Positions 1 to 64,000 of a DNA stretch of 64,000 nt are shown one piece after another. The position numbers were made by a program, and so were the translations under genes. The DNA lies in contig NZ_JAQOSP010000109.1 in the NCBI RefSeq assembly GCF_030068475.1, positions 1 to 64,000 on the forward strand, written 5' to 3'. Below the pieces are notes generated by a model, which saw only the letters and a program-made list of their open reading frames with translations, had not been told where the DNA came from and did no database searches. The DNA comes from Roseofilum acuticapitatum BLCC-M154. Its GTDB lineage: Bacteria > Cyanobacteriota > Cyanobacteriia > Cyanobacteriales > Desertifilaceae. Numbering within the stretch: position 1 is the first letter of the stretch; each line of letters opens with the position of its first letter.

Positions 1-1
1 C

Positions 2-871
2 TATCTGGATGTGAAAGCAGTCTTAGGTAACGGTACAACCGTCCTGATTGAGATGCAAGTGCTAAATGTACCTGCTTTCAAAAAGCGAGTGTTGTACAAC
101 TGGGCAAAAACCTATGGCAATCAACTGAGCATGGGAAAACCTTATGTGGGACTGCAACCGGTTATCGCTCTAACGATTGTCGATTTTCCCCTCTTTCCCA
201 AGGCAGAATCGACCATTATTACCCACTTTCGCTTAAAAGAGAAAACGCTCTCGTTTGAGTATCCCGACGAACAAATAGAACTGATCTTTGTGGAGTTGCG
301 GAAATTCAATAAATCCCTGGAAGAACTCGAAACACTCACAGAAAAGTGGATTTACTTCATGAAAGAAGCCCCCAATCTAGAGATGATTCCTAGTTCTCTA
401 GAAGAAGTGCCAGAAATCGGCAAAGCCTTGGGAATAGCCAATCGAGCCAATTTGAGTCCCAAGGAAGCAGAAGAGCTAGAGAGAAAGGAACGGTGGATAC
501 TCGACCAGGAAGGTTATGTGACGCAAGCAAGGATAGACGGATTAGAACAAGGACGCGAGGAAGGACGCGAGGAAGGACGACAAGAAGGACGACAAGAAGG
601 ACGACAAGAGGGACGACAAGAGGGACGACAAGAGGGACGACAAGAGGGACGACAAGAGGGACGACAAGAGGGACGACAAGAGGGGCAACTTCAGCTAATT
701 TTGAGATTAGTACAACAGCGCTTTGGAGCGATCGCCCCTACTGTGCAAACTCAGATAGAAGCTTTGTCGGGTTCTCAATTAGAGTTACTCGGTGCTGCTC
801 TTTTTGATTGCCAAAGTATGGAGGATGTATCCCATTGGTTAGAGGAACATAGCGGTAGGGATGAGCCATGA
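2..871 (+). CDS. Rpn family PD-(D/E)XK nuclease / putative transposase, 5'-truncated by window edge
   Basis: The reading frame is open to the left edge (codons from base 2 read Y-L-D-V-K-A-V), so the GTG at 11 is probably internal and the true start lies outside the window. The visible part begins at the nuclease core: an Asp (YLDVKAVLGNG) followed by an E-x-Q strand (VLIEMQV), the D/ExQ arrangement of Rpn/YhgA-like recombination-promoting nucleases. A long charged linker of GREE/GRQE tetrapeptides follows, then a C-terminal domain beginning QLQLILRLVQQRFG that resembles DUF4351. Related bacterial genes are abundant, variable accessory genes. It converges with mmsA with a one-base gap. The family call is firm; biological role is unknown. 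Confidence 0.75.
   Translation, partial: YLDVKAVLGNGTTVLIEMQVLNVPAFKKRVLYNWAKTYGNQLSMGKPYVGLQPVIALTIVDFPLFPKAESTIITHFRLKEKTLSFEYPDEQIELIFVELRKFNKSLEELETLTEKWIYFMKEAPNLEMIPSSLEEVPEIGKALGIANRANLSPKEAEELERKERWILDQEGYVTQARIDGLEQGREEGREEGRQEGRQEGRQEGRQEGRQEGRQEGRQEGRQEGRQEGQLQLILRLVQQRFGAIAPTVQTQIEALSGSQLELLGAALFDCQSMEDVSHWLEEHSGRDEP
551..682 (+). repeat. 12-bp in-frame tandem repeat (11 units) inside the Rpn-like gene
   Basis: Two units of GGACGCGAGGAA are followed by nine units of GGACGACAAGAA/G, each encoding the tetrapeptide GREE or GRQE. The last seven units are identical at the nucleotide level, which suggests recent expansion by slippage or unequal crossing over. The period is a multiple of three, so copy-number change alters linker length without a frameshift. 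Confidence 0.95.
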
Positions 872-872
872 T

Positions 873-2348
873 CTAGAATTGCCGCGACCAGGTTTTGGGC
901 CAGCGTTCAATGACGACTTTGGTTTGCGTGAAAAATTCGACAGCATGACGACCTTGACCGTGCAAGTCACCAAAAAAGCTCTCTTTCCAACCACTGAAGG
1001 GGAAAAAGGCCATGGGTGCGGCAACTCCGATGTTAATGCCGATATTTCCCGCTTCGACTTCATAGCGGAATTTACGGGCGGAACCGCCACTACTGGTAAA
1101 TAAACAGGCCATGTTTCCCCAGGGACTTTGGTTGATTAAAGAGATCGCCTCGTCTAAGCTGTCCACATGCATTAAACCGAGAACGGGGCCGAAAATCTCT
1201 GTACCGGCGATCGCACTCCCAGCATTTACCCCATCTAAAATGGTCGGCCGCACAAAGTAACCCTTCTCGTAACCGGGAATGCTCGGATTTCTGCCATCTA
1301 TGAGCAGTTCAGCGCCTTCCTGAGTGCCGCGATCGATGATTCCGTGAATTCTCTGTTGACTATTTTGGGTAATTACGGGCCCCATCTGAATGCCCTCATC
1401 CAGACCAAATCCCACCTTGCGCTCCGTGGCAGTAGTGGCGATCGCCTCCCGAAAATTATCTCGCACCGAACCCACTGTAAGGGCGATCGAAGCCGCCAAA
1501 CAACGCTGTCCCGCACAGCCAAACGCACTATCAGCCACAATTCTCGTCGTCATCTCCAAATCCGCATCCGGCAACACAATAATCGGATTTTTCGCCCCAC
1601 CCTGACACTGTACCCGCTTCCCCTGCTCGGCTGCTCGACTATAGATATAGCGAGCCACCGGACTCGAACCCACAAAACTAATCGCCCGAATTTGAGGATG
1701 ATCCAAAATCGCGTCCACCGTCTCCTTCGCTCCATGGACTAAATTCACCACCCCCTTCGGCAACCCCGTTTCCTCCAGCAGGTGAAACACCTTCTCCATC
1801 GTCAGGGGCACTTTCTCCGAAGGCTTCACAATATAGGTATTGCCACAAGCCAGAGCATAGGGCATAAACCAAAAAGGAATCATCGCCGGAAAATTAAACG
1901 GCGCAATCACTGCTGCCACCCCCACCGGTTGCCGAATCATGATTTCATCAATTCCTTGGGCAATATCCTCCAGGTTATAACCCTGCATCAGAGTGGGAAT
2001 GCCACAAGCCACTTCCACATTCTCAATGGCTCGCTGTAACTCCCCTTTCGACTCCTTCAAGGTTTTACCACACTCAATCGTAATCGTCTCAGCCAGGCTC
2101 TCAAAGTCCCGCTCTAGCAAGCTCTTTAACTTAAACAAATACTGAATTCTCTCTTGTGGGGGAACCCTGCGCCACTCCTGTTGGGCTACACTAGCTGCTG
2201 TTGCGGCGCGATCGACCTCAGTGGCTGGAGAAACCGGAACTTGCCCCAACTCTTCCGTCGTCGCTGGATTCATCACCGGCATTGATTCCGTTGCCCCAGA
2301 AACTCGCCACTCCCCATCGATATAGTTGTGTAGAGTCCCAATCCCCAT
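873..2348 (-). CDS. mmsA: CoA-acylating methylmalonate-semialdehyde dehydrogenase
   Basis: This is an NAD-dependent aldehyde dehydrogenase superfamily member of 491 aa, the usual length. The MMSDH subgroup is indicated by the stretch [16 protein letters not shown] near residues 148-163, the catalytic Cys283 in FGCAGQRC, the replacement of the usual ELGGKNP by CQGGAKNP near 248-254, and the C-terminal signature [19 protein letters not shown]. The family converts malonate or methylmalonate semialdehyde to acetyl- or propionyl-CoA in valine, pyrimidine and inositol breakdown; it is cytosolic. No other genes of those pathways lie nearby, so its physiological substrate here is uncertain. It is monocistronic and convergent with the Rpn-like gene. 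Confidence 0.9.
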
Positions 2349-2714
2349 ACTTATCGCTCCTGTTCTTACGGTTTAGCTTCCCATTCCTCGACTCAATTAT
2401 AGGATTTTACGCAAACTCTCCAGAGAAATTATAATTTGACTCCCGACAAACCGTTACATTTCTTCAATGTCTGTGAAAATAAGGAGCTATTTTTGGGATC
2501 TAGGGGGTCAACTTCACAGAATCTTTAAATTTGTGGTTTCTAATTTAAAGGTTCCGTGAATTCTGTGAAAAACTCTAGGCGATCTTCCGGGGGATTGTCT
2601 ACGATGGGAATTGTCAACGAGGAAAGGAAATCGCGATCTCGTAAGATCCCTTTCAGTATCGCATCCTTGCTACTAGCTCTTACTTACATTACCCTTATTT
2701 AAGGAGAACCCTAA
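2349..2714. other. Intergenic region between mmsA and the PEP-CTERM gene
   Basis: This 366-bp divergent spacer carries no credible gene. It holds a long bipartite inverted repeat (2513-2569, listed separately) and a ribosome binding site AAGGAG at 2701-2706 ahead of the PEP-CTERM start. Promoters for the two divergent genes must lie here, but I could not assign boxes with confidence. Confidence 0.6.
2513..2569. repeat. Bipartite inverted repeat / large hairpin
   Basis: The outer arms TTCACAGAAT (2513-2522) and ATTCTGTGAA (2560-2569) are perfect reverse complements. The inner arms CTTTAAATT (2523-2531) and AATTTAAAG (2542-2550) are also perfect. They leave a 10-nt apical loop and a one-sided 9-nt bulge (2551-2559). 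It lies between divergent genes, so it is not an obvious terminator; a regulatory or repeat-derived origin is possible. Confidence 0.8.
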
Positions 2715-3563
2715 ATGAAATCTCTAAATGTATCCCCCCAACGTCTCTTTGCTACTACTACTTTAACTGCAATAACCCTAGGCATAGCTGGCTTAACCGG
2801 TGGAAGTGCCCAAGCTTTCGTAAACTTTGGTTCTACTTGGGATAATCCTAGCAAGTGTGCTGATGCTGGGACAGTATCTGTTCCTACTACTTGTTCTCTA
2901 CAAGATCTCTTCGATAGTCAGACCGTAAGTGGTGGAATTGACGCTGTTGCTGACCAAACGGGCTACGAATGGTTTACCAATACCGCTACTGGAAATGCTA
3001 CTGGCACTTTCATGTTTGAGGTTGCTGGTTTTGCTCCTCACAACGAATTCGGGATTTACAACAAGGCGGGTTCTAAGATTAGCTTGTTTGGTGGAATAAA
3101 TGATGCGGGTGATACAGTCACTGTCAACTTCCTCAGTGAAGGCAAGGTGAGTCGAACCACTCAGCAGTTGGAACCCGGCCCTATCAATGCTCCTGTATGG
3201 AATATGTTTGAAGACTTTGGTAACGAATTCGGTTTCTACCTAACCAACAAGAATGGCGAAACCTTCTACTCTCAAAGCAGCAAAAATAACGGCGGTTATC
3301 AGCAAGCTGTTGTATATCAGGGTGATGATGAAACGGTCATGGAGTTGCCAGGAAGAGCAGAAGGAACCTTTACTGATAATGAGTTTATCATTGCCTTTGA
3401 AGATCTGTGGCGTGGAGGAAGTTCGGACTCTGACTTTAATGATTTAGTCGTGATGATGGAATCCATTGAACCGGCTGATGTTCCTGAACCTTCTATGCTG
3501 CTTGGCTTGGGTGTTTTAGGTGCGAGTTTCTGGTCTGTTCGTCGTCGTCGCTCTCGCTCTTAA
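2715..3563 (+). CDS. PEP-CTERM-anchored secreted protein with DUF4114-like domain
   Basis: The 282-aa protein starts with a Sec signal peptide (TTLTAITLGIAGLTGGSAQA, cleavage near residue 34) and ends with a PEP-CTERM sorting tail: VPEPSM, a hydrophobic helix, then an Arg-rich end (RRRRSRS). PEP-CTERM proteins are exported and processed by an exosortase, commonly linked to exopolysaccharide. Before the tail, DNEFIIAFEDLWRGG plus SDSDFNDLVVMME matches the acidic, probably Ca-binding signature of DUF4114. The start is supported by AAGGAG eight bases upstream. The middle of the protein has no recognised domain. Function is unknown; surface or sheath location is inferred. Confidence 0.85.
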   Translation: MKSLNVSPQRLFATTTLTAITLGIAGLTGGSAQAFVNFGSTWDNPSKCADAGTVSVPTTCSLQDLFDSQTVSGGIDAVADQTGYEWFTNTATGNATGTFMFEVAGFAPHNEFGIYNKAGSKISLFGGINDAGDTVTVNFLSEGKVSRTTQQLEPGPINAPVWNMFEDFGNEFGFYLTNKNGETFYSQSSKNNGGYQQAVVYQGDDETVMELPGRAEGTFTDNEFIIAFEDLWRGGSSDSDFNDLVVMMESIEPADVPEPSMLLGLGVLGASFWSVRRRRSRS

Positions 3564-3617
3564 TTGCTACGGTCATTGCCAATAATTTCTGGATTAGAGG
3601 ATTTCATCCAGATACCC

Positions 3618-3647
3618 TGTAGGGGCGAACGGTCGTTCGCCCCTACA
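3618..3647 (+). terminator. Palindrome, probable terminator of the PEP-CTERM gene
   Basis: TGTAGGGGCGAAC and GTTCGCCCCTACA form a perfect 13-bp stem around a GGTC loop, 55 bp past the PEP-CTERM stop codon and followed by AAATTGTTT. It looks like a dispersed cyanobacterial repeat that could double as a bidirectional terminator. Confidence 0.5.
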
Positions 3648-3741
3648 AATTGTTTAAATGGTTTGTTGTACAGACCACTAATTTTTGATTTAGCAGGTAG
3701 CGGGTAATATAGCGCTTTCCGCTTCGCGGACATGAACGCGC

Positions 3742-3776
3742 TAGGGAATAGGGAATAGGGAATAGGGAATAGGGTT
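3742..3776. repeat. Heptamer tandem repeat (TAGGGAA)5
   Basis: Four exact copies of TAGGGAA are followed by TAGGGTT. Short heptamer arrays like this are typical of filamentous cyanobacterial intergenic DNA. Confidence 0.9.
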
Positions 3777-4013
3777 GTGGTACATGGCTTTGAGCCTTTA
3801 AGACTGTACACCATAACACGCGAAGTGCTGTATCATGTCCGGTTAAACAGTTGTCATTGCGATCGCAGGGAAGCATTCCCCAAGATTAGCGAGATGATCG
3901 AGATTGCTTCATTTCGCTGGCGCGACCTTCGCAATGACATATCATAATTGATTATTCAGATTTGAAATGACTAAACAAGTCGGTAGTGCCGTGACAACCC
4001 TAAAAGGGTACGA

Positions 4014-4937
4014 TCAGAAAATTTGCGATCGCATATAAGCCACCGGCAAACTCACCAATTTCTTCGGCAAAGACACATAAGCACGCTTCGTAAACACATC
4101 ATAATCATTGCGCTCGATCGCCCCTAAAATCTGTTGATAGAGCATCAGCGCTGACCAAACCGGCCATCGAGCATCCCGAATCAGATAGCGTACACCCCCC
4201 TCCGCTTGTTTATAAAACTTCCGCGCTCGTTGAATTTGGAAGCGCATAAAGTTGCGCCAGCGATCGTCAATAACCCCATTGAGTAAATCTTCTTCCGTAT
4301 AGTCAAACAGGGCCAACTCTTCCAACGGTAAATAAATTCTGCCCCGCTCAATATCTTCCCCCACATCCCGGAGAATATTGGTTAACTGATTGGCAATACC
4401 CAGGGCAACCGCCTCATCAATGGGCACATAGGGCTGATTATGCCAAGGGGCAATAGAACCGGACTCATCTACCCCCATCACGGATGTAGACATTAACCCC
4501 ACGGTTCCCGCGACTCGGTAACAGTACAAATATAGATCCTCGAAGGTTTGATACCGATTCTGGAATAAATCCATCCGTTGCCCGGCAATCATATCTCGGA
4601 AAGGCTGAATATCGAGGGCAAACTGTTCTAGGGTATCCACTAGGGCCACTTCCTCATCCGTGAGAGCATGACCCTTAAACACCTCTTCTAGGCGCTCTTC
4701 CCAATCATCAAGAGTGGCTGGGGTGGTAATTTCACTTTCCTTGCCATCGACTAATTCATCGGTGTGGCGACACCAAGCATAAATGGCCCAGATGGCGCGG
4801 CGCTTGGCTTCTGGCATCAATAGGGTTCCTAAATAGAAGGTTTTGGCATAGGTTGCCGTAATTTGACGACAGAGTTCATAGGATTCTTCTAGGGAGACAA
4901 GCGGTCTCATGCGAGCAGGCTTCGGTAATTGCAGCAT
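4014..4937 (-). CDS. crtB: Phytoene synthase
   Basis: The enzyme condenses two geranylgeranyl diphosphates to 15-cis-phytoene, the first committed step of carotenoid synthesis. The 307-aa protein carries both Asp-rich motifs of the squalene/phytoene synthase family: HTDELVDG in the first third and the second-motif stretch ILRDVGEDIERGRIYLP in the middle, plus the family signature YCYRVAGTVG. The length is normal for cyanobacteria. It lies 30 bp downstream of crtP on the same strand, the standard cyanobacterial crtP-crtB operon, so it is probably co-transcribed. Confidence 0.96.
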   Translation of the reverse strand: MLQLPKPARMRPLVSLEESYELCRQITATYAKTFYLGTLLMPEAKRRAIWAIYAWCRHTDELVDGKESEITTPATLDDWEERLEEVFKGHALTDEEVALVDTLEQFALDIQPFRDMIAGQRMDLFQNRYQTFEDLYLYCYRVAGTVGLMSTSVMGVDESGSIAPWHNQPYVPIDEAVALGIANQLTNILRDVGEDIERGRIYLPLEELALFDYTEEDLLNGVIDDRWRNFMRFQIQRARKFYKQAEGGVRYLIRDARWPVWSALMLYQQILGAIERNDYDVFTKRAYVSLPKKLVSLPVAYMRSQIF

Positions 4938-4967
4938 GGGTTACAGAGAGATTCGGCGGTGGGGGAC

Positions 4968-6392
<1,425 letters not shown>

Positions 6393-6845
6393 TTAGTTTT
6401 TTTCCGCTCTGTAACATTTCTTATTATTCTACACCAGTCTGCCCAGAGTGCTTACTTTTTTGATCGAAGATCCCAAAGAATATTGAGGGATAACCCCACA
6501 GCATTGAATCTACGAGTTGGAAATGCCCTTTCTTTTTCATGTCCGCAGGAATATCCCTCTCCCGTGGGAGAGGGATATCAAGTCCGGTTTCCGCAAGCGG
6601 ACATGAAAATTTGTTAAGAAGCGGGCAAGATGCCCGCACTCCTCGAATTCTTTGATATGACTGGAGTGGGAGCATCTTGCTCCCTGGATTTTTAATTAGG
6701 GTATTTCCACTTCGCGGACATGAATAAGCGAACTTGATATGACTTATGCTCCCCTTCTCCTGCGGGAGAAGGGGCTGGGGGATGAGGTTTTTTAAGAAGC
6801 AAACGGTTTTACTATTACCCCTTACCCCTTACCGCGCACAATGCC
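6393..6845. other. Repeat-filled intergenic region
   Basis: This 453-bp spacer upstream of crtP is built almost entirely of short palindromic repeats. Present are a TTTCCGCAAGCGGACATGAA copy (6588-6607), TTTCCACTTCGCGGACATGAA (6704-6724) and a half copy (6536-6547). Also present are two GAGTGCGGGC-type hairpins (6617-6645 and 6665-6688), a CCCTCTCCCGTGGGAGAGGG palindrome (near 6553-6575) and a CCCCTTCTCCTGCGGGAGAAGGGG palindrome (near 6750-6775). The 83-codon open frame at 6424-6675 consists of these repeats and is not a credible gene. Confidence 0.8.
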
Positions 6846-7739
6846 TTAAGTCCGCAGTTGTTTCCAGAGTTGGCGAATTAAACCAATGGTTAATCCGGGC
6901 ATTTCTAATTGGGGGGTAAGTCCCACGTTTTCTAGAGTCATAAACCGTTTCACATATTCGGGATTTAAACCCGCGAGCCGTTGACCGATTTCGGGGCCGG
7001 TAAATTGGGATTTTTTGCCCCAAAGGATGGCGGTTGGGGTGGTTAAACGGGGCATATATTTGGCTAAATCAAAGCATAAATCACCCCGAACAAAGGAGAG
7101 TGCGGCATATTCTGCTTTTTCCTGTGTGGCTGATTCTAGATAGGCTTCAATGATTTCTGAGTAGATGCGACTGCTTTGGGCAAATTGGCGAGCTTGGAGA
7201 AAGGAGGCAATTCCGTTTTCGGTGGCGATCGCACTGCTATAAACGAATTTATCCAAAATCGGAAACTTAATCAACTGGGCAAATAAACTGGCGCTATAAT
7301 CTTGGCCAAAATCCGATAATCCTGCGGGAGTGGTTAAAATTAAAGACTGGAAGAGCTGGGGATGGTCAATGGCTACTCGAATGACGAAGGCTGCGGTTAA
7401 AGAGGAGGCAATTACGGTGCAGGGTTCTCCATCACCCGTGAGTTCTAAAAATTCCCGAATGGTCGTCAGATAATCTTCAATGGTATAGTTGCGCTCTGGA
7501 TGGTCGGAACGACCCCAACCGATCAAGTCGGGAGCGAGGGTATAATATTCGGCAGCAAATGCGGGATAGACCTGAGACCATTCATAGGCTGATGACCCTC
7601 CCCCAAACCCATGTAAAAAGACTAATTTGGGCTGTAGCTTCACCTGAGAACCCCAAAAGGACTCGCTGGGGTGGTAGTAGACCATACGGCCTAAGCTGGT
7701 CACCACGGAGTTTTGTTCAAAACCGGGAGGGATAATCAT
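6846..7739 (-). CDS. Alpha/beta hydrolase-fold protein with degenerate catalytic triad
   Basis: The alpha/beta-hydrolase scaffold is clear: LVFLHGFGGGSS (oxyanion HG near 43-44), the APDLIGWGRSD strand (69-79) and TPTAILWGKKS (234-244). The nucleophile elbow, normally G-x-S-x-G, reads A-S-S-L-T (111-115), keeping Ser113. The usual acid in WGxxD is Ser244, and the usual His before PQLE is Thr275 (GLTPQLEMP). So two of three triad residues appear replaced. It may be a non-hydrolytic binding protein or use other residues. It follows the Ap4A phosphorylase-like gene by 80 bp on the same strand. Substrate unknown. Confidence 0.8.
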   Translation of the reverse strand: MIIPPGFEQNSVVTSLGRMVYYHPSESFWGSQVKLQPKLVFLHGFGGGSSAYEWSQVYPAFAAEYYTLAPDLIGWGRSDHPERNYTIEDYLTTIREFLELTGDGEPCTVIASSLTAAFVIRVAIDHPQLFQSLILTTPAGLSDFGQDYSASLFAQLIKFPILDKFVYSSAIATENGIASFLQARQFAQSSRIYSEIIEAYLESATQEKAEYAALSFVRGDLCFDLAKYMPRLTTPTAILWGKKSQFTGPEIGQRLAGLNPEYVKRFMTLENVGLTPQLEMPGLTIGLIRQLWKQLRT

Positions 7740-7819
7740 GTATGTTTTGTTCTGTTATCGGTGATTACGCTCCCATTTTAATCAATTTTCGGCGATCGCC
7801 ATTCCTGCTTGTCTTTTTA

Positions 7820-8728
7820 TCACCCTGATACTTGCTGTAATAGATTCATCAGTCCCAGGGTTTTCAGTTCTGATAATTGTTGCGGATCTCGAACTAATAA
7901 GGCTCCAGCAAAGCCAAGGGAATTAACTGAAATGGAGTGCCAAGAGTCCTGGGAGCGGGGAATAATCATCATCCATCGACGGGTGATGAGTAAATTATAG
8001 GCTCCGGTTTGCTGAGTTCCTGGGTCGTCTTGTTTTAAGCATCCGACCTGCCGCAGGAGCTGATGGTAGTGGTTGAGGCTGACCTGAGCGGCGTTTTCTA
8101 GGCTGTTTACGATCTGAGGGTCAAAAAAGCTAATGGCATGGGGAAAGGGCAGTTTATGGCTCTGATAGGGGTTGCTCTGAGGTGATTTGGGGTCAAATAC
8201 TGTCTCGATGGGGATGGCAATGCCTTGGGGAATGAGGGGGAGGGGAACGAGTTGGAAATGTTTGTGGGGTTGACTGGCTCCGGCAAGGGTTCCACCATTG
8301 TAAAATCCGAGTCCGTCAATTTCGGCTAGGGCAAACCACAAGGCTTGAAAGTCAGCCAGGGTGAGCCAGTTTTCTTGGGGTTCAAAGTCGCGGGTGACGA
8401 TGAGGATATGGCGATTGACGACGTTGTATTTGTTGAGCAGACAGATGTGGGTGGGGGAGATGTTGCTGACGAAGAGGCGGCGATCGCAGGGTAGAAAGGG
8501 ATTAACCGGTTTGCTCGACTCTGAAGCCTCCTGTTGTTTGCGTTTTTGGGCTTCTTTACGGTCTAGATTTGCAATGATTCTCACGAGAAAAGGTATCCCC
8601 TGGTCTTCGATAATTTCGTAGTCGGTGAGAATGGGATGTAGGGCCCCGCAGTTTAAGGCATACTCGGTTTGTTCGCTAATGCGATCGCTTAATGTACCAG
8701 GGGTGAATAGGGGTAAATTCGCTTGCAT
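7820..8728 (-). CDS. ATP adenylyltransferase (Ap4A phosphorylase) family protein
   Basis: This 302-aa HIT-superfamily protein carries the motif ASQPHKHFQLVPL in its middle, the H-x-H-x-Q signature of Ap4A phosphorylases. Upstream, LNKYNVVNRHILIVTRDFEPQ matches the conserved nucleotide-binding strand region, and GFYNGGTLAGASQ the substrate loop. Family members phosphorolyse diadenosine tetraphosphate (or run the reverse reaction with ADP and ATP), keeping alarmone-like dinucleotides low. The length is close to that of cyanobacterial and yeast Apa proteins (300-330 aa). The downstream hydrolase-fold gene may be co-transcribed. Confidence 0.85.
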   Translation of the reverse strand: MQANLPLFTPGTLSDRISEQTEYALNCGALHPILTDYEIIEDQGIPFLVRIIANLDRKEAQKRKQQEASESSKPVNPFLPCDRRLFVSNISPTHICLLNKYNVVNRHILIVTRDFEPQENWLTLADFQALWFALAEIDGLGFYNGGTLAGASQPHKHFQLVPLPLIPQGIAIPIETVFDPKSPQSNPYQSHKLPFPHAISFFDPQIVNSLENAAQVSLNHYHQLLRQVGCLKQDDPGTQQTGAYNLLITRRWMMIIPRSQDSWHSISVNSLGFAGALLVRDPQQLSELKTLGLMNLLQQVSG

Positions 8729-8787
8729 CCGGAGTTGAGGGCCCTTAGTGTTTTCCTCGGCCTATGATAAGGCTTTTGGAGTTAGAT

Positions 8788-9066
8788 TTAAATGGGGAGA
8801 GGTTCCGGTTCGCTGATGCAGAGGCGATCGCACAGGATCTTGGTGACTAACTTCACTTCTTCTGGTTCATCCCCTTGATAAATTTCCAGATGGGCGGATG
8901 GAGGAGCTTCAAATAAGAGATATTCTTGGGGGAATACTACCCGTTCAAAATACCAATGAGGAATGTTGGCAATCCGGGCAATTTGAATCGATTCACTATT
9001 ATTTCTATAGCTACAGACGAGGCGCTCAGAATCAATTTTAGACAAGGCATCAAGAATTTGGCTCAT
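8788..9066 (-). CDS. DUF1830 domain-containing protein
   Basis: This 92-aa protein shows the DUF1830 core: RLVCSYRNNSESIQIARIAN followed by WYFERVVFPQEYLLFEAPPSA. The family is small, cytosolic and practically confined to cyanobacteria; its function is not known. A GAGG stretch lies close upstream of the start. It is 59 bp upstream of the Ap4A phosphorylase-like gene on the same strand and could share its transcript. Confidence 0.85.
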   Translation of the reverse strand: MSQILDALSKIDSERLVCSYRNNSESIQIARIANIPHWYFERVVFPQEYLLFEAPPSAHLEIYQGDEPEEVKLVTKILCDRLCISEPEPLPI

Positions 9067-10384
<1,318 letters not shown>

Positions 10385-10407
10385 TCGGATTTCCTCATGT
10401 TCTATCC

Positions 10408-10430
10408 CTTCTCCCCTGGGAGAAGGGGAA
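10408..10430. repeat. CCCTTCTCCC..GGGAGAAGGGG palindrome
   Basis: This palindrome lies between por and the methyltransferase gene. It is a copy of the family also seen near 6750 and 59398. It may form a hairpin that tunes read-through or mRNA stability between the two genes. Confidence 0.8.
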
Positions 10431-10453
10431 AATTGATTCAGATCATTAATACT

Positions 10454-11080
10454 ATGGCAACGTTTTTAAGAGATTTAAGTTATCAATATCAGTGGTTATA
10501 TGATTCTATTTCGCGGGTGTCTGCTCTTGCGGTGGGGGGAGAATACCGATTTCGTCGCTTGGCTCTACAAGGTTTAAAGATCAATTCAGATACGGAAATT
10601 TTAGATCTCTGTTGTGGGAGTGGCCAAGCGACACAAGTTTTAGTGACGTATTCGCAGAAGGTGACGGGGTTAGATGCGTCTCCCCTTTCTCTGGAACGAG
10701 CGCAACGGAATGTTCCGCAGGCGAAGTTTGTGGAAGGGTTTGCGGAAAAGATGCCTTTGGATAATGGGAGTTTCGATCTGGTGCATACGAGTGCTGCATT
10801 GCATGAAATGTCCCCAGAGCAGCTTAAGGAGATCTTGCGGGAAGCTTATCGGGTGTTGAAACCGGGGGGAGTTTTGGCGATCGCCGATTTCCATCCTCCC
10901 ACCAACCCCATCTTTATCCCCGGATTATATCTGTTCCTGTTCCTGTTTGAAACGGAAACGGCCTGGCAATTATTACAAACCGACTTAAGACAAACCTTAC
11001 AGGCGATCGGGTTTCAGGTAGAACCCCCCACCCTCTACGGAGGGGGAAGTCTGCAAGTTTTGCAAGCGTATAAACCTTAA
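10454..11080 (+). CDS. Class I SAM-dependent methyltransferase
   Basis: The UbiE-like methyltransferase fold is recognisable: motif I LDLCCGSGQATQVL, VTGLDASPLSLERAQ (acidic strand 2), FDLVHTSAALHEM, and the post-motif YRVLKPGGVLAIADF. The sequence closes with GGGSLQVLQAYKP. I prefer ATG 10454 (208 aa) to ATG 10397, because the extra 19 residues are encoded by a palindromic CCCTTCTCCC..GGGAGAAGGG repeat. Methyl acceptor unknown; related cyanobacterial proteins are often labelled quinone or chlorophyll-pathway methyltransferases, but nothing here decides. Its position behind por is suggestive only. Confidence 0.8.
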   Translation: MATFLRDLSYQYQWLYDSISRVSALAVGGEYRFRRLALQGLKINSDTEILDLCCGSGQATQVLVTYSQKVTGLDASPLSLERAQRNVPQAKFVEGFAEKMPLDNGSFDLVHTSAALHEMSPEQLKEILREAYRVLKPGGVLAIADFHPPTNPIFIPGLYLFLFLFETETAWQLLQTDLRQTLQAIGFQVEPPTLYGGGSLQVLQAYKP

Positions 11081-11288
11081 TGGGTAATAGGATGGGTTCT
11101 TGCCCCATGCCATATCGTAGTGCCGTGACCGCGCTAAAATGGTGGGTTACGGCGTATTGATAGATGGCTGTCACAGTCTAGGTTTTAGCCGCCTAACCCA
11201 CCCTACACTAATGCCCTATTTTAGCTGTGTCACGGCAGTAGGATGCGTTAGCGACAGCGTAACGCACCTACAAGAGGTTGATCGAAGG
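11081..11288. repeat. Repeat cluster between convergent methyltransferase and rpaA genes
   Basis: The 208-bp spacer includes TAGTGCCGTGAC-type segments, a GGTGGGTTACG/CCTAACCCACCCTAC pair forming a long imperfect hairpin, and a palindrome at 11238-11271 (GTAGGATGCGTTA ... AACGCACCTAC, one mismatch) that ends 17 bp from the rpaA stop. These are dispersed repeats that probably act as terminators for both genes. Confidence 0.7.
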
Positions 11289-12008
11289 CTAAGAGGCTTC
11301 TGATTTAGTCGAAGGTAACTCTAGACAATAACCCGCCCCATAAACGGTTTTGATATAACGCGGATGGCGAGGATCGGGTTCTAATTTGGTTCTCAGATGG
11401 CGAACGTGAACCCGAATGGTTTCGATATCATCATCGGGATCGTATCCCCAAACCTCCTTGAGAATTTCGCTCGGAGAAACGGTTTGGCCATGGCGTTGCA
11501 GAAGACAGTGGAGTAATTCAAACTCCAAATGGGTGAGTTTCACGGTGGAGTCAAACCAAATGACTTCAAAACGCTCTGGAATGAGCGTTAGGGGGCCATA
11601 ATTGAGAATTTCGCTGTGTTTAGCGGCTTGGGGGATGCGATCGGTGCGTCGGAGCAGGGCCCGCACCCGTGCTAACATTTCCTCAATTTCAAAGGGTTTG
11701 GTGAGATAGTCATCTGCACCAGCATTAAAGCCTTCTACTTTGTCTTGGGTTTGGCTGAGGGCCGTTAACATGAGGACAGGAATATCGGCGGTGCGATCGT
11801 CTCGACGCAGCCGTTGACAGACGGTAAAGCCATCAACTTTGGGCAACATCAAGTCTAGGACAATCATATCTGGAAGCAACTGAATAGCGAGGGCTTGGCC
11901 TTTAATGCCATCGGGTGCTTGGCTGACATCATAGCCAGCCATTTCCAGGTTGACAGCAACTAATTCTGAGATGGCGGGATCGTCATCAATGACTAATATC
12001 CGGGGCAT
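11289..12008 (-). CDS. rpaA: Response regulator RpaA, circadian output transcription factor
   Basis: This 239-aa OmpR/PhoB-type regulator has a receiver domain (residues 2-117; phosphoacceptor Asp52 in [11 protein letters not shown], switch Lys in [10 protein letters not shown]) and a C-terminal winged-helix DNA-binding domain. From memory it is nearly identical to Synechococcus RpaA over long stretches, including [35 protein letters not shown] and [20 protein letters not shown]. In Synechococcus, RpaA is phosphorylated via SasA downstream of KaiC and controls dusk genes and phycobilisome-photosystem coupling. No kai or sasA genes are in the window. It appears monocistronic. Confidence 0.93.
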
Positions 12009-12371
12009 TGCTAAGGTAGTTTTCTAAAGTGGGCGGTTGGCTCTCTGGGCGATCGAGTGAGGAGAGACAACAAAAGGGTTGGCGATCATGGAAATCTTAA
12101 CTTAAGTTGTTCTATTTTTAAGTAGCACTCAGAAATCGGTGGCTATCCTAAGATTTCCTTACAGATTATACGCAATTGTGGCCATGGGTCATGGTTTATG
12201 AGCGATCGCCGCCGCCACAAGCTATAATCGGCAGTTAGGCGATCGCCCCTAAAACTTCCAGTTGGCTCAGATACTCATGACGCTGGCAGCCAGATTGGAG
12301 TATGATTTACGGCAAGTCAGGAGTGAAGCATTTTTTCCCTTGCCTATTCTTGGTTCCTTGAAAACGAGTCT
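12009..12371. other. Divergent intergenic region rpaA / membrane protein
   Basis: This 363-bp spacer without a gene contains two GCGATCGC sites. It has a perfect TATAAT at 12223-12228 and a TATGAT at 12301-12306, both on the plus strand towards the 12372 gene, but neither has a convincing -35 partner. No RpaA-binding motif could be assigned by eye. Confidence 0.5.
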
Positions 12372-13289
12372 ATGCCAACCACAATGAAAAACAATATCTT
12401 TGATTCTCCATCAGGGTTAACGCCAAAAGGACAAAGGGTCGATCCGATGGATGATATTTTCCAACAAGCTCGCCAGGGTAGTGTTGCCGCTATCATTCAG
12501 GTCTTGAATGAAAAATTAGCTAACTCAGGGATTCGCACTAGGGCCGTTTTAGACCGAGGGATTTTGCAACTGTTGTGTGAGGGGGAAACCGAGCGTCAAC
12601 TGGAACAAACTCCAGTGGTAGAGAAGGTCACCTATATTTTAGAGGAAATTGCCCCTCGTCATATTCGGCGCGTGAATATTAATAGTCGTATTGTTCGCGA
12701 ACAGCAACTGTTGTGGTTGGAAGAAATTCAGCAAGATCCAGAAGGGCAACTCCTCTGGTCAGAATTAATTGTACTCAAAAAACCGGGATTCTTAACCCAA
12801 TGGGTAAATAACCGTCAGGCCAATTCTCCTCGCAAGCGTAAGACTCCTCTACCGAACTATACCCCCTCTCAGTTAACACGGGAACAGCGCCAATTTCGGA
12901 GAGGGATTATTGGCGGTGCGATTTTCAGTAGTCTGCTGGTTTTAGGGGGACTAGGGGTGATGTCTTGGTGGACTACTCCCCAGGATTCTAATGGGGAGGA
13001 TTTACCTGTAGCAGAAACTAACTCTCCCATAGATGCTACTGCTGCTCAAATGCCTGCGGCCGATCCCTTTGCGGACGCGGTACGCCTAGCTGAAGCTACG
13101 GCGAAGGAGGGACAGACGGCACAAACTGAGGCGCAATGGTTAGCTCTAGCGGATAAATGGCAGCAAGCGAGTGATTTGATGGCTCAAGTTTCGGCTTCGG
13201 ATGACCGGTATCAGATTGCTCAAGATCGAACGATGCGCTATCAGGAGAATAGCCAAGCGGCTCAAAGGAAAGCGGAAGAATTGCGGTAA
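12372..13289 (+). CDS. Conserved cyanobacterial single-pass membrane protein, function unknown
   Basis: The 305-aa protein has a soluble N-terminal region with an alternating alpha/beta look (residues 30-135), a basic linker (151-158, SPRKRKTP), one membrane helix (about 178-199, GIIGGAIFSSLLVLGGLGVMS) and a C-terminal helical segment rich in Ala, Gln and Trp (about 230-305). That segment resembles the W..A..W..A...L..V pattern of some cyanobacterial TPR-like extracytoplasmic tails. No signal peptide is present. A start at Met5 (12384) is also possible; neither has a clear Shine-Dalgarno sequence. It is divergent from rpaA. I do not recognise a named family. Confidence 0.6.
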   Translation: MPTTMKNNIFDSPSGLTPKGQRVDPMDDIFQQARQGSVAAIIQVLNEKLANSGIRTRAVLDRGILQLLCEGETERQLEQTPVVEKVTYILEEIAPRHIRRVNINSRIVREQQLLWLEEIQQDPEGQLLWSELIVLKKPGFLTQWVNNRQANSPRKRKTPLPNYTPSQLTREQRQFRRGIIGGAIFSSLLVLGGLGVMSWWTTPQDSNGEDLPVAETNSPIDATAAQMPAADPFADAVRLAEATAKEGQTAQTEAQWLALADKWQQASDLMAQVSASDDRYQIAQDRTMRYQENSQAAQRKAEELR

Positions 13290-13312
13290 TAATTTCCCAA
13301 AGTAAGGAGTTA

Positions 13313-13402
13313 AGGAGTGCGAGCGTCTCGCTCGCTAAGGCACATAACAGCGAGCAAGATGCTCGCTCAGGCACATAACAGCGAGCAAGATGCTCGCACT
13401 CT
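13313..13402. repeat. Tandem GCGAGC..GCTCGC hairpin repeats
   Basis: One GAGTGCGAGCGTCTCGCTCGC palindrome is followed by two copies of a roughly 31-bp unit, AGGCACATAACAGCGAGCA plus AGATGCTCGC. They lie between the convergent membrane protein and cyclase genes. This family recurs near 6617, 6665, 36295, 42201 and 42243. Confidence 0.85.
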
Positions 13403-13436
13403 TAAAATATTGCCCTATTTTAGCACAGTCAAGGCA

Positions 13437-14690
13437 CTATCCTAATCGCCAAGCGATGAGTTTCTCCGATTTCCCTTTGGCGCTAATGGGTTCACAGGGT
13501 TGTACTTTTAAGTCTTGGCTCATGGCATGATAGACGGCATCAGAAAGGGTGATTTCTCCGGCTGGGGTGGCGCTTTCTAGTCGTTTGGCAGTATTAACAA
13601 CATCTCCAATAACAGTATAAGTGCGTACATCTTTACTCCCAAATAAGCCTTCGGTAACTTGACCGCAATGGACGGCACAACCTGCACCAATCTTATAGGG
13701 AGTGAGGACGGTTAAGGCGGCTTTTTGCATGGCTTTGGCGGCGGCGATGCCTTGTTCTGGGGTGGCATAAATGGCCATCACTTCATCGGCTGTAAAGGTG
13801 ATTCTCAGGGGTTGATAGCGAGAGGCAGCCGGTTCAACTTGGGTATAATATTGATTGAGAACGGCGGCGACTAAATCCGGTGAGGTAGTTTCGCACCAAT
13901 GGGTAAAGCCACGAATATCCATAAAGATAATCGTGCGATCGCACTTTTGAAACGCTAAAGCCTCTGGATTACTCAGAGCCGTTTCCACCACATGAGCGCC
14001 CATGCCCCATTCTGCCATATTCCCTAAAAGTTTGGCGGTCTCTTGCAGTTCTTCTCGTTGTTTGGTAATTTGTAAAGATTGCAAGCCTAAAAGCATCCCC
14101 ACCAATAGCATACTGACGACCAAGAAAAGATGGGAGCTTTCTTGCCAAAAATTAGAGGTTAAGTCCCAATACAGAGGAAGTTCATAGGATTTAACTTCCA
14201 CCGCCACATAGAAAGCTACCACCATGCCACTACGCACTAAGCTTTCTAAGGGAATAATCCAGGTTTCTAAATTTTTATTCTCCTGAAAACGCAGGTGTTG
14301 TAAGGTGGCAATAATTAAGGAAAAAGACCAAAAAATGATGTGAAGATAATCTCGAAAAAAGCCTAAACCGTCTGCGGGGACATCAATGATGGTGTAAATG
14401 GAAACGCCCAAAATATTGCCCCAAAACCGATGGGCTTTGGGTCGAGATAAATACCAAGTTTGTACGAACATGGCGGCAATTAGGATATATTCAGTCGGGT
14501 CGTTAATAAACTCTAACCAGCCATCTAAAATGATATCGGTTAAGATTTTAACGATCAGAAAATGCCCGCTATTGCCTAAGAGTTCACTGAGAAACCTTGT
14601 CCATGAGCTATCGTTAAGCCGTTGCCTTAAGATACTCTGAGATGGAGGATTACCTGATTTTCTGGATCTGGCTCTTCTATCCTGCGCCAT
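13437..14690 (-). CDS. Membrane-bound class III adenylate/guanylate cyclase
   Basis: The 417-aa protein has about five to six predicted membrane helices (residues 45-205) followed by a class III cyclase domain (about 250-415). The metal-binding aspartates are present (Asp258 in IFMDIRGF, Asp302 in TADEVMA), as are the transition-state Asn366 and Arg370 (VVNTAKRLE). The usual adenine-specifying Lys appears replaced by Thr298, and the second selector is Thr357, a variant known in cyanobacterial CyaC-type cyclases. It probably makes cAMP; substrate preference needs assay. The membrane part resembles no sensor domain I recognise. Confidence 0.85.
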   Translation of the reverse strand: MAQDRRARSRKSGNPPSQSILRQRLNDSSWTRFLSELLGNSGHFLIVKILTDIILDGWLEFINDPTEYILIAAMFVQTWYLSRPKAHRFWGNILGVSIYTIIDVPADGLGFFRDYLHIIFWSFSLIIATLQHLRFQENKNLETWIIPLESLVRSGMVVAFYVAVEVKSYELPLYWDLTSNFWQESSHLFLVVSMLLVGMLLGLQSLQITKQREELQETAKLLGNMAEWGMGAHVVETALSNPEALAFQKCDRTIIFMDIRGFTHWCETTSPDLVAAVLNQYYTQVEPAASRYQPLRITFTADEVMAIYATPEQGIAAAKAMQKAALTVLTPYKIGAGCAVHCGQVTEGLFGSKDVRTYTVIGDVVNTAKRLESATPAGEITLSDAVYHAMSQDLKVQPCEPISAKGKSEKLIAWRLG

Positions 14691-14840
14691 GGCAGCTAAC
14701 CTCTATGAATGAACCCTATTTCTTGTATACAACCGCGATCTAAAGGCGGATGTTCCGATTTTAGCCTAGGTGGATCGTAAAACGGTATAGAGGAAAAATG
14801 GGTGAATTTTAGCCAGGGGATAAAAAAGGGGAAACTTGAG

Positions 14841-15410
14841 CTACTCTTGGGGGCGACGTTGGCGAAAAATGCCGGTCATCTTAATGCCTGTGGCTAACAT
14901 GGCAATTAATCCTAACCCGACTAAAAGCACATAAATGGGTTTACCGAAGTCGCCAAAATATTCACCTTGGTGAATGTCCATAAAAATTTCGGCTTGCTCC
15001 GAAGACATACCGAACCAGCTTTTGCCGATACGATAGAAGATGCCTGTAAAGGAACTGAGGGCTAAGGGTAGAAAGATGATGGGCGCAAATTTGCGGTGGA
15101 TTTGCCGAAAGGCGGGTAGGGAACTGGAGGCTTTGGGGTTGGAAGGTTGCCAAAATCGACTCATGGTTACGCCGGTGACAATCATGCCGATTAAACCGAT
15201 GCCTAGAAGCAAGACATAGATGGGTTTGAGTGCGTCGCCGAGATATTCCCCTTGATGGAAGATCATGAAAATATCGGCAGCTTCTCCAGACATGCCAAAC
15301 CAACTTTTTCCTAGGCGGTAGCCGATGCCGCTTAAGGCGGAAATCATGAGGGGTAAGAATAAGATGGGGGCAACTTGACGATGAATTTTGCGAAAGGTGC
15401 GCTGATTCAT
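14841..15410 (-). CDS. PepSY-associated TM-helix protein with internal duplication
   Basis: I place the start at ATG 15410 (MNQRTFRKIHRQ, 189 aa). The longer frame to 15554 would translate a GC-rich repeat into a GAVKVPLF-type leader that is unlikely to be real. The protein consists of two similar halves of about 85 aa, each with I-H-R-x-x-A-P-I-x-F-L-P, a membrane helix, R-x-G-K-S-W-F-G-M-S, H-Q-G-E-Y-x-G-D and K-P-I-Y-V-L-L with a second helix, giving four membrane segments. The motif set matches PepSY-associated TM domains, often found in heme or iron-related membrane proteins. Specific role unknown. Confidence 0.75.
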   Translation of the reverse strand: MNQRTFRKIHRQVAPILFLPLMISALSGIGYRLGKSWFGMSGEAADIFMIFHQGEYLGDALKPIYVLLLGIGLIGMIVTGVTMSRFWQPSNPKASSSLPAFRQIHRKFAPIIFLPLALSSFTGIFYRIGKSWFGMSSEQAEIFMDIHQGEYFGDFGKPIYVLLVGLGLIAMLATGIKMTGIFRQRRPQE

Positions 15411-15462
15411 GGGGTTTCGTCCTCTAATATTTGACTTATTAGCAGTTGGCTCAAGGTTTAAA

Positions 15463-15606
15463 GATCCCCCTAAATCCCCCTTAAAAAGGGGGACTTTTAC
15501 TGCCCCCCTTTTTTTATTAAAAAGAGGGACTTTTACTGCCCCCCCTTTTTTCATTAAAAAGGAGGACTTTTACTGCCCCCCTTTTTTAAGGGGGGTTGGG
15601 GGGATC
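15463..15606. repeat. GATCCCCC-ended MITE-like element with triplicated core
   Basis: The ends GATCCCCCTAAATCCCCC and GGGGGGTTGGGGGGATC are imperfect inverted repeats. Inside, a 36-37-bp unit beginning TTAAAAAG and containing GGACTTTTACTGCCCCCC occurs three times (15481, 15517, 15554). It has no coding capacity. A shorter relative lies at 36418-36509. It sits immediately upstream of the PepSY-TM gene and could hold or disrupt its promoter. Confidence 0.8.
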
Positions 15607-15680
15607 AAAATGTCCCTCGAAAGAGTGAAAACTGCTGTATTGTTCACTTTAGGGATGAAAAGTAAAAAACTCGGAAAGGG

Positions 15681-17060
15681 TTAGAAATTAATGGGCAGAA
15701 GGACTTGGAAACAACTGCCTAGGTTGAGTTGACTGGTGACGAGAATGTGTCCTTGATGGTGTTCGGCGATACTTTTGGCGATCGCCAAGCCTAAGCCGGA
15801 ACCGCCTGCGCGACGGGTGCGGGCTTTGTCGGCTCTCCAGAGGCGATCGAAGATGAGGGGCAAGTGTTCGGGGGCAATACCGATGCCGGTATCTTGGATG
15901 GAAACTGTAATCCAGTCTTCTTGTTGCTCTAGGGAAAGGGTGATTTTTCCGCCTGGGGGGGTGTAGTTGAGGGCGTTTTCGAGGAGATTGGCAAATAGGC
16001 GCTGTAATAAAAAGGGATCTGCTTGGATGGTGACTGGGGCGATCTCATCGGCTCGGAGGATAATGTCTTTGGCTTCGGCTTGGGGTAGCCATAAGTCGAT
16101 TAAGTCTTCTAAGAGTTCTTCGAGGGGCAGGTTTACCCATTGACTGGGATGGCTGCTTTTATCGGTGCGAGCGAGGATGAGGAGATCTTCGACGAGCCGT
16201 GTCATTTGCTTGAGAGCGCTGGCGATCGCCTCAAATTTCTTGACATCGGCGGGATGGATGCGCTCTGGATGGGAGAGCATGACATCGACGGAGGTTTTGA
16301 TGGCAGTTAGGGGCGATCGCAATTCATGGGAAGCATCGGCGGTAAACTGTTTGAGTTGGTTAAAGCTGGCTTCAATGGGTTTGAGGGAGCGATCGGTTAA
16401 CCAGATGCCTCCGACTGCCGTTAAGCTGGCGGCGATCGCCCCCCCTAAGAGCATCCCCCAACGCAACTTTACCAGCACTTCCTCCACTGCTTCTGTAGAC
16501 TGACTGACGCGCACATAGCCTTCAATGTCGAGATCCTCCTCATCCTGCTCATGAGCCACCCAAGTCAGGGTACGAATTCCCCCCCTAACGGTATGTCCAG
16601 AACCCTCATTAGAACTCCGCAGAACCAGGGGTATAGGAGGAAAAATGCGCCCTTGTTTCGCCAAGAGATTCCCCCGTTCATCAAACCATTCAATGCCTTG
16701 AGCGGGTTGGCGAAAGTTTTGCCAAGGAATATCAAGATCCCCATCATTATCTAAGCGAGGGGCGATCGCCTCATAATCATCATAATCATCATAATCATCA
16801 TCATCATCATCCTCCTCCTCCTCGTATCGTTCTTTCACCGCCTCTAAACCATGCACCCCAGCATCTGCCAACGTCAACAACTGATGATCCAATTGGGCAT
16901 ATAAACTATTCGCAAAAAACTCATAAACCGCCAGAGTTGAACTCGCCAAAATTGCCATCATCACCCCCAAATAGGAGAGCAACAACCGCCAGCGCAAACG
17001 ATTAAACGGACGCTTAGATATTTTGATTGAGTCGGTATCCCAAGCCATAAACCGTTTCAA
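15681..17060 (-). CDS. rppB: Sensor histidine kinase, RppB/NrsS-like
   Basis: The 459-aa kinase has TM1 (about 27-50), an extracytoplasmic loop (51-200), TM2 (about 202-221), HisKA with His245 in ADASHELRSPL, and an HATPase domain with NLLENALNYTPPGG, DTGIGIAPEH and GGSGLGLAIAK. The loop contains an extreme acidic run, EEEE then six Asp and DY repeats (residues 80-96), encoded by trinucleotide repeats. Its start overlaps the upstream regulator gene by 47 bp (or 35 bp from Met5), so translation is coupled. By order and similarity the pair looks like cyanobacterial RppA/RppB (NrsR/NrsS), linked to redox or nickel sensing; that role is inferred. Confidence 0.75.
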   Translation of the reverse strand: MKRFMAWDTDSIKISKRPFNRLRWRLLLSYLGVMMAILASSTLAVYEFFANSLYAQLDHQLLTLADAGVHGLEAVKERYEEEEDDDDDDYDDYDDYEAIAPRLDNDGDLDIPWQNFRQPAQGIEWFDERGNLLAKQGRIFPPIPLVLRSSNEGSGHTVRGGIRTLTWVAHEQDEEDLDIEGYVRVSQSTEAVEEVLVKLRWGMLLGGAIAASLTAVGGIWLTDRSLKPIEASFNQLKQFTADASHELRSPLTAIKTSVDVMLSHPERIHPADVKKFEAIASALKQMTRLVEDLLILARTDKSSHPSQWVNLPLEELLEDLIDLWLPQAEAKDIILRADEIAPVTIQADPFLLQRLFANLLENALNYTPPGGKITLSLEQQEDWITVSIQDTGIGIAPEHLPLIFDRLWRADKARTRRAGGSGLGLAIAKSIAEHHQGHILVTSQLNLGSCFQVLLPINF

Positions 17061-17691
17061 TATAATTCGCAGGCGCTCCCGCAGCCTTTAATTTTTGCCG
17101 CAAAGAGCGTAAATGCACTTTTACCGTTTCTTCCCCTGGTTGTGCTTCAAAACACCAGACTTGATCTAAAATCATACTCCGACTTAAACACCGACCATGG
17201 CTGCGAAGAAATAATTCTAATAAACTATACTCTTTCGGCGTAAGTTGCAGCACTTCTCCTGCATATTCCACATTACAGGTATTGGGGTCAAGTTGCAGTT
17301 CTCCCCATTCCAGAATTGGTGGTAAGATATCAGGATTGCGGCGCAAAAGTGCCCTCACCCGCGCCATCAGTTCGGGTAAATCAAAGGGTTTCACCACATA
17401 ATCATCGGCTCCCGCATCCAAACCCATCACTTTATCGGTGCTAGTATCTCTAGCGGTGAGCATGAGTACGGGAATGGTATAGCCCTTTTGTCGCAGTCGC
17501 TGACACAATTGAATGCCATCAAGTTTGGGGAGCATTACATCTAACAGAATCAGATTATACGCGGCTGATTCTATAAATGCCCAACCGAGTTCCCCATCTT
17601 CGGCAATATCGACGGTATAATGGCGATCGGTTAAGGCTTCCGCTAAGGCTTCGGCAATGCGATGATCGTCTTCTACCAATAAAATTTTCAT
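17014..17691 (-). CDS. rppA: Response regulator, RppA/NrsR-like (OmpR family)
   Basis: The 225-aa protein has a receiver domain (MKILLVEDDHRIAEALAEAL; phosphoacceptor Asp51 in LLDVMLPKLDG; Lys in VVKPFDLPEL) and a winged-helix DNA-binding domain (LQLTPKEYSLLELFLRSHG to ETVYGLGYRL). The wording of the N-terminus and the adjacency to a membrane kinase match the cyanobacterial RppA subgroup. It starts only 6 bp after the stop of the preceding xisI gene and overlaps the kinase gene, so all may be one transcript. It is presumably phosphorylated by the 15681-17060 kinase; target genes unknown. Confidence 0.78.
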   Translation of the reverse strand: MKILLVEDDHRIAEALAEALTDRHYTVDIAEDGELGWAFIESAAYNLILLDVMLPKLDGIQLCQRLRQKGYTIPVLMLTARDTSTDKVMGLDAGADDYVVKPFDLPELMARVRALLRRNPDILPPILEWGELQLDPNTCNVEYAGEVLQLTPKEYSLLELFLRSHGRCLSRSMILDQVWCFEAQPGEETVKVHLRSLRQKLKAAGAPANYIETVYGLGYRLNQNI

Positions 17692-17697
17692 GTTTCT

Positions 17698-18033
17698 CTA
17701 ATTAACTGCAAACTCAGTATATTGACGAACTTCCGGGGGATGAAATCCTAGAACAATCTTTTCTTTACGAATTCCGGCGCTCAATAAATCATTCGCAATT
17801 CCATCTTCTATACCATCCCGATAAATCCAGATTTTATCTCCAATAATTTGCAGATGAACTAAACATCCATGAACTTGAATATTATCTTCCCATCCGAGAG
17901 TGATTAACAAAAAATCATTGCGATCTTCGCTGATAATTAAGCGACATTGCAAATCTCCATAAGCGTAGGGTATTTTAGTATATTCAAGCAGAGTGGATTG
18001 AATAATATCTCGATATTGAGCTAGGTTATCCAT
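17698..18033 (-). CDS. xisI: XisI family protein (copy 2)
   Basis: The 111-aa protein shows the XisI pattern: an N-terminal helix (YRDIIQSTLLEYTK), ITLGWEDNIQVHGCLVHLQI, DKIWIYRDGIEDGIANDLLSAGI and the end PPEVRQYTEFAVN. XisI was defined, with XisH, as a factor needed for fdxN-element excision in Anabaena heterocysts. Here no fdxN element or recombinase is seen, so a separate role is likely. Its start overlaps the xisH stop by 13 bp and its stop is 6 bp before rppA. The last nine residues are identical to those of the other xisI copy, and so is the DNA (32-bp repeat). Confidence 0.9.
   Translation of the reverse strand: MDNLAQYRDIIQSTLLEYTKIPYAYGDLQCRLIISEDRNDFLLITLGWEDNIQVHGCLVHLQIIGDKIWIYRDGIEDGIANDLLSAGIRKEKIVLGFHPPEVRQYTEFAVN
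17699..17730. repeat. 32-bp direct repeat, copy A (3' end of xisI copy 2)
   Basis: These 32 bases, starting TAATTAACTGCAAACTCAGT, are identical to 18461-18492. They encode the shared xisI C-terminus. The identity is abrupt: sequence diverges immediately outside except for a short G-run. The copies are 762 bp apart in direct orientation, bracketing xisH plus most of one xisI. Confidence 0.95.
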
Positions 18034-18437
18034 TGTCTAATTTCCTCATTTCTATCATCAAAAACCAATAATTTTACCTTATATTTTTGGACGATTAATT
18101 CGCCTATGGGTTCAGAGAAAATCGCCCGGTACGTTGTTTGACGAATTGCCAAATATAAGCTAAAATCGTTATAAGCTTCTTCTAGAACAGCCCGATAAAT
18201 CAAGTATTGTCCTAAAGCTTGTTCTAAATCAGCGATCGCTGAAGGGTTCGTAAATCCTTTAATTTCGACAGCAATTTTTTGTTGGGCTTTGCGAGCAGCA
18301 ATTAATTTTTTCACTCCTAAATCAACAAAAAGTTCTCGAATACCCCATTTTAGACGTAAGGGATCGTTAGTGATCTCCCAGCCGTCCTTGATCAGGGCAG
18401 TTTTTACGCGATCGTGGTAGAAGTCTTTAGCTGGCAT
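18021..18437 (-). CDS. xisH: XisH family protein, PD-(D/E)XK nuclease-like
   Basis: I chose ATG 18437 (MPAKDFYHDRVKTALIKDGW, 138 aa), the canonical XisH start; the upstream extension to 18545 merely reads through the neighbouring xisI end. The core LFVDLGVKKLIAARKAQQ followed by KIAVEIKGF has the Asp and E-x-K of a restriction-endonuclease-like fold, as known for XisH structures. Family members are nearly always paired with XisI. It is flanked on both sides by xisI genes in the order xisI-xisH-xisI, 22 bp after the first and overlapping the second by 13 bp. Confidence 0.9.
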   Translation of the reverse strand: MPAKDFYHDRVKTALIKDGWEITNDPLRLKWGIRELFVDLGVKKLIAARKAQQKIAVEIKGFTNPSAIADLEQALGQYLIYRAVLEEAYNDFSLYLAIRQTTYRAIFSEPIGELIVQKYKVKLLVFDDRNEEIRQWIT

Positions 18438-18459
18438 GATTAATCGCTGATTCCCCTGT

Positions 18460-18795
18460 TTAATTAACTGCAAACTCAGTATATTGACGAACATGGGGGG
18501 CATGATAAGCGAGAACAATTTCTTTTGGGGGAACCCCTTTTTCAACCAATTGTTCGGCTATGGCATCTTCAGTGCCATCATGTTGTACCCAAATCTTACC
18601 GTCAATAATATCCACATGAATGGCACAGCCATAGATGCGGGTACTAGGGTTTTTCCATCCCAAGTTTACCAGTTGATAGTGGTCATTTTCGCGATCGATG
18701 ATGACATGGCTTTGAATCGGATCGTTTGGCGATCTTCTAGCTCTTTTATTAAGTAATTCCTCAATCCATTGACGATAAAGTGTTAGCCTATCCAT
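18460..18795 (-). CDS. xisI: XisI family protein (copy 1)
   Basis: This 111-aa protein is the same length as the downstream XisI and shares its architecture (YRQWIEELLNKR, VNLGWKNPSTRIYGCAIHVDI, GKIWVQHDGTEDAIAEQLVEKGV, RQYTEFAVN), but is only moderately similar in the middle. The two are therefore old paralogues with a homogenised 3' end. It is the first gene of the xisI-xisH-xisI set, 38 bp after the lipase gene. Which XisI partners XisH is not known; the downstream copy is the usual one by gene order. Confidence 0.88.
   Translation of the reverse strand: MDRLTLYRQWIEELLNKRARRSPNDPIQSHVIIDRENDHYQLVNLGWKNPSTRIYGCAIHVDIIDGKIWVQHDGTEDAIAEQLVEKGVPPKEIVLAYHAPHVRQYTEFAVN
18461..18492. repeat. 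32-bp direct repeat, copy B (3' end of xisI copy 1)
   Basis: Identical to 17699-17730. Recombination between the copies would delete the 762-bp interval containing xisH and restore one intact xisI gene. Confidence 0.95.
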
Positions 18796-18833
18796 TGGTC
18801 AATAACCTCTTTTTCTGTATTATATAGTAATAG

Positions 18834-19427
18834 CTAAAGTTGATCCATTAGGGCTTTTTCTACCGTAATTAAGGTGCTGTTGCTACGTACCATCATCGCA
18901 TGGGGAAAGACAGAGAGTTTAACATTTTTTCCTACGGGCATTATAGAGCTTTGTGCTGGCACAATGACAAAATCGTAGGGAGTCCAGAGAGAACTAAAGT
19001 TGACTTGCTCTAAGGGCTGCACATCTTGATTCAAATCGGCTAAAAACTGACTTCCTGGACGCATTTGTACACAGCCAATAAAGGGGAGTAAGTAAGCCAT
19101 GTAGGTTCCATGGTGGGGGGAAGCAATGGTAATAAACCGTTGAATTTTTTCTAGTCCTCCCAAGCGCTGCACATAGTATCGACTGACTAAGCCACCCATA
19201 CTCAAGCCGATTAAATCAATGGGTTGATCTGGGGCAAAGGTTTGATCGACATAGGTTTTAATTTGTTGGGCAAGTCGATCTAATCCGACAATTGAGGTAT
19301 TGGGAACGACATCAAATCGATGCACGTCCCATCCGCGCTCTTTGAGGTATTTTACCATGCGGTTAAACACATAGGCTTTGCGAAAAATGCCATGAATTAA
19401 AACGACAGGGTTACGAGAATTAGTCAT
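18834..19427 (-). CDS. Lipase-like alpha/beta hydrolase
   Basis: This compact 197-aa hydrolase resembles triacylglycerol lipases of the LipA/EstA type. It has VVLIHGIF (oxyanion HG), the nucleophile elbow GLSMGGLVSRYYV with Ser in GLSMG, FITIASPHHGTYMAYLLP, a candidate acid in TPYDFVIVPAQSS and a candidate catalytic His in VFPHAMMV. No signal peptide is visible, so it is probably cytosolic. It lies in a minus-strand run, 72 bp downstream of the DUF255 gene and 38 bp upstream of xisI. The 19471-19495 palindrome (GGGTGGGCAGTGCCCACCCT) precedes it. Substrate unknown. Confidence 0.8.
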   Translation of the reverse strand: MTNSRNPVVLIHGIFRKAYVFNRMVKYLKERGWDVHRFDVVPNTSIVGLDRLAQQIKTYVDQTFAPDQPIDLIGLSMGGLVSRYYVQRLGGLEKIQRFITIASPHHGTYMAYLLPFIGCVQMRPGSQFLADLNQDVQPLEQVNFSSLWTPYDFVIVPAQSSIMPVGKNVKLSVFPHAMMVRSNSTLITVEKALMDQL

Positions 19428-19499
19428 GGTATTTTTTTTGATGATTGATTGAGGTTTAGTTGATGGTTTGGGTGGGCAGTGCCCACCCTACTTTTGGGA

Positions 19500-21563
19500 T
19501 TAAGATCGGGTTTGACATTGCCTTAACTGACTGTGCAATTCCTCTAGGGAGGTTGCTGGTTTTTTACAGGAGAGTCCTTGACAAACAAAGGCGATCGCGC
19601 CTTCGGGTAAGGACTGTACTTTTTGAATCATTACGGTTGGTAAATAGAAGCCCCTGAGCTGCTCTAGTTGGTCTTCGACTATCCGCACTAGGGTACAATT
19701 GCGATACCAGTCTAGGGCAGCAAATAAACTGGGACAAGCTTGGGGAGATTTGGCTAAAATGGTGCTAAAGGCGAGTAAGCCTTGTTCGGCGCGATCGAAA
19801 TAATCTAAGTTTTCGGTTAAGAGGAAGAGGCGCACTAAATTAGCAATGGCGATGCCATTGGCTGCGGGGGTGGCATTATCCATATAACTGCGTTCTTGGA
19901 TAATGAGATCGTCAGTTTTGACGCTATTATAATACCCGCCTAATTCTACACTCCAGAGTAGGTCATCAAATTCGGCTTGAATTTCGATAATTTTGGCTTG
20001 TAGATTGGGAATTTCTCCACTTGAAGAACACCATAGACTGGCTTGCTGAATGTCTAAGAGGGCTTTAATCAATAGGGCATAATCTTCGGATTGGGCTAAA
20101 ATATCGGGGATACCTTCATAGTTGAGGCGATGACAACGACCATTCACCCATTGATTTTTGAGGAGAAAGTTGGCTCCTTGAATGGCTAAGTCGAGATAAT
20201 CGGGACGTTGCCAAACTTTGGCGGCTGCGGCTAACCCGGATAATATTAAACTGTTCCAGGAGAGGATCATTTTGGTGTCGGTTACGGGGGGAATGCGTCC
20301 GGGCCAAGTTTGGGTTTTGGCTTCTTGGTTATTGCGGGCGGGGGGAAAGGTTTCTAGGGTGTTGAGATCGCTTCCATAGCGCAGGGTAAAGAGTTTGCTA
20401 AGGGCGGTTTCTAGGGTGTCTGAAAGGGAGCCTTTTTGGGTGCGCTGTAGGACGATTTTGCCTTCAAAGTTTCCGGTTTGGCTAATGTCAAAGTGTTGTT
20501 TAAGTTCGGCAAGTTCTTCTGGAGTTAACTGGCTTTCTAATGTGCTATATTCCCAGGTGTAAAAGTCTCCTTCTTCGGGTTCTAGGGCGGTGGATGAGGT
20601 GAAGTTATCGGCATCTTGGGCGGCCCAAAAGTAGCCTTGGGGGTTGGTCATTTCTCGCTTTAACCAGGTGACGGTGGAGGCGATCGCCCTTTGGATCGCC
20701 CCATCCTGTATTCCTGCGTCCCACAGGTGTGCCAGATATTCCATAATCTGACCATTGTCATAGAGCATTTTTTCAAAGTGGGGAACCGTCCAAGTGCCAT
20801 CAACGGTGTAACGGTGGAAACCTCCGGCTACATGGTCGAAAATGCCCCCCAGCACTAGGTCATAGCCCCTCTGAGCGCAAGTTTCTAGGCTATCTTGGGG
20901 GGGAGTCGTCCGGGCAAAACGGGTGGCTCTGAGGGCGGTTTCGGCGTAGGGAATCATGGGAAAATTGGGGCCCATATCCCGCGATCTGAGGATACTGAGG
21001 CTGGTGGAGAGTCCTTGTTGTAAGAGATCTTCGCCTAATTCTCCGCTTGCGGGAATGGTGGCTGCTTGGTGCAGGGCTTCGGCGATCGCCTGTTTGCGAC
21101 TGGCTAATTTTTCCCTTTCGCGATCGTAGAAGGTTCGCAAAGCCTGCAATACTTGTAAAAATCCGGGCCGACCATAGCGGGGTTCTACGGGAAAATAGGT
21201 TCCGCCATAAAAGGGAATGCGATCGCCAGGAGTCAGGACAATATTTAGGGGCCATCCCCCCTGTCCCGTCATCATTTGCAACGCTTGCATGTAAATGCTA
21301 TCCACATCGGGGCGCTCTTCTCGATCGACTTTAATGGGCAGAAAATTAGCATTCATATAGGCAGCAATTTCTGCATTACTAAAGGCTTCCCCTTCCATCA
21401 CCGTACACCAATGACAGCTTGAATAGCCAATCGACAGAAAAATCGGTTTATTGTCCTCTTTCGCTGTTTGCAGTGCTTCATCACACCAGGGCCACCAGTC
21501 GATGGGATTTTCAGCATGTTTGCGGAGGTAGAGACTTTTGGATTGAGCCAAACGATTGGTCAT
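19500..21563 (-). CDS. DUF255 thioredoxin-like / glycosidase-fold protein (YyaL/SSP411 family)
   Basis: The 687-aa protein has the family's N-terminal signature: [20 protein letters not shown], then [20 protein letters not shown] with the CHWC redox motif (about residues 50-53), then [13 protein letters not shown] and [11 protein letters not shown]. The remaining 450 residues correspond to the six-hairpin (alpha/alpha toroid) region, with [20 protein letters not shown] and [12 protein letters not shown] well preserved. The length is normal. Bacterial members are widespread cytosolic proteins with no settled function. The start at 21563 gives the typical MTNRLAQ N-terminus. Confidence 0.9.
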
Positions 21564-21658
21564 TGGTCTATGATGGATGAATACAACAACATTTTGTGTA
21601 TTCTAACTCAGATTAAGATAAATTTGAGAAAAAATTGACTCATCTTAACCTTTTATTT

Positions 21659-24190
21659 ATGCAAAAATCTATCCTATACATTTTGTTTTTCAATGCTCTA
21701 ATTTTTCTGCCTTCCGTGAGTTGGGCAAATCCTACGGAACAGTTGCGTCCCGTTTATGAAAACATTTTACAAACCTATCCCCAGGAGTTGGAGCAAGCCC
21801 AGCAACTCGGCGATCCTCTCTTTCAATTGGGTGTACTCAATAAAGCTGCCGTCGCCCATCAATATTTTGGTGAATTTGAGCAAGCGATCGCCCTCTATAA
21901 ACAGGCCCTTAAATTAGCACAGCAATTGGGAGATGAAGACATTCAAGGAAGTATTCTCTGGAATTTAGCGACCATTCATAGTAAGCTGGGAGACATCTAT
22001 GGCATCGGTTTTTTAGAATCCCAGTTACAAGGGGCTTCTACCCCTTCAACTCGCAAGGTCATCCTCAAATATTTGAGCTTGGCTTATATGCAAAAAATCG
22101 ATTATGAAAAAGTTATTTTATTGCGTCAAGAATATGTAGACATCGTGCGAATGATAGGCACAAAAGAAGAAGAAATTGAAGGACTCAATAATTTAGGATT
22201 AGCATACTTTGCTAATCGCGATTATAGCCAGGCGGTTCAGGTACAAGAGCAAGCTTTGGCTTTGGCAGAATCCATACAAAATGTAATGCTTAAAGGGGGG
22301 GTTTTGGTTCACCTAGGAATTAGTTATAGTCGCACTAGAGAACCAGAAAAAGCTCTACAAACGTTTGAGGAACTTTTAGCTGTTGGAGAGATAACAGGGA
22401 ATGATTTCCAAGTCGATCAAGCCTTAAAAGCGTTGAGTGAGTATTATACTCTACAAGGAAATTACGATCGCGCTCTATCTTTGCAGCAAAAGCGCTTAAC
22501 TCTGATTCGGAAAAATAATGATTTTGCCTTAGAATCTTTTGCGCTACAAGATCTGGGTAAAATCTACTATTGGTCAGGAGATATAGAACGGGCCATTCAA
22601 CTACAAACTCAAGCCTTAGAGATTCTAGATAATGGATTTAAACAACAACAGCAAGAAAACCAAATCGCTGGGGATGCTCTAGAGTTTGCTCGTTTTTCTT
22701 CTCAAGCCTTGGGTCAAGAAATGTTGGGCTTTTTACTGTTGCAAACTGAAGAGTTTGAAGCAGCCAAAGCAAGATTTTATCAAGCCATGCAAGGATATGA
22801 TGCCCAGCGTAACTCAATTTTGTCTACTCTGAATTTTACGAATTTATCTGAAGATGAAATTAAGATATTTACTTACGATCAATCGACAGATATTTATCGC
22901 CTGTTGCAGCAAATTGCGATTCTAGAAAAGAAACCTCTGGAAGCGCTAGAATTATCCGAGGCTGGTCGCGCTAGAGCTTTGGTTGATTTATTAGTGAGTA
23001 AATTAGGAACCGATCCCAATTCGATCGCGACTGCTGAACCGCCCAATATCGAGCAGATTAAGCAAATTGCCCAACGGGAAAATACAACATTGGTCACTTA
23101 TACGGTTCAATATGAATATGGTCGTTTTTATCAACAGGGCCCTGGAGAATGGTTAACATCCGATCCGCTAGAAAGAATAGCTACTGAGTTATATGTTTGG
23201 GTGATTTCTCCCCAAGGAAAAATTGAGTTTCGCCAGATTCCTCTGAATTTAAATTTAGATGAGTTGGTGCAAAAAGCGCGGGTTTTTATTACTTTGACGG
23301 GGGCTTCTCGTCGCCGACTACCTCCAGGGGAGCCTTTGAAAGAACTGCATGAGTATTTGATTAAACCTATTGCTGATTTACTCCCCCAAGATCCGCAGCA
23401 GCGCGTGACGTTTATTCCTCAAGATTCTCTATTGTTAGTTCCCTTTCCTGCTCTCCAAGATCAACAGGGAACTTACTTGGTAGAAAAGCATACGTTGATG
23501 ACTTCCCCTTCGATTCAGGTGTTAGATTTAACTCGTAAAAATAGATATCGGAATGAAGATCGACGCTCTGATACAAAACCGGCTTTAGTGGTGGGGAATC
23601 CCACCATGCCAGAGATTGAGTTAGAAGGGGGTAAAATTACGGTGCAATTGGAGGATTTACCAGGTGCAGAACGGGAAGCGGAGGCGATCGCCACTTTATT
23701 GAATACAGAACCCTTAATTGGCGATCGCGCAACCAAAGGGGCAGTTGTCTCTCAAATGCAATCTAGCACTACGATCCATCTGGCTACCCATGGACTCCTC
23801 AATGATATGGGAGGGCTTTTGAGTTCCTTAGCTTTAGCTCCAACGACTGGCGATCGCGGTTTTCTGACTGCCAAAGAAATTGCTCAACTCTCCCTGAAAG
23901 CCGAATTAGCCGTACTGAGCGCTTGTGACACCGGACGGGGAACCATTAACGGTGATGGGGTCATTGGACTCTCACGGGCCTTTGTCAGTGCGGGAGCAGA
24001 AGGGGTATTAGTCTCCCTATGGGCAATTCCCGATCAGCCCACTGTAATGGTGATGACTAACTTTTATCAACAAATGCAGCAAGGAGAAGATAAGGCCAGT
24101 GCCCTACGTGAAGCCATGTTACTCACCCAACAGAAGTTTCCTGAACCCCGTAATTGGGCAGCTTTTACCTTGATTGGGGTATCTGAATAG
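21659..24190 (+). CDS. Secreted TPR-CHAT protein
   Basis: I chose ATG 21659 (843 aa), giving a clean signal peptide ending VSWA before NPTEQL; the TTG at 21635 would add eight residues. The first 420 residues are TPR-like repeats (e.g. GNYDRALSLQQKRLTLI, GDIERAIQLQTQALEIL). The C-terminal CHAT domain shows the caspase-like dyad: His in TTIHLATHGLL and Cys in LAVLSACDTGRG, followed by GVIGLSRAFVSAGAEGVLVSLW. Cyanobacteria have many such periplasmic CHAT-TPR proteins, of unclear function. It is divergent from the DUF255 gene. An imperfect hairpin (CGGTT-AGGAA-AACCG, near 24279-24293) lies downstream. Confidence 0.88.
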   Translation: MQKSILYILFFNALIFLPSVSWANPTEQLRPVYENILQTYPQELEQAQQLGDPLFQLGVLNKAAVAHQYFGEFEQAIALYKQALKLAQQLGDEDIQGSILWNLATIHSKLGDIYGIGFLESQLQGASTPSTRKVILKYLSLAYMQKIDYEKVILLRQEYVDIVRMIGTKEEEIEGLNNLGLAYFANRDYSQAVQVQEQALALAESIQNVMLKGGVLVHLGISYSRTREPEKALQTFEELLAVGEITGNDFQVDQALKALSEYYTLQGNYDRALSLQQKRLTLIRKNNDFALESFALQDLGKIYYWSGDIERAIQLQTQALEILDNGFKQQQQENQIAGDALEFARFSSQALGQEMLGFLLLQTEEFEAAKARFYQAMQGYDAQRNSILSTLNFTNLSEDEIKIFTYDQSTDIYRLLQQIAILEKKPLEALELSEAGRARALVDLLVSKLGTDPNSIATAEPPNIEQIKQIAQRENTTLVTYTVQYEYGRFYQQGPGEWLTSDPLERIATELYVWVISPQGKIEFRQIPLNLNLDELVQKARVFITLTGASRRRLPPGEPLKELHEYLIKPIADLLPQDPQQRVTFIPQDSLLLVPFPALQDQQGTYLVEKHTLMTSPSIQVLDLTRKNRYRNEDRRSDTKPALVVGNPTMPEIELEGGKITVQLEDLPGAEREAEAIATLLNTEPLIGDRATKGAVVSQMQSSTTIHLATHGLLNDMGGLLSSLALAPTTGDRGFLTAKEIAQLSLKAELAVLSACDTGRGTINGDGVIGLSRAFVSAGAEGVLVSLWAIPDQPTVMVMTNFYQQMQQGEDKASALREAMLLTQQKFPEPRNWAAFTLIGVSE

Positions 24191-24404
24191 ATTCAGAATG
24201 TAACCTATATGACTAACTTCACCTGCTTTTGAACGGATTATGAAGTTCTGAAAAGTACCCAAATTTACTTAAATTAACTCGGTTAGGAAAACCGATTTAA
24301 ATTTGATATAACAGAAAACAAGCGCCCAATTGACAAAAATGCCAATTCTACAGGATTCATTTTGAATAGTAAATATGGCGTAAGCCCTCGACTCTCTGGC
24401 TATT

Positions 24405-27400
24405 ATGCACCCGTCTAATTCCCAAATAGCGACTCTTACAGAGGATGAGTGGATTGATTTTCATCCTCTAACCCTAGAGCCTCAGATGCTATTGTCAGAG
24501 GCGATCGCCCATTGGCAACTCTATCAGCAGTGTCAACCTGTACCCAATCCGCCCTCCTTAGCTTTAGTCGTCCAAGACCAGCGCTTAGTCGGCCTGTTGC
24601 ATTTGTCTCGTTGTCTACCTTACCTCATTGCCCCAGAGAGTGCTGAAAAGATTACCGTTGAGCAACTGATGGAACCCGAAGGCATAACGCTAGAAATTGC
24701 TGATGGAGAAACTTTCAGCACTCAAGATTATCTCTCAACCCTAATTGCATACTTCCAGCAACACCAACTTACCCACCTGCCTTTAGTTACTCCAAGTCGT
24801 AAATTAATCGGTCTCGCTCGTCTGTCAACTCTATTACAAAATCTGAGTAAACGAGCTGAACCCAGATTACCTCATTCCTCTTTCTCTTCCCAGACAGCTT
24901 TCGATCAAACCTTTAGCCAAGCCGTCATTGGGATGGCTCATATTGACTTACAGGGACACTTTATTGAAGTCAATCAGACATTTTGTGATTTAGTGGGGTA
25001 TTGCAGTTCAGACCTGATTCATCACTCTTTTTTTAAACTCATGGTTCCTCAGAACCTCCAGAGTTCAGACCATCATAACTATGAAGCCGTAACTCGACGC
25101 TATTTAGACCGACTGTTAAGTGGTACATTACCCTTTATTAGTATTGAAAATAACTATTGTAGCCAATCGGGGGTTCAAAATTGGGTCAATATTACGATAT
25201 CCTTAGTGCGTGATTTATCTGGAGAGCCAGCTTACTTTCTCAGTACGATCCAAGATATTAGCGATCGCAAGCTCTTAGAACAAAAGTTACATAGTTCCGA
25301 AGCTGAACTGCGATCGGTTTTTGCCGCCATGACTGAAATTGTCCTAGTTATGGATCGTGACTCAGAAGTAATAAAAGTTTCTCCCACTTGTCCCGCCCTA
25401 TATTATCAAAACAATACCGATCTCATTGGAGAAACCATTAATCAGATCATTTATGGAGACTATCGTTCAGAACTCATGCAACACTTACAAACCGTTGCTA
25501 ACCAGAAAAAAAGCCTCAATTTTGAATATCAGTTAATCCTAAATAAACAAACTTTAGGATTTGCTGCCACCCTATCTCCAATGCCCGAAAAGAAAGTCAT
25601 TTTTGTGGCTCGTAATATTACAGAAAAGCAACAAAGCGAAGAACAGCTAAGACTCCTGAAAAGATCCGTAGAAGTTTCTGATAATGGTATTTTAATTAGT
25701 GATGCCCAAAGACAGGATCTACCCATTATTTATGTCAATCCTGCCTTTGAAAAAATTAGTGGATATTTCTCAGAAGAGGTACTCGAAAACCCTCTTTTGT
25801 TTCTGTATGAGAACAGATTGCAGAAAACAGAATATAACACCATAAAAAAACAGATCGCTCAAGGAAATAGTTTTCAGTTTACTTGTCCAAGTTATCGTAA
25901 AAATAACCAAATATTTTGGAGTCATTTATCCCTATATCCCTTACGAGATCCCATGGGAAAATTAACCCATTATGTTATGCTTCAGTCTGACATCACAGAT
26001 CGCATTAGTGCAGAAGAAGCTTTGAAAAAGAGCGAAAAACGCTGGCAACTCGCTCTCAAAAGTAACAATGATGGTATCTATGATTGGGATTTAGAAAAAA
26101 ATACCATCTTTTATTCCGCACGCTGGAAAGAAATGTTGGGTTTTTCTGAATCAGAAATTAGCGATCATCCTAGCGAATGGATGACTCGTTTACATCCTGA
26201 TGACTTTGAACAAGTCATGTTTACTAATCTTCATTATCAGCCCAAGGAAGACAACCCCCTATTTACCATTGAATATCGGATGCGCTGTAAAGATGGAAGT
26301 TATAAATGGATTTTAGATCGGGGTCAGATCCTGTACGATCGTCAAGGAGAAGAAATCAGAATTATTGGCTCATACACCGATATTACAGAACGCAAAGAAT
26401 CTGAAGAAAAGCTCCGAGAATCTCAGCAACGCTTAGAATTTTTAGTCGATCAAACCCCTTTAGGGGTAATTGAATGGTCAGTTGATTGGCAAATTGTAGA
26501 ATGGAATAAAGCTGCCGAACGTATTTTTGACTATCGTCGCTTAGACGTTTTGTCCTCTCCCCATAGCTTTGAGATTTTATTTACAGAATCTAAAAAAACT
26601 CAAGCCTATAATTTAATGCAAGCCTTAGAAGCAGAAGAAGATACCACCTATGCTATTTGTGATAATGTAAGGCGCTCAGGGGAAAAAATTGTCTGTGAAT
26701 GGTACAATACTGTCCTCATGGATCGCCAAAATAATGTCATCGGTTATGCTTCGATGATAGCGGATATTACCGATCGCAAACAAGCAGAAATTGCCTTAAT
26801 CCACGCCAAAGAAACTGCCGAATCTGCCAACCAAGCCAAAAGTAACTTTTTGGCGAATATGAGCCACGAGTTAAGAACCCCATTAAATGCCATCTTGGGA
26901 TTTACTCAATTGATTGACCGCAGTCCTAACTTAGACTCTGTTCATCGCCAGCAATTGCGGATCATTAATCGGAGTGGAGAACATTTATTGTCCTTAATTA
27001 ATGATATTCTAGAAATGTCAAAAATTGAAGCTGGTAAAATCACCCTAAACGAAAGTCAATTTAATTTATGGACGTTGTTAGATACCCTCAAAGAAATGCT
27101 ACAAATTAAAGCGGAAAGTAAAGGGTTAACCTTGGCCTTAGTTTGCTCTTCTGAAGTCCCAGAATATGTAGAGGGGGATGAAAGCAAACTGCGTCAAATT
27201 TTGTTAAATCTGTTGGGTAATGCCATTAAGTTTACCCAACAGGGAGGCGTAAAATTATCAGTTTCAGCAGTTCCCTTACCAGAAAACTCCCGCTTAAGAC
27301 TCAGCTTTGACGTGAGTGATACCGGCCCGGGAATTGCTGAAGAAGACCTAGATAGCCTATTTGAACCCTTTGTACAAACCGCAGTCGGCCGACAATCTCA

Positions 27401-28229
27401 ACAAGGAACCGGATTGGGATTACCCATTAGTCGTCAATTTGTACAATTGATGGGAGGAGATATTCAGGTTTTCTCTCAAGTTGGTTTCGGCACTCAATTT
27501 ACCTTTGATTTACTCCTCAAACCGATTTTAAATCAACCCCATAGCCTCAGAACTTCCAGTCGAGTGATTCATTTAGCCCCCCATCAACCGAGCTACCGTA
27601 TTTTAGTGGTGGATGACTCCTTAGATAATCGGCTCCTCTTAGAGTCTTTATTAAAAAGTGTAGGTTTTGAAGTACAACTAGCCAGCAATGGACAAGAGGC
27701 GATTTCTGTTTGGGAGACCTGGAATCCCCATCTCATCTGGATGGATATTCGGATGCCTGTAATGGATGGACTACAAGCAACTCAGTATATTAAATCTCTT
27801 ACTCAAGGACAATCGACCCGGATTATTGCCCTAACTGCCAGTGCTTTTGCTGAAGAACGGGAACAAGTCTTTGCCGTAGGATGCGATGATTTTCTCAGTA
27901 AACCTTTTCAAGATCAAGAATTATTTGAAAAAATTACCCAACATCTAGGTGTGGCCTATGTCTGTGATTATGTTGATCGTACCTCCCCATTATCGGTTTC
28001 AAACTCTGATGAATCGGCCACTCAGACTTCCATCAAATGGGATCTGATGCCCCAACCTTGGTTAGAAAGTCTTTACCAAGCGGCGCTAGAAGCTGATGCT
28101 GAAATAATTTTAGAATTGATTGAAGAAATTTCCGAAGATCATTCAAATATAGCAGAATACTTGAATAACTTGGTTGATAATTTTGATTTTGAATTAATCA
28201 CTAAAAACTTAAATTTAGTGTTATATTAA
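24405..28229 (+). CDS. CBS-PAS(5)-histidine kinase-receiver hybrid with C-terminal tail domain
   Basis: Domain order over 1274 aa: CBS pair (about 25-150), five PAS/PAC units (about 165-290, 300-410, 415-540, 545-670, 675-800), HisKA with His821 in NMSHELRTPLNAILGFTQL, HATPase (LLNLLGNAIKFTQQGG, DTGPGIAEEDL, GTGLGLPISRQFV), receiver (about 1064-1183, phosphoacceptor Asp1114 in LIWMDIRMPVMDG). A 60-aa tail WLESLYQAALEADAEIILEL ends in LVDNFDFELI. No membrane helices, so a cytosolic multi-signal kinase. The same tail ends two further kinases downstream. First of five same-strand signalling genes; the next starts 44 bp later. Confidence 0.92.
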   Translation: MHPSNSQIATLTEDEWIDFHPLTLEPQMLLSEAIAHWQLYQQCQPVPNPPSLALVVQDQRLVGLLHLSRCLPYLIAPESAEKITVEQLMEPEGITLEIADGETFSTQDYLSTLIAYFQQHQLTHLPLVTPSRKLIGLARLSTLLQNLSKRAEPRLPHSSFSSQTAFDQTFSQAVIGMAHIDLQGHFIEVNQTFCDLVGYCSSDLIHHSFFKLMVPQNLQSSDHHNYEAVTRRYLDRLLSGTLPFISIENNYCSQSGVQNWVNITISLVRDLSGEPAYFLSTIQDISDRKLLEQKLHSSEAELRSVFAAMTEIVLVMDRDSEVIKVSPTCPALYYQNNTDLIGETINQIIYGDYRSELMQHLQTVANQKKSLNFEYQLILNKQTLGFAATLSPMPEKKVIFVARNITEKQQSEEQLRLLKRSVEVSDNGILISDAQRQDLPIIYVNPAFEKISGYFSEEVLENPLLFLYENRLQKTEYNTIKKQIAQGNSFQFTCPSYRKNNQIFWSHLSLYPLRDPMGKLTHYVMLQSDITDRISAEEALKKSEKRWQLALKSNNDGIYDWDLEKNTIFYSARWKEMLGFSESEISDHPSEWMTRLHPDDFEQVMFTNLHYQPKEDNPLFTIEYRMRCKDGSYKWILDRGQILYDRQGEEIRIIGSYTDITERKESEEKLRESQQRLEFLVDQTPLGVIEWSVDWQIVEWNKAAERIFDYRRLDVLSSPHSFEILFTESKKTQAYNLMQALEAEEDTTYAICDNVRRSGEKIVCEWYNTVLMDRQNNVIGYASMIADITDRKQAEIALIHAKETAESANQAKSNFLANMSHELRTPLNAILGFTQLIDRSPNLDSVHRQQLRIINRSGEHLLSLINDILEMSKIEAGKITLNESQFNLWTLLDTLKEMLQIKAESKGLTLALVCSSEVPEYVEGDESKLRQILLNLLGNAIKFTQQGGVKLSVSAVPLPENSRLRLSFDVSDTGPGIAEEDLDSLFEPFVQTAVGRQSQQGTGLGLPISRQFVQLMGGDIQVFSQVGFGTQFTFDLLLKPILNQPHSLRTSSRVIHLAPHQPSYRILVVDDSLDNRLLLESLLKSVGFEVQLASNGQEAISVWETWNPHLIWMDIRMPVMDGLQATQYIKSLTQGQSTRIIALTASAFAEEREQVFAVGCDDFLSKPFQDQELFEKITQHLGVAYVCDYVDRTSPLSVSNSDESATQTSIKWDLMPQPWLESLYQAALEADAEIILELIEEISEDHSNIAEYLNNLVDNFDFELITKNLNLVLY

Positions 28230-28273
28230 GATCGGCTAAGTCAACCCAGAAAACAAGAATAAGTGGTGAATTC

Positions 28274-30109
28274 ATGGTTTTTTATAACTCAGAAGATTCT
28301 AATAAATACAATATTTTACTGGTTGATGACACTCCAGAAAATTTACGTTTGCTCTCTGATTTACTGAGTCAACAGGGTTATAAAGTGCGGAGTGTTATGA
28401 ATGGTAGAACAGCGATTAAAGCAGCTCAGGCAAAACCGCCGGATTTGATTTTACTTGATATTAATATGCCCCAAATGAATGGGTATCAAGTCTGTCAGGA
28501 ACTTAAAATAATTGATGAAACTCAAGAAATACCGATTATATTTATCAGTGCATTAAATGAGGTTTTTGATAAGGTTAAGGCCTTCCGAGTGGGAGGATGT
28601 GACTATATTAGTAAGCCCTTTCAAATTGAAGAGGTTCTCGCAAGAGTCAAACATCAATTGAAACTGAAAACAACTCAAAATGAACTGAAAGATTTAAATT
28701 TAAAACTCGAAGCACGAGTTCAAGAACGAACGCAAAAACTGCAAGAAAGTAATCAAGCCTTAAGCCAAGAAATTCAGGAACGCAAGCGAATTCAGCAGAA
28801 ACTGTTGGATATGGCTCTTCATGATTCCTTAACGGGACTACCAAACCGGGCTTTATTTATGGAACGACTCGAATCGGCTATCCAAGGTCTCAAGATGAGT
28901 TCAGATCGCCAATTTGCCGTTTTATTCCTAGACTGCGATCGCTTCAAAGTAATCAATGACTCCCTCGGCCATCTCGTCGGCGATCAACTCCTCCAGGCGA
29001 TCGCCCAACGAATCAACAGCCTCCTAGATCCCAACATGCTCCTCGCTCGCCTAGGCGGAGACGAATTTACCATACTCATAGAATCGACGGGCAGCCTAGA
29101 AGAAGTTCAAAACCTAGCAGAAACCATCCTCAAGAGCCTCTCCTACTCCTTCCAACTCCAACACCACGAAGTCTTTATTAACGCCAGTATCGGCATTGTC
29201 CTCAGCCATCCGGACTACCACAAACCCGAATATGTCCTCCGAGATGCCGACACCGCCATGTACAAAGCCAAAGCCATGGGTAAAGGACAATACCATGTCT
29301 TTGACCCCACCATGCACGAATTGGCGCTCAAACGGCTCAACCTAGAAACCGCACTCCGCAAAGCCATAGAACACCAAGAATTTCTCATTCACTACCAACC
29401 CATCATTAACCTGCAAACGGGTAAAATCAGTGGATTTGAAGCCCTCGTGCGCTGGCAACACCCCCAAAAAGGACTGATCAGCCCTGGAGAATTTATCCCC
29501 ATCTGCGAAGAAACCGGACTGATCAACGACATTGGCTATTGGGTCTTTCAGCAAGCCTGTCATCAACTCAAAATCTGGCAACAAACCCTCAAAAATGACA
29601 GCCTTAAAATCAGCATCAATCTCTCCGTCCGCCAATTCTCCCAAATAAACCTAATGGAAAAAGTGGCCGAAACCGTCACCCAAACCCAGATTTTGCCCCA
29701 GTGCCTCACCATGGAGATCACCGAGAGTGCCTTGATTGAAAACCCCATGCACGCCCGCACCCTCCTCCATGAAATCCGAGATCGAGACATTCACATTTCC
29801 CTAGATGACTTTGGTACGGGCTACTCTTCCCTGTCCTATCTCCATACCCTACCCATCGATATTCTAAAAATCGATCGCTCCTTTATCAACACCCTCAGTC
29901 AAGACCCCTCAGATCTTGGCCTGATTCCCCCCATTATCCAAATTGGCCAAACCCTGAACATGAAAGTGGTCGCTGAGGGCATAGAAACCCCAAAACAACT
30001 GGAAATCCTCAGACAACTCAACTGTGATTTTGGCCAAGGCTATTGGTTTGCCAAACCCCTCAATATCAGAGAAGCGACTGCCCTGCTGCAATCTAATCCC
30101 CAATGGTAG
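28274..30109 (+). CDS. REC-GGDEF-EAL bifunctional c-di-GMP protein
   Basis: The 611-aa protein comprises a receiver (residues 12-130, Asp62 in LLDINMPQMNG), a coiled coil (135-175), a GGDEF domain with intact RLGGDEFTIL, and an EAL domain with GFEALVRWQHP, EITESALIENP and DDFGTGYSSLSYL. Both active sites look complete, so it could make and degrade c-di-GMP; no RxxD inhibitory site precedes GGDEF. The receiver resembles that of the kinase at 34851 very closely, suggesting common phosphodonors. Codon usage changes sharply inside the gene: up to about 28900 it is AT-rich, later strongly C-ending. It sits between two orphan-type kinases. Confidence 0.93.
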   Translation: MVFYNSEDSNKYNILLVDDTPENLRLLSDLLSQQGYKVRSVMNGRTAIKAAQAKPPDLILLDINMPQMNGYQVCQELKIIDETQEIPIIFISALNEVFDKVKAFRVGGCDYISKPFQIEEVLARVKHQLKLKTTQNELKDLNLKLEARVQERTQKLQESNQALSQEIQERKRIQQKLLDMALHDSLTGLPNRALFMERLESAIQGLKMSSDRQFAVLFLDCDRFKVINDSLGHLVGDQLLQAIAQRINSLLDPNMLLARLGGDEFTILIESTGSLEEVQNLAETILKSLSYSFQLQHHEVFINASIGIVLSHPDYHKPEYVLRDADTAMYKAKAMGKGQYHVFDPTMHELALKRLNLETALRKAIEHQEFLIHYQPIINLQTGKISGFEALVRWQHPQKGLISPGEFIPICEETGLINDIGYWVFQQACHQLKIWQQTLKNDSLKISINLSVRQFSQINLMEKVAETVTQTQILPQCLTMEITESALIENPMHARTLLHEIRDRDIHISLDDFGTGYSSLSYLHTLPIDILKIDRSFINTLSQDPSDLGLIPPIIQIGQTLNMKVVAEGIETPKQLEILRQLNCDFGQGYWFAKPLNIREATALLQSNPQW

Positions 30110-30196
30110 ACTTCTACGATAAGCTATAACCGTGACCACTCAAAGCGGCATCTACACCCCTCATCCCTAGCATGAATTTTCTGATTCCCTAGAAGT

Positions 30197-32461
30197 ATGT
30201 CCAGATCTCCCTTCTTCCCCATCCTTTTAGTCGCTCCGTTATGCCTCTCAAGTGCGATCGCCATCGGACTAAGTGCATGGGTATATTTAAGAAGCGGACT
30301 CCCCATCCCTCCAGCCATCCAGTTAACCTGGATAACTCTCCTCTTAACCACCGCTTTAGGAATCAAAAACACCTACACCTTACACCGTCAGCTTCGCCAA
30401 CCCCCTAAAACCCCCTCACCTCCCCCAGACAACGATCAACATCAGCCCCCAGAAGTCTCCTCCAACCTCCTTCTCACCCTAGAACAGACCTTAAATACCA
30501 CAACTGACTTTCCCAGCACCCTCCACCTGATCCTCGAACAAATTTGTCAACTCACCGGTTGGACTTATGCCGAGGCCTGGATTCCCACGGCTGATAAAAG
30601 CGCCCTCCAATGTAGTCCCATCTGGTACAAAAATACCCAAACCCTCTCCCCCGATCATCTCAATACCCTACAAGACTTCCGCCACTACACCGAAGGCCTC
30701 ATCCTCCTACCCGAAGAAGATATCCCCGGACAAGTCTGGCATAGTAACCAACCCCAATGGTTTGGGAACCTCTCCCAAGATAATGATATTTTTTCTAGGG
30801 GAACCCTAGCCCATAAAGTCGGTCTAGGAGCTGCCTTTGGCCTGCCAATTCCCATCCCTGCTCAAGAAACCTTAACGCCTAACCTGATTCCTAGACGGTC
30901 TGCCACCTTGGGAATTTTAGTATTCTTTACCCATTATTCGTCCTTCCAAGATCCCTACTGGGTAAAACAACTCTCCTATCGGGCCCTCGACTTTGGTCGC
31001 ATTCTCCATCAAAAACAAGTCACTACAGAATTCAAAACTCTCTTCAGTGCGATCACTGATGTAATTTTGGTCTTTGATGCCCAAGGCTACATCCTGAATA
31101 TTGCCCCGACCACTCCCAAACCCCTTTACCAAATGCCTTCCCACCTGATTGGTAAAAGTGTACAAGATATCTTTGAATCGGAACAATCAGCGACCTTTAT
31201 CAATTGGATCTGGGAGAGTTTGAATACTCAAACCACCCTACAAACCGAATATCAACTCATCATAGAAGATCAAAGCCTGTGGTTTTCTGCCACGATTGCC
31301 CCGATTACGGATGCCTCTGGCATGGGTGATGCTGTCATTTGGATTGCTCGTGATATTACTGAGCGCAAAGAAGTGATGGAAGCCCTCTCTAGGGCTAAGG
31401 AAGTGGCAGAAACGGCCAATCAGGCTAAAAGTAATTTTTTGGCAAAAATGAGCCATGAATTGCGTACTCCCCTCAACGCGATTCTAGGGTTTACACAGGT
31501 GATGATCCGCCATTTGAGTGCTAATCCTACGGCTCTGAGTCCGGCTCAAATTGAAGAGCATTTTGGTTATCTGAAAGTGATTCATAACAGTGGGGAACAT
31601 TTATTAGACCTGATTAATGATTTGTTAAATTGGTCAAAAATAGAAGCCGGAAAAATGGAACTCCATCAGACTCGCTTCAATTTGTACGATATGCTCAGTA
31701 CCCTCTATCAAATGTTTAAACTTAAAGCAGATCATCAAGGGTTAAATTTGTCTTTTGATGTTTCGGCTAAGGTTCCTCCTTTTATTGAAGCCGATTCGGG
31801 AAAATTGCGCCAAGTGTTTATTAATTTATTAGGTAATGCTCTCAAGTTTACTCCCCAAGGGGGGATTAATGTGCGGGTAGATTTCTCCCATGATAGAACC
31901 TTGGAGGAGGCAACCTTAGTCTGTGAAGTTCAAGATACCGGAATTGGGATTGCGCCGAGTGAGTTGAATCACTTATTTGAACCCTTTGTACAAAGTTCGA
32001 GCGATCGCGGTTTTCAAGAAGGAACGGGTTTGGGTTTACCCATTAGTCAACAAGTAGTCGAACTGATGGGAGGTGCGCTAACCGTAGAATCGGAGGTAGG
32101 AAAAGGAAGTAAGTTCCGGTTTACTCTACCTGTCAAACTCGATGTTTCTTTAGTCTCCACTGTCCCTTCAGAACCCATAGAGTATTCCATACCAGCCCAT
32201 CTCAAACCCCTGAATACAGATTTGGAGATCAAACCGCAACTCTTTGAAATCGAAGATCTCAGTTATGTTCAATCCTCAGATTGGATAAAACTGCAACAAG
32301 CAACTTTAGCGGCTGAAGAAGAATTACTCCTCAAATTAATTGATGAAATCTTTATTCCTAACTCACAGATGCGTGAGTGTCTGACTGAATGGGTTCATGA
32401 TTTCCAATTCGATCGAGTCCATCAGTTAATTAGTGAGCAACTCTCTCAACAGGTAAATTGA
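30197..32461 (+). CDS. Membrane GAF-PAS histidine kinase with tail domain but no receiver
   Basis: The 754-aa protein has two N-terminal membrane helices (about 8-30 and 40-60), a Pro-rich linker, a GAF domain (about 92-275), a PAS domain (about 275-395), HisKA (KMSHELRTPLNAILGFTQVM) and HATPase (INLLGNALKFTPQGG, DTGIGIAPSEL, GTGLGLPISQQVVEL). After the ATPase comes a linker and directly the tail domain (WIKLQQATLAAEEELLLKLI to HDFQFDRVHQLI); its relatives at 24405 and 32461 carry a receiver at this point. The stop overlaps the next gene's start (TGATG), implying translational coupling and a joint complex. Confidence 0.9.
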   Translation: MSRSPFFPILLVAPLCLSSAIAIGLSAWVYLRSGLPIPPAIQLTWITLLLTTALGIKNTYTLHRQLRQPPKTPSPPPDNDQHQPPEVSSNLLLTLEQTLNTTTDFPSTLHLILEQICQLTGWTYAEAWIPTADKSALQCSPIWYKNTQTLSPDHLNTLQDFRHYTEGLILLPEEDIPGQVWHSNQPQWFGNLSQDNDIFSRGTLAHKVGLGAAFGLPIPIPAQETLTPNLIPRRSATLGILVFFTHYSSFQDPYWVKQLSYRALDFGRILHQKQVTTEFKTLFSAITDVILVFDAQGYILNIAPTTPKPLYQMPSHLIGKSVQDIFESEQSATFINWIWESLNTQTTLQTEYQLIIEDQSLWFSATIAPITDASGMGDAVIWIARDITERKEVMEALSRAKEVAETANQAKSNFLAKMSHELRTPLNAILGFTQVMIRHLSANPTALSPAQIEEHFGYLKVIHNSGEHLLDLINDLLNWSKIEAGKMELHQTRFNLYDMLSTLYQMFKLKADHQGLNLSFDVSAKVPPFIEADSGKLRQVFINLLGNALKFTPQGGINVRVDFSHDRTLEEATLVCEVQDTGIGIAPSELNHLFEPFVQSSSDRGFQEGTGLGLPISQQVVELMGGALTVESEVGKGSKFRFTLPVKLDVSLVSTVPSEPIEYSIPAHLKPLNTDLEIKPQLFEIEDLSYVQSSDWIKLQQATLAAEEELLLKLIDEIFIPNSQMRECLTEWVHDFQFDRVHQLISEQLSQQVN

Positions 32462-34800
32462 TGATCGCAATGGGTAACATAACTCGTCAGATCAAACAGC
32501 AGTGGAATCGCATTAGGTTAGGGCGTATCCGGGACAAGATCGGATCGGGTTATGTGTTAGCCATTGGCACAGGATTAGCGGGTTCCTTAGTTGGCTTGGT
32601 GGTGGCGGATTATTATCAAGGACAGGGAATTCTACAATTGGCGGATGCGAATATTCAGGCTCAATTGTTGGTTCATTTCCAGGTGGAAATTGAGCGATCG
32701 CAGCGACTCGCCCTTTTACTCACCACTGTAGTCGGCGATCGCCAAGCTCTAGAACTCTACCAAAACAGTCTCAAAGACAACCTAGGGCAGATCGACACCA
32801 TCCATCAAAACCTACAAACCTTTATCACAGGTAATCCCGCCTGGTTAGCCGTTCCTGTAGAAACCTTTGGGCCATTTTTAGACCAGTATATCCAAGCCTT
32901 AGCCCAATATAGCGATCGCATCCAACAGATTATTAACCAACCGAATATTTCCTTAGAAGAGCAGAACAATCAACTCAGATCCCTGATTCTCTCCCAACAA
33001 CAAGAATTAGAAGACTTAGCCACTACCCTCGATCGAATGCTGATCATGGCTCAACAGCAAGCTCGGCAAGCCGAAGTCGAACTCGAAAATGCCCAAGGTC
33101 TAGAAAAAAGCATTATTATTACCAGTAGCCTCTTAGCCGTGGCGATCGCCGGTTGGATCGCCCTACGCACCACCCAAGCCATTCTCAGTCCCCTAGAAAA
33201 ACTCACCCACTTAGCCAGCACCGCCACCCAAGACGAAAACTGGCAACTCCGAATACCCATCCACACCCAAGACGAAATCGCCACCCTGGGTAAAACCCTC
33301 AACGCCCTCATGGAAAGAGTACAAACCCATACCGAGCAACTCCTCCAAGCCAAAGAAGCCGCCGAAAAAGCCAATCAAGCCAAAAGCATATTCCTCGCCA
33401 AAATGAGCCATGAATTGCGTACACCGCTCCATGCCATTCTCGGATTCACCCAAATTATGGTTAAAGAGCAAAACTTACCCGGCAAACATCAAGAACAACT
33501 ACAAACCATCTACAGCAGTAGCCAACATCTACTCGGCCTAATTAACGACATTTTAGACTTATCCAAAATCGAAGCCGGAAAACTAGAGCTTTTACCCCAC
33601 TCCTTTAGCTTACCCACATTCATCCATCATTTAGAAAGTATCTTACTATTCAAAGCCAAAAAGAAAAGCCTCGATCTCCAGATCGAAATTCAAGCAAATG
33701 TCCCCGATCAACTCTACACCGATGAACAGAAACTACGCCAAATCCTACTCAATTTACTCAGTAATGCCATAAAATTCACTGATCAAGGCGTAATTTCCTT
33801 AACCATCGCCCTTGCCAATCAACCAGACACTCTAGAATTTACCATCTCCGACACCGGTATGGGGATTGCCAGCGAAGAATTAGACCAACTTTTTCAACCC
33901 TTTGAACAAACCCAAAGTGGCAAACAATCCCAGGAAGGAACTGGACTAGGATTAACCATTAGCCGCCAATTAGTCCATCTCCTCGGAGGAACCCTCACCG
34001 TATCAAGTCAACTCAATCTAGGAACCGTCTTTACGTTTGATCTCCCCCTCATCTCTAATCCACAGACAACAGAACCCATACCTAGAGTCGAGCGCAGAAT
34101 TCAAGGCATTGCCTCCACAGACCAAACCTATCGCATTTTAGTCGTGGATGATAAATGGGAAAACCGGGAAATTCTCCGTTGCTTGCTCACTCCTTTAGGC
34201 TTTGAAGTGCAAGCAGCCACTCAAGGAGAAGAAGCCCTTGCGCTGTGGGAACAAGAATCAGTAGATTTGATTTTAACCGATATTCGGATGCCCATCCTAG
34301 ACGGTTATGGTCTAGTCGCCACTATCCGTCAACGAGAACAGCAACGTGCCCTCACCCCTGTTCCCATCATCGTCACCACTGCCAGTACCTTTGAAGAAGA
34401 GCGTCAGCAGATGTTGGACACCGGATGTAATGATTTAGTCCATAAACCCTTTCCTGAATCCCTAATTTTAGAGAAAATTGCTCAGTATTTAGAACTAGAA
34501 TATACTTATGAATCAGAACCAGAAAGTGATGCTGATCCCAACTCCCCCCCTCAAGCTGCCCAATTCTCCCTTGCAGATGCCATGGCCCAACAACCGATAG
34601 AATGGATTGCAGCCTTACAAAAAGGAGCAACTGAAGCCGATGCCGATCTTATTGTGCCCTTGATCGACCAACTCCCCACCTCTCAATTAGAATTGAGACA
34701 ACAGTTAGGTAATTGGGTCGATAATTTCCAGTTTGAAGCGATTTGTGAGATAACAGAAGAGTGTATTCGCCAAGAAAGTCACCAGTTTATTACTCGCTAA
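32461..34800 (+). CDS. Membrane HAMP histidine kinase-receiver hybrid with tail domain
   Basis: I take ATG 32461, which overlaps the previous stop (TGATG); ATG 32470 is an alternative. Domains over 779 aa: TM1 (about 28-50), a helical extracytoplasmic sensor region rich in Gln and Leu (50-210), TM2 (about 212-232), HAMP (235-290), HisKA (KMSHELRTPLHAILGFTQIM), HATPase (LNLLSNAIKFTDQG, GTGLGLTISRQLVHL), receiver (YRILVVDDKWENR, phosphoacceptor in ILTDIRMPILDG) and the tail (WIAALQKGATEADADLIVPL to VDNFQFEAICEI). It probably senses an external signal and passes phosphate within the five-gene cluster. Confidence 0.91.
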   Translation: MIAMGNITRQIKQQWNRIRLGRIRDKIGSGYVLAIGTGLAGSLVGLVVADYYQGQGILQLADANIQAQLLVHFQVEIERSQRLALLLTTVVGDRQALELYQNSLKDNLGQIDTIHQNLQTFITGNPAWLAVPVETFGPFLDQYIQALAQYSDRIQQIINQPNISLEEQNNQLRSLILSQQQELEDLATTLDRMLIMAQQQARQAEVELENAQGLEKSIIITSSLLAVAIAGWIALRTTQAILSPLEKLTHLASTATQDENWQLRIPIHTQDEIATLGKTLNALMERVQTHTEQLLQAKEAAEKANQAKSIFLAKMSHELRTPLHAILGFTQIMVKEQNLPGKHQEQLQTIYSSSQHLLGLINDILDLSKIEAGKLELLPHSFSLPTFIHHLESILLFKAKKKSLDLQIEIQANVPDQLYTDEQKLRQILLNLLSNAIKFTDQGVISLTIALANQPDTLEFTISDTGMGIASEELDQLFQPFEQTQSGKQSQEGTGLGLTISRQLVHLLGGTLTVSSQLNLGTVFTFDLPLISNPQTTEPIPRVERRIQGIASTDQTYRILVVDDKWENREILRCLLTPLGFEVQAATQGEEALALWEQESVDLILTDIRMPILDGYGLVATIRQREQQRALTPVPIIVTTASTFEEERQQMLDTGCNDLVHKPFPESLILEKIAQYLELEYTYESEPESDADPNSPPQAAQFSLADAMAQQPIEWIAALQKGATEADADLIVPLIDQLPTSQLELRQQLGNWVDNFQFEAICEITEECIRQESHQFITR

Positions 34801-34850
34801 TATATGCAATTGTTAAATTTTATAGTGTAGCTTAACTCGCTTTCCCTCCC

Positions 34851-36233
34851 ATGAATCACACTCCCAATCATCCAGAACCCGCTAATATTTTGTTGATTGA
34901 TGATATGCCCAACAATCTTCGCTTGCTGTCGAGTTTGTTAGGTAAGCAAGGATATAAGGTCAGAAGCGTGATTAATGGAGCCATGGGACTCAAAGCGGCT
35001 CAAGCGAAACCACCGGATTTAATTTTGCTCGATATTAATATGCCCGACCTCAATGGTTATGAAGTCTGTACTAAACTCAAGGAACATGAAATAACCCAAG
35101 AAATACCCGTCATTTTTTTGAGCGCATTAGACGATGTGATTGATAAGGTAAAAGCTTTCCGTGTCGGTGGCTCAGATTATATTACCAAACCTTTTCAAAT
35201 TGAAGAAGTGCTAGTACGGGTACAAAATCAGTTACAACTGCGACAAGCACAAAAAATGCTGGCCCAACAAAATGTGATTTTAGAGCAAGAAATCTGCGAT
35301 CGCAAAAAAATTCAGGTATCTCTAGAAGAACGAGAAACAGAGCTGAAACAACAAACTGAGCGTTTAGAAGCCGCTTTAATGAAAATTCAGAAAACTCAAT
35401 TACAACTGGTTCAAAGTGAAAAAATGGCCAGCTTGGGACAACTGGTTGCAGGTATTGCCCATGAAATTAATAATCCGATCAGCTTTATTTACGGTAATGT
35501 CCATTATGTCAGAGATTACTTAGATGATTTAGTCGATACCATAAAAAAATATCAGAAAAATTATCCTGAACCGACAGAAGATATTAAAGCGTTTACGGAA
35601 GAAATTGATTTAGATTTTGTGATTGACGATCTCAAGATGATGATGACTTCCATGGAAAGTGGTGTGGAAAGAATTCATGGGATTGTTTTGGGACTGCGGA
35701 CTTTTTCTAGACTCGATGAAGCCGCGATTAAATCCGTAGACTTACATGAAGGGATTGAGAGTACCCTATTAATTGTTCAACATCGATTGCACCAAAACCC
35801 TAATCGACCAGCTATTAAAGCGATCAAAAACTATGGTCAGTTGCCTAAAGTCACCTGCTATTCTGGACAAATTCATCAAGTTTTTCTGCATCTGATTGAA
35901 AATGCTATTGATGCCCTAGAAGATCAAACCTTTGATGGTTTAGCTTCGGATGATTCTATTCCTACTTTAGAAATTAGCACTCACCTGATGAACGATGAAC
36001 AAGTGCAAATTTGTTTTAAGGATAATGGGGTTGGAATTCCAGATGAGATAAAAACGCAAATTTTTAATCCATTTTTTACGACTAAATCCGTCGGTAAGGG
36101 GAGTGGTTTGGGGCTTTCCATTTGCTATCAAATTATTGTGGAGCAACATCAAGGACAACTGAGTTATACCCCATTGCCTGATGGGGGGAGCCAATTTACG
36201 ATTCAAATTCCGATTCATCTGAATGAGTCATGA
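34851..36233 (+). CDS. Receiver-histidine kinase (REC-HK), cytosolic
   Basis: The 460-aa protein starts with a receiver ([20 protein letters not shown]; Asp61 in [11 protein letters not shown]), then a long coiled coil (about 128-192), then a kinase core of the [17 protein letters not shown] type (His204) and an HATPase domain ([36 protein letters not shown]). REC-first kinases typically have their activity gated by phosphorylation of the receiver, so it probably sits downstream of the neighbouring hybrid kinases. It starts 50 bp after the previous gene and closes the cluster; no DNA-binding regulator follows. Confidence 0.92.
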
Positions 36234-36656
36234 GTAATGAGTAATCCAGATTCCAAGTGCTGTGACTGCACTCAATGAGTGCATTGGGTTTTAGGGAGTG
36301 CGAGCGTCTCGCTCGTTGTCTCCCCTAGGGAGCAAGTCAAATTTTGTAAGGTGGGCACTGCCCCACCCTACCCGTTTACTCATTACAGCAGTTTTCGCGC
36401 TTTATGTGGGACATCTTGATCCCCCTTTCATGTCCGCTTGCGGAAAATCCCCCTTAAAAAGCAGGGGGTTTTCCTATTCCCCCCTTTTTAAGGGGGGCAA
36501 GGGGGGATCTTTTACTGTCCACCGATACAGCGCTTTGCGCTGTATTCATTACTCAAGTATAACTAGGCTTCCAACTCCCGCACGGCCTTAAAATAGCCCT
36601 TTTGCCCGCCAAATGCCTTGATGATTTCCATCGGTGTTCCCATTAGGAGATGCCGA
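36234..36656. other. Repeat-filled intergenic region with nested repeat
   Basis: Between convergent genes lie a GAGTGCGAGCGTCTCGCTCG hairpin (36295-36316), a GGTGGGCACTGCCCCACC palindrome (36350-36368) and a MITE-like element (36418-36509). A short coding-like stretch in an alternative frame next to the AAA gene (36563-36661) is listed separately. The plus-strand open frame at 36298-36591 consists of repeats and is rejected. Confidence 0.75.
36418..36509. repeat. GATCCCCC-ended MITE-like element interrupted by another repeat
   Basis: This is a short relative of 15463-15606 with ends GATCCCCCT and GGGGGGATC. Compared with that copy, 18 bases (36427-36444, TTCATGTCCGCTTGCGGA) are inserted between GATCCCCCT and AAATCCCCCTTAAAAAG. 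The insert is itself a member of the dispersed TTCATGTCCGC..GCGGAAA family. Confidence 0.85.
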
Positions 36657-36661
36657 TTACA
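36563..36661 (-). pseudogene. Possible frameshifted C-terminal tail of the AAA ATPase gene
   Basis: Immediately past the AAA gene stop, the +1 frame reads C-N-R-H-L-L-M-G-T-P-M-E-I-I-K-A-F-G-G-Q and then K-G-Y-F-K-A-V-R-E-L-E-A before a TAG at 36563-36565. The composition is protein-like, unlike the repeat DNA beyond it. A one-base change around 36660 would join it to the ATPase. It may instead be a 26-aa separate ORF (ATG 36643) or chance. Confidence 0.4.
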
Positions 36662-37913
36662 CAAAGTGATGGGTAAAGTGATGCATCAGATCGACTCGAC
36701 CTTTACGCAGCATAGCGCGATCGAGGCGTTCTGTGGTGTTACAGGTCATCATCACCACGAGCCGTTGTTGCAGTTGAATGCCATCTTCATCGATGACGCT
36801 TTGATAGAGGGTTCCATCTAATAAGCTCAAGATATGCTCAGTTTTGGTGTTGTCTTGTTTGGCGGTTATAGAGCGGTCTTGAGCCAGATTATCAGCTTCG
36901 TTGATGACGAGACAAATTTTTTCCAGGTAGGTGGGAGGCACAAAGTTTTCCACGGCATCATGATCGAGGATGAAAATCACATATCCTAGGGGCATGAGGA
37001 TTTCTTTGGCTACGGCTTGCGTCCAGGCGGTTTTGCCGGTTCCGGGTTCCCCATGGACAAGGATGGCGAGTTGTTTTTGGTCAAGGATGCTCTGTTGTAC
37101 GGTGTCGGTGAATCCTTGGATATCGGTGGGAAAGGTGCGGATGGGAAAGTGGCTTTGCACTTGTCCCACACGGCTTTGATAGCCACTGAGCATGACGGCT
37201 AGGTTATAGGTGGCTTTGTTGACGAGGGGGGCAAGGTTGTTTGCAATGAGCGTATAGCGCCGTTTTCCTCGTCCGAGGTTTTCGACTTGTAACCAAACTT
37301 TGGCTTCTTCCCAACAGGAATAGACGGTTCCGAGGATTTCTAGACGCTCCCAAAAGTCTTTGGACGATTGGCTAGAGGAGGTGTTGATACCGGTTTTTTG
37401 GTTAAAGCGATTGATGGGATAGTAGAAATAGCGGTCGAGATAGTATTGGGTGATTACGTCGGGTTTGTCGAGGAGGGCGAGGATTTTGAAGACGGTGATT
37501 TCTTGTAGACGGTTGAGGACGAAATCAATGGGGATGCGATCGCGACTTACTGATTGTACTACAGGCGTTTCCGTCATGAGTACATCTTTATAGCGATAGT
37601 CGGGAAACGGCGGTTGGGGGGTAATATAGTCCCAATATTCTTCCAGGTTATAGCGGGTATTTTCAGAGAAGAGGTTGAAAATATTAGCCCACCAAGCATA
37701 CTGGTTGCGACCCAAAGCATCGGCTAGGTCACTTACGGCTCCCATGGTTTTGTTGTTGAGTTCCCAAAAGTCATTGGCGAGTAAATAGCTAAAATGCTCC
37801 CAATCAAATTCACGGTTTAGGGGTCGCCAGCCACTGCTGAGTAACCCTCGACTTTGGGCTTGGTTGTTATAGTTCGGATAGTTTTGAGGATGATCGAAAT
37901 AAAAAGAGTCCAT
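36657..37913 (-). CDS. AAA family ATPase
   Basis: The 418-aa protein has about 250 N-terminal residues without a recognised domain (rich in Tyr, Trp and Asn early on) and a C-terminal AAA module. This comprises Walker A HGEPGTGKTAWTQAVAKEI, Walker B-like ICLVINEADNLA (Asn before the Glu), sensor-1-like VVMMTCNTTERLD, and an Arg-finger-like RAMLRKGRVDLM near the end. The protein stops within about 15 residues of that point, so the usual helical lid is missing. The following bases encode protein-like sequence in another frame, suggesting a possible frameshift. Function unknown; single gene. Confidence 0.75.
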   Translation of the reverse strand: MDSFYFDHPQNYPNYNNQAQSRGLLSSGWRPLNREFDWEHFSYLLANDFWELNNKTMGAVSDLADALGRNQYAWWANIFNLFSENTRYNLEEYWDYITPQPPFPDYRYKDVLMTETPVVQSVSRDRIPIDFVLNRLQEITVFKILALLDKPDVITQYYLDRYFYYPINRFNQKTGINTSSSQSSKDFWERLEILGTVYSCWEEAKVWLQVENLGRGKRRYTLIANNLAPLVNKATYNLAVMLSGYQSRVGQVQSHFPIRTFPTDIQGFTDTVQQSILDQKQLAILVHGEPGTGKTAWTQAVAKEILMPLGYVIFILDHDAVENFVPPTYLEKICLVINEADNLAQDRSITAKQDNTKTEHILSLLDGTLYQSVIDEDGIQLQQRLVVMMTCNTTERLDRAMLRKGRVDLMHHFTHHFV

Positions 37914-38090
37914 AAGATTGGGATCAAATTAAGGTTTTCTCAACAATCAATTGTTTACTGAGATATTTGCTGATCTGAGTTAAACGGTCTGAAGTCATTA
38001 ATTTTTTTTAATACAGCAGGTGTTGTCATACTACATTATAATACAGTTTAAGGATTGGCTTGTTAATTTGGGCGATCGCCTCTTTTCCTC

Positions 38091-38432
38091 TTAAATCTGT
38101 AGCATATCCCACAATAAGGCCACGGAAACAATCAACAAAATACCTCCCGCTAAGGTATCGAGTAGACGAGGAGTCAGATGGGAGGCTAACCACTGACCCA
38201 CCCAAACACCTAGGAAACTGGTTAAAACTAAAGCACTTCCCGCACCGAGGAAAACAATCACAGGAGAATGGGATTCTGCGGTCATCAGCAGAGTCGTCAC
38301 TTGGGTTTTATCCCCAATTTCGGCTAAGAAAATGGTGATAAACGTAGACCAGAAAATCCGAGTCGCCGGTTGACCAGCTTTTGGGGCAGTTTGCGGTTCT
38401 TTCTTGAGGGTATCAGGAGGATTAAGGGTCAC
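38091..38432 (-). CDS. GDT1/UPF0016 family half-size transporter (Mn-exporter-like)
   Basis: The 113-aa protein has three membrane helices and the signature E-x-G-D-K-T (FLAEIGDKTQVTTLLM, about residues 36-52), the cation-binding motif of the UPF0016/TMEM165 family. Full-length members have two such halves; cyanobacteria often encode the halves as two adjacent genes that must form a heterodimer, as proposed for Mn export at the thylakoid or plasma membrane. No second half is next to this gene, so its partner would have to be elsewhere. The first 24 residues are hydrophilic. Confidence 0.85.
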   Translation of the reverse strand: MTLNPPDTLKKEPQTAPKAGQPATRIFWSTFITIFLAEIGDKTQVTTLLMTAESHSPVIVFLGAGSALVLTSFLGVWVGQWLASHLTPRLLDTLAGGILLIVSVALLWDMLQI

Positions 38433-38563
38433 AGCAATTGCATCTCGTAACTTGAACTACAGAGTAACATAAAATCTGCTCCTCATTCCCGACTCCATCC
38501 TCTAAACGATCCGAGTTTGGTGATAAGGTAGGGCAGAAGTTCTTTTCTTGACTTATCTTTTTT

Positions 38564-39460
38564 ATGACCTATTCAACAGAAAGTCACGCTAAAATCGGTA
38601 TTATTGGTGGCAGTGGACTCTATCAAATGGAAGCCTTGCAAGATGTGCAAGAAATCTCCATCGAAACGCCCTTTGGTTCCCCTTCTGCTCCTCTGATTGT
38701 TGGTCAACTTTCAGGCGCTCCGGTGGCTTTTCTCGCCCGTCACGGTCGAGGTCATCATCTTATGCCCTCTGAGATCCCTTTTCGGGCTAATATTTACGCT
38801 CTCAAAAAAATTGGGGTTGAATATCTTATTTCTGCTTCGGCAGTTGGCTCTCTCAAAGAAGAAGTTAAACCCCGCGATTTGGTCATCTCTCATCAATTTA
38901 TTGACCGCACTAAACATCGAGTATCTACGTTCTTTGGTGAGGGAATTGTAGCTCATATTGGTTTTGGTCATCCGGTTTGCGCCCAACTCAGCCAAGTTTT
39001 GGCAGAAGCGATTGAAGGTTTAGATTTACCGGACATAACCCTACATAAAGGGGGGACATATCTGTGTATGGAAGGCCCTGCTTTTTCTACCCAAGCAGAA
39101 TCTAAACTTTATCGCAGTTGGGGGGCAACAGTCATCGGGATGACTAATATACCGGAGGCTAAATTAGCGAGAGAAGCGGAAATTGCCTATGGCAGCTTGA
39201 ATTTAGTTACCGATTATGATTGTTGGCATCCGGATCACGATCATGTGACGGTTGAGATGATTCTAGATAATTTATATCATAATGCGGAAAATGCCCAAAA
39301 AGTGATTCAAGAAACCGTGCGTCGGCTGCATGAAAATCCACCAGTTTCTGAGGCCCATTCGGCGTTAAAATATGCGATTGTTACTCGACCAGAGTTTATC
39401 CCGGATGCAACCCGCGAAAAGTTGGGACTGTTGCTCGATAAGTATTTGGTTCAGGGCTAA
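38564..39460 (+). CDS. mtnP: S-methyl-5'-thioadenosine phosphorylase
   Basis: The enzyme cleaves methylthioadenosine with phosphate to adenine and methylthioribose-1-phosphate in the methionine salvage pathway. The 298-aa protein shows the family hallmarks: [16 protein letters not shown] with the phosphate-binding [41 protein letters not shown], and [20 protein letters not shown] with LVTDYDCW. The T-N-I-P-E form (rather than M-S-T-V-P-E of purine nucleoside phosphorylase) favours MTA as substrate. The upstream GDT1 gene is divergent; the next gene downstream is a P-type ATPase 177 bp away. Confidence 0.93.
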
Positions 39461-39637
39461 TCCTGCTCCATACTCCTTGAAAATTCAGGATGTTTTAATT
39501 ACGGTCTGCTGGCAAGTAGACGAATGTTCACAATTGAGAGACAATTGCGATCCTCCGGACAAGAGAATGGGTTTTTCAAGGGAAAGAGTTAACCCATTCT
39601 CTATTATTGATGCTCTATTTTCCATTCAAAATGACTT

Positions 39638-42094
39638 ATGGTAAATCCTCACCCTATACCCACTGGATTAACAGACGAGCAAGTGAAAAGCCGCTATCGG
39701 TCAGGCTTGCATAATAATGTGAATTTGCCCAATAGTCGCTCCTACCAAGATATTCTACGGGAAACTGTGTTTACTTTCATTAATGGGGTGTTCTTTTCGA
39801 TTTTTACGCTGCTGGTTTCCCTGGGACGCTACAGTGATGGGGCGATTGTGATTGTGGTGTTATTTAGTGCGGTGATGGTAAGTGTTTGTCAGGAGATTTG
39901 GGCAAAGCGTAAGTTAGATAAGGTGGCATTGTTGACTCGTCCTCAGTCTTTGGTGATACGCAATGGCCAAGAACATACTCTCGATCCTCGTGAGATTGTA
40001 CAGGGGGATGTGTTGCATCTGATTCCTGGAGAACAAATTATGGTGGATGGGGAGCTGTTGCAGGGACAGATGGAGGTGGATGAGTCCCTATTGACGGGGG
40101 AGAGTGATGCGATTGTGAAAAAACCGGGCGATCGCCTGCTCTCTGGCACGTTTTGCATTAGTGGGAATGGGTATTATGAAGCACAACAGGTGGGCAAGGA
40201 AACCCTAGCCTATCGCCTGGCTTCGGGGGCTAGGGCGGTGCGACAGGTGTATACACCTTTACAACAACAGATTAACCTGGTGATTCGCATCTTTATCTTA
40301 GTGGCTGGTTTTCTGTGGATTTTAGTGGCGATCGCCGTTCTCAGTCGTACCCTTTCAGTCCCTGATGGGGTGCAAAAAGCGGCGGTGATCTCTAGTTTAG
40401 TGCCTGCGGGCCTCTATTTATCGATTACTCTCGCCTATGCTCTGGGAGCGGTGCGGATGCTGGATCGAGATATTCTAATCCAACAGGCGAATTCCGTGGA
40501 ATCCCTAAGCCATGTGGAAATCCTCTGTTTAGATAAGACGGGAACCCTAACCGCGAATCAAATTGAGGTGCATCAGTTGGAGACGATTCAGGGAGATAGA
40601 GCGCGTTTAGAGCAGATTTTAGGGGTGTTTGCAGCCAGTGCAACGACGCAAAATGCCACCAGTGAGGCGATCGCTCGCTACCTTCCCCACCCCCCCCAAC
40701 CGGTGAATAGTGAAGTTCCCTTTACCTCGGCACGCAAGTGGAGCGGTTGCATTTTTGCCACAGGTGAAATTCAAGGAACCTATGTCTTAGGCGCTCCGGA
40801 TATTCTTGCTCGCACCATTCCCCTGGCTGAGGAGATCCGGGAAACCATCCACCAGTGGACAGAACAAGGCTATCGCGTCTTGCTGTTTGCCGGTTCTGAA
40901 GCGGTGGTGAGCCTTTATGATGGGGAAAATACCCCCGCCATTCCCCCCACCCTTGTGCCTTTGGGATTGGTAATTTTAGGGGATCAATTGCGTCCGGGCG
41001 TGTTAGAAACGCTGCAAGGATTCCAGCAAGCAGGGGTGCAACTGAAGATTATTTCGGGAGATTATCCGCAGACGGTACAGGCGATCGCCCGTCAAGTCGG
41101 ATTAAAGGGCAATCTAGCCATGATTTCGGGAGCGGAGTTAGCCCAAATTGAACCCCACCAATGGCCGCAAGTGGTACAAGACTATACCATTTTTGGGCGC
41201 ATTACCCCCGATCAAAAAGCCCAATTGGTCAAAGAATTACGCCAAAAAGGAATTTATGTAGCCATGATTGGGGATGGAGTCAATGATGTTTTATCCCTGA
41301 AACAAGCGAATTTGGGGATAGCCATGGAAAGTGGCAGTAAAGCCACTAAAGCAGTAGCGGATTTAGTGTTATTAAAAGATTCGTTTGTGTCCCTCCCCTT
41401 TGCTTTTTTGGAAGGGCAACGCATTCAAAACGGAATTCAGGATGTTTTGAAGTTGTTTATTATCCGCATTTTTTCGTTTACCTTACTCATTTTAGCCACC
41501 GGTCAAGTGATTGGCACATTTCCCTTATTGAATAAACATAGTGCTTTGGTAACGGCGCTTTCCGTGGGCTTTCCGAGTATGAGTTTGCCCGTTTATGCTA
41601 AAGCCGGAGGAGAACAGAGTGAAAACCGCGTACACTCTTTATTCAGGTTTATTTTACCGGCTACATTATCAGTAACCTTAGCCGGATTAATCGTCTATTT
41701 AGGCTATTTAGTCACCAGTGTTTGGCGAGCGGTGAGCCGTGATGGAATCGTCATCATTGATAATGAGTTATTAGCCATTCCCCGCAGCGCCTTAGTCACC
41801 CTCTTAATCCTGTGCGGCTTAACCTTAATGTTGTTTCTCAAACCCCCAACCCGGTTCTGGGTGGCGGTGGAACCCCTGAGCGGAGATTGGCGATATACGG
41901 CGGTTGCGTTGAGTTTGTTGGGGTTATACGGCTTGATTTTGGCGATCGCCCCCGTGAGAACCTTCTTTGACTTGACGCTCTTATCGGTATCAGATTATGC
42001 GTTTATTCTGGCGATCGTTTTGCTGTGGATGTATCTCCTGCGCCTCACCTGGCGACGCAAATGGTTAGAGCGTTTCTTGGGGAAATTTCATTAA
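39638..42094 (+). CDS. Cation-translocating P-type ATPase, substrate unassigned
   Basis: The 818-aa protein has the full set of P-type motifs: actuator LLTGESDAIVKKPGDRL, phosphorylation loop EILCLDKTGTLTANQIE, and hinge AMIGDGVNDVLSLKQANLGIAM. About eight to ten membrane helices are present, two before the actuator, two around the M4 site and a C-terminal bundle. The M4 motif reads SLVPAGLYLSI, unlike the PEGL of Ca pumps or the CPC of heavy-metal pumps, and there is no N-terminal metal-binding domain. It belongs to a bacterial group annotated only as HAD-IC family; ion unknown. The start is at ATG 39638. Confidence 0.88.
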   Translation: MVNPHPIPTGLTDEQVKSRYRSGLHNNVNLPNSRSYQDILRETVFTFINGVFFSIFTLLVSLGRYSDGAIVIVVLFSAVMVSVCQEIWAKRKLDKVALLTRPQSLVIRNGQEHTLDPREIVQGDVLHLIPGEQIMVDGELLQGQMEVDESLLTGESDAIVKKPGDRLLSGTFCISGNGYYEAQQVGKETLAYRLASGARAVRQVYTPLQQQINLVIRIFILVAGFLWILVAIAVLSRTLSVPDGVQKAAVISSLVPAGLYLSITLAYALGAVRMLDRDILIQQANSVESLSHVEILCLDKTGTLTANQIEVHQLETIQGDRARLEQILGVFAASATTQNATSEAIARYLPHPPQPVNSEVPFTSARKWSGCIFATGEIQGTYVLGAPDILARTIPLAEEIRETIHQWTEQGYRVLLFAGSEAVVSLYDGENTPAIPPTLVPLGLVILGDQLRPGVLETLQGFQQAGVQLKIISGDYPQTVQAIARQVGLKGNLAMISGAELAQIEPHQWPQVVQDYTIFGRITPDQKAQLVKELRQKGIYVAMIGDGVNDVLSLKQANLGIAMESGSKATKAVADLVLLKDSFVSLPFAFLEGQRIQNGIQDVLKLFIIRIFSFTLLILATGQVIGTFPLLNKHSALVTALSVGFPSMSLPVYAKAGGEQSENRVHSLFRFILPATLSVTLAGLIVYLGYLVTSVWRAVSRDGIVIIDNELLAIPRSALVTLLILCGLTLMLFLKPPTRFWVAVEPLSGDWRYTAVALSLLGLYGLILAIAPVRTFFDLTLLSVSDYAFILAIVLLWMYLLRLTWRRKWLERFLGKFH

Positions 42095-42431
42095 GTTGAA
42101 GTATCTAAAGCTATCTCATACCATTTCTCTTTAAGTTTGCACTTAATATCAAGTCCGATTGTTCATGTCCGCGAAGCGGAAATACCATGATTAAAAATTT
42201 AGGGAGCGAGACGCTCCCACTCCAGTAATATCAAGGGATTAGAGGAGTGCGGGCATCTTGCCCGCTTCTTCACCCTTTATCCGGACTTAATATAATTCGT
42301 GTCGATTTTACCGTTCGGTGTTGGCGCTTTAGCACTAAAGCGCTCACTACAAACAAAATTTAATGCATCAAATTAGCTGAAACAATCCACTACGGCAAAA
42401 CTATTAAACGCATCATCATAGAGAAATGGTA
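42095..42431. other. Repeat-filled intergenic region
   Basis: The 337-bp spacer between convergent genes contains a TTCATGTCCGCGAAGCGGAAAT copy (42162-42182), two hairpins of the GAGTGCGGGC family (42201-42226 and 42243-42269) and an inverted pair GGCGCTTTAGCACTAAAGCGC near 42324-42345. No gene is seen. Confidence 0.75.
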
Positions 42432-42641
42432 TCACCACTCATTTTCATCTACCTGCCGGCAATTTTGCCGAATAGCTTGCTGCATCTCCTCTGCCTCAGC
42501 ATCACTTAAAATCCCGACAAATTTTGCCAGAGGGTGTTCTGTTTTACTGACTTGAATTCGATGTAAAAACTCTAGAACTTTTTGCACTACATCATCGGGC
42601 ACTTGTTCAAGTTCTTCAATTAACTGTTGACGCTTATTCAT
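42432..42641 (-). CDS. Small antitoxin-like protein (DUF2281-type), orphan
   Basis: The 69-aa protein has an N-terminal helical segment LIEELEQVPDDVVQKVLEFL, characteristic of DUF2281-like cyanobacterial proteins, and a C-terminal segment PLAKFVGILSDAEAEEMQQ ending in Q-V-D-E-N-E-W. Proteins with this tail usually lie immediately upstream of a VapC-type PIN toxin gene. Here the bases downstream are only repeats and no PIN domain is present, so it is an orphan or remnant. The start is chosen at the ATG after TCTAGACAATGA. The antitoxin role is inferred. Confidence 0.65.
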   Translation of the reverse strand: MNKRQQLIEELEQVPDDVVQKVLEFLHRIQVSKTEHPLAKFVGILSDAEAEEMQQAIRQNCRQVDENEW

Positions 42642-42816
42642 TGTCTAGAAACTCCATTAGCTAAGATTCTGCTTTATCCTATCCTAGATGATTACCCTCA
42701 TCCTGACGATATCCCCATTCTCTAATGCTTCCCAATTAGTCCGAGAGATATTGCTCAAGTCTTTTCCGCTTACGTTATCTGTATTTTCGCTTCTAGGCGA
42801 TCGCCTTCCCTGGTAT

Positions 42817-45069
42817 TTATCCCCCCAAAGTACCATAGTTAAACTCAAGCTTTTTTCCCAGATTAAACGGATGGGGCTTATGAATCCCATAACCCTGAGC
42901 ATAGTTAATCCCCAAGCCTCGCACCTGCTCTAAAATTCCTTGATTTTCAATCGATTCGGCAATCGTTTTCAAACCCATCACTTGGGCAATACGCTGAATC
43001 GATTCAACCATCACCCGATTCACAGGATCGTCAATCAAACTTTTAATAAATGTTCCATCAATCTTTAAGTAATCAATCGGTAATTGCTTCAAATAAGTAA
43101 ATGAAGACATGCCACTGCCAAAATCATCCAAAGCAAACTGACAACCCAACTCTTTTAATTCCGTGATAAACCTGACTGCCTGACTTAAGTGAGTAATGGC
43201 CACCGTTTCTGTAATCTCAAAACCAATTAGAGAGGGTGGAATATGATATAACCAAAATTGTTCCTTAAGAAACTCTAAAAACGAAACATCATTAAAACTA
43301 GCTCCTGATAAATTGACCAAATAAATGGGCTTCAAAAGGCGAGTAGATTTACTTCCCGATCCTTCACTGATGTGACTTGATAACTGTTTAAATAAATTAC
43401 GAATTACCCATCGATCGATTTCTGGCATCAAATCATAACGTTCAGCCGCCGGTAAGAATGCCATAGGAGGAATCAGTGTTCCATTGCCATCAATCATGCG
43501 GATAAATAATTCACCACAAGGGCGATTTTTGGATGTAGAATTAATGGGAATAATTTGCTGGATATACAAGCAAAATTGATTCTCTTCTAAGGCGCGATTA
43601 ATTCGAGCGACCCATTCCATATCCCCTTGGCGTTTAGCCACTTCCCGATCTTCAGCTTGGTAAATATGAATCCGGTTCCGTCCACCATCTTTGGCCGCAT
43701 ACATTGCCGTATCTGCCGCACTTAGGGCAATATGTTCATTGTTAATTAAGCGATCGATCGGGACTAAGCCAATACTGACTCCTATTGTAAACAGTTTGTC
43801 TTCCCAAACAAAGCGAAAACCTTGAATGGTTTCAATGATTTTCTGAGCAACTTTTTGTCCTTCTGCCAGGGAGCAGTAATGCAACAATAACCCAAATTCA
43901 TCTCCACCTAAACGGGCAAAAGTGTCCGTTTTACGAATTTTACTTTGGAGAATTGCTGTGATTTGAATCAGAAGTTGATCTCCGGCAGAATGACCACAGG
44001 TATCATTGACAATTTTGAATTGATCTAAGTCTAAATAGCATAAAATATGCTGTTGATTAAATTGATGGGTTTCTAGAAGAGCAGCTTTTAAGCATTGCTC
44101 AAATTCGCGGCGATTAATTAAGCCGGTGAGGGGATCGTGGCTGGCTTGCCAAGAGAGTTGATGGGCAAGATTGCGGGCTGAGGTGACATCTCGACAAACA
44201 ATCACAGTTCCCACGATGCGATCGCCCTTGAAACGGATAGGAGCAATGCATAGTTCAATAATGTACTGTTGGCGATCGCTCTTGGAGTACAGGCTGTAGT
44301 TCGAGACTTTGATAATTTTTCCCGTGGTTAGGCTTTGACTCACTAAGAATTCAATCGGTTTTTGCTTAATATCGCTGCTAGAGAAAATTTCCCGAACCGA
44401 TTTGCCTTGCGTTGCACCACTGGTTAAACCAATCAGATTTTCTGCTATGGGGTTGAGGAATTCAACTTTATTTTTCAGATTGGTGACAATCACTGCATCA
44501 CCAATAGAGTTGAGCGTGATTTGAGCCAGTTCTTTCTCTTGCTGAAGGGCTTGTTCAAGATTCTGGCGATCGCTAATTTCTTGTTTCAGACGCAGATTCG
44601 CTTGCACTAAATCACTGGTGCGCTGAACCACCCGATTTTCTAAGGTTTCATTCGCTTTTCGCAGAGCATCAGAAGCTTGTTTGCGTTCAATCGCATAGCG
44701 CAGAGATCTCATCAGCAGCTCCGTATTTAACTGCCGTTTGATCAAATAATCTTGCGCCCCTTGACGCACTGCATCAACCGCCAAGGAACTATCGGTATTA
44801 TTGGTAAGTACAATAATCGGTACATCTGGCGCTTTCTCGATTAGAGGAGACAGGGACTCTAGCCCCTCAGCATCCGGTAAACTCAGATCCAGCAAGATCA
44901 CTTTAAACACCTGCTCCTCCAGTTGATGGAGCGCTTCTGATAACCGACTCACATGAGTTACTTCAACTTCCATAGAGGGCGCTTGTTTTAAACGCTCTTG
45001 TAAGAGACGAGCTTCTGCACGGTTATCTTCGATTAACAAGATCTCAATTAAGGGGTCTTCCACAGCCAA
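42817..45069 (-). CDS. REC-PAS-GGDEF-EAL c-di-GMP protein
   Basis: Domains over 750 aa: receiver (8-125, Asp61 in LLDLSLPDAEG), coiled coil (130-180), PAS (about 185-305), GGDEF (RLGGDEFGLLL) preceded by an RKTD I-site five residues upstream, and EAL. The EAL motif itself reads GELFIRM, keeping the catalytic Glu, and the downstream acidic residues (EITETVAI, DDFGSGMSSFTYL, YLKIDGTF, IAESIEN) are present, so phosphodiesterase activity is plausible. The I-site predicts product inhibition of cyclase activity. It follows the Rcp1-like and phytochrome genes on the same strand, which suggests light-dependent control. Confidence 0.92.
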   Translation of the reverse strand: MAVEDPLIEILLIEDNRAEARLLQERLKQAPSMEVEVTHVSRLSEALHQLEEQVFKVILLDLSLPDAEGLESLSPLIEKAPDVPIIVLTNNTDSSLAVDAVRQGAQDYLIKRQLNTELLMRSLRYAIERKQASDALRKANETLENRVVQRTSDLVQANLRLKQEISDRQNLEQALQQEKELAQITLNSIGDAVIVTNLKNKVEFLNPIAENLIGLTSGATQGKSVREIFSSSDIKQKPIEFLVSQSLTTGKIIKVSNYSLYSKSDRQQYIIELCIAPIRFKGDRIVGTVIVCRDVTSARNLAHQLSWQASHDPLTGLINRREFEQCLKAALLETHQFNQQHILCYLDLDQFKIVNDTCGHSAGDQLLIQITAILQSKIRKTDTFARLGGDEFGLLLHYCSLAEGQKVAQKIIETIQGFRFVWEDKLFTIGVSIGLVPIDRLINNEHIALSAADTAMYAAKDGGRNRIHIYQAEDREVAKRQGDMEWVARINRALEENQFCLYIQQIIPINSTSKNRPCGELFIRMIDGNGTLIPPMAFLPAAERYDLMPEIDRWVIRNLFKQLSSHISEGSGSKSTRLLKPIYLVNLSGASFNDVSFLEFLKEQFWLYHIPPSLIGFEITETVAITHLSQAVRFITELKELGCQFALDDFGSGMSSFTYLKQLPIDYLKIDGTFIKSLIDDPVNRVMVESIQRIAQVMGLKTIAESIENQGILEQVRGLGINYAQGYGIHKPHPFNLGKKLEFNYGTLGG

Positions 45070-45209
45070 TCACCCTTCCCAACCATTTTGATATTTATGA
45101 TACAGTTTTTAAGCCTATTTTCATATTCTAGAAGGAATGTTCTCCCTTAGAACATCAAAGTTATCTTTTGTTTACAAAAGTTAACTATTTAGCCAAAAAC
45201 CTTTAGGGA

Positions 45210-45650
45210 TCAAGCCAGAGGCAGAGAAACGGTGCGAAACCAAAATACTTCGATTTGTTCAACCAGATGAAAAAGCTGTTTTAGATTACTGGGTTTATGA
45301 AGATAACAATTTGCATGTAAATTATAGGTTTCTTGAATATCTTCGGGTCGTTGAGATGTACTTAAAATCAAAACCGGAATATGTTTTAGAGTTGGATCGG
45401 CTTTTATTTCTGCTAATACTTCTCGACCATTTTTTCGGGGTAAATTTAGGTCTAGCAGCACCAGATCTGGAAGGATGCGTTCAGTAAATGGAGGCTCAGA
45501 ACGCAAATAGGCGATCGCATCTACCCCGTTGCCTACGGATTGAATCTGATACGGTTCCGTCATTTTCTTGAACCCTTCCTGAATTAAACGTACATGGGCC
45601 GAATTATCCTCAATCATTAAAATGCGATGAGGTTGAGCCAAATGAGTCAT
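45210..45650 (-). CDS. Rcp1-like single-domain response regulator
   Basis: The 146-aa protein consists of a receiver only (IEDNSAHVRLIQEGFKK, phosphoacceptor Asp67 in LLDLNLPRKNGREVLAEIK, LSTSQRPEDIQETYNLHANC, switch Lys in YLHKPSNL). It is of the Rcp1 type that pairs with cyanobacterial phytochromes. It begins 115 bp downstream of the phytochrome-like kinase and ends 140 bp upstream of the REC-PAS-GGDEF-EAL gene, all on the same strand. It is likely phosphorylated by the phytochrome kinase. Confidence 0.88.
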   Translation of the reverse strand: MTHLAQPHRILMIEDNSAHVRLIQEGFKKMTEPYQIQSVGNGVDAIAYLRSEPPFTERILPDLVLLDLNLPRKNGREVLAEIKADPTLKHIPVLILSTSQRPEDIQETYNLHANCYLHKPSNLKQLFHLVEQIEVFWFRTVSLPLA

Positions 45651-45765
45651 TTTAAGTTATTACCTACGTTTTATATTAAAAAATGTTAATTGCTTTCAAG
45701 TAATCATAATCATAGAGATCTCTAATGTCAAGTCTAAACCTCGTACTAATTAAACCCTTCAGCAC

Positions 45766-47991
45766 TTAGATAGTTCGCTTAGGCAAAGTAAAGTAAAAGG
45801 TCGATCCTGCACCTAAATCCGATTCTACCCATATTCTTCCTCCGTGAAATTCCACTATTTTTTTACATATAGCTAGTCCAATTCCCGTGCCTGGGTATTC
45901 TTCGCGAGTGTGGAGACGTTGGAAAATCGTAAAAATACGATCGGTCATTCCTTTCTCGATACCAATTCCATTATCCTGTACCCAAAATAACCACTCTTCT
46001 GTCTCTTCTCGAACTCCGATATAAATCTCAGGAGTGCTATCCCGATGAAACTTTAACCCATTACTAATTAAATTCTGAAACAGTTGTGTTAATTGAGTGG
46101 GATCAGCCACAATCTCCGGTAGAGCATCATAGGCGATCTGAGCCTCCATTTCAGCAATTCTCACCTGTAAATTGCTTAAACTGCGTTTGAGACAATCCTG
46201 AGAATTCACCCGTATCAACTCTTGTCCTTTTCTCCCCACCCTTGAATAGGCTAATAAATCATCAATCAAACCTTGCATATGGCTGACTCCTTCCACCACA
46301 AATTCTAGGAAGTCTTTACCATCTCGATCGAATTGATCTTCATAACGCATTCCCAGTAATTCCACATAACTAGCAATCAGATTTAATGGCTCTTGTAAAT
46401 CATGGGAAGCAATATAAGCAAATTTTTCTAGTTCTGCATTAGAGCGCTCTAACTCTTTGGTCAATTTGGATAATTCATCCACTTGATTTAAGATAATATG
46501 AATGAGAGACTTACGCAATTCTTTAGCGGCTTCTATTTCATGAGTTTTCCAGGGCAAAGATGTACCGCGAATAATTTCCTTCCAGGCTTCAAAAGAATTG
46601 CGCGGCAAGAGTTTGATGTTATTCTCATCATCCCTAATTTCTCGATAACTTTCATAGGGATTTCCTCCCCAATTAACAGTCTGGAGGACTTCGGGTCGAA
46701 ACCAGAGGAGATAATTATTGTAGGGGATATGAATCGCTAATAATCCCACTGCTATTCCCTGGAAAGTTTCTGCTCCTGAGTAAACATGGGATAAATTTTG
46801 AGTGTAGAAAATATCTTTTTCTGGATGTTGATTGAGCCATTGAATTAACTTGTTCAGCTCTTTTTCTGCGGGAGTTTTTCCTAGAGTAGTATAGGAGCCG
46901 TTCCAAAAAATGGCAGCGCCTTGGGAATTGACTAAATCTAATAAATTGGGTCGATGATTAACCAAACCATCAACAAAGGTATGATCCCGACCCATAAAAG
47001 CCAGCAGTTGAGATTGAACACTACTAGATTCAACCCGATATTCATAGATTTCATGATCGGTTTTGGTACTCAACTCTAAGGAAAAGAGTTGACAGATGAA
47101 TTCTCCAACCTTCCTGATTTCATAGGGGATATATTTGGGGCTATTATGGTGACAAGAGAGTAAGCCCCATAACTTTTCTTCTTTTTTCAAAGAAAAGACT
47201 AGACTCGCACCCACTTCCATGTTTTGCAAGTATTCTTGATGACAACTGGAATATCCCCGTAAAATGGAATGGCTTAAATTGAGATTTTCCTCGCCAACCG
47301 ATTGGGGATGGGATAATATGGGAATAGTTTTTGCATGAATATCTGGAATCATCCTCATCCAAATTTTATCTAATATTTCTAAAGTAAATTGAGTATCTTG
47401 TCGGGGAAAATATAAACCCAAAAAGGGTTCCAGATCGAAATTTTTAGCTTCAGCAATGACTTGTCCATTAAAGTCTTCATCATATTGATAAACCATCACT
47501 CGATCGATTTGAGTGATTTTTTTCATTTCTTCAGCTAAGGTTTGGCAAGATCGTTGTAAGTTGATATCTGCTTTGAGCTTTTTACTGACTTCCTGGGTTA
47601 GGCTTAATAGAGAATACAGTTCAAGGTTATCAACTGATAAATTGCGATCAAATTCAAGGACAATATGCCGATCAATATTGCGATGAATAAAGGCAGAAAT
47701 GATTTTAAGAGTGTTTTTGATTTTGATTGGGGTATAAATGGGCAAAATTCCAGAGTCAGGCAATTGAGCAATAGACTCTTCTAGGTGGTTTTGATCGAGT
47801 ATCCGATCTACAGTATGACCGAGTAATTCTTGGGGGGAAATGCTGAACAGATCGCCGATATTTTCACTGACGTAAATGACTCTAAAAGAGCTTTCTTCTA
47901 GAGCAATTAATGCTCCATAGCTTTGAATGTAACCGATTCGAGTAATGTCTTGTTCGTAGGGCGGAATTTCTCGACCATAGTTGATTAACAT
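45766..47991 (-). CDS. Cph1-like phytochrome histidine kinase
   Basis: Domains over 741 aa: PAS (about 15-115), GAF (about 135-310), PHY (about 320-505), HisKA (His530 in FAYIASHDLQEPLN) and HATPase (LFQNLISNGLKF, QDNGIGIEKGM, GTGIGLAICKKIVE). The bilin-binding Cys is present (Cys250 in GYSSCHQEYLQNM, matching Cph1 Cys259), followed by the conserved His251, and LSCHHNSP supplies the second pocket His. The PHY tongue motif reads LLPRNSFEAWKEI. Unusual features: the PASDIP motif is PRQDTQ (Asp199 kept) and the N-terminal IQPHG motif is IQSYG. It is a probable red/far-red sensor heading a regulator and c-di-GMP gene. Confidence 0.9.
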   Translation of the reverse strand: MLINYGREIPPYEQDITRIGYIQSYGALIALEESSFRVIYVSENIGDLFSISPQELLGHTVDRILDQNHLEESIAQLPDSGILPIYTPIKIKNTLKIISAFIHRNIDRHIVLEFDRNLSVDNLELYSLLSLTQEVSKKLKADINLQRSCQTLAEEMKKITQIDRVMVYQYDEDFNGQVIAEAKNFDLEPFLGLYFPRQDTQFTLEILDKIWMRMIPDIHAKTIPILSHPQSVGEENLNLSHSILRGYSSCHQEYLQNMEVGASLVFSLKKEEKLWGLLSCHHNSPKYIPYEIRKVGEFICQLFSLELSTKTDHEIYEYRVESSSVQSQLLAFMGRDHTFVDGLVNHRPNLLDLVNSQGAAIFWNGSYTTLGKTPAEKELNKLIQWLNQHPEKDIFYTQNLSHVYSGAETFQGIAVGLLAIHIPYNNYLLWFRPEVLQTVNWGGNPYESYREIRDDENNIKLLPRNSFEAWKEIIRGTSLPWKTHEIEAAKELRKSLIHIILNQVDELSKLTKELERSNAELEKFAYIASHDLQEPLNLIASYVELLGMRYEDQFDRDGKDFLEFVVEGVSHMQGLIDDLLAYSRVGRKGQELIRVNSQDCLKRSLSNLQVRIAEMEAQIAYDALPEIVADPTQLTQLFQNLISNGLKFHRDSTPEIYIGVREETEEWLFWVQDNGIGIEKGMTDRIFTIFQRLHTREEYPGTGIGLAICKKIVEFHGGRIWVESDLGAGSTFYFTLPKRTI

Positions 47992-48027
47992 AGGAGGTTC
48001 TAACTCAGGAATTACAAAGGGTAAGGA

Positions 48028-48798
48028 TTAAGAGTTAAGCAGGGTTTGAGCGATCGCCAACCCTAGGGCAATCCCCAAGACTCCTATAGTCGCTATATAA
48101 TCAAGGGGATGGATAGATGAGGCATATCTTAACATGCCATGAGTATTACCATATCCCCGCAAACGCATGGCTTGATAAACCCTCTCAGACTGTTCATAGG
48201 TTCTCACTAGGAGAGTGCCGATTAAAGCGGCTAAGGTTTGAATATTTTGCCAACTGAAGCGCTTGGGGTCAAATCCCCGCAAACGAGAAGCTATTTTCAG
48301 GGTTTTCAGGCGATCGCCAAATTCAGTTAAATAACGATAGCTCAAAAGCATCATATCTCCTACCACCAAAGGTAACCCCAATTGTCCCATTGCCTTAATC
48401 ATAAGCAAAAAGGGAGCTGTACCAAACAAAATCAGAGCCACCACCAAAATGCAAACAAAGCGCACACTGATTAAAATTACGGCTAAACATCCCTCCAAAC
48501 GCAAGGCAAATATTCCCCATTCCCACAGCACCGTTTCTCCAGCGATGAAGGGTAAAAAGATCACGATCCCCAACAAAAACCAGCCTGGATAGCGCAAACG
48601 TTGCCTTAAAAAAGACCAGGGGAGGCCAGAGATAGCATATAAAACTAAGGTTATTGCCAATATTATGGGTAACAAGATTAAAGATTGAATTCCTGAAAAG
48701 GCAAAAATTAACCCCATTAAGCCAATGAACTTACATCGAGGTTCCCAATGATGGACAGGAGAGTGAAGATCGGCGTAAGTATCGAGTTCTAATCTCAT
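48028..48798 (-). CDS. Energy-coupling factor transmembrane protein (CbiQ/EcfT family)
   Basis: The 256-aa protein has five to six membrane helices and two coupling-helix motifs, ASRLRGF and AMRLRGY, which contact the ATPase subunits of ECF transporters. The N-terminus (DTYADLHSPVHHWEPRCKFI) is of CbiQ type. Such proteins energise vitamin or metal (Co, Ni) uptake with CbiO ATPases and a substrate-binding S component. None of those lie in the window, so it is a stand-alone T component whose substrate cannot be deduced. It is 36 bp upstream of the phytochrome gene on the same strand. Confidence 0.88.
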   Translation of the reverse strand: MRLELDTYADLHSPVHHWEPRCKFIGLMGLIFAFSGIQSLILLPIILAITLVLYAISGLPWSFLRQRLRYPGWFLLGIVIFLPFIAGETVLWEWGIFALRLEGCLAVILISVRFVCILVVALILFGTAPFLLMIKAMGQLGLPLVVGDMMLLSYRYLTEFGDRLKTLKIASRLRGFDPKRFSWQNIQTLAALIGTLLVRTYEQSERVYQAMRLRGYGNTHGMLRYASSIHPLDYIATIGVLGIALGLAIAQTLLNS

Positions 48799-48988
48799 AG
48801 GAAATCAGCAGCACAGGAAAAAAGGCCTTAAAAAAGACACAAACAACACTAAGAAGAAAGTTTCTGTGTTTTCTGTGTCTGAATCGCTTCTAATGGATTT
48901 GAAGCCTTATCAAATTAATGCTAGACTTTCCTGGTTTTTGACTTCCAGTTATGTCTGAAGAGGCGGATATACTTACCCGATCGCTATC

Positions 48989-49276
48989 TTAATAGCGCTC
49001 TCTACGGTCTCTATCTCTACGTCCTCGATTATCCTCACGGGGTTTGGCCTTATTCACTCTAATCTGGCGACCCATCCATTCCGCTCCATCAAGATTGGAA
49101 ATAGCACTGTCTTCGTCCGCTTCCTTCTCCATGTCTACAAAAGCAAACCCCCTAATCCGACCAGTTTCCCGGTCAGTCGGCAAAGAGACTCTCTTGACGG
49201 AACCATAGTCAGTAAAAACTGATCTTAGGTCGTCTTCCGTGGCCTCATAAGATAAATTACCGATATAAACTGTCAT
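48989..49276 (-). CDS. RRM-domain RNA-binding protein (Rbp) 1
   Basis: The 95-aa protein is one RRM: RNP2 is VYIGNLSY at the N-terminus and RNP1 is RGFAFVDM in the middle, followed by a short Arg/Asp-rich tail ending RRDRDRRERY. Cyanobacterial Rbp proteins are induced by cold and influence mRNA localisation and stability. The sequence starts with a good Shine-Dalgarno (AGAGGT). First-listed of three tandem paralogues, but transcribed last; between it and the next copy lies an 11-bp-stem inverted repeat. It does not carry the conserved promoter/leader seen before the other two. Confidence 0.93.
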   Translation of the reverse strand: MTVYIGNLSYEATEDDLRSVFTDYGSVKRVSLPTDRETGRIRGFAFVDMEKEADEDSAISNLDGAEWMGRQIRVNKAKPREDNRGRRDRDRRERY

Positions 49277-49348
49277 GAATTACCTCTAGAATCGATTGCA
49301 GATAAACCTATGAATTGAGTTGGTTCCCAATCATAGGTCTTGAGTTAC

Positions 49349-49391
49349 AAAGGATTCAGTTCCGCTCGTTGTAGTTGTCTCTGAATCCTTT
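49349..49391 (-). terminator. Inverted repeat downstream of Rbp 2
   Basis: AAAGGATTCAG (49349-49359) and CTGAATCCTTT (49381-49391) form an 11-bp perfect stem with a 21-nt loop, 19 bp after the Rbp 2 stop. There is no T-run, so it may be an attenuator or mRNA-end stabiliser rather than a classical terminator. Confidence 0.45.
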
Positions 49392-49409
49392 CCTATTCGA
49401 TGTTGCGTC

Positions 49410-49682
49410 TTAGTAGCGTGGTTGTCTGTTTGAGCGAGTTTCACGGGGTTTGGCTTTGTTAACCTTCAAAACCCGCTCCATCCATTCAGCTCCATCGAGT
49501 TCATCAATGGCTTGATCTTCTTGAGCTTCCGTTTGCATTTCCACAAATCCAAAACCCCGCATCCGACCGGTTTCCCGGTCAACGGGCAAACTTACACGCG
49601 TTACACTGCCATATTCAGCAAAGACTTCTCTAACATCCTCTTCATTAACTTTATAGGACAAATTCCCAATATAAACGGACAT
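49410..49682 (-). CDS. RRM-domain RNA-binding protein (Rbp) 2
   Basis: The 90-aa single-RRM protein (RNP2 VYIGNLSY, RNP1 RGFGFVEM) has a short tail ending in NRQPRY. It is very similar to its two neighbours, so the three arose by tandem duplication. A strong Shine-Dalgarno (GGAGGT) precedes the start. A conserved element about 75-110 bases upstream is shared with Rbp 3 and probably contains the promoter and leader. Confidence 0.93.
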   Translation of the reverse strand: MSVYIGNLSYKVNEEDVREVFAEYGSVTRVSLPVDRETGRMRGFGFVEMQTEAQEDQAIDELDGAEWMERVLKVNKAKPRETRSNRQPRY

Positions 49683-50033
49683 GCGATACCTCCAGAATCA
49701 TTTAGGTGCAGAAGTTGCTATTCGGAGATACGCCAAGCATTAACACAAACACAGTGATCTACCGATTTTAGTCTTCAGTAGACAGTTTAGCACACACTAG
49801 AGCCAATAGTGCGGTATTGATGAAGATTATTTTTGGGTAAACCCTGTCGGTTGAAACGAGATTGGAAATCCGGTTCTTGCCCAACTGGACTTTGGGATTT
49901 GGCGATCGCCTGTTTCTTAACGCTTCGACTCATCATCGTTATCATCATAGGTCTTTTCCCGCTTAGTCCTTTGACTGAACTTTCACCTCCAGCCAAGGGA
50001 CTCAACTTTCCTCCTGATGTCTTAACCGGACAA
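49683..50033. other. Intergenic region between Rbp 2 and Rbp 3
   Basis: This 351-bp spacer holds the conserved Rbp 2 promoter/leader (49757-49792) and a HIP1 site near 49902. An open frame on the minus strand (49787-50074), overlapping the 3' end of Rbp 3, has no recognisable motif and is not accepted as a gene. Confidence 0.55.
49757..49792 (-). promoter_or_regulatory. Conserved promoter/leader element of Rbp 2
   Basis: On the minus strand it reads TGCTAAACTG, five variable bases, then TGAAGACTAAAATCGGTAGA and T. The same arrangement with identical spacing lies upstream of Rbp 3 (50397-50432). It sits 75 bases before the Rbp 2 start. The TGCTAA part may be a -10 region and the ATCGGTAGAT part the start of the mRNA leader; that split is inferred. 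Confidence 0.65.
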
Positions 50034-50312
50034 TCATCGGCTGCGATTATGACCACGGGATTCACGGTTTTCACGCGGTTTAGCCTTATTTACCTTCATC
50101 ATTCTTCCCATCCACTCCGCTCCATCAAGGGTTTCTATCGCCTTAGCTTCTTCTGCCTCCGTACTCATATCTACAAACGCAAAACCCCGCTTCTTACCTG
50201 ATTCACGGTCAACGGGTAGAAAAACGTTGGTCACAGTGCCATACTCTGAAAAGACGTCCCTGAGATCGTTTTCTTCGGCTTTAAAAGAAAGGTTACCAAT
50301 ATATACAGTCAT
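50034..50312 (-). CDS. RRM-domain RNA-binding protein (Rbp) 3
   Basis: The 92-aa single-RRM protein (RNP2 VYIGNLSF, RNP1 RGFAFVDM) ends in a short basic tail RESRGHNRSR. It is the first transcribed of the three paralogues. The Shine-Dalgarno is weaker (AGAGTGAG). It shares the conserved upstream promoter/leader element with Rbp 2, implying joint regulation, for example by temperature as reported for cyanobacterial rbp genes. Confidence 0.93.
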   Translation of the reverse strand: MTVYIGNLSFKAEENDLRDVFSEYGTVTNVFLPVDRESGKKRGFAFVDMSTEAEEAKAIETLDGAEWMGRMMKVNKAKPRENRESRGHNRSR

Positions 50313-50396
50313 GAACTCACTCTAGAATCAATAGCATATCGAAGTTTATACCCGGAGATACTCGTACCCTTCAAGCCAATTAAAGCGAACCAAGTT

Positions 50397-50432
50397 ATCT
50401 ACCGATTTTAATCTTCACACCTCAGTTTAGCA
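50397..50432 (-). promoter_or_regulatory. Conserved promoter/leader element of Rbp 3
   Basis: On the minus strand it reads TGCTAAACTG, five bases, TGAAGATTAAAATCGGTAGA and T, preceded by CTA, giving a TATGCT hexamer that fits a -10 box. It matches the Rbp 2 element at all but one position outside the five-base spacer and lies 85 bases before the start codon. Confidence 0.65.
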
Positions 50433-50479
50433 TAGGGGAAGAGTTATGAATCATATTAATTTTTCTTTACTCTCGATCC

Positions 50480-53400
50480 TCAATCCACCTTCTCGATTCT
50501 TTGTTGGCGACACTTCAACGTCAGAATTTCCCAAGGTTGAATCTCTAAGGGATTGTTTTCGTCCTCTTCTTCTAATAAATTAATCCGCTTGCCTTCATCC
50601 AGACCGAGATTATTTTTCATTTGTATACTCTGGGTTTTTCCTTGGGATTCATAACCTCTAATAATCCAATGGTGTGGATGATTCTCAGATGGCTTCACAG
50701 CCATCAAAATAAACGAGTTTGACGAAAACTCTAAACCCGTCATTTGGGTGGGCAAAATTCCTCCACTATCTGGCTCTGATAAAGGACAGCAATACACTTG
50801 TAAAGGATGGTTAAACTCATATCCCCGTTGGACAGTTCCTGCTGTTTCCCAACTGCCCACATGGGGATAGAGAGCATACTTAAATTCATGCTCTCCCCAA
50901 TCCGCTTGAGGATCGGGCCAAGTTGACCCCCGTAATAAACTTAATCTTAATTGATTGGGGTGAGGATCGTAGCCCGATTTATAATCAGAAATTAGACTTA
51001 CTCCATACTCTCGATCTTGATCAGTTAAATCAGCCCAGTTGAGTGCAGGGACTTCCCATTTGGCTTCTTCTTGCTTAGTCTTGAATCTCGTAGGACGGCG
51101 AATCACACCACAGGGGATTTCATAAGTCATATAATTGGCTTGTAAGAGCAACGGAAAGCTTACCTTCAAAAGAGTCTGACGTTCTTGCCAATTGATATGA
51201 GTAGTAATTCTGAGTTGATTTTCATGACCTAATAATGTATAGTATTGAGTGATTTCAGAATTGCCCAACGTCCGAACAACTTTTATTTTTTTTACCAATT
51301 CCCCATAAGTCACCCATTTAATTTCTTCTAGCTTTGTGGGTGGTAAAGGGAAGTTTTGATAATCAGGATCAATATTCCAAGCATCCCAATATTGACCCCG
51401 ATCGACAAATCCTTGGAGTTGGTTACCCAACCCGCTCAAAATAGATTGATGATGCTGGCGATCGCGCCATTCTAAGATATCCCCTGTTTCGGGATCGATC
51501 GCGACTGTGACTGCTTCATTTTCGAGGGTAAAATCCTTTGGAAAATTGAGGGATAAAAGATCTGTTTTGTTCGGCAGTAACCAGACCATTTTATAGCTAA
51601 CAGAAGAGATATTATTAGCTAAAAAATAGAGATTATTACTATCAATTTGACTAACTAGCTTTTGTCCCTCTAAATCAACAACATTAGCCGAAATCATCCC
51701 CTCTGGAAGAGTCAGACAAACAACTTCAGAACGAGACCAATTAAGAGGATTAAAAATGAGCAGGGGTTGCGCTCCTAAAGCCGGACTTTGGGGGAAAGAG
51801 ATTTGAGAAGCGATCGCCCTGAAAGCCTGCTGAATAATTTGTTCTGTAGCCTGGACTACTTTTTGCCATTCCTGATTAGCTTCTGCAAAAACTTGTGGAA
51901 TAGAAGAACCGGGCAAAATATCATGAAATTGATTAAATAAAACAGTTTTCCATGCCTGTTCTAATTTAGGTTTAGGATACTCACACCCGGTTAACAAACT
52001 AGCGCAACTTGACCACAGCTCTGCTTGATATAACAACCGTTCACAGCGACGATTATAATATTTCTGATCGGCATGACTGGTATAACAGCCTCGATGAAAT
52101 TCTAAATATAGCTCATCCTCCCAAATCGGATACTCTTTCTCTTGAGCTAAACGATCTAAATAAGTGTGAGCAGTAGTAAACTGAATCCGAGGCAAAAAAT
52201 GAGAATTTTGCGATCGCTCTGCGACCTCTAACATATCGCGACTTGGCCCCCCTCCATGATCGCCCACCCCTGGTAAACCAAGGACTTGTGCCTGTCCTGT
52301 CTTCTTTTTAATCTGCATGGCATAGCGGGTTAATTTGACCAGATCGATGCCTTCACCAATGGGTGCAGACATCAGGCTTAAGATCTGAGTACCATCTAAA
52401 CCCTGCCACCAAAATACATCATAAGGAAACTCATTGGTATCATTCCATCGAAGCTTTTGAGTAACAAAATAATCAATTTTTCCCAACTTAAAGATTTGCG
52501 GTAGTTGCCAACAAAATCCAAAGCTATCGGGCAACCAAGCCACCCGATTAAGAATGCCAAACCGCTCTAGAATATACCGTTGTCCGTACAAGACTTGACG
52601 AATAATTGATTCCCCACTGACTAAATTGAATTCGGGTTCGACCCACAATCCGGCAATGATTTCCCATCTGCCCTCATGTACGCGATTTTGAATGGCGTTA
52701 AATAAGTGGGGCTGATGTTCTTCTAGCCAAGCATATAAAGCGGGAGTCGAGTGGCCAAAGGTAAGTTGGGGAAATTCTTCCTGCAACTGCAAGACGGAGG
52801 TAAAGGTACGCTCGGCGGCTTTCCAGGTTTCGGAAACGGGCCATAACCAGGCTAAATCGAGATGGGCATGGCCGAGGAGGAAAATCTGGGGAGTAGGGGG
52901 AAGTTTGAGGGTTAAAAGCCGATCGCCTAATCGTTCTAACTGGCGATTAAACTGAGGGCGATCGCCCACCTTAGACCAGTCTAACCCAGTCATTACCCCC
53001 ATCAACCCCTCTAAAAATACGGGGTCATCCGATCCAGACAAAAACAAGCCTTCCAACTCATCCGCAAGAAAGGCTGGATCGTGCCCAATTTGCCCCTCAA
53101 ATAGGGCTAAACTCCGCACCATAGCCCCCAGATCGTGCCCTGGACTGACCAAGCGCACAGCTAAATTAAACGTCATTTCCGGGGAAACTTCTGGAGATAA
53201 TAAAATGCGAGTGGCACAATCAAAGAGATCTCCCTGCTGCACAGATTCGCCATTAACAAATACCTGAGCAAGGTCTGCCCACCACATCAGGCTCCATCTC
53301 AGGCATAATCCTTCTAGGGGATAGTTTTGCAACTGTTGGGGAACGGTGAATCGTTGTCCGAGCCAAAGCACTTGCCCCTTATCCCAAGCCACATGGCCTT

Positions 53401-53563
53401 TGGCATTGATCTGCACGGGACTCCAGGACAACCAAGTATCGGGATTAATGCCCTGGTTGATGGGCAGATCTTCGGGAGAGTAGAACCATTGAGATTGTAG
53501 ATCCAGACAAGTGAGCGATCGCAATCGATCCAGTGTTTGTTGAAAAAGAGCAAAATCCATCAT
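50480..53563 (-). CDS. GH38 alpha-mannosidase
   Basis: The 1027-aa enzyme shows the GH38 catalytic signatures: zinc-binding GHAHLDLAWLWP (His232, His234, Asp236), AGLWVEPEFNLVSGES, and the nucleophile Asp346 in VAWLPDSFGF, then GVGDHGGGPSRD. C-terminal beta domains of the family follow (NPLNWSRSEVVCL, GNSEITQYYTLLGHE). The length is normal. It hydrolyses alpha-mannosides, in bacteria probably in glycan turnover; no signal peptide is seen, so it is cytosolic. The next Met (M2) at 53560 is an equal start. It is divergent from the hypothetical gene at 53674 and has no carbohydrate transport genes beside it. Confidence 0.93.
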   Translation of the reverse strand: MMDFALFQQTLDRLRSLTCLDLQSQWFYSPEDLPINQGINPDTWLSWSPVQINAKGHVAWDKGQVLWLGQRFTVPQQLQNYPLEGLCLRWSLMWWADLAQVFVNGESVQQGDLFDCATRILLSPEVSPEMTFNLAVRLVSPGHDLGAMVRSLALFEGQIGHDPAFLADELEGLFLSGSDDPVFLEGLMGVMTGLDWSKVGDRPQFNRQLERLGDRLLTLKLPPTPQIFLLGHAHLDLAWLWPVSETWKAAERTFTSVLQLQEEFPQLTFGHSTPALYAWLEEHQPHLFNAIQNRVHEGRWEIIAGLWVEPEFNLVSGESIIRQVLYGQRYILERFGILNRVAWLPDSFGFCWQLPQIFKLGKIDYFVTQKLRWNDTNEFPYDVFWWQGLDGTQILSLMSAPIGEGIDLVKLTRYAMQIKKKTGQAQVLGLPGVGDHGGGPSRDMLEVAERSQNSHFLPRIQFTTAHTYLDRLAQEKEYPIWEDELYLEFHRGCYTSHADQKYYNRRCERLLYQAELWSSCASLLTGCEYPKPKLEQAWKTVLFNQFHDILPGSSIPQVFAEANQEWQKVVQATEQIIQQAFRAIASQISFPQSPALGAQPLLIFNPLNWSRSEVVCLTLPEGMISANVVDLEGQKLVSQIDSNNLYFLANNISSVSYKMVWLLPNKTDLLSLNFPKDFTLENEAVTVAIDPETGDILEWRDRQHHQSILSGLGNQLQGFVDRGQYWDAWNIDPDYQNFPLPPTKLEEIKWVTYGELVKKIKVVRTLGNSEITQYYTLLGHENQLRITTHINWQERQTLLKVSFPLLLQANYMTYEIPCGVIRRPTRFKTKQEEAKWEVPALNWADLTDQDREYGVSLISDYKSGYDPHPNQLRLSLLRGSTWPDPQADWGEHEFKYALYPHVGSWETAGTVQRGYEFNHPLQVYCCPLSEPDSGGILPTQMTGLEFSSNSFILMAVKPSENHPHHWIIRGYESQGKTQSIQMKNNLGLDEGKRINLLEEEDENNPLEIQPWEILTLKCRQQRIEKVD

Positions 53564-53673
53564 GGGTCATCAGTAATGGGTCATAGCCGATCTGCACTTC
53601 CCCCCATCTCGCCCCCGCCCTCTCCCAAATGCTATAGAATAACACCATCATACGGGTTAATGGGAGGGAAAAC

Positions 53674-54705
53674 ATGACTCTTGGCGATCGCTATCAAAGT
53701 CGGATTTTAAACGGGTTTCATTACCATTCTCGACAATGGTTAGACCGGGGAAACCGCGCCCTACGACACCTGAAAGTTGCTGCCGAATGGACAATCCAAG
53801 TCATGGTTTATCCCATTTATTGGCTCTTCCAAAGTGGGCGCACCATTAATCATCAATTTCAGCAAAAAGTAACGCCTTGGCTGAAAGGGCCAGAACTGCA
53901 AGAGGTGGAAGCGGATACCCCCATTTTGGAAATTTTAGAGGAAGTCATCCAACTTAATCCACCGGTTAAACTCCCTTCCTTAATTCAACCTACCCCTTCG
54001 AGTGCCTATCCTCTGCCCAAACAACTGCTCCAAGGTATTGCCAGTCAACTCGACTCTGGCAAATTAGTCCTGATTTCGCAGACCAATCAAACCCTAGATA
54101 TTTTAAGGCCCGAACAGCAGCAAAAAATCCAACAGGCGATCGCCCAAAAACTACTCCCCCCCTCCCCAACTGCCCTACCTCAGACTCCCTTCTCTACTCT
54201 GGCTCAACAGGCCGACGTATTGCCCCCCATACGCCGCTTTTGGCAGCTCATGGCTTGGATAGAAAAAGGGGAAGTTGCCCTAGCCATTGATAGCTTTGGG
54301 GAGTCTCAAACCCAGCCACCCGAACCTACAGCCCAATTGAATAGCTTTACCGCTAACGCTCCTTGGCTGATTTCTTTAGATCTCCATCCACCTAGTGGGT
54401 TTAATTATGATGTTCCCTCAAGCCAACCCATTGCCCAACCCGCTCCTATCAAAACCGATGACCCTTGGTTAACCTCAGAAGAGTTATTTGGCCCGATCTC
54501 CACTCCCAAGCAACCCTCATCGATTCGTCAACCCCAAGCCTCTGCACCTCCAGAACCTGCACCAGATTACATTGAAACCCAAGCCACCAGCCATGAATAT
54601 ATCCTATCGCCTACGGAAAAATTCTTGCTCTGGCTCGATCGCCTTTTGCTAAAAGTAGAAGAACAGGTGAGTAAAGTCTGGCGTTGGCTGAATGAGGAAG
54701 TCTAA
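53674..54705 (+). CDS. Conserved cyanobacterial hypothetical protein
   Basis: The 343-aa protein has an N-terminal amphipathic, Trp/Tyr-rich segment (AAEWTIQVMVYPIYWLFQ, about residues 36-53) that may associate with membranes, a middle region (about 90-210), and a Pro/Gln-rich low-complexity stretch (210-310). A C-terminal helix SPTEKFLLWLDRLLLKVEEQVSKVWRWLNEE ends the protein. No enzymatic motif is visible and I do not recognise a named family. It precedes psbI by 107 bp on the same strand, but psbI appears to have its own promoter. Confidence 0.6.
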   Translation: MTLGDRYQSRILNGFHYHSRQWLDRGNRALRHLKVAAEWTIQVMVYPIYWLFQSGRTINHQFQQKVTPWLKGPELQEVEADTPILEILEEVIQLNPPVKLPSLIQPTPSSAYPLPKQLLQGIASQLDSGKLVLISQTNQTLDILRPEQQQKIQQAIAQKLLPPSPTALPQTPFSTLAQQADVLPPIRRFWQLMAWIEKGEVALAIDSFGESQTQPPEPTAQLNSFTANAPWLISLDLHPPSGFNYDVPSSQPIAQPAPIKTDDPWLTSEELFGPISTPKQPSSIRQPQASAPPEPAPDYIETQATSHEYILSPTEKFLLWLDRLLLKVEEQVSKVWRWLNEEV

Positions 54706-54774
54706 AGGAGGAATAGCGCAAGGGTATATAGTCTCGCTTCATCTCCTCTACTAGGTTTTTAAGCCAAATTTCGA

Positions 54775-54780
54775 TATGAT
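54775..54780 (+). promoter_or_regulatory. Putative -10 box of psbI
   Basis: TATGAT lies 33 bp upstream of the psbI ATG, with TTTTTAAG near 54756-54763 as a weak -35 region. A ribosome binding site GGAG is at 54801-54804. Pattern match only. Confidence 0.4.
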
Positions 54781-54812
54781 GATCCAAAGCCTATCTGTTC
54801 GGAGAAACATAA

Positions 54813-54929
54813 ATGCTCACGCTCAAAATCGTTGTTAATATCGTTGTGCTTTTCTTTGTAGCGTTATTTGTATTTGGGTTCCTATCCAGCGATCCCTCTC
54901 GTAACCCCGGTCGTCGGGACTTAGAATAA
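54813..54929 (+). CDS. psbI: Photosystem II reaction-centre protein I
   Basis: This 38-aa ORF translates as [10 protein letters not shown], a hydrophobic helix, then [18 protein letters not shown]. It matches PsbI, whose N-terminal MLTLKI and C-terminal SSDPxRNPGR are nearly invariant. PsbI is a single-pass thylakoid subunit next to D1 and CP43 that stabilises PSII dimers and assembly. A GGAG ribosome binding site lies nine bases upstream and a hairpin follows 46 bp after the stop, so it forms its own short transcription unit. Confidence 0.97.
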
Positions 54930-54975
54930 TCCTTTTTTGGTTAAACTACCGGAATAGTCCGTTAAATATTGTAAC

Positions 54976-55007
54976 TTGCGCTACTTGGTGTTGTCCGGGT
55001 AGCGCAA
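54976..55007 (+). terminator. Terminator-like hairpin after psbI
   Basis: TTGCGCTAC (54976-54984) and GTAGCGCAA (54999-55007) make a perfect 9-bp stem with a 14-nt loop, followed by TGTCTTT. Confidence 0.65.
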
Positions 55008-55113
55008 TGTCTTTAAACTCCAAATCTGCTATCCTCAGAAATGATCCTGACGTTAATCTTTTAAGAAGGAAAGGCGTTCTAAAGCCCCTTGTGTAACGGA
55101 TGAACCCTAGATC

Positions 55114-55647
55114 ATGTTTAATCTAAAAGCCCTATTCTTAGTCTTACCGTTGATGTTATCAGCAGACAGTGCGATCGCCCAATCGAGAGGATTAAATGGC
55201 AATTATGTGGGGGTGGGACAAACTCCCGATCGCATGATGGATAATTTACTCGATCCCACGGGTGCAAACTTTGTGGAAAGTCTATTAAACGAAACTAAAC
55301 CGGGAGAGATGCGATCGCTAGAAGGACGATGGGATGTGCCTTTATTACCGGTATCAGTACGGGGATCGCTGGTGATGGAAGGCGATCGCCTCACCCTTGA
55401 ACCAACCTTTTCCTACGATCTCCCAGTTACCCGCAATGCCAATATCTTTGTGGGTGCAGGATATCGCTTTGTGAATGGGGATGGAAATCAAGCGGTAGAA
55501 AATACCCCTGTTGTCACTGCTGGGGTAGAAAGCTCCCTATTAGATAACTTTATTGTTTATGGAAAAGCGAATTGGGAACTCAAACCGCTTCAAAATGGAG
55601 ATCGCTCTTCAGTGAACCTACAAATGGGAGCTGGTTTGCGCTTTTAA
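55114..55647 (+). CDS. Small secreted outer-membrane beta-barrel-like protein
   Basis: The 177-aa protein begins with a signal peptide (LKALFLVLPLMLSADSAIA, cleavage before QSRG). The mature part has alternating strands with polar/hydrophobic periodicity (VPLLPVSVRGSLVMEGDRL, ANIFVGAGYRFVNGDG, FIVYGKANWELKPL) and ends in MGAGLRF, a terminal Phe as expected for an outer-membrane barrel recognised by the BAM machinery. It is too short for a porin but fits a small OmpA/OmpX-like barrel. No name is assigned. It converges with the helicase-like gene 31 bp away. Confidence 0.65.
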   Translation: MFNLKALFLVLPLMLSADSAIAQSRGLNGNYVGVGQTPDRMMDNLLDPTGANFVESLLNETKPGEMRSLEGRWDVPLLPVSVRGSLVMEGDRLTLEPTFSYDLPVTRNANIFVGAGYRFVNGDGNQAVENTPVVTAGVESSLLDNFIVYGKANWELKPLQNGDRSSVNLQMGAGLRF

Positions 55648-55678
55648 GGGATGTTGAGGTCTAATGCAATAACTGAGT

Positions 55679-58600
55679 TTATCCCTCTTGAGATAAAACC
55701 AAATTGAGGATATTTAACTCATGGGAATTGAGCAGATAGCGATCGCCGAACCATTGCTTGCGGATGTCCCCTAAACTATAGCTACTGAAGATCAAGAACG
55801 GGAAATTCTCGTACTGATCCCCCATAGGGAGAACATTATCGACGGGATAGAGCGATCGCACATAGGCTTCCAGAATATAGCGAAATGTCATCTCTGGAAA
55901 CAGAGTGCGATCGCCTCCTGCTAGATACGCTTTCATCTGCTCTCTAGCGACAAATGTTAACAAAGGTAGCGCATAATAGCGATCCAATCGTTGACTTTGC
56001 TGCTCATAGCGTTGGGATTTATTCTCAGTTTCCCGAATTTCATCAATTAAATCAATCGCTGTTCGAGTCGCAAACTTAAGATTCTCATGATAGTCACTTT
56101 TGGGGCTACTGATATACCTTAAGTTCTTCCAGAGTTCACCCGTTCTCGGATTCAGAATTAAATCCAGAAACAACGTATAGGTTTCCGAAACCATGCGATC
56201 GCCCAAGGGAACCATCAGCAAATTTCCTTGCAGATAGCCCGTTTCTAGAGGGGGGAAATCGATTAATCTGCTCAAGTTTGGTTGGATAAACTCTAAGAAC
56301 CGATCTTTGAAGTTTTCAGCAATATAAGAACAGCTTTTCGGTTTAGGAATCGTAAAATCAGCTTGGCTCAGTAAAGTCTTTAAATGCTCATAGGAATCTT
56401 GTAAGCGCCGATCCTTGGGATGATTTCTCGTTTCTATTTTCAGTTCCCTGAGCAAATTTGCCAGTTGAGAACTCAGAGTTTGTCCAGCCGCAGATACCGA
56501 CTTTCCGCCAATGGGAATAATTAAATACTCCTGTCTGCCCATTTTTCCCGCTCCCAAAATCCGAGTCATGATCGAAGCTTTGAGCAGCAGTAAAATATTG
56601 AAAATGCTAAGAATTTTCTCTTGCAGGGAAAGCTGCGGCTCATCGTCAAAGTAAACGGCACGTTCTGCCAGATAAAAGTGTAAAGATTTGGATTGATTAT
56701 CCCGATCTAAATTTCCTCGCCCCCGATAGATGACTTGAATGATTTCCATCAGATTTTTTTCCACCTGGAAGCGCGGAATATCGACTAAAATATGCTTAAC
56801 TTTGGGGAAAGATAACCCGCGACTGCCAGAGGAAGTCATAAAGATGATCTTGACTTCGTTTTGATAAAGATGAATGGCTTGCTTTTCGCTCTCGGAAAGG
56901 CTGGCATGAATTTCTAGATAGTCTTGGTTTTTCTCAAACCTCTGCCAACGACGTTGAAGTGCTTCAATCAGTTGTTGCAATCGTTGTTTGTTTTGAATAT
57001 AGACTAAAATTTGAGCATCTGTTTCTCCCTGTTCTTCAGTAATACGCTCGATATCCGCTAAGATTTTTTCTCGCAATTTTTGGGCTAAATCATCTTCTTG
57101 GGGTTTTAAGCGATCGCGCTCTTGAAATCGAGTCGAATGTATGATAATATTGTAGCCTATATTGAGGTCGCTGGCGGGATAGGAGTTAGTATTAATGAGG
57201 GTTGCCGGATAGCGTTTGAATTGAAACGGTTCTACCGTCAAGGGTGAAGCCGTTTTCTGCGCTTTGCGGAAAAATATTTTATCGGGTTCGGGATTGCCGG
57301 ATTTTAAGTGCTGTTGAATTACATTTTTGTCTACAATGGAAGCATCAGCAATAATAAACTTAGGATTAAATCCATGTTTTCCTGTGGTTAACCCATAGCC
57401 TCTGAGAATGTGAGTCATGCGATTTAAGAATTCTACGCCGCTATCATCTCCAGTGATTTCATCAATCATGATAAATAGATGTTTGAACCGCTTAGAAATG
57501 GCTTGCATTTTGGCTGGGATAACTTCTTGAGTGCGACTATTGTAGGCTCCTTTGAAAATCTCGCCGAAATGCTTGAGAGTATCGCCACCCTGGGGCGTTT
57601 TTTTCAAGGCTTGAATGGAGATGGAAGCAACGATTTTATTCGTACTTTGCCGATCGACAAGGGTATGGATGGCTTCGCACATGCTGCGAATGACTCCGGC
57701 TGTATTTTGGGGTGCTGCGACGATCAAATCTTCGGTTTTGCGTTGCAAACGAGAAGGGTATTTTTTCTGCTGCTTTTGATCTTGAGTTCCATCGAGAAAT
57801 AAAACGGATTGTTGCCTAAAATTTCCTTGCCATTGAGGGGAAAGATATTGTACAGTATAGGAACCTTTTTGTTCGGCAATGATTTGGGAATTGGTGTTTA
57901 AACAAACGAGGTTTTCACTGCACCAATTTCCTTGATGATCCTTAAATTTTTCCAGAATATCGAGGTTAACTTGTTTGCGGGGACTAACATAGAAGAAGAG
58001 AAACCCTTCATCTTGATGCTGTTGGAGGAAATTGGCGATCGCCGTGGTTTTGCCAATTCCCGGATTCCCCGTTAAAAAAAGATACAAGCTATCAGAAAGG
58101 AGCGATCGCCGAATCAACTCCGCATGGCCATTGCGTAAATCCAGGCTAGAATCGAGATTGTACTGGTGTGCAATATCATCGGGAAGGGGTGCAACCGAAG
58201 TCAGAAACCCCTGAATTTGCTCGTGATGGGTAACTACTGTGGTTCGATCTGGGGGAATATTAATCAACTGTTCCACAAACTCCCTACCGCGATCGAAACT
58301 TGAACCCATCTGACGCTTGATCTGATTAAACACCTGTTTTCGCACTGAGATCATCTCTTTGCCACTGGACTCATGCTTGTAAATTTGATAACAGGTTTCA
58401 AACAAAGAGAGGTTTTCCGGATGGATCGTCATGGTATTCATTCCGCGATCGCTATATCCGATCGCACTCAAAATCACCTTAGCTTTTTTAGGAATAATCC
58501 CCGTTTTCTCTGCAAACTGATAGAAACTATAGGCATATCCTGCCGCTTGAATCAGCTTCGCGCTCTCCTTATCCTTGGACTTAAACGCCGTAAAATAATC

Positions 58601-59323
58601 CTTCAAACCGGGAGAAAACAAAAAGTCTAAATCCGGATTTTCTCCCGTATCAATTCTCAGCTTAGAAAACACACTTTTCGAGCGCAAATAGTTAATTTCT
58701 TTAATAAGTTTGCTTTTAATCAGTCCAATAAAATCTTGTACATTCGTCAGATCTTTTTCCGACTGAATGGCAAATACCGATTCATCCACCACCAAAATGC
58801 GATACTCTTGTCGCGAACTTCGAGTATAGCGGAGCAACAACAGGGTATCCGCTCTCAAAAACTCTCCTGTACCCTGATATTGGTTAATATACATCTCCAA
58901 ATTATCGCGATCGAGTCCCTCTAACTGAGATAACCACCCTTCAGAGAGCTGCTCTTGACTCTTCGGATGCGTCTTCAGACTATTGTCCCCCGCAAACGCA
59001 CATTGATAATAAAGCACCTCTACACGATTCTCAAAGTCTTGCCATTCCGTCCCTTGCAGATATTCAGATAAAAAATTATACCCACCCAGAAACCCCTTCA
59101 AGAGTAAAAGCTGACTCCAGGTTTCAATGATCTGGCGATCGCTACAACTCATCGAACTCGCATTTTCAATCAGTTTTTTATTAATTTCATTTAAGTTTAA
59201 GTGAGTTAACTCTTGGCGATAATAATCAACCCATTGTGGTGCAAGTTTTTTGTGCTGAAGATAATTAAGAATTCCAAGATTAAACCCAATCTCAAACGGT
59301 CGTCCTTGATCTTCTATTTTCAT
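55679..59323 (-). CDS. SF2 helicase-like ATPase, large, unknown system
   Basis: The 1214-aa protein has a P-loop (419-427, GNPGIGKTT), Walker B MIDEITGDD (Asp621-Glu622), a motif-III-like FIIADAS (656-662), a motif-IV-like ILVYIQNKQRLQQL (772-785), motif V FMTSSGSRGLSFPKVK (828-843) and motif VI-like IIQVIYRGRGN (861-871), so both RecA-like lobes of a superfamily 2 helicase are present. The 410-aa N-terminus has no known domain; RADTLLLLR...YRILVVDESVFAI (157-186) faintly resembles a PD-(D/E)XK core lacking the Lys. The ~300-aa C-terminus is unassigned. It is downstream of the 996-aa gene, 122 bp apart, same strand, and probably works with it. Confidence 0.7.
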   Translation of the reverse strand: MKIEDQGRPFEIGFNLGILNYLQHKKLAPQWVDYYRQELTHLNLNEINKKLIENASSMSCSDRQIIETWSQLLLLKGFLGGYNFLSEYLQGTEWQDFENRVEVLYYQCAFAGDNSLKTHPKSQEQLSEGWLSQLEGLDRDNLEMYINQYQGTGEFLRADTLLLLRYTRSSRQEYRILVVDESVFAIQSEKDLTNVQDFIGLIKSKLIKEINYLRSKSVFSKLRIDTGENPDLDFLFSPGLKDYFTAFKSKDKESAKLIQAAGYAYSFYQFAEKTGIIPKKAKVILSAIGYSDRGMNTMTIHPENLSLFETCYQIYKHESSGKEMISVRKQVFNQIKRQMGSSFDRGREFVEQLINIPPDRTTVVTHHEQIQGFLTSVAPLPDDIAHQYNLDSSLDLRNGHAELIRRSLLSDSLYLFLTGNPGIGKTTAIANFLQQHQDEGFLFFYVSPRKQVNLDILEKFKDHQGNWCSENLVCLNTNSQIIAEQKGSYTVQYLSPQWQGNFRQQSVLFLDGTQDQKQQKKYPSRLQRKTEDLIVAAPQNTAGVIRSMCEAIHTLVDRQSTNKIVASISIQALKKTPQGGDTLKHFGEIFKGAYNSRTQEVIPAKMQAISKRFKHLFIMIDEITGDDSGVEFLNRMTHILRGYGLTTGKHGFNPKFIIADASIVDKNVIQQHLKSGNPEPDKIFFRKAQKTASPLTVEPFQFKRYPATLINTNSYPASDLNIGYNIIIHSTRFQERDRLKPQEDDLAQKLREKILADIERITEEQGETDAQILVYIQNKQRLQQLIEALQRRWQRFEKNQDYLEIHASLSESEKQAIHLYQNEVKIIFMTSSGSRGLSFPKVKHILVDIPRFQVEKNLMEIIQVIYRGRGNLDRDNQSKSLHFYLAERAVYFDDEPQLSLQEKILSIFNILLLLKASIMTRILGAGKMGRQEYLIIPIGGKSVSAAGQTLSSQLANLLRELKIETRNHPKDRRLQDSYEHLKTLLSQADFTIPKPKSCSYIAENFKDRFLEFIQPNLSRLIDFPPLETGYLQGNLLMVPLGDRMVSETYTLFLDLILNPRTGELWKNLRYISSPKSDYHENLKFATRTAIDLIDEIRETENKSQRYEQQSQRLDRYYALPLLTFVAREQMKAYLAGGDRTLFPEMTFRYILEAYVRSLYPVDNVLPMGDQYENFPFLIFSSYSLGDIRKQWFGDRYLLNSHELNILNLVLSQEG

Positions 59324-59358
59324 CGCTAAAATTCTCCTTAATTTACGTGAATATAAGC

Positions 59359-59445
59359 CCTCTCCCTACATCCCTCTCCCGTGGGAGAGGGACTTTTCCC
59401 CTTCTCCCGTGGGAGAAGGGGCTAGGGGATGAGGGCAACCCTTTA
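59359..59445. repeat. Palindromic repeats between the two module genes
   Basis: CCCTCTCCCGTGGGAGAGGG (about 59372-59391) and CCCCTTCTCCCGTGGGAGAA followed by GGGG (59398-59421), then CTAGGGGATGAGGGCAACCC. They belong to the same dispersed families as near 6553, 6750 and 10408 and lie in the gap between the two same-strand genes. Confidence 0.85.
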
Positions 59446-62436
59446 TCAAATCAAAGCCTTTTTCACTTCCGTCAGAAACGCCAAAGAATTAAACTCTGAC
59501 TTCCCATTCATATGCTTAAACAAAGACAACTTACCCACCGAATAATCCCCAATAATATTTTGATAGGGATCGAGCTTTAAGCTAATATTGCGCGTCGCTT
59601 CATAGCGAGAAAAATGAAACAGGGTCAAATACTGTAAAATATCATGTTTTAACTCCCCCTCATGTAGCAACCCTTGATAAATCACTTCATTATCCAAAAT
59701 TCCATTATAAGTATTTAACAGGGTAGCATAGGAAATCACCCCATTATAAAATCGCTCATCTTTTTTCCCCACTTTCAATCCATTAAACAAATTAAAAAAC
59801 ACCACAGCTTGCTGACTCGGATCGTTCACCAACTGGGTTAACTCGCGGATATCTTGGACATACAAAGATTTGGGTTTTAGATTCATAGAAGAGCGCACAT
59901 AATATTTATCAAAAAACATCGGATAAATAAGAATATCCGGGTTATTATCTCGTAGACAACGAATCAGCGATCGCGACATAAAAAACAGACGATCCTCTTC
60001 AACCGTCATATTTAAGCTACTGGTATAGGGCGCTTTGGCAATATAAACAAAATGCCGATATCCTTGCTGATAGAGTTCTGTTATTTTATCTCGGAGAACC
60101 AAGGGATTTTTAAACAGTTCTGAGCGCGAATAAGAATCAGAAAAGGTACTTAAACAATTAATTTCTATCCGATCATCTTGCCGACGAGTAACGCTCACCA
60201 CTTCGCCCATTAAATTAGACAGATGCTGAGATCGATCCGCTTGATAATGGGCATCCGTTTCGCGGCTGGAGACCACAATAATGGCTAACTTTTCTAATTG
60301 AGGCGTTTCCTCTCGGTTATCAAAGGAGAAAACTTTAGGCAGTCGAGAATAGAGAGAACTGAGACCATTTCTTGTTTTATGAACATTGTTCCTAGTAATA
60401 TCAAAGCCTTGGAAATTAGCCAGTATGTTCTCTTCATTCAGCAAATGAGAGACAGTAACCGACAAATTGAGCATGAATTCTTCCAGAGGCGATGAATCAT
60501 TTTTATTCGTTAAATGAAAGCGGACAATAGGAATAAATAGATTTTCCCGGTTGGGGAGATAACTGGCTAACTGTTGAACGACGATATAAAAGAGCAGCGT
60601 AAAGGTAAAGCGATACAAAAAGGCTTGTTGATTATCTAAGTCTTGATTTGCTTGTGTATCCATCTCGAATAAGACAAGCTTCCGATTTTTTAACCTACTA
60701 TATTCTTGAGAAGCACGACATTTCCTAGGCATGAGCAGCACCGGAAAACTCTGGAGACGCTCCAGATTATAGCTCATCGAAAAAGATTGAGAATCGCTCG
60801 TTTCGGCATAGCGAATATCTTCTATCTTTATGGTAACCGGTAATTGGCAGAAAATATCCGGATTGACTGCTGCTTCTCCCACCGATAAATACTGAAGGCA
60901 CTGCTTCGGATTTCCTCTCAGAACTTCCCGAAACAGAGTTTGTCGCCGCAAAATTTCCTCAACATCTCTTTCCAATAACGTTTTCCTCACCCCCACATGA
61001 ATACACTGTTCATCAGCAGGTAAAACCCTTCTCTGTTTTAAGGTCTCTTTGACTAATTTCACCAAGCGGTTAACTTTTTCTCTAGCGTTGCGCTGGTCTA
61101 ATCCTCTGAGAATTCCTCGTAACAGACTGACTTTTGCCTCATCGTTATCTCCTTGCAGTGTCCCTAAAATTTTCGCTTCAAAACGAGCGACAGGATCGTA
61201 GTTTAACTCATTACTATAATTATACCCTTCTGCCTCTGGATCGCAATCGGATGCAAAAACAAAGAAATATAAAAACGCGACTTTGAAGATCTTTGCTACA
61301 CCATATTGACTTCGAGTTAAAGCCTGATTTTCTTCTCGATCTAGATCCAGTAAGCTACAGTAATAATCAAAAGCATTATCGCTGCCCTGATTTTGCACTG
61401 GGCCATTGAATTTTAGTTTCAGTCCAAAAATAAATTGTCTTCTGTGATGGAGGGGATCTGTCGTTTCGCCTAAGTAGCCTTCAATGATGGGAATAACGGG
61501 TAAAATATCTAAAGCTTCCGCACGAGAGAAGAGTTGGCGAAAATTGACAGGTTGTCCTTGATAAGAAAATGCATATTCTGCGTCCGCTTTATTGGGATCG
61601 GCAATATAATCATTCAAGGCTTTCAGCCGACGAATCAAATCCCTGAGATAAATAACTTCTGGATGTTTGGATGCATTAATATTTTGCTCTAAATATTCTA
61701 AATACTGAATTTTTGCTGCTTTTTTCAGTTGTCCCAAAACTTCCGTATCCATGAGCCGCTTTAGCCGATCCAGATCGGAATTTTTGTCTCTGATGAGATC
61801 GGTGAGAACATCTTGTAGATCGTCCTGCTGTTCATCGGTTTCAGGATGAAGCTGTTCAGAGAGATAACGCCTCAATTCTTCAGGTAAATGCTGATCAAAC
61901 CGATCCGCGCCATCGACGGTGATGGTTAACTTATGAAATTTAATTGAGCCAGGGGATTGAATCTGTAGCCGTTCTTTTTGTAATCCCGTATAAGCTTTAA
62001 AGGGATAACTTAAATCTAAACTCGGTTGTGCATTCTGAAAGGTGGAGAAATCCTGAAGTAAACTGGATAAAAAGGCGCTGGTTTCTAAGTTTTTTGCCCT
62101 TAAGCTCAATTGCAGTTGCTCTAGGAGTGCTTGTCTAATGGCTCGAATTTTATCGGGAAATTCGGCAGCGCAGGAGTCACTGAAGTTGACGGTAGCAGCA
62201 CGAACGCGCCAATCTACCCCTAAGATAGGATCGGTGAGGTTTTGCTGGGCTATCTGATGGGCGATCGCCTCTATGTTAACCAATAATCGCTCAGAATCAT
62301 CGGAAACTCGAAATAAATGGGGCTGATTGGCGATCGCCTGTACAATGCGATCGAGGATGTCTCTATAATCCACCCTGGGGAGATTATCATTGGCTTGTCG
62401 TAAGGAACTAACCATAGTCATTAAAGCTACCGTCAA
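59446..62436 (-). CDS. Large protein of unknown function, partner of the helicase-like protein
   Basis: The 996-aa protein has no domain I recognise. It is soluble, with mainly helical, charged character over residues 1-480 and a C-terminal alternating alpha/beta part (about 690-900): KLAIIVVSSRETDAHYQ, YRHFVYIAKAPYTS and PDILIYPMFFDKYYVR look like successive Rossmann-type beta strands. I see no P-loop, HNH or GIY-YIG motif. ATG 62436 is used; Met6 and Met8 are alternatives. It is the first gene of the two-gene module and divergent from a DUF29 gene across a 97-bp space. Its size, fixed pairing and repeat-rich accessory setting are reminiscent of defence modules, but that is inference only. 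Confidence 0.6.
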   Translation of the reverse strand: MTVALMTMVSSLRQANDNLPRVDYRDILDRIVQAIANQPHLFRVSDDSERLLVNIEAIAHQIAQQNLTDPILGVDWRVRAATVNFSDSCAAEFPDKIRAIRQALLEQLQLSLRAKNLETSAFLSSLLQDFSTFQNAQPSLDLSYPFKAYTGLQKERLQIQSPGSIKFHKLTITVDGADRFDQHLPEELRRYLSEQLHPETDEQQDDLQDVLTDLIRDKNSDLDRLKRLMDTEVLGQLKKAAKIQYLEYLEQNINASKHPEVIYLRDLIRRLKALNDYIADPNKADAEYAFSYQGQPVNFRQLFSRAEALDILPVIPIIEGYLGETTDPLHHRRQFIFGLKLKFNGPVQNQGSDNAFDYYCSLLDLDREENQALTRSQYGVAKIFKVAFLYFFVFASDCDPEAEGYNYSNELNYDPVARFEAKILGTLQGDNDEAKVSLLRGILRGLDQRNAREKVNRLVKLVKETLKQRRVLPADEQCIHVGVRKTLLERDVEEILRRQTLFREVLRGNPKQCLQYLSVGEAAVNPDIFCQLPVTIKIEDIRYAETSDSQSFSMSYNLERLQSFPVLLMPRKCRASQEYSRLKNRKLVLFEMDTQANQDLDNQQAFLYRFTFTLLFYIVVQQLASYLPNRENLFIPIVRFHLTNKNDSSPLEEFMLNLSVTVSHLLNEENILANFQGFDITRNNVHKTRNGLSSLYSRLPKVFSFDNREETPQLEKLAIIVVSSRETDAHYQADRSQHLSNLMGEVVSVTRRQDDRIEINCLSTFSDSYSRSELFKNPLVLRDKITELYQQGYRHFVYIAKAPYTSSLNMTVEEDRLFFMSRSLIRCLRDNNPDILIYPMFFDKYYVRSSMNLKPKSLYVQDIRELTQLVNDPSQQAVVFFNLFNGLKVGKKDERFYNGVISYATLLNTYNGILDNEVIYQGLLHEGELKHDILQYLTLFHFSRYEATRNISLKLDPYQNIIGDYSVGKLSLFKHMNGKSEFNSLAFLTEVKKALI

Positions 62437-62533
62437 TTCAAGTATACGATCGCCCCGTCCCCCTTACAAGTCATAATCAGCACTTGAAAGGAATCTGCTA
62501 TACTATCACTGATGGAGAGATGAGGCGAAGAGA

Positions 62534-62977
62534 ATGGAAAATCGTCTTTATGAAACCGATTTTTATGGTTGGCTGATGCAGCAATCTCACGTATTAAAAA
62601 CCGGCGAATTCCAACAATTAGATATTGCCAATCTTGTTGAGGAACTGCAATCTTTGGGTAAACAGCAGCGTCAAGAACTCAGAAATCGTTTAGGCGTGTT
62701 ATTGGGACATTTTTTAAAGTGGCAATTTCAGCCCGAAAAACGCAGTAAAAGCTGGCGAGCAACCATTCGAGAACAGCGCCGGGAAATTGTGCGCCTGATG
62801 AAAGAAAATCCCAGCCTAAAACCCTATCTTGAAGAAGCAATGCTCTATGGTTATCAGTCGGGATTAGATTTAGTCGTGCGCGAAACCCCTTTAGATTATC
62901 CCGATTTACCCGAAGATTGTATCTATAGTTTTGAACAAGTCGGCGATGCCAATTTTCCCGAAATCTTGCATGATTAG
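62534..62977 (+). CDS. DUF29 family protein
   Basis: The 147-aa protein has the DUF29 hallmarks: YETDFYGWLMQQSHVLKTGE near the N-terminus, DIANLVEELQSLGKQQRQEL, and LLGHFLKWQFQPEKRSKSWR with IREQRREIVRLMKENPSL following. DUF29 proteins are small, helical, mostly cyanobacterial and present in many copies per genome; function unknown, with transposon or toxin-antitoxin links proposed but unproven. A GAGAGATGAGG stretch precedes the ATG. It is divergent from the 996-aa gene. Confidence 0.9.
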   Translation: MENRLYETDFYGWLMQQSHVLKTGEFQQLDIANLVEELQSLGKQQRQELRNRLGVLLGHFLKWQFQPEKRSKSWRATIREQRREIVRLMKENPSLKPYLEEAMLYGYQSGLDLVVRETPLDYPDLPEDCIYSFEQVGDANFPEILHD

Positions 62978-63002
62978 AACTAACTCGCCCCCAAACCAGA
63001 CC

Positions 63003-63036
63003 CATTTTTAATTTTTAATTTTTAATTTTTAATTGA
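63003..63036. repeat. TTTTTAA heptamer repeat at the 3' end of the TPR gene
   Basis: Four to five copies of TTTTTAA overlap the stop codon of the TPR gene, so its last residues (K-I-K-N) are encoded by the repeat. Slippage here would alter the C-terminus slightly. Confidence 0.8.
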
Positions 63037-63950
63037 TATAACTCTCGCGCTCGTTGTAATAATTGAGCCGCCATCATTGCCCACTGTTGATGCCCATCGG
63101 CTTCATATAATTCCTGGGCAAAGGCTAAGACGCGCTGTGCTTCTTGATAGTTCTGTTTTTGCATAAATACTAACCCTGCGCCATAATAGGCGTTGCCATA
63201 ATTGGGATCGACTTCGGCAGCCTTTCGGAAGGAATTCAGGGCTTCATCTAATTGCCCTTGTTGTAATAAAATGGAGCCGATCGCATAATAAGCTTGGGAA
63301 TACTCTGGATTTTTCTCCACTGCCTGGCGCAACATCTCCATCGCTGGAGTTAATTGCCCCTGTTCCTGATAAATCAAACCCAAATAATAATAAGGCTCTG
63401 GAGCAGTGGGAGAAAACAGAATGGCTTGCTTAAATGAGGCGATCGCCGCTTCCCCATTTCCCTGTAACTTTTGTACCAATCCCAGATTATAGTGCCCTAC
63501 CCCCAACTTCGGATCGAGCTGGATCGCCATTTGCAGATAGTCCTGAGCCTGTTGCAGATTACTCCCCTCCAACAGTGCTGCCCCTAAATTCGCGTAGGCG
63601 ATCGCAAAATTCGGATCGATCTGAATCGCTTGATGAAAAGCACTCGCCGCCCCCTGAAGATCCCCCATCTGTCGCAGAGCTAGACCTAAATTATACTGAG
63701 CCGGAGCCAAATTTGGGCCCAACCGCGTTGCCTCTCGAAAGGCAGCGATCGCCCGTTCCACCTCCCCCCCTTGAATCAATTGCAACCCTTGATTCAGATA
63801 CTCCACTGCCTGAGCATTAACCTCAACCTGAGCCAACTTCACCCCATCAAACCCTTGTACCGCGCTACCAGAGAACGGCATCGCGATCGCCGCAGCACAG
63901 CAAAAACCAAACCACCACCGACTACCAAAACCCATGTTCATCACTATCAT
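63015..63950 (-). CDS. Secreted TPR-repeat protein
   Basis: The 311-aa protein has a signal peptide (WWFGFCCAAAIAMPFSGSA, cleavage near residue 30) and then about seven consecutive 34-residue TPR units (for example NLAPAQYNLGLALRQMGDL, NFAIAYANLGAALLEGSNL, EYSQAYYAIGSILLQQGQL, NYGNAYYGAGLVFMQKQNY), each with the Ala8/Gly pattern. It ends in a helix rich in Gln and Leu. Such periplasmic TPR proteins act as assembly scaffolds, but the partner here is unknown. ATG 63950 or Met4 or Met6 could be the start. It converges with the DUF29 gene. Confidence 0.88.
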   Translation of the reverse strand: MIVMNMGFGSRWWFGFCCAAAIAMPFSGSAVQGFDGVKLAQVEVNAQAVEYLNQGLQLIQGGEVERAIAAFREATRLGPNLAPAQYNLGLALRQMGDLQGAASAFHQAIQIDPNFAIAYANLGAALLEGSNLQQAQDYLQMAIQLDPKLGVGHYNLGLVQKLQGNGEAAIASFKQAILFSPTAPEPYYYLGLIYQEQGQLTPAMEMLRQAVEKNPEYSQAYYAIGSILLQQGQLDEALNSFRKAAEVDPNYGNAYYGAGLVFMQKQNYQEAQRVLAFAQELYEADGHQQWAMMAAQLLQRARELYQLKIKN

Positions 63951-64000
63951 TGTTAATTATGAATTGATCCTCTGTGCCACTTGCCGCAGCCGGCCCAATT

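Follow-up and report, generated by a model that had tools for sequence, protein, structure and literature searches.

A phytochrome with an altered DIP motif, an Rcp1-type receiver and a REC-PAS-GGDEF-EAL protein in Roseofilum acuticapitatum: a candidate light-to-c-di-GMP signalling locus

The roles of Cph1-type phytochromes in cyanobacteria are, to our knowledge, largely unclear. A stretch of 64,000 nucleotides from Roseofilum acuticapitatum BLCC-M154 (contig NZ_JAQOSP010000109.1, positions 1 to 64,000; hereafter the window) carries a phytochrome gene followed by genes for a single-domain receiver and for a GGDEF-EAL protein with a receiver of its own. This arrangement raises the question of whether a phytochrome may control c-di-GMP turnover through phosphotransfer, as proposed in a sequence-only reading that saw in these genes a light-to-c-di-GMP module headed by a Cph1-type kinase.

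Gene arrangement in the window and in the genus

Analysis of the window yielded the following features:

45766..47991, minus strand: DT-type phytochrome histidine kinase, PAS-GAF-PHY-HisKA-HATPase, 741 aa, ATG start; assigned by Pfam, residues and AlphaFold match
47389..47418, minus strand: GAF stretch with altered DIP motif, G-L-Y-F-P-R-Q-D-T-Q, Pro column deleted
47239..47244, minus strand: codons of the bilin pair Cys250-His251, placed by sequence and residue check
45703..45731, minus strand: TTGACA-N17-TATGAT promoter-like site before rcp1, 11/12 consensus match
45210..45650, minus strand: Rcp1-type single-domain receiver, 146 aa, ATG start; nearest solved relatives RcpA (1k68) and Rcp1
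42817..45069, minus strand: REC-PAS-GGDEF-EAL protein, RbdA-like, 750 aa from TTG; probable GTG start at 45063 (748 aa)
48028..48798, minus strand: CbiQ-type transport protein; 36 bp separate its gene from the downstream phytochrome gene, which it adjoins in 6/6 congeneric genomes

All three open reading frames of the locus are intact, and their layout as first read, on one strand with gaps of 115 bp between the phytochrome gene and rcp1 and 140 bp between rcp1 and the third gene, was confirmed. Pfam searches, in which every domain scored above the curated cut-offs, gave the order PAS_2-GAF-PHY-HisKA-HATPase_c for the phytochrome; the succession of PAS_2, GAF and PHY is that of a knotted phytochrome. 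The rcp1 product consists of a Response_reg domain alone and, by its receiver residues and its closest similarity (RcpA, 161.5 bits), is the single-domain Rcp1-type regulator it had been taken for. The third product, Response_reg-PAS-GGDEF-EAL with intact motif residues, is at the domain level the dual c-di-GMP enzyme with its own receiver that had been described.

The order phytochrome, rcp1, REC-PAS-GGDEF-EAL with the CbiQ gene upstream was found in all six genomes of the genus examined, that of the window included, which argues that the grouping is not due to chance. The sequence GTG-GA at the start of the third gene is also kept in 6/6 congeneric genomes, and for this reason GTG at 45063 is a likelier start than TTG at 45069. 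In one congener (G294) the matched reading frame is intact (746 aa): the TAG within the match is the terminal stop, the match overrunning the frame by six bases. Ratios of dN/dS were calculated over seven pairs, of which the pair of the window with L098 was saturated or nearly so. Within the phytochrome they came to 0.11-0.21 in the sensory module and 0.06-0.14 in the kinase; rcp1 gave 0.01-0.14 and the third gene 0.04-0.11. The sensory module is the fastest-evolving part, and the ratios indicate that purifying selection is acting on all three genes. A pseudogene reading for the window genome was rejected: the reading frame is intact in 6/6 genomes of the genus and dN/dS lies well below 1.

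Three further observations were made in the window. The interval between rcp1 and the enzyme gene (45070-45209) holds an AT-rich imperfect inverted repeat, recognized by eye and only partly kept in the congeners. Upstream of the CbiQ gene lie three small consecutive genes of RNA-recognition-motif-like type (48989-50312; one of the three was checked with Pfam). The plus strand carries a second signalling run (24405-36233), composed of a multi-PAS hybrid kinase, a REC-GGDEF-EAL gene (28274-30109), two kinases and a REC-kinase.

Between the end of the promoter-like site and the rcp1 ATG lie 52 bp. Taken as a whole, promoter-like sites are no commoner in the sequence than in shuffles of it (15 versus a mean of 16.9), and this one was singled out for a conservation check on account of its 11/12 match. 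Its TTGACA is invariant in 6/6 congeneric genomes, and in five of them the -10 box comes close to consensus. Since the site is conserved, the three genes may not make up one simple operon, and expression of the receivers may be uncoupled from that of the phytochrome.

The bilin pocket and the distribution of DT phytochromes

The PxSDIPxxAR stretch of the GAF domain is altered in the window phytochrome and its relatives. The column of the DIP motif reads Asp-Thr, with the Pro deleted, in 17/17 intact phytochromes of this type (DT phytochromes) and Asp-Ile-Pro in 50/50 other cyanobacterial phytochromes examined. The sequence-only reading was right about the bilin Cys, which is Cys250 followed by His251 (presumably C259 and H260 of Cph1) and is present with its His in 17/17 DT phytochromes, but not about a Cph1-type kinase, as the DIP motif is absent and the protein belongs to a separate clade. 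For lack of Asp-Ile-Pro a plain Cph1 locus was discarded. The genome contains a second phytochrome, of the DIP type and with a different kinase.

The DNA pattern for GL[HY][FY]PxxDT, which can miss variants, was run over 388 genomes of the order. It matched in 24 genomes and identified 19 phytochromes; the other five matches (G553, G539, G174, G074 and G514) had no phytochrome at the site. Six of the 19 belong to the window's own genus, seven to genus g3 and one each to g116, g154, g164, g122, g139 and g178, altogether in four families. The open reading frame is intact in 17 of them (6 genera) and broken in G297 and G319. Given this occurrence, 17 intact frames in 6 genera plus two broken copies in two further genera, a sequencing error was rejected as the origin of DT. 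A phylum sample of 291 genomes, which overlaps the order sample, gave matches in 11: four known DT loci of this order and seven sites without a phytochrome. No DT locus outside the order was found with the exact DNA pattern in these 291 genomes.

A phylogenetic tree calculated with the motif masked, from 12 of the 17 DT and 18 of the 50 other sequences, showed the DT phytochromes to be monophyletic (ultrafast bootstrap 100, SH-aLRT 98). Rooted on CphB-like proteins, the DT clade adjoins the canonical Cph1-like proteins; a placement tree of 43 rows gave a value of 99, with a long-branch warning. DT arose once on the tree, and the link between pocket and output thus represents one evolutionary event.

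Apart from the motif, the residues checked were unchanged in 17/17 DT phytochromes: the pocket Asp, Tyr176, Arg222, Arg254, Cys259, His260, Tyr263 and His290 (numbers that we take to be those of Cph1), the PRxSF residues of the tongue, and the His, Asn and Asp of the kinase. In the window protein the PRxSF motif of the tongue and the W(A/G)G motif are represented by Arg464, Ser466 and Trp441, and the kinase His is His530. An AlphaFold model (mean pLDDT 79.1, with values below 50 in the tongue; pTM 0.57) matched phytochrome sensory modules (6bao_A, Z 35.4, rmsd 5.9, 484 residues aligned). Three genes of the Fe_bilin_red (PcyA/Peb) family were found in each of 6/6 congeneric genomes.

Passages of PMC11035067 describe the DIP motif as strictly conserved and regard its Asp as critical to the photocycle, so the photochemistry of DT phytochromes may be impaired or different. 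The DT variant is named nowhere in those passages of the phytochrome literature on the DIP motif that were available to us. An unlikely alternative is that the DT phytochrome has ceased to be a red/far-red switch and is a locked or poorly photoactive pigment or an apoprotein, with a kinase that feeds both receivers constitutively or under some other gate. The loss of DIP from all DT members is consistent with it, as are a sensory module that evolves faster and has a higher dN/dS than the enzyme, the broken copies in g116 and G319, and the loss of Pfr when the DIP Asp was replaced by Leu in other phytochromes (passages of PMC11035067). The invariance of the Asp, of the Cys-His pair and of all other checked pocket and tongue residues argues against it, and so does a sensory-module dN/dS that, at 0.11-0.21, is still low. 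Passages of PMC12420706 further place the Cph1 variants I208V, I208L and Y203F in type 1, which forms Pfr, and D207N in type 2; because the first three photoconvert, a Thr in the Ile column, as distinct from the deletion of the Pro, may be tolerated.

Four residues past the pocket Asp, in the pocket helix, 14 of the 17 DT phytochromes have a Cys (for example the L063 phytochrome, 7107-9350) and three a Thr, namely the window protein at aa 203 and two congeners. The same column is Ala in 49 of the 50 other phytochromes and Cys in none. An additional Cys near the pocket Asp is reminiscent of tandem-Cys and dual-Cys phytochromes and of DXCF cyanobacteriochromes, from which the window protein differs by its Thr; the position of the Cys in DT phytochromes presumably also differs from theirs. 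We tentatively raise the idea, to which we give only a small chance, that DT phytochromes are a photochemically distinct knotted class, in which loss of Ile-Pro and, in most members, gain of the Cys would have linked the bilin at a second site or changed the photocycle, as a specialisation towards c-di-GMP control via phosphotransfer. If this were true, the presence of Thr at the Cys position in part of the genus, the window included, would provide natural pairs with and without the Cys.

Downstream output and receiver docking

The genes downstream of the phytochrome were read at 67 loci, 17 DT and 50 DIP. Of the DIP loci, 33 were hand-picked from a larger list of phytochrome matches and 17 were among the matches listed in a receiver-based scan, which favours loci with a third gene. 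At 16/17 intact DT loci rcp1 is followed by a REC-PAS-GGDEF-EAL gene, which at L160 is split over two open reading frames and at L168 is cut by the contig end; near the phytochrome of the remaining intact locus, L167, there is no rcp1 and no gene for the enzyme. The third gene of the DIP loci codes for a REC-histidine kinase in 47/50 and is missing in three (L106, L107 and L135), and a GGDEF or EAL third gene occurs in 0/50. The REC-kinase output of cph1-rcp1-(REC-kinase) loci is accordingly replaced in the window by REC-PAS-GGDEF-EAL. A literature search joining phytochrome, rcp1, GGDEF and cyanobacteria retrieved no paper.

The trio was also found in genus g3, of another family, where it was first noticed in G002, G066 and G207. 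It recurs, intact or nearly so, in five genera, and broken remnants occur in two more (L103, L166), the locus being broken in the g116 genomes. In this sister genus (L102, L103 and L104) rcp1 has been retained alongside broken or cut genes for phytochrome and enzyme, and a REC-kinase gene stands next to the GGDEF-EAL gene. This side-by-side arrangement is perhaps an intermediate or decaying state.

The PAS-GGDEF-EAL part of the window enzyme matched the solved region of PA0861 (RbdA) with 526 bits over about 570 aa; RbdA is named among the phosphodiesterases of Pseudomonas aeruginosa in passages of PMC7290235. The GGDEF motif and the eight EAL catalytic positions are intact in the window enzyme, with ELF in place of EAL; the catalytic set was taken to be E,N,E,D,D,K,E,Q. 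This set is complete in the window and in 14/16 DT third-gene reading frames, that of L160 lying on its second frame and L168 being cut by the contig end, and the GGDEF motif is intact in 15/16 (L160 again on the second frame). The RxxD I-site is not conserved. As to possible effectors, a PilZ domain is absent from the window genome and present in 1/6 congeneric genomes. A ComFB domain was found in 6/6, the window genome included; ComFB proteins bind c-di-GMP in cyanobacteria.

In the enzyme tree the GGDEF-EAL parts of the DT loci (10 loci used) and of g116 form a single clade (aLRT 91). The same PAS-GGDEF-EAL family is fused to a DIP-type phytochrome in one polypeptide of 1104 aa in genus g35 (L067, L068 and L069, the frame being split in L069). 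These fusions sit apart from the DT and g116 clade, and phytochrome and enzyme family were thus paired more than once.

Both receivers have the phospho-Asp. Window Rcp1 has E14, D15, D67, T98 and K119, with D67 as the phospho-Asp, and these residues are kept in 16/16 DT and 48/49 DIP rcp1 genes. The phospho-Asp of the third-gene receiver is D61. This receiver shares 52-65% identity with third-gene receivers of canonical DIP loci and 31-42% with those of CphB-like loci. In the receiver tree the enzyme-linked receivers were not all grouped (three label changes, weak support).

The alpha1 helix of receivers is the usual contact with the kinase. It was compared between Rcp1 and the third receiver at 58 loci where both were readable, 48 canonical or DT and 10 CphB-like. 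Identity was 41.9% within the canonical and DT loci and 28.6% within the CphB-like loci, versus 9.8 and 12.1% across the classes; outside alpha1 it was 25-28% in all comparisons. In a sliding window the within-minus-between difference was 0.29 at alpha1 and -0.03 to 0.06 in windows clear of it, so that no other receiver region stands out. As alpha1 is alike within a kinase class and not across classes, the pattern, which rests on two kinase classes, suggests that both receivers dock on the same phytochrome.

This covariation of alpha1 with kinase class bears on a second alternative, in which the phytochrome signals to Rcp1 only and the adjoining REC-PAS-GGDEF-EAL protein takes its input from a different kinase or from its own PAS domain. 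Transfer of phosphate from Cph1 to Rcp1 is known, and the promoter-like site and the 140-bp gap would allow separate expression. A similar REC-PAS-GGDEF-EAL gene in Leptolyngbya sp. PCC 7375 (L175, 7834-12481) adjoins a kinase without a phytochrome match and an Rcp-like receiver, in the same order. Against these points stand, besides alpha1, the linkage at nearly all intact DT loci and the fact that the enzyme is the conserved member; we regard an Rcp1-only pathway as improbable.

Proposed signalling path and its place among known systems

We favour, with moderate confidence, the interpretation of the trio as a dedicated light-to-c-di-GMP signalling locus. The proposed module gained partial support from the recurrence of the trio in five genera, the alike alpha1 helices, the kept catalytic residues and the fusion of a phytochrome to the same enzyme family in another genus; it has to be amended in that the kinase is not of the plain Cph1 type and the genes may not form a single transcription unit. 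At Cys250 the DT phytochrome would carry a bilin, most likely phycocyanobilin, and its kinase would be switched by light. The kinase would phosphorylate two receivers with its docking helix in common, Rcp1 and the one in front of PAS-GGDEF-EAL. In the third protein, phosphorylation would shift the balance between GGDEF and the RbdA-like EAL, most likely towards net hydrolysis of c-di-GMP, and the change in c-di-GMP would link light to motility or attachment. Rcp1 may be a second output or a phosphate sink. The third gene carries PAS-GGDEF-EAL where the common cph1-rcp1-(REC-histidine kinase) locus has the kinase, and the lineage with this exchange is also the one whose bilin pocket is without DIP. 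Gene order, residues, conservation and covariation are what the sequences show directly; the biochemistry and the behaviour in this path are inferred. Our confidence is tempered by the possibly impaired or different photochemistry of the pocket, the fast sensory module, the promoter-like site, L167, the broken loci, the single event behind the pocket-output link, the two kinase classes on which the alpha1 pattern rests, the ungrouped receiver tree, the unconserved I-site and the lack of PilZ in this genome.

The locus resembles Cph1-Rcp1 of Synechocystis and CphA-RcpA of Calothrix/Fremyella, where a PAS-GAF-PHY-kinase with the GAF Cys is followed by a single-domain receiver, and differs from them by DT and a deletion in place of DIP, by its separate clade and by the third gene. 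The cph1-rcp1-(REC-histidine kinase) loci of Nostoc, Calothrix, Fischerella, Moorena, Chroococcus and others have the same gene order and a homologous third-gene receiver, but a histidine kinase where the window has PAS-GGDEF-EAL. RbdA shares PAS-GGDEF-EAL with the third protein; the receiver in front is particular to the latter, for which regulation by phosphotransfer would be expected. Phytochrome-type input to c-di-GMP turnover is also found in PadC, a fused phytochrome-diguanylate cyclase, and in cyanobacterial Cph2 (passages of PMC5812497), where sensor and enzyme are in one polypeptide, whereas the window has separate genes for two-component proteins.

A lead to the function may come from Phormidium lacuna, which is transformable. 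Among the phytochromes compared here, identity was 57-99% among canonical members, 40-55% between DT and canonical and 40-51% between CphB-like and canonical members. According to passages of PMC8794177, a cphA mutant of P. lacuna has a reduced red-light photophobotactic response, and its CphA (764 aa) is 44% identical to Cph1. This value lies outside the canonical range and inside the other two; CphA may be a member of the DT clade, and a CphB-like identity fits as well.

We conclude that the locus is a cyanobacterial phytochrome two-component system of known kind in a new combination, an altered light pocket together with a c-di-GMP enzyme replacing the downstream kinase. A clade in which pocket and effector differ together offers a two-component phytochrome whose output, c-di-GMP, can be measured directly, and in the DT clade nature has itself experimented with a motif that is otherwise termed strictly conserved. 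The proposed path would show how a single exchange of output domain turned one widespread locus from kinase output to second-messenger output.
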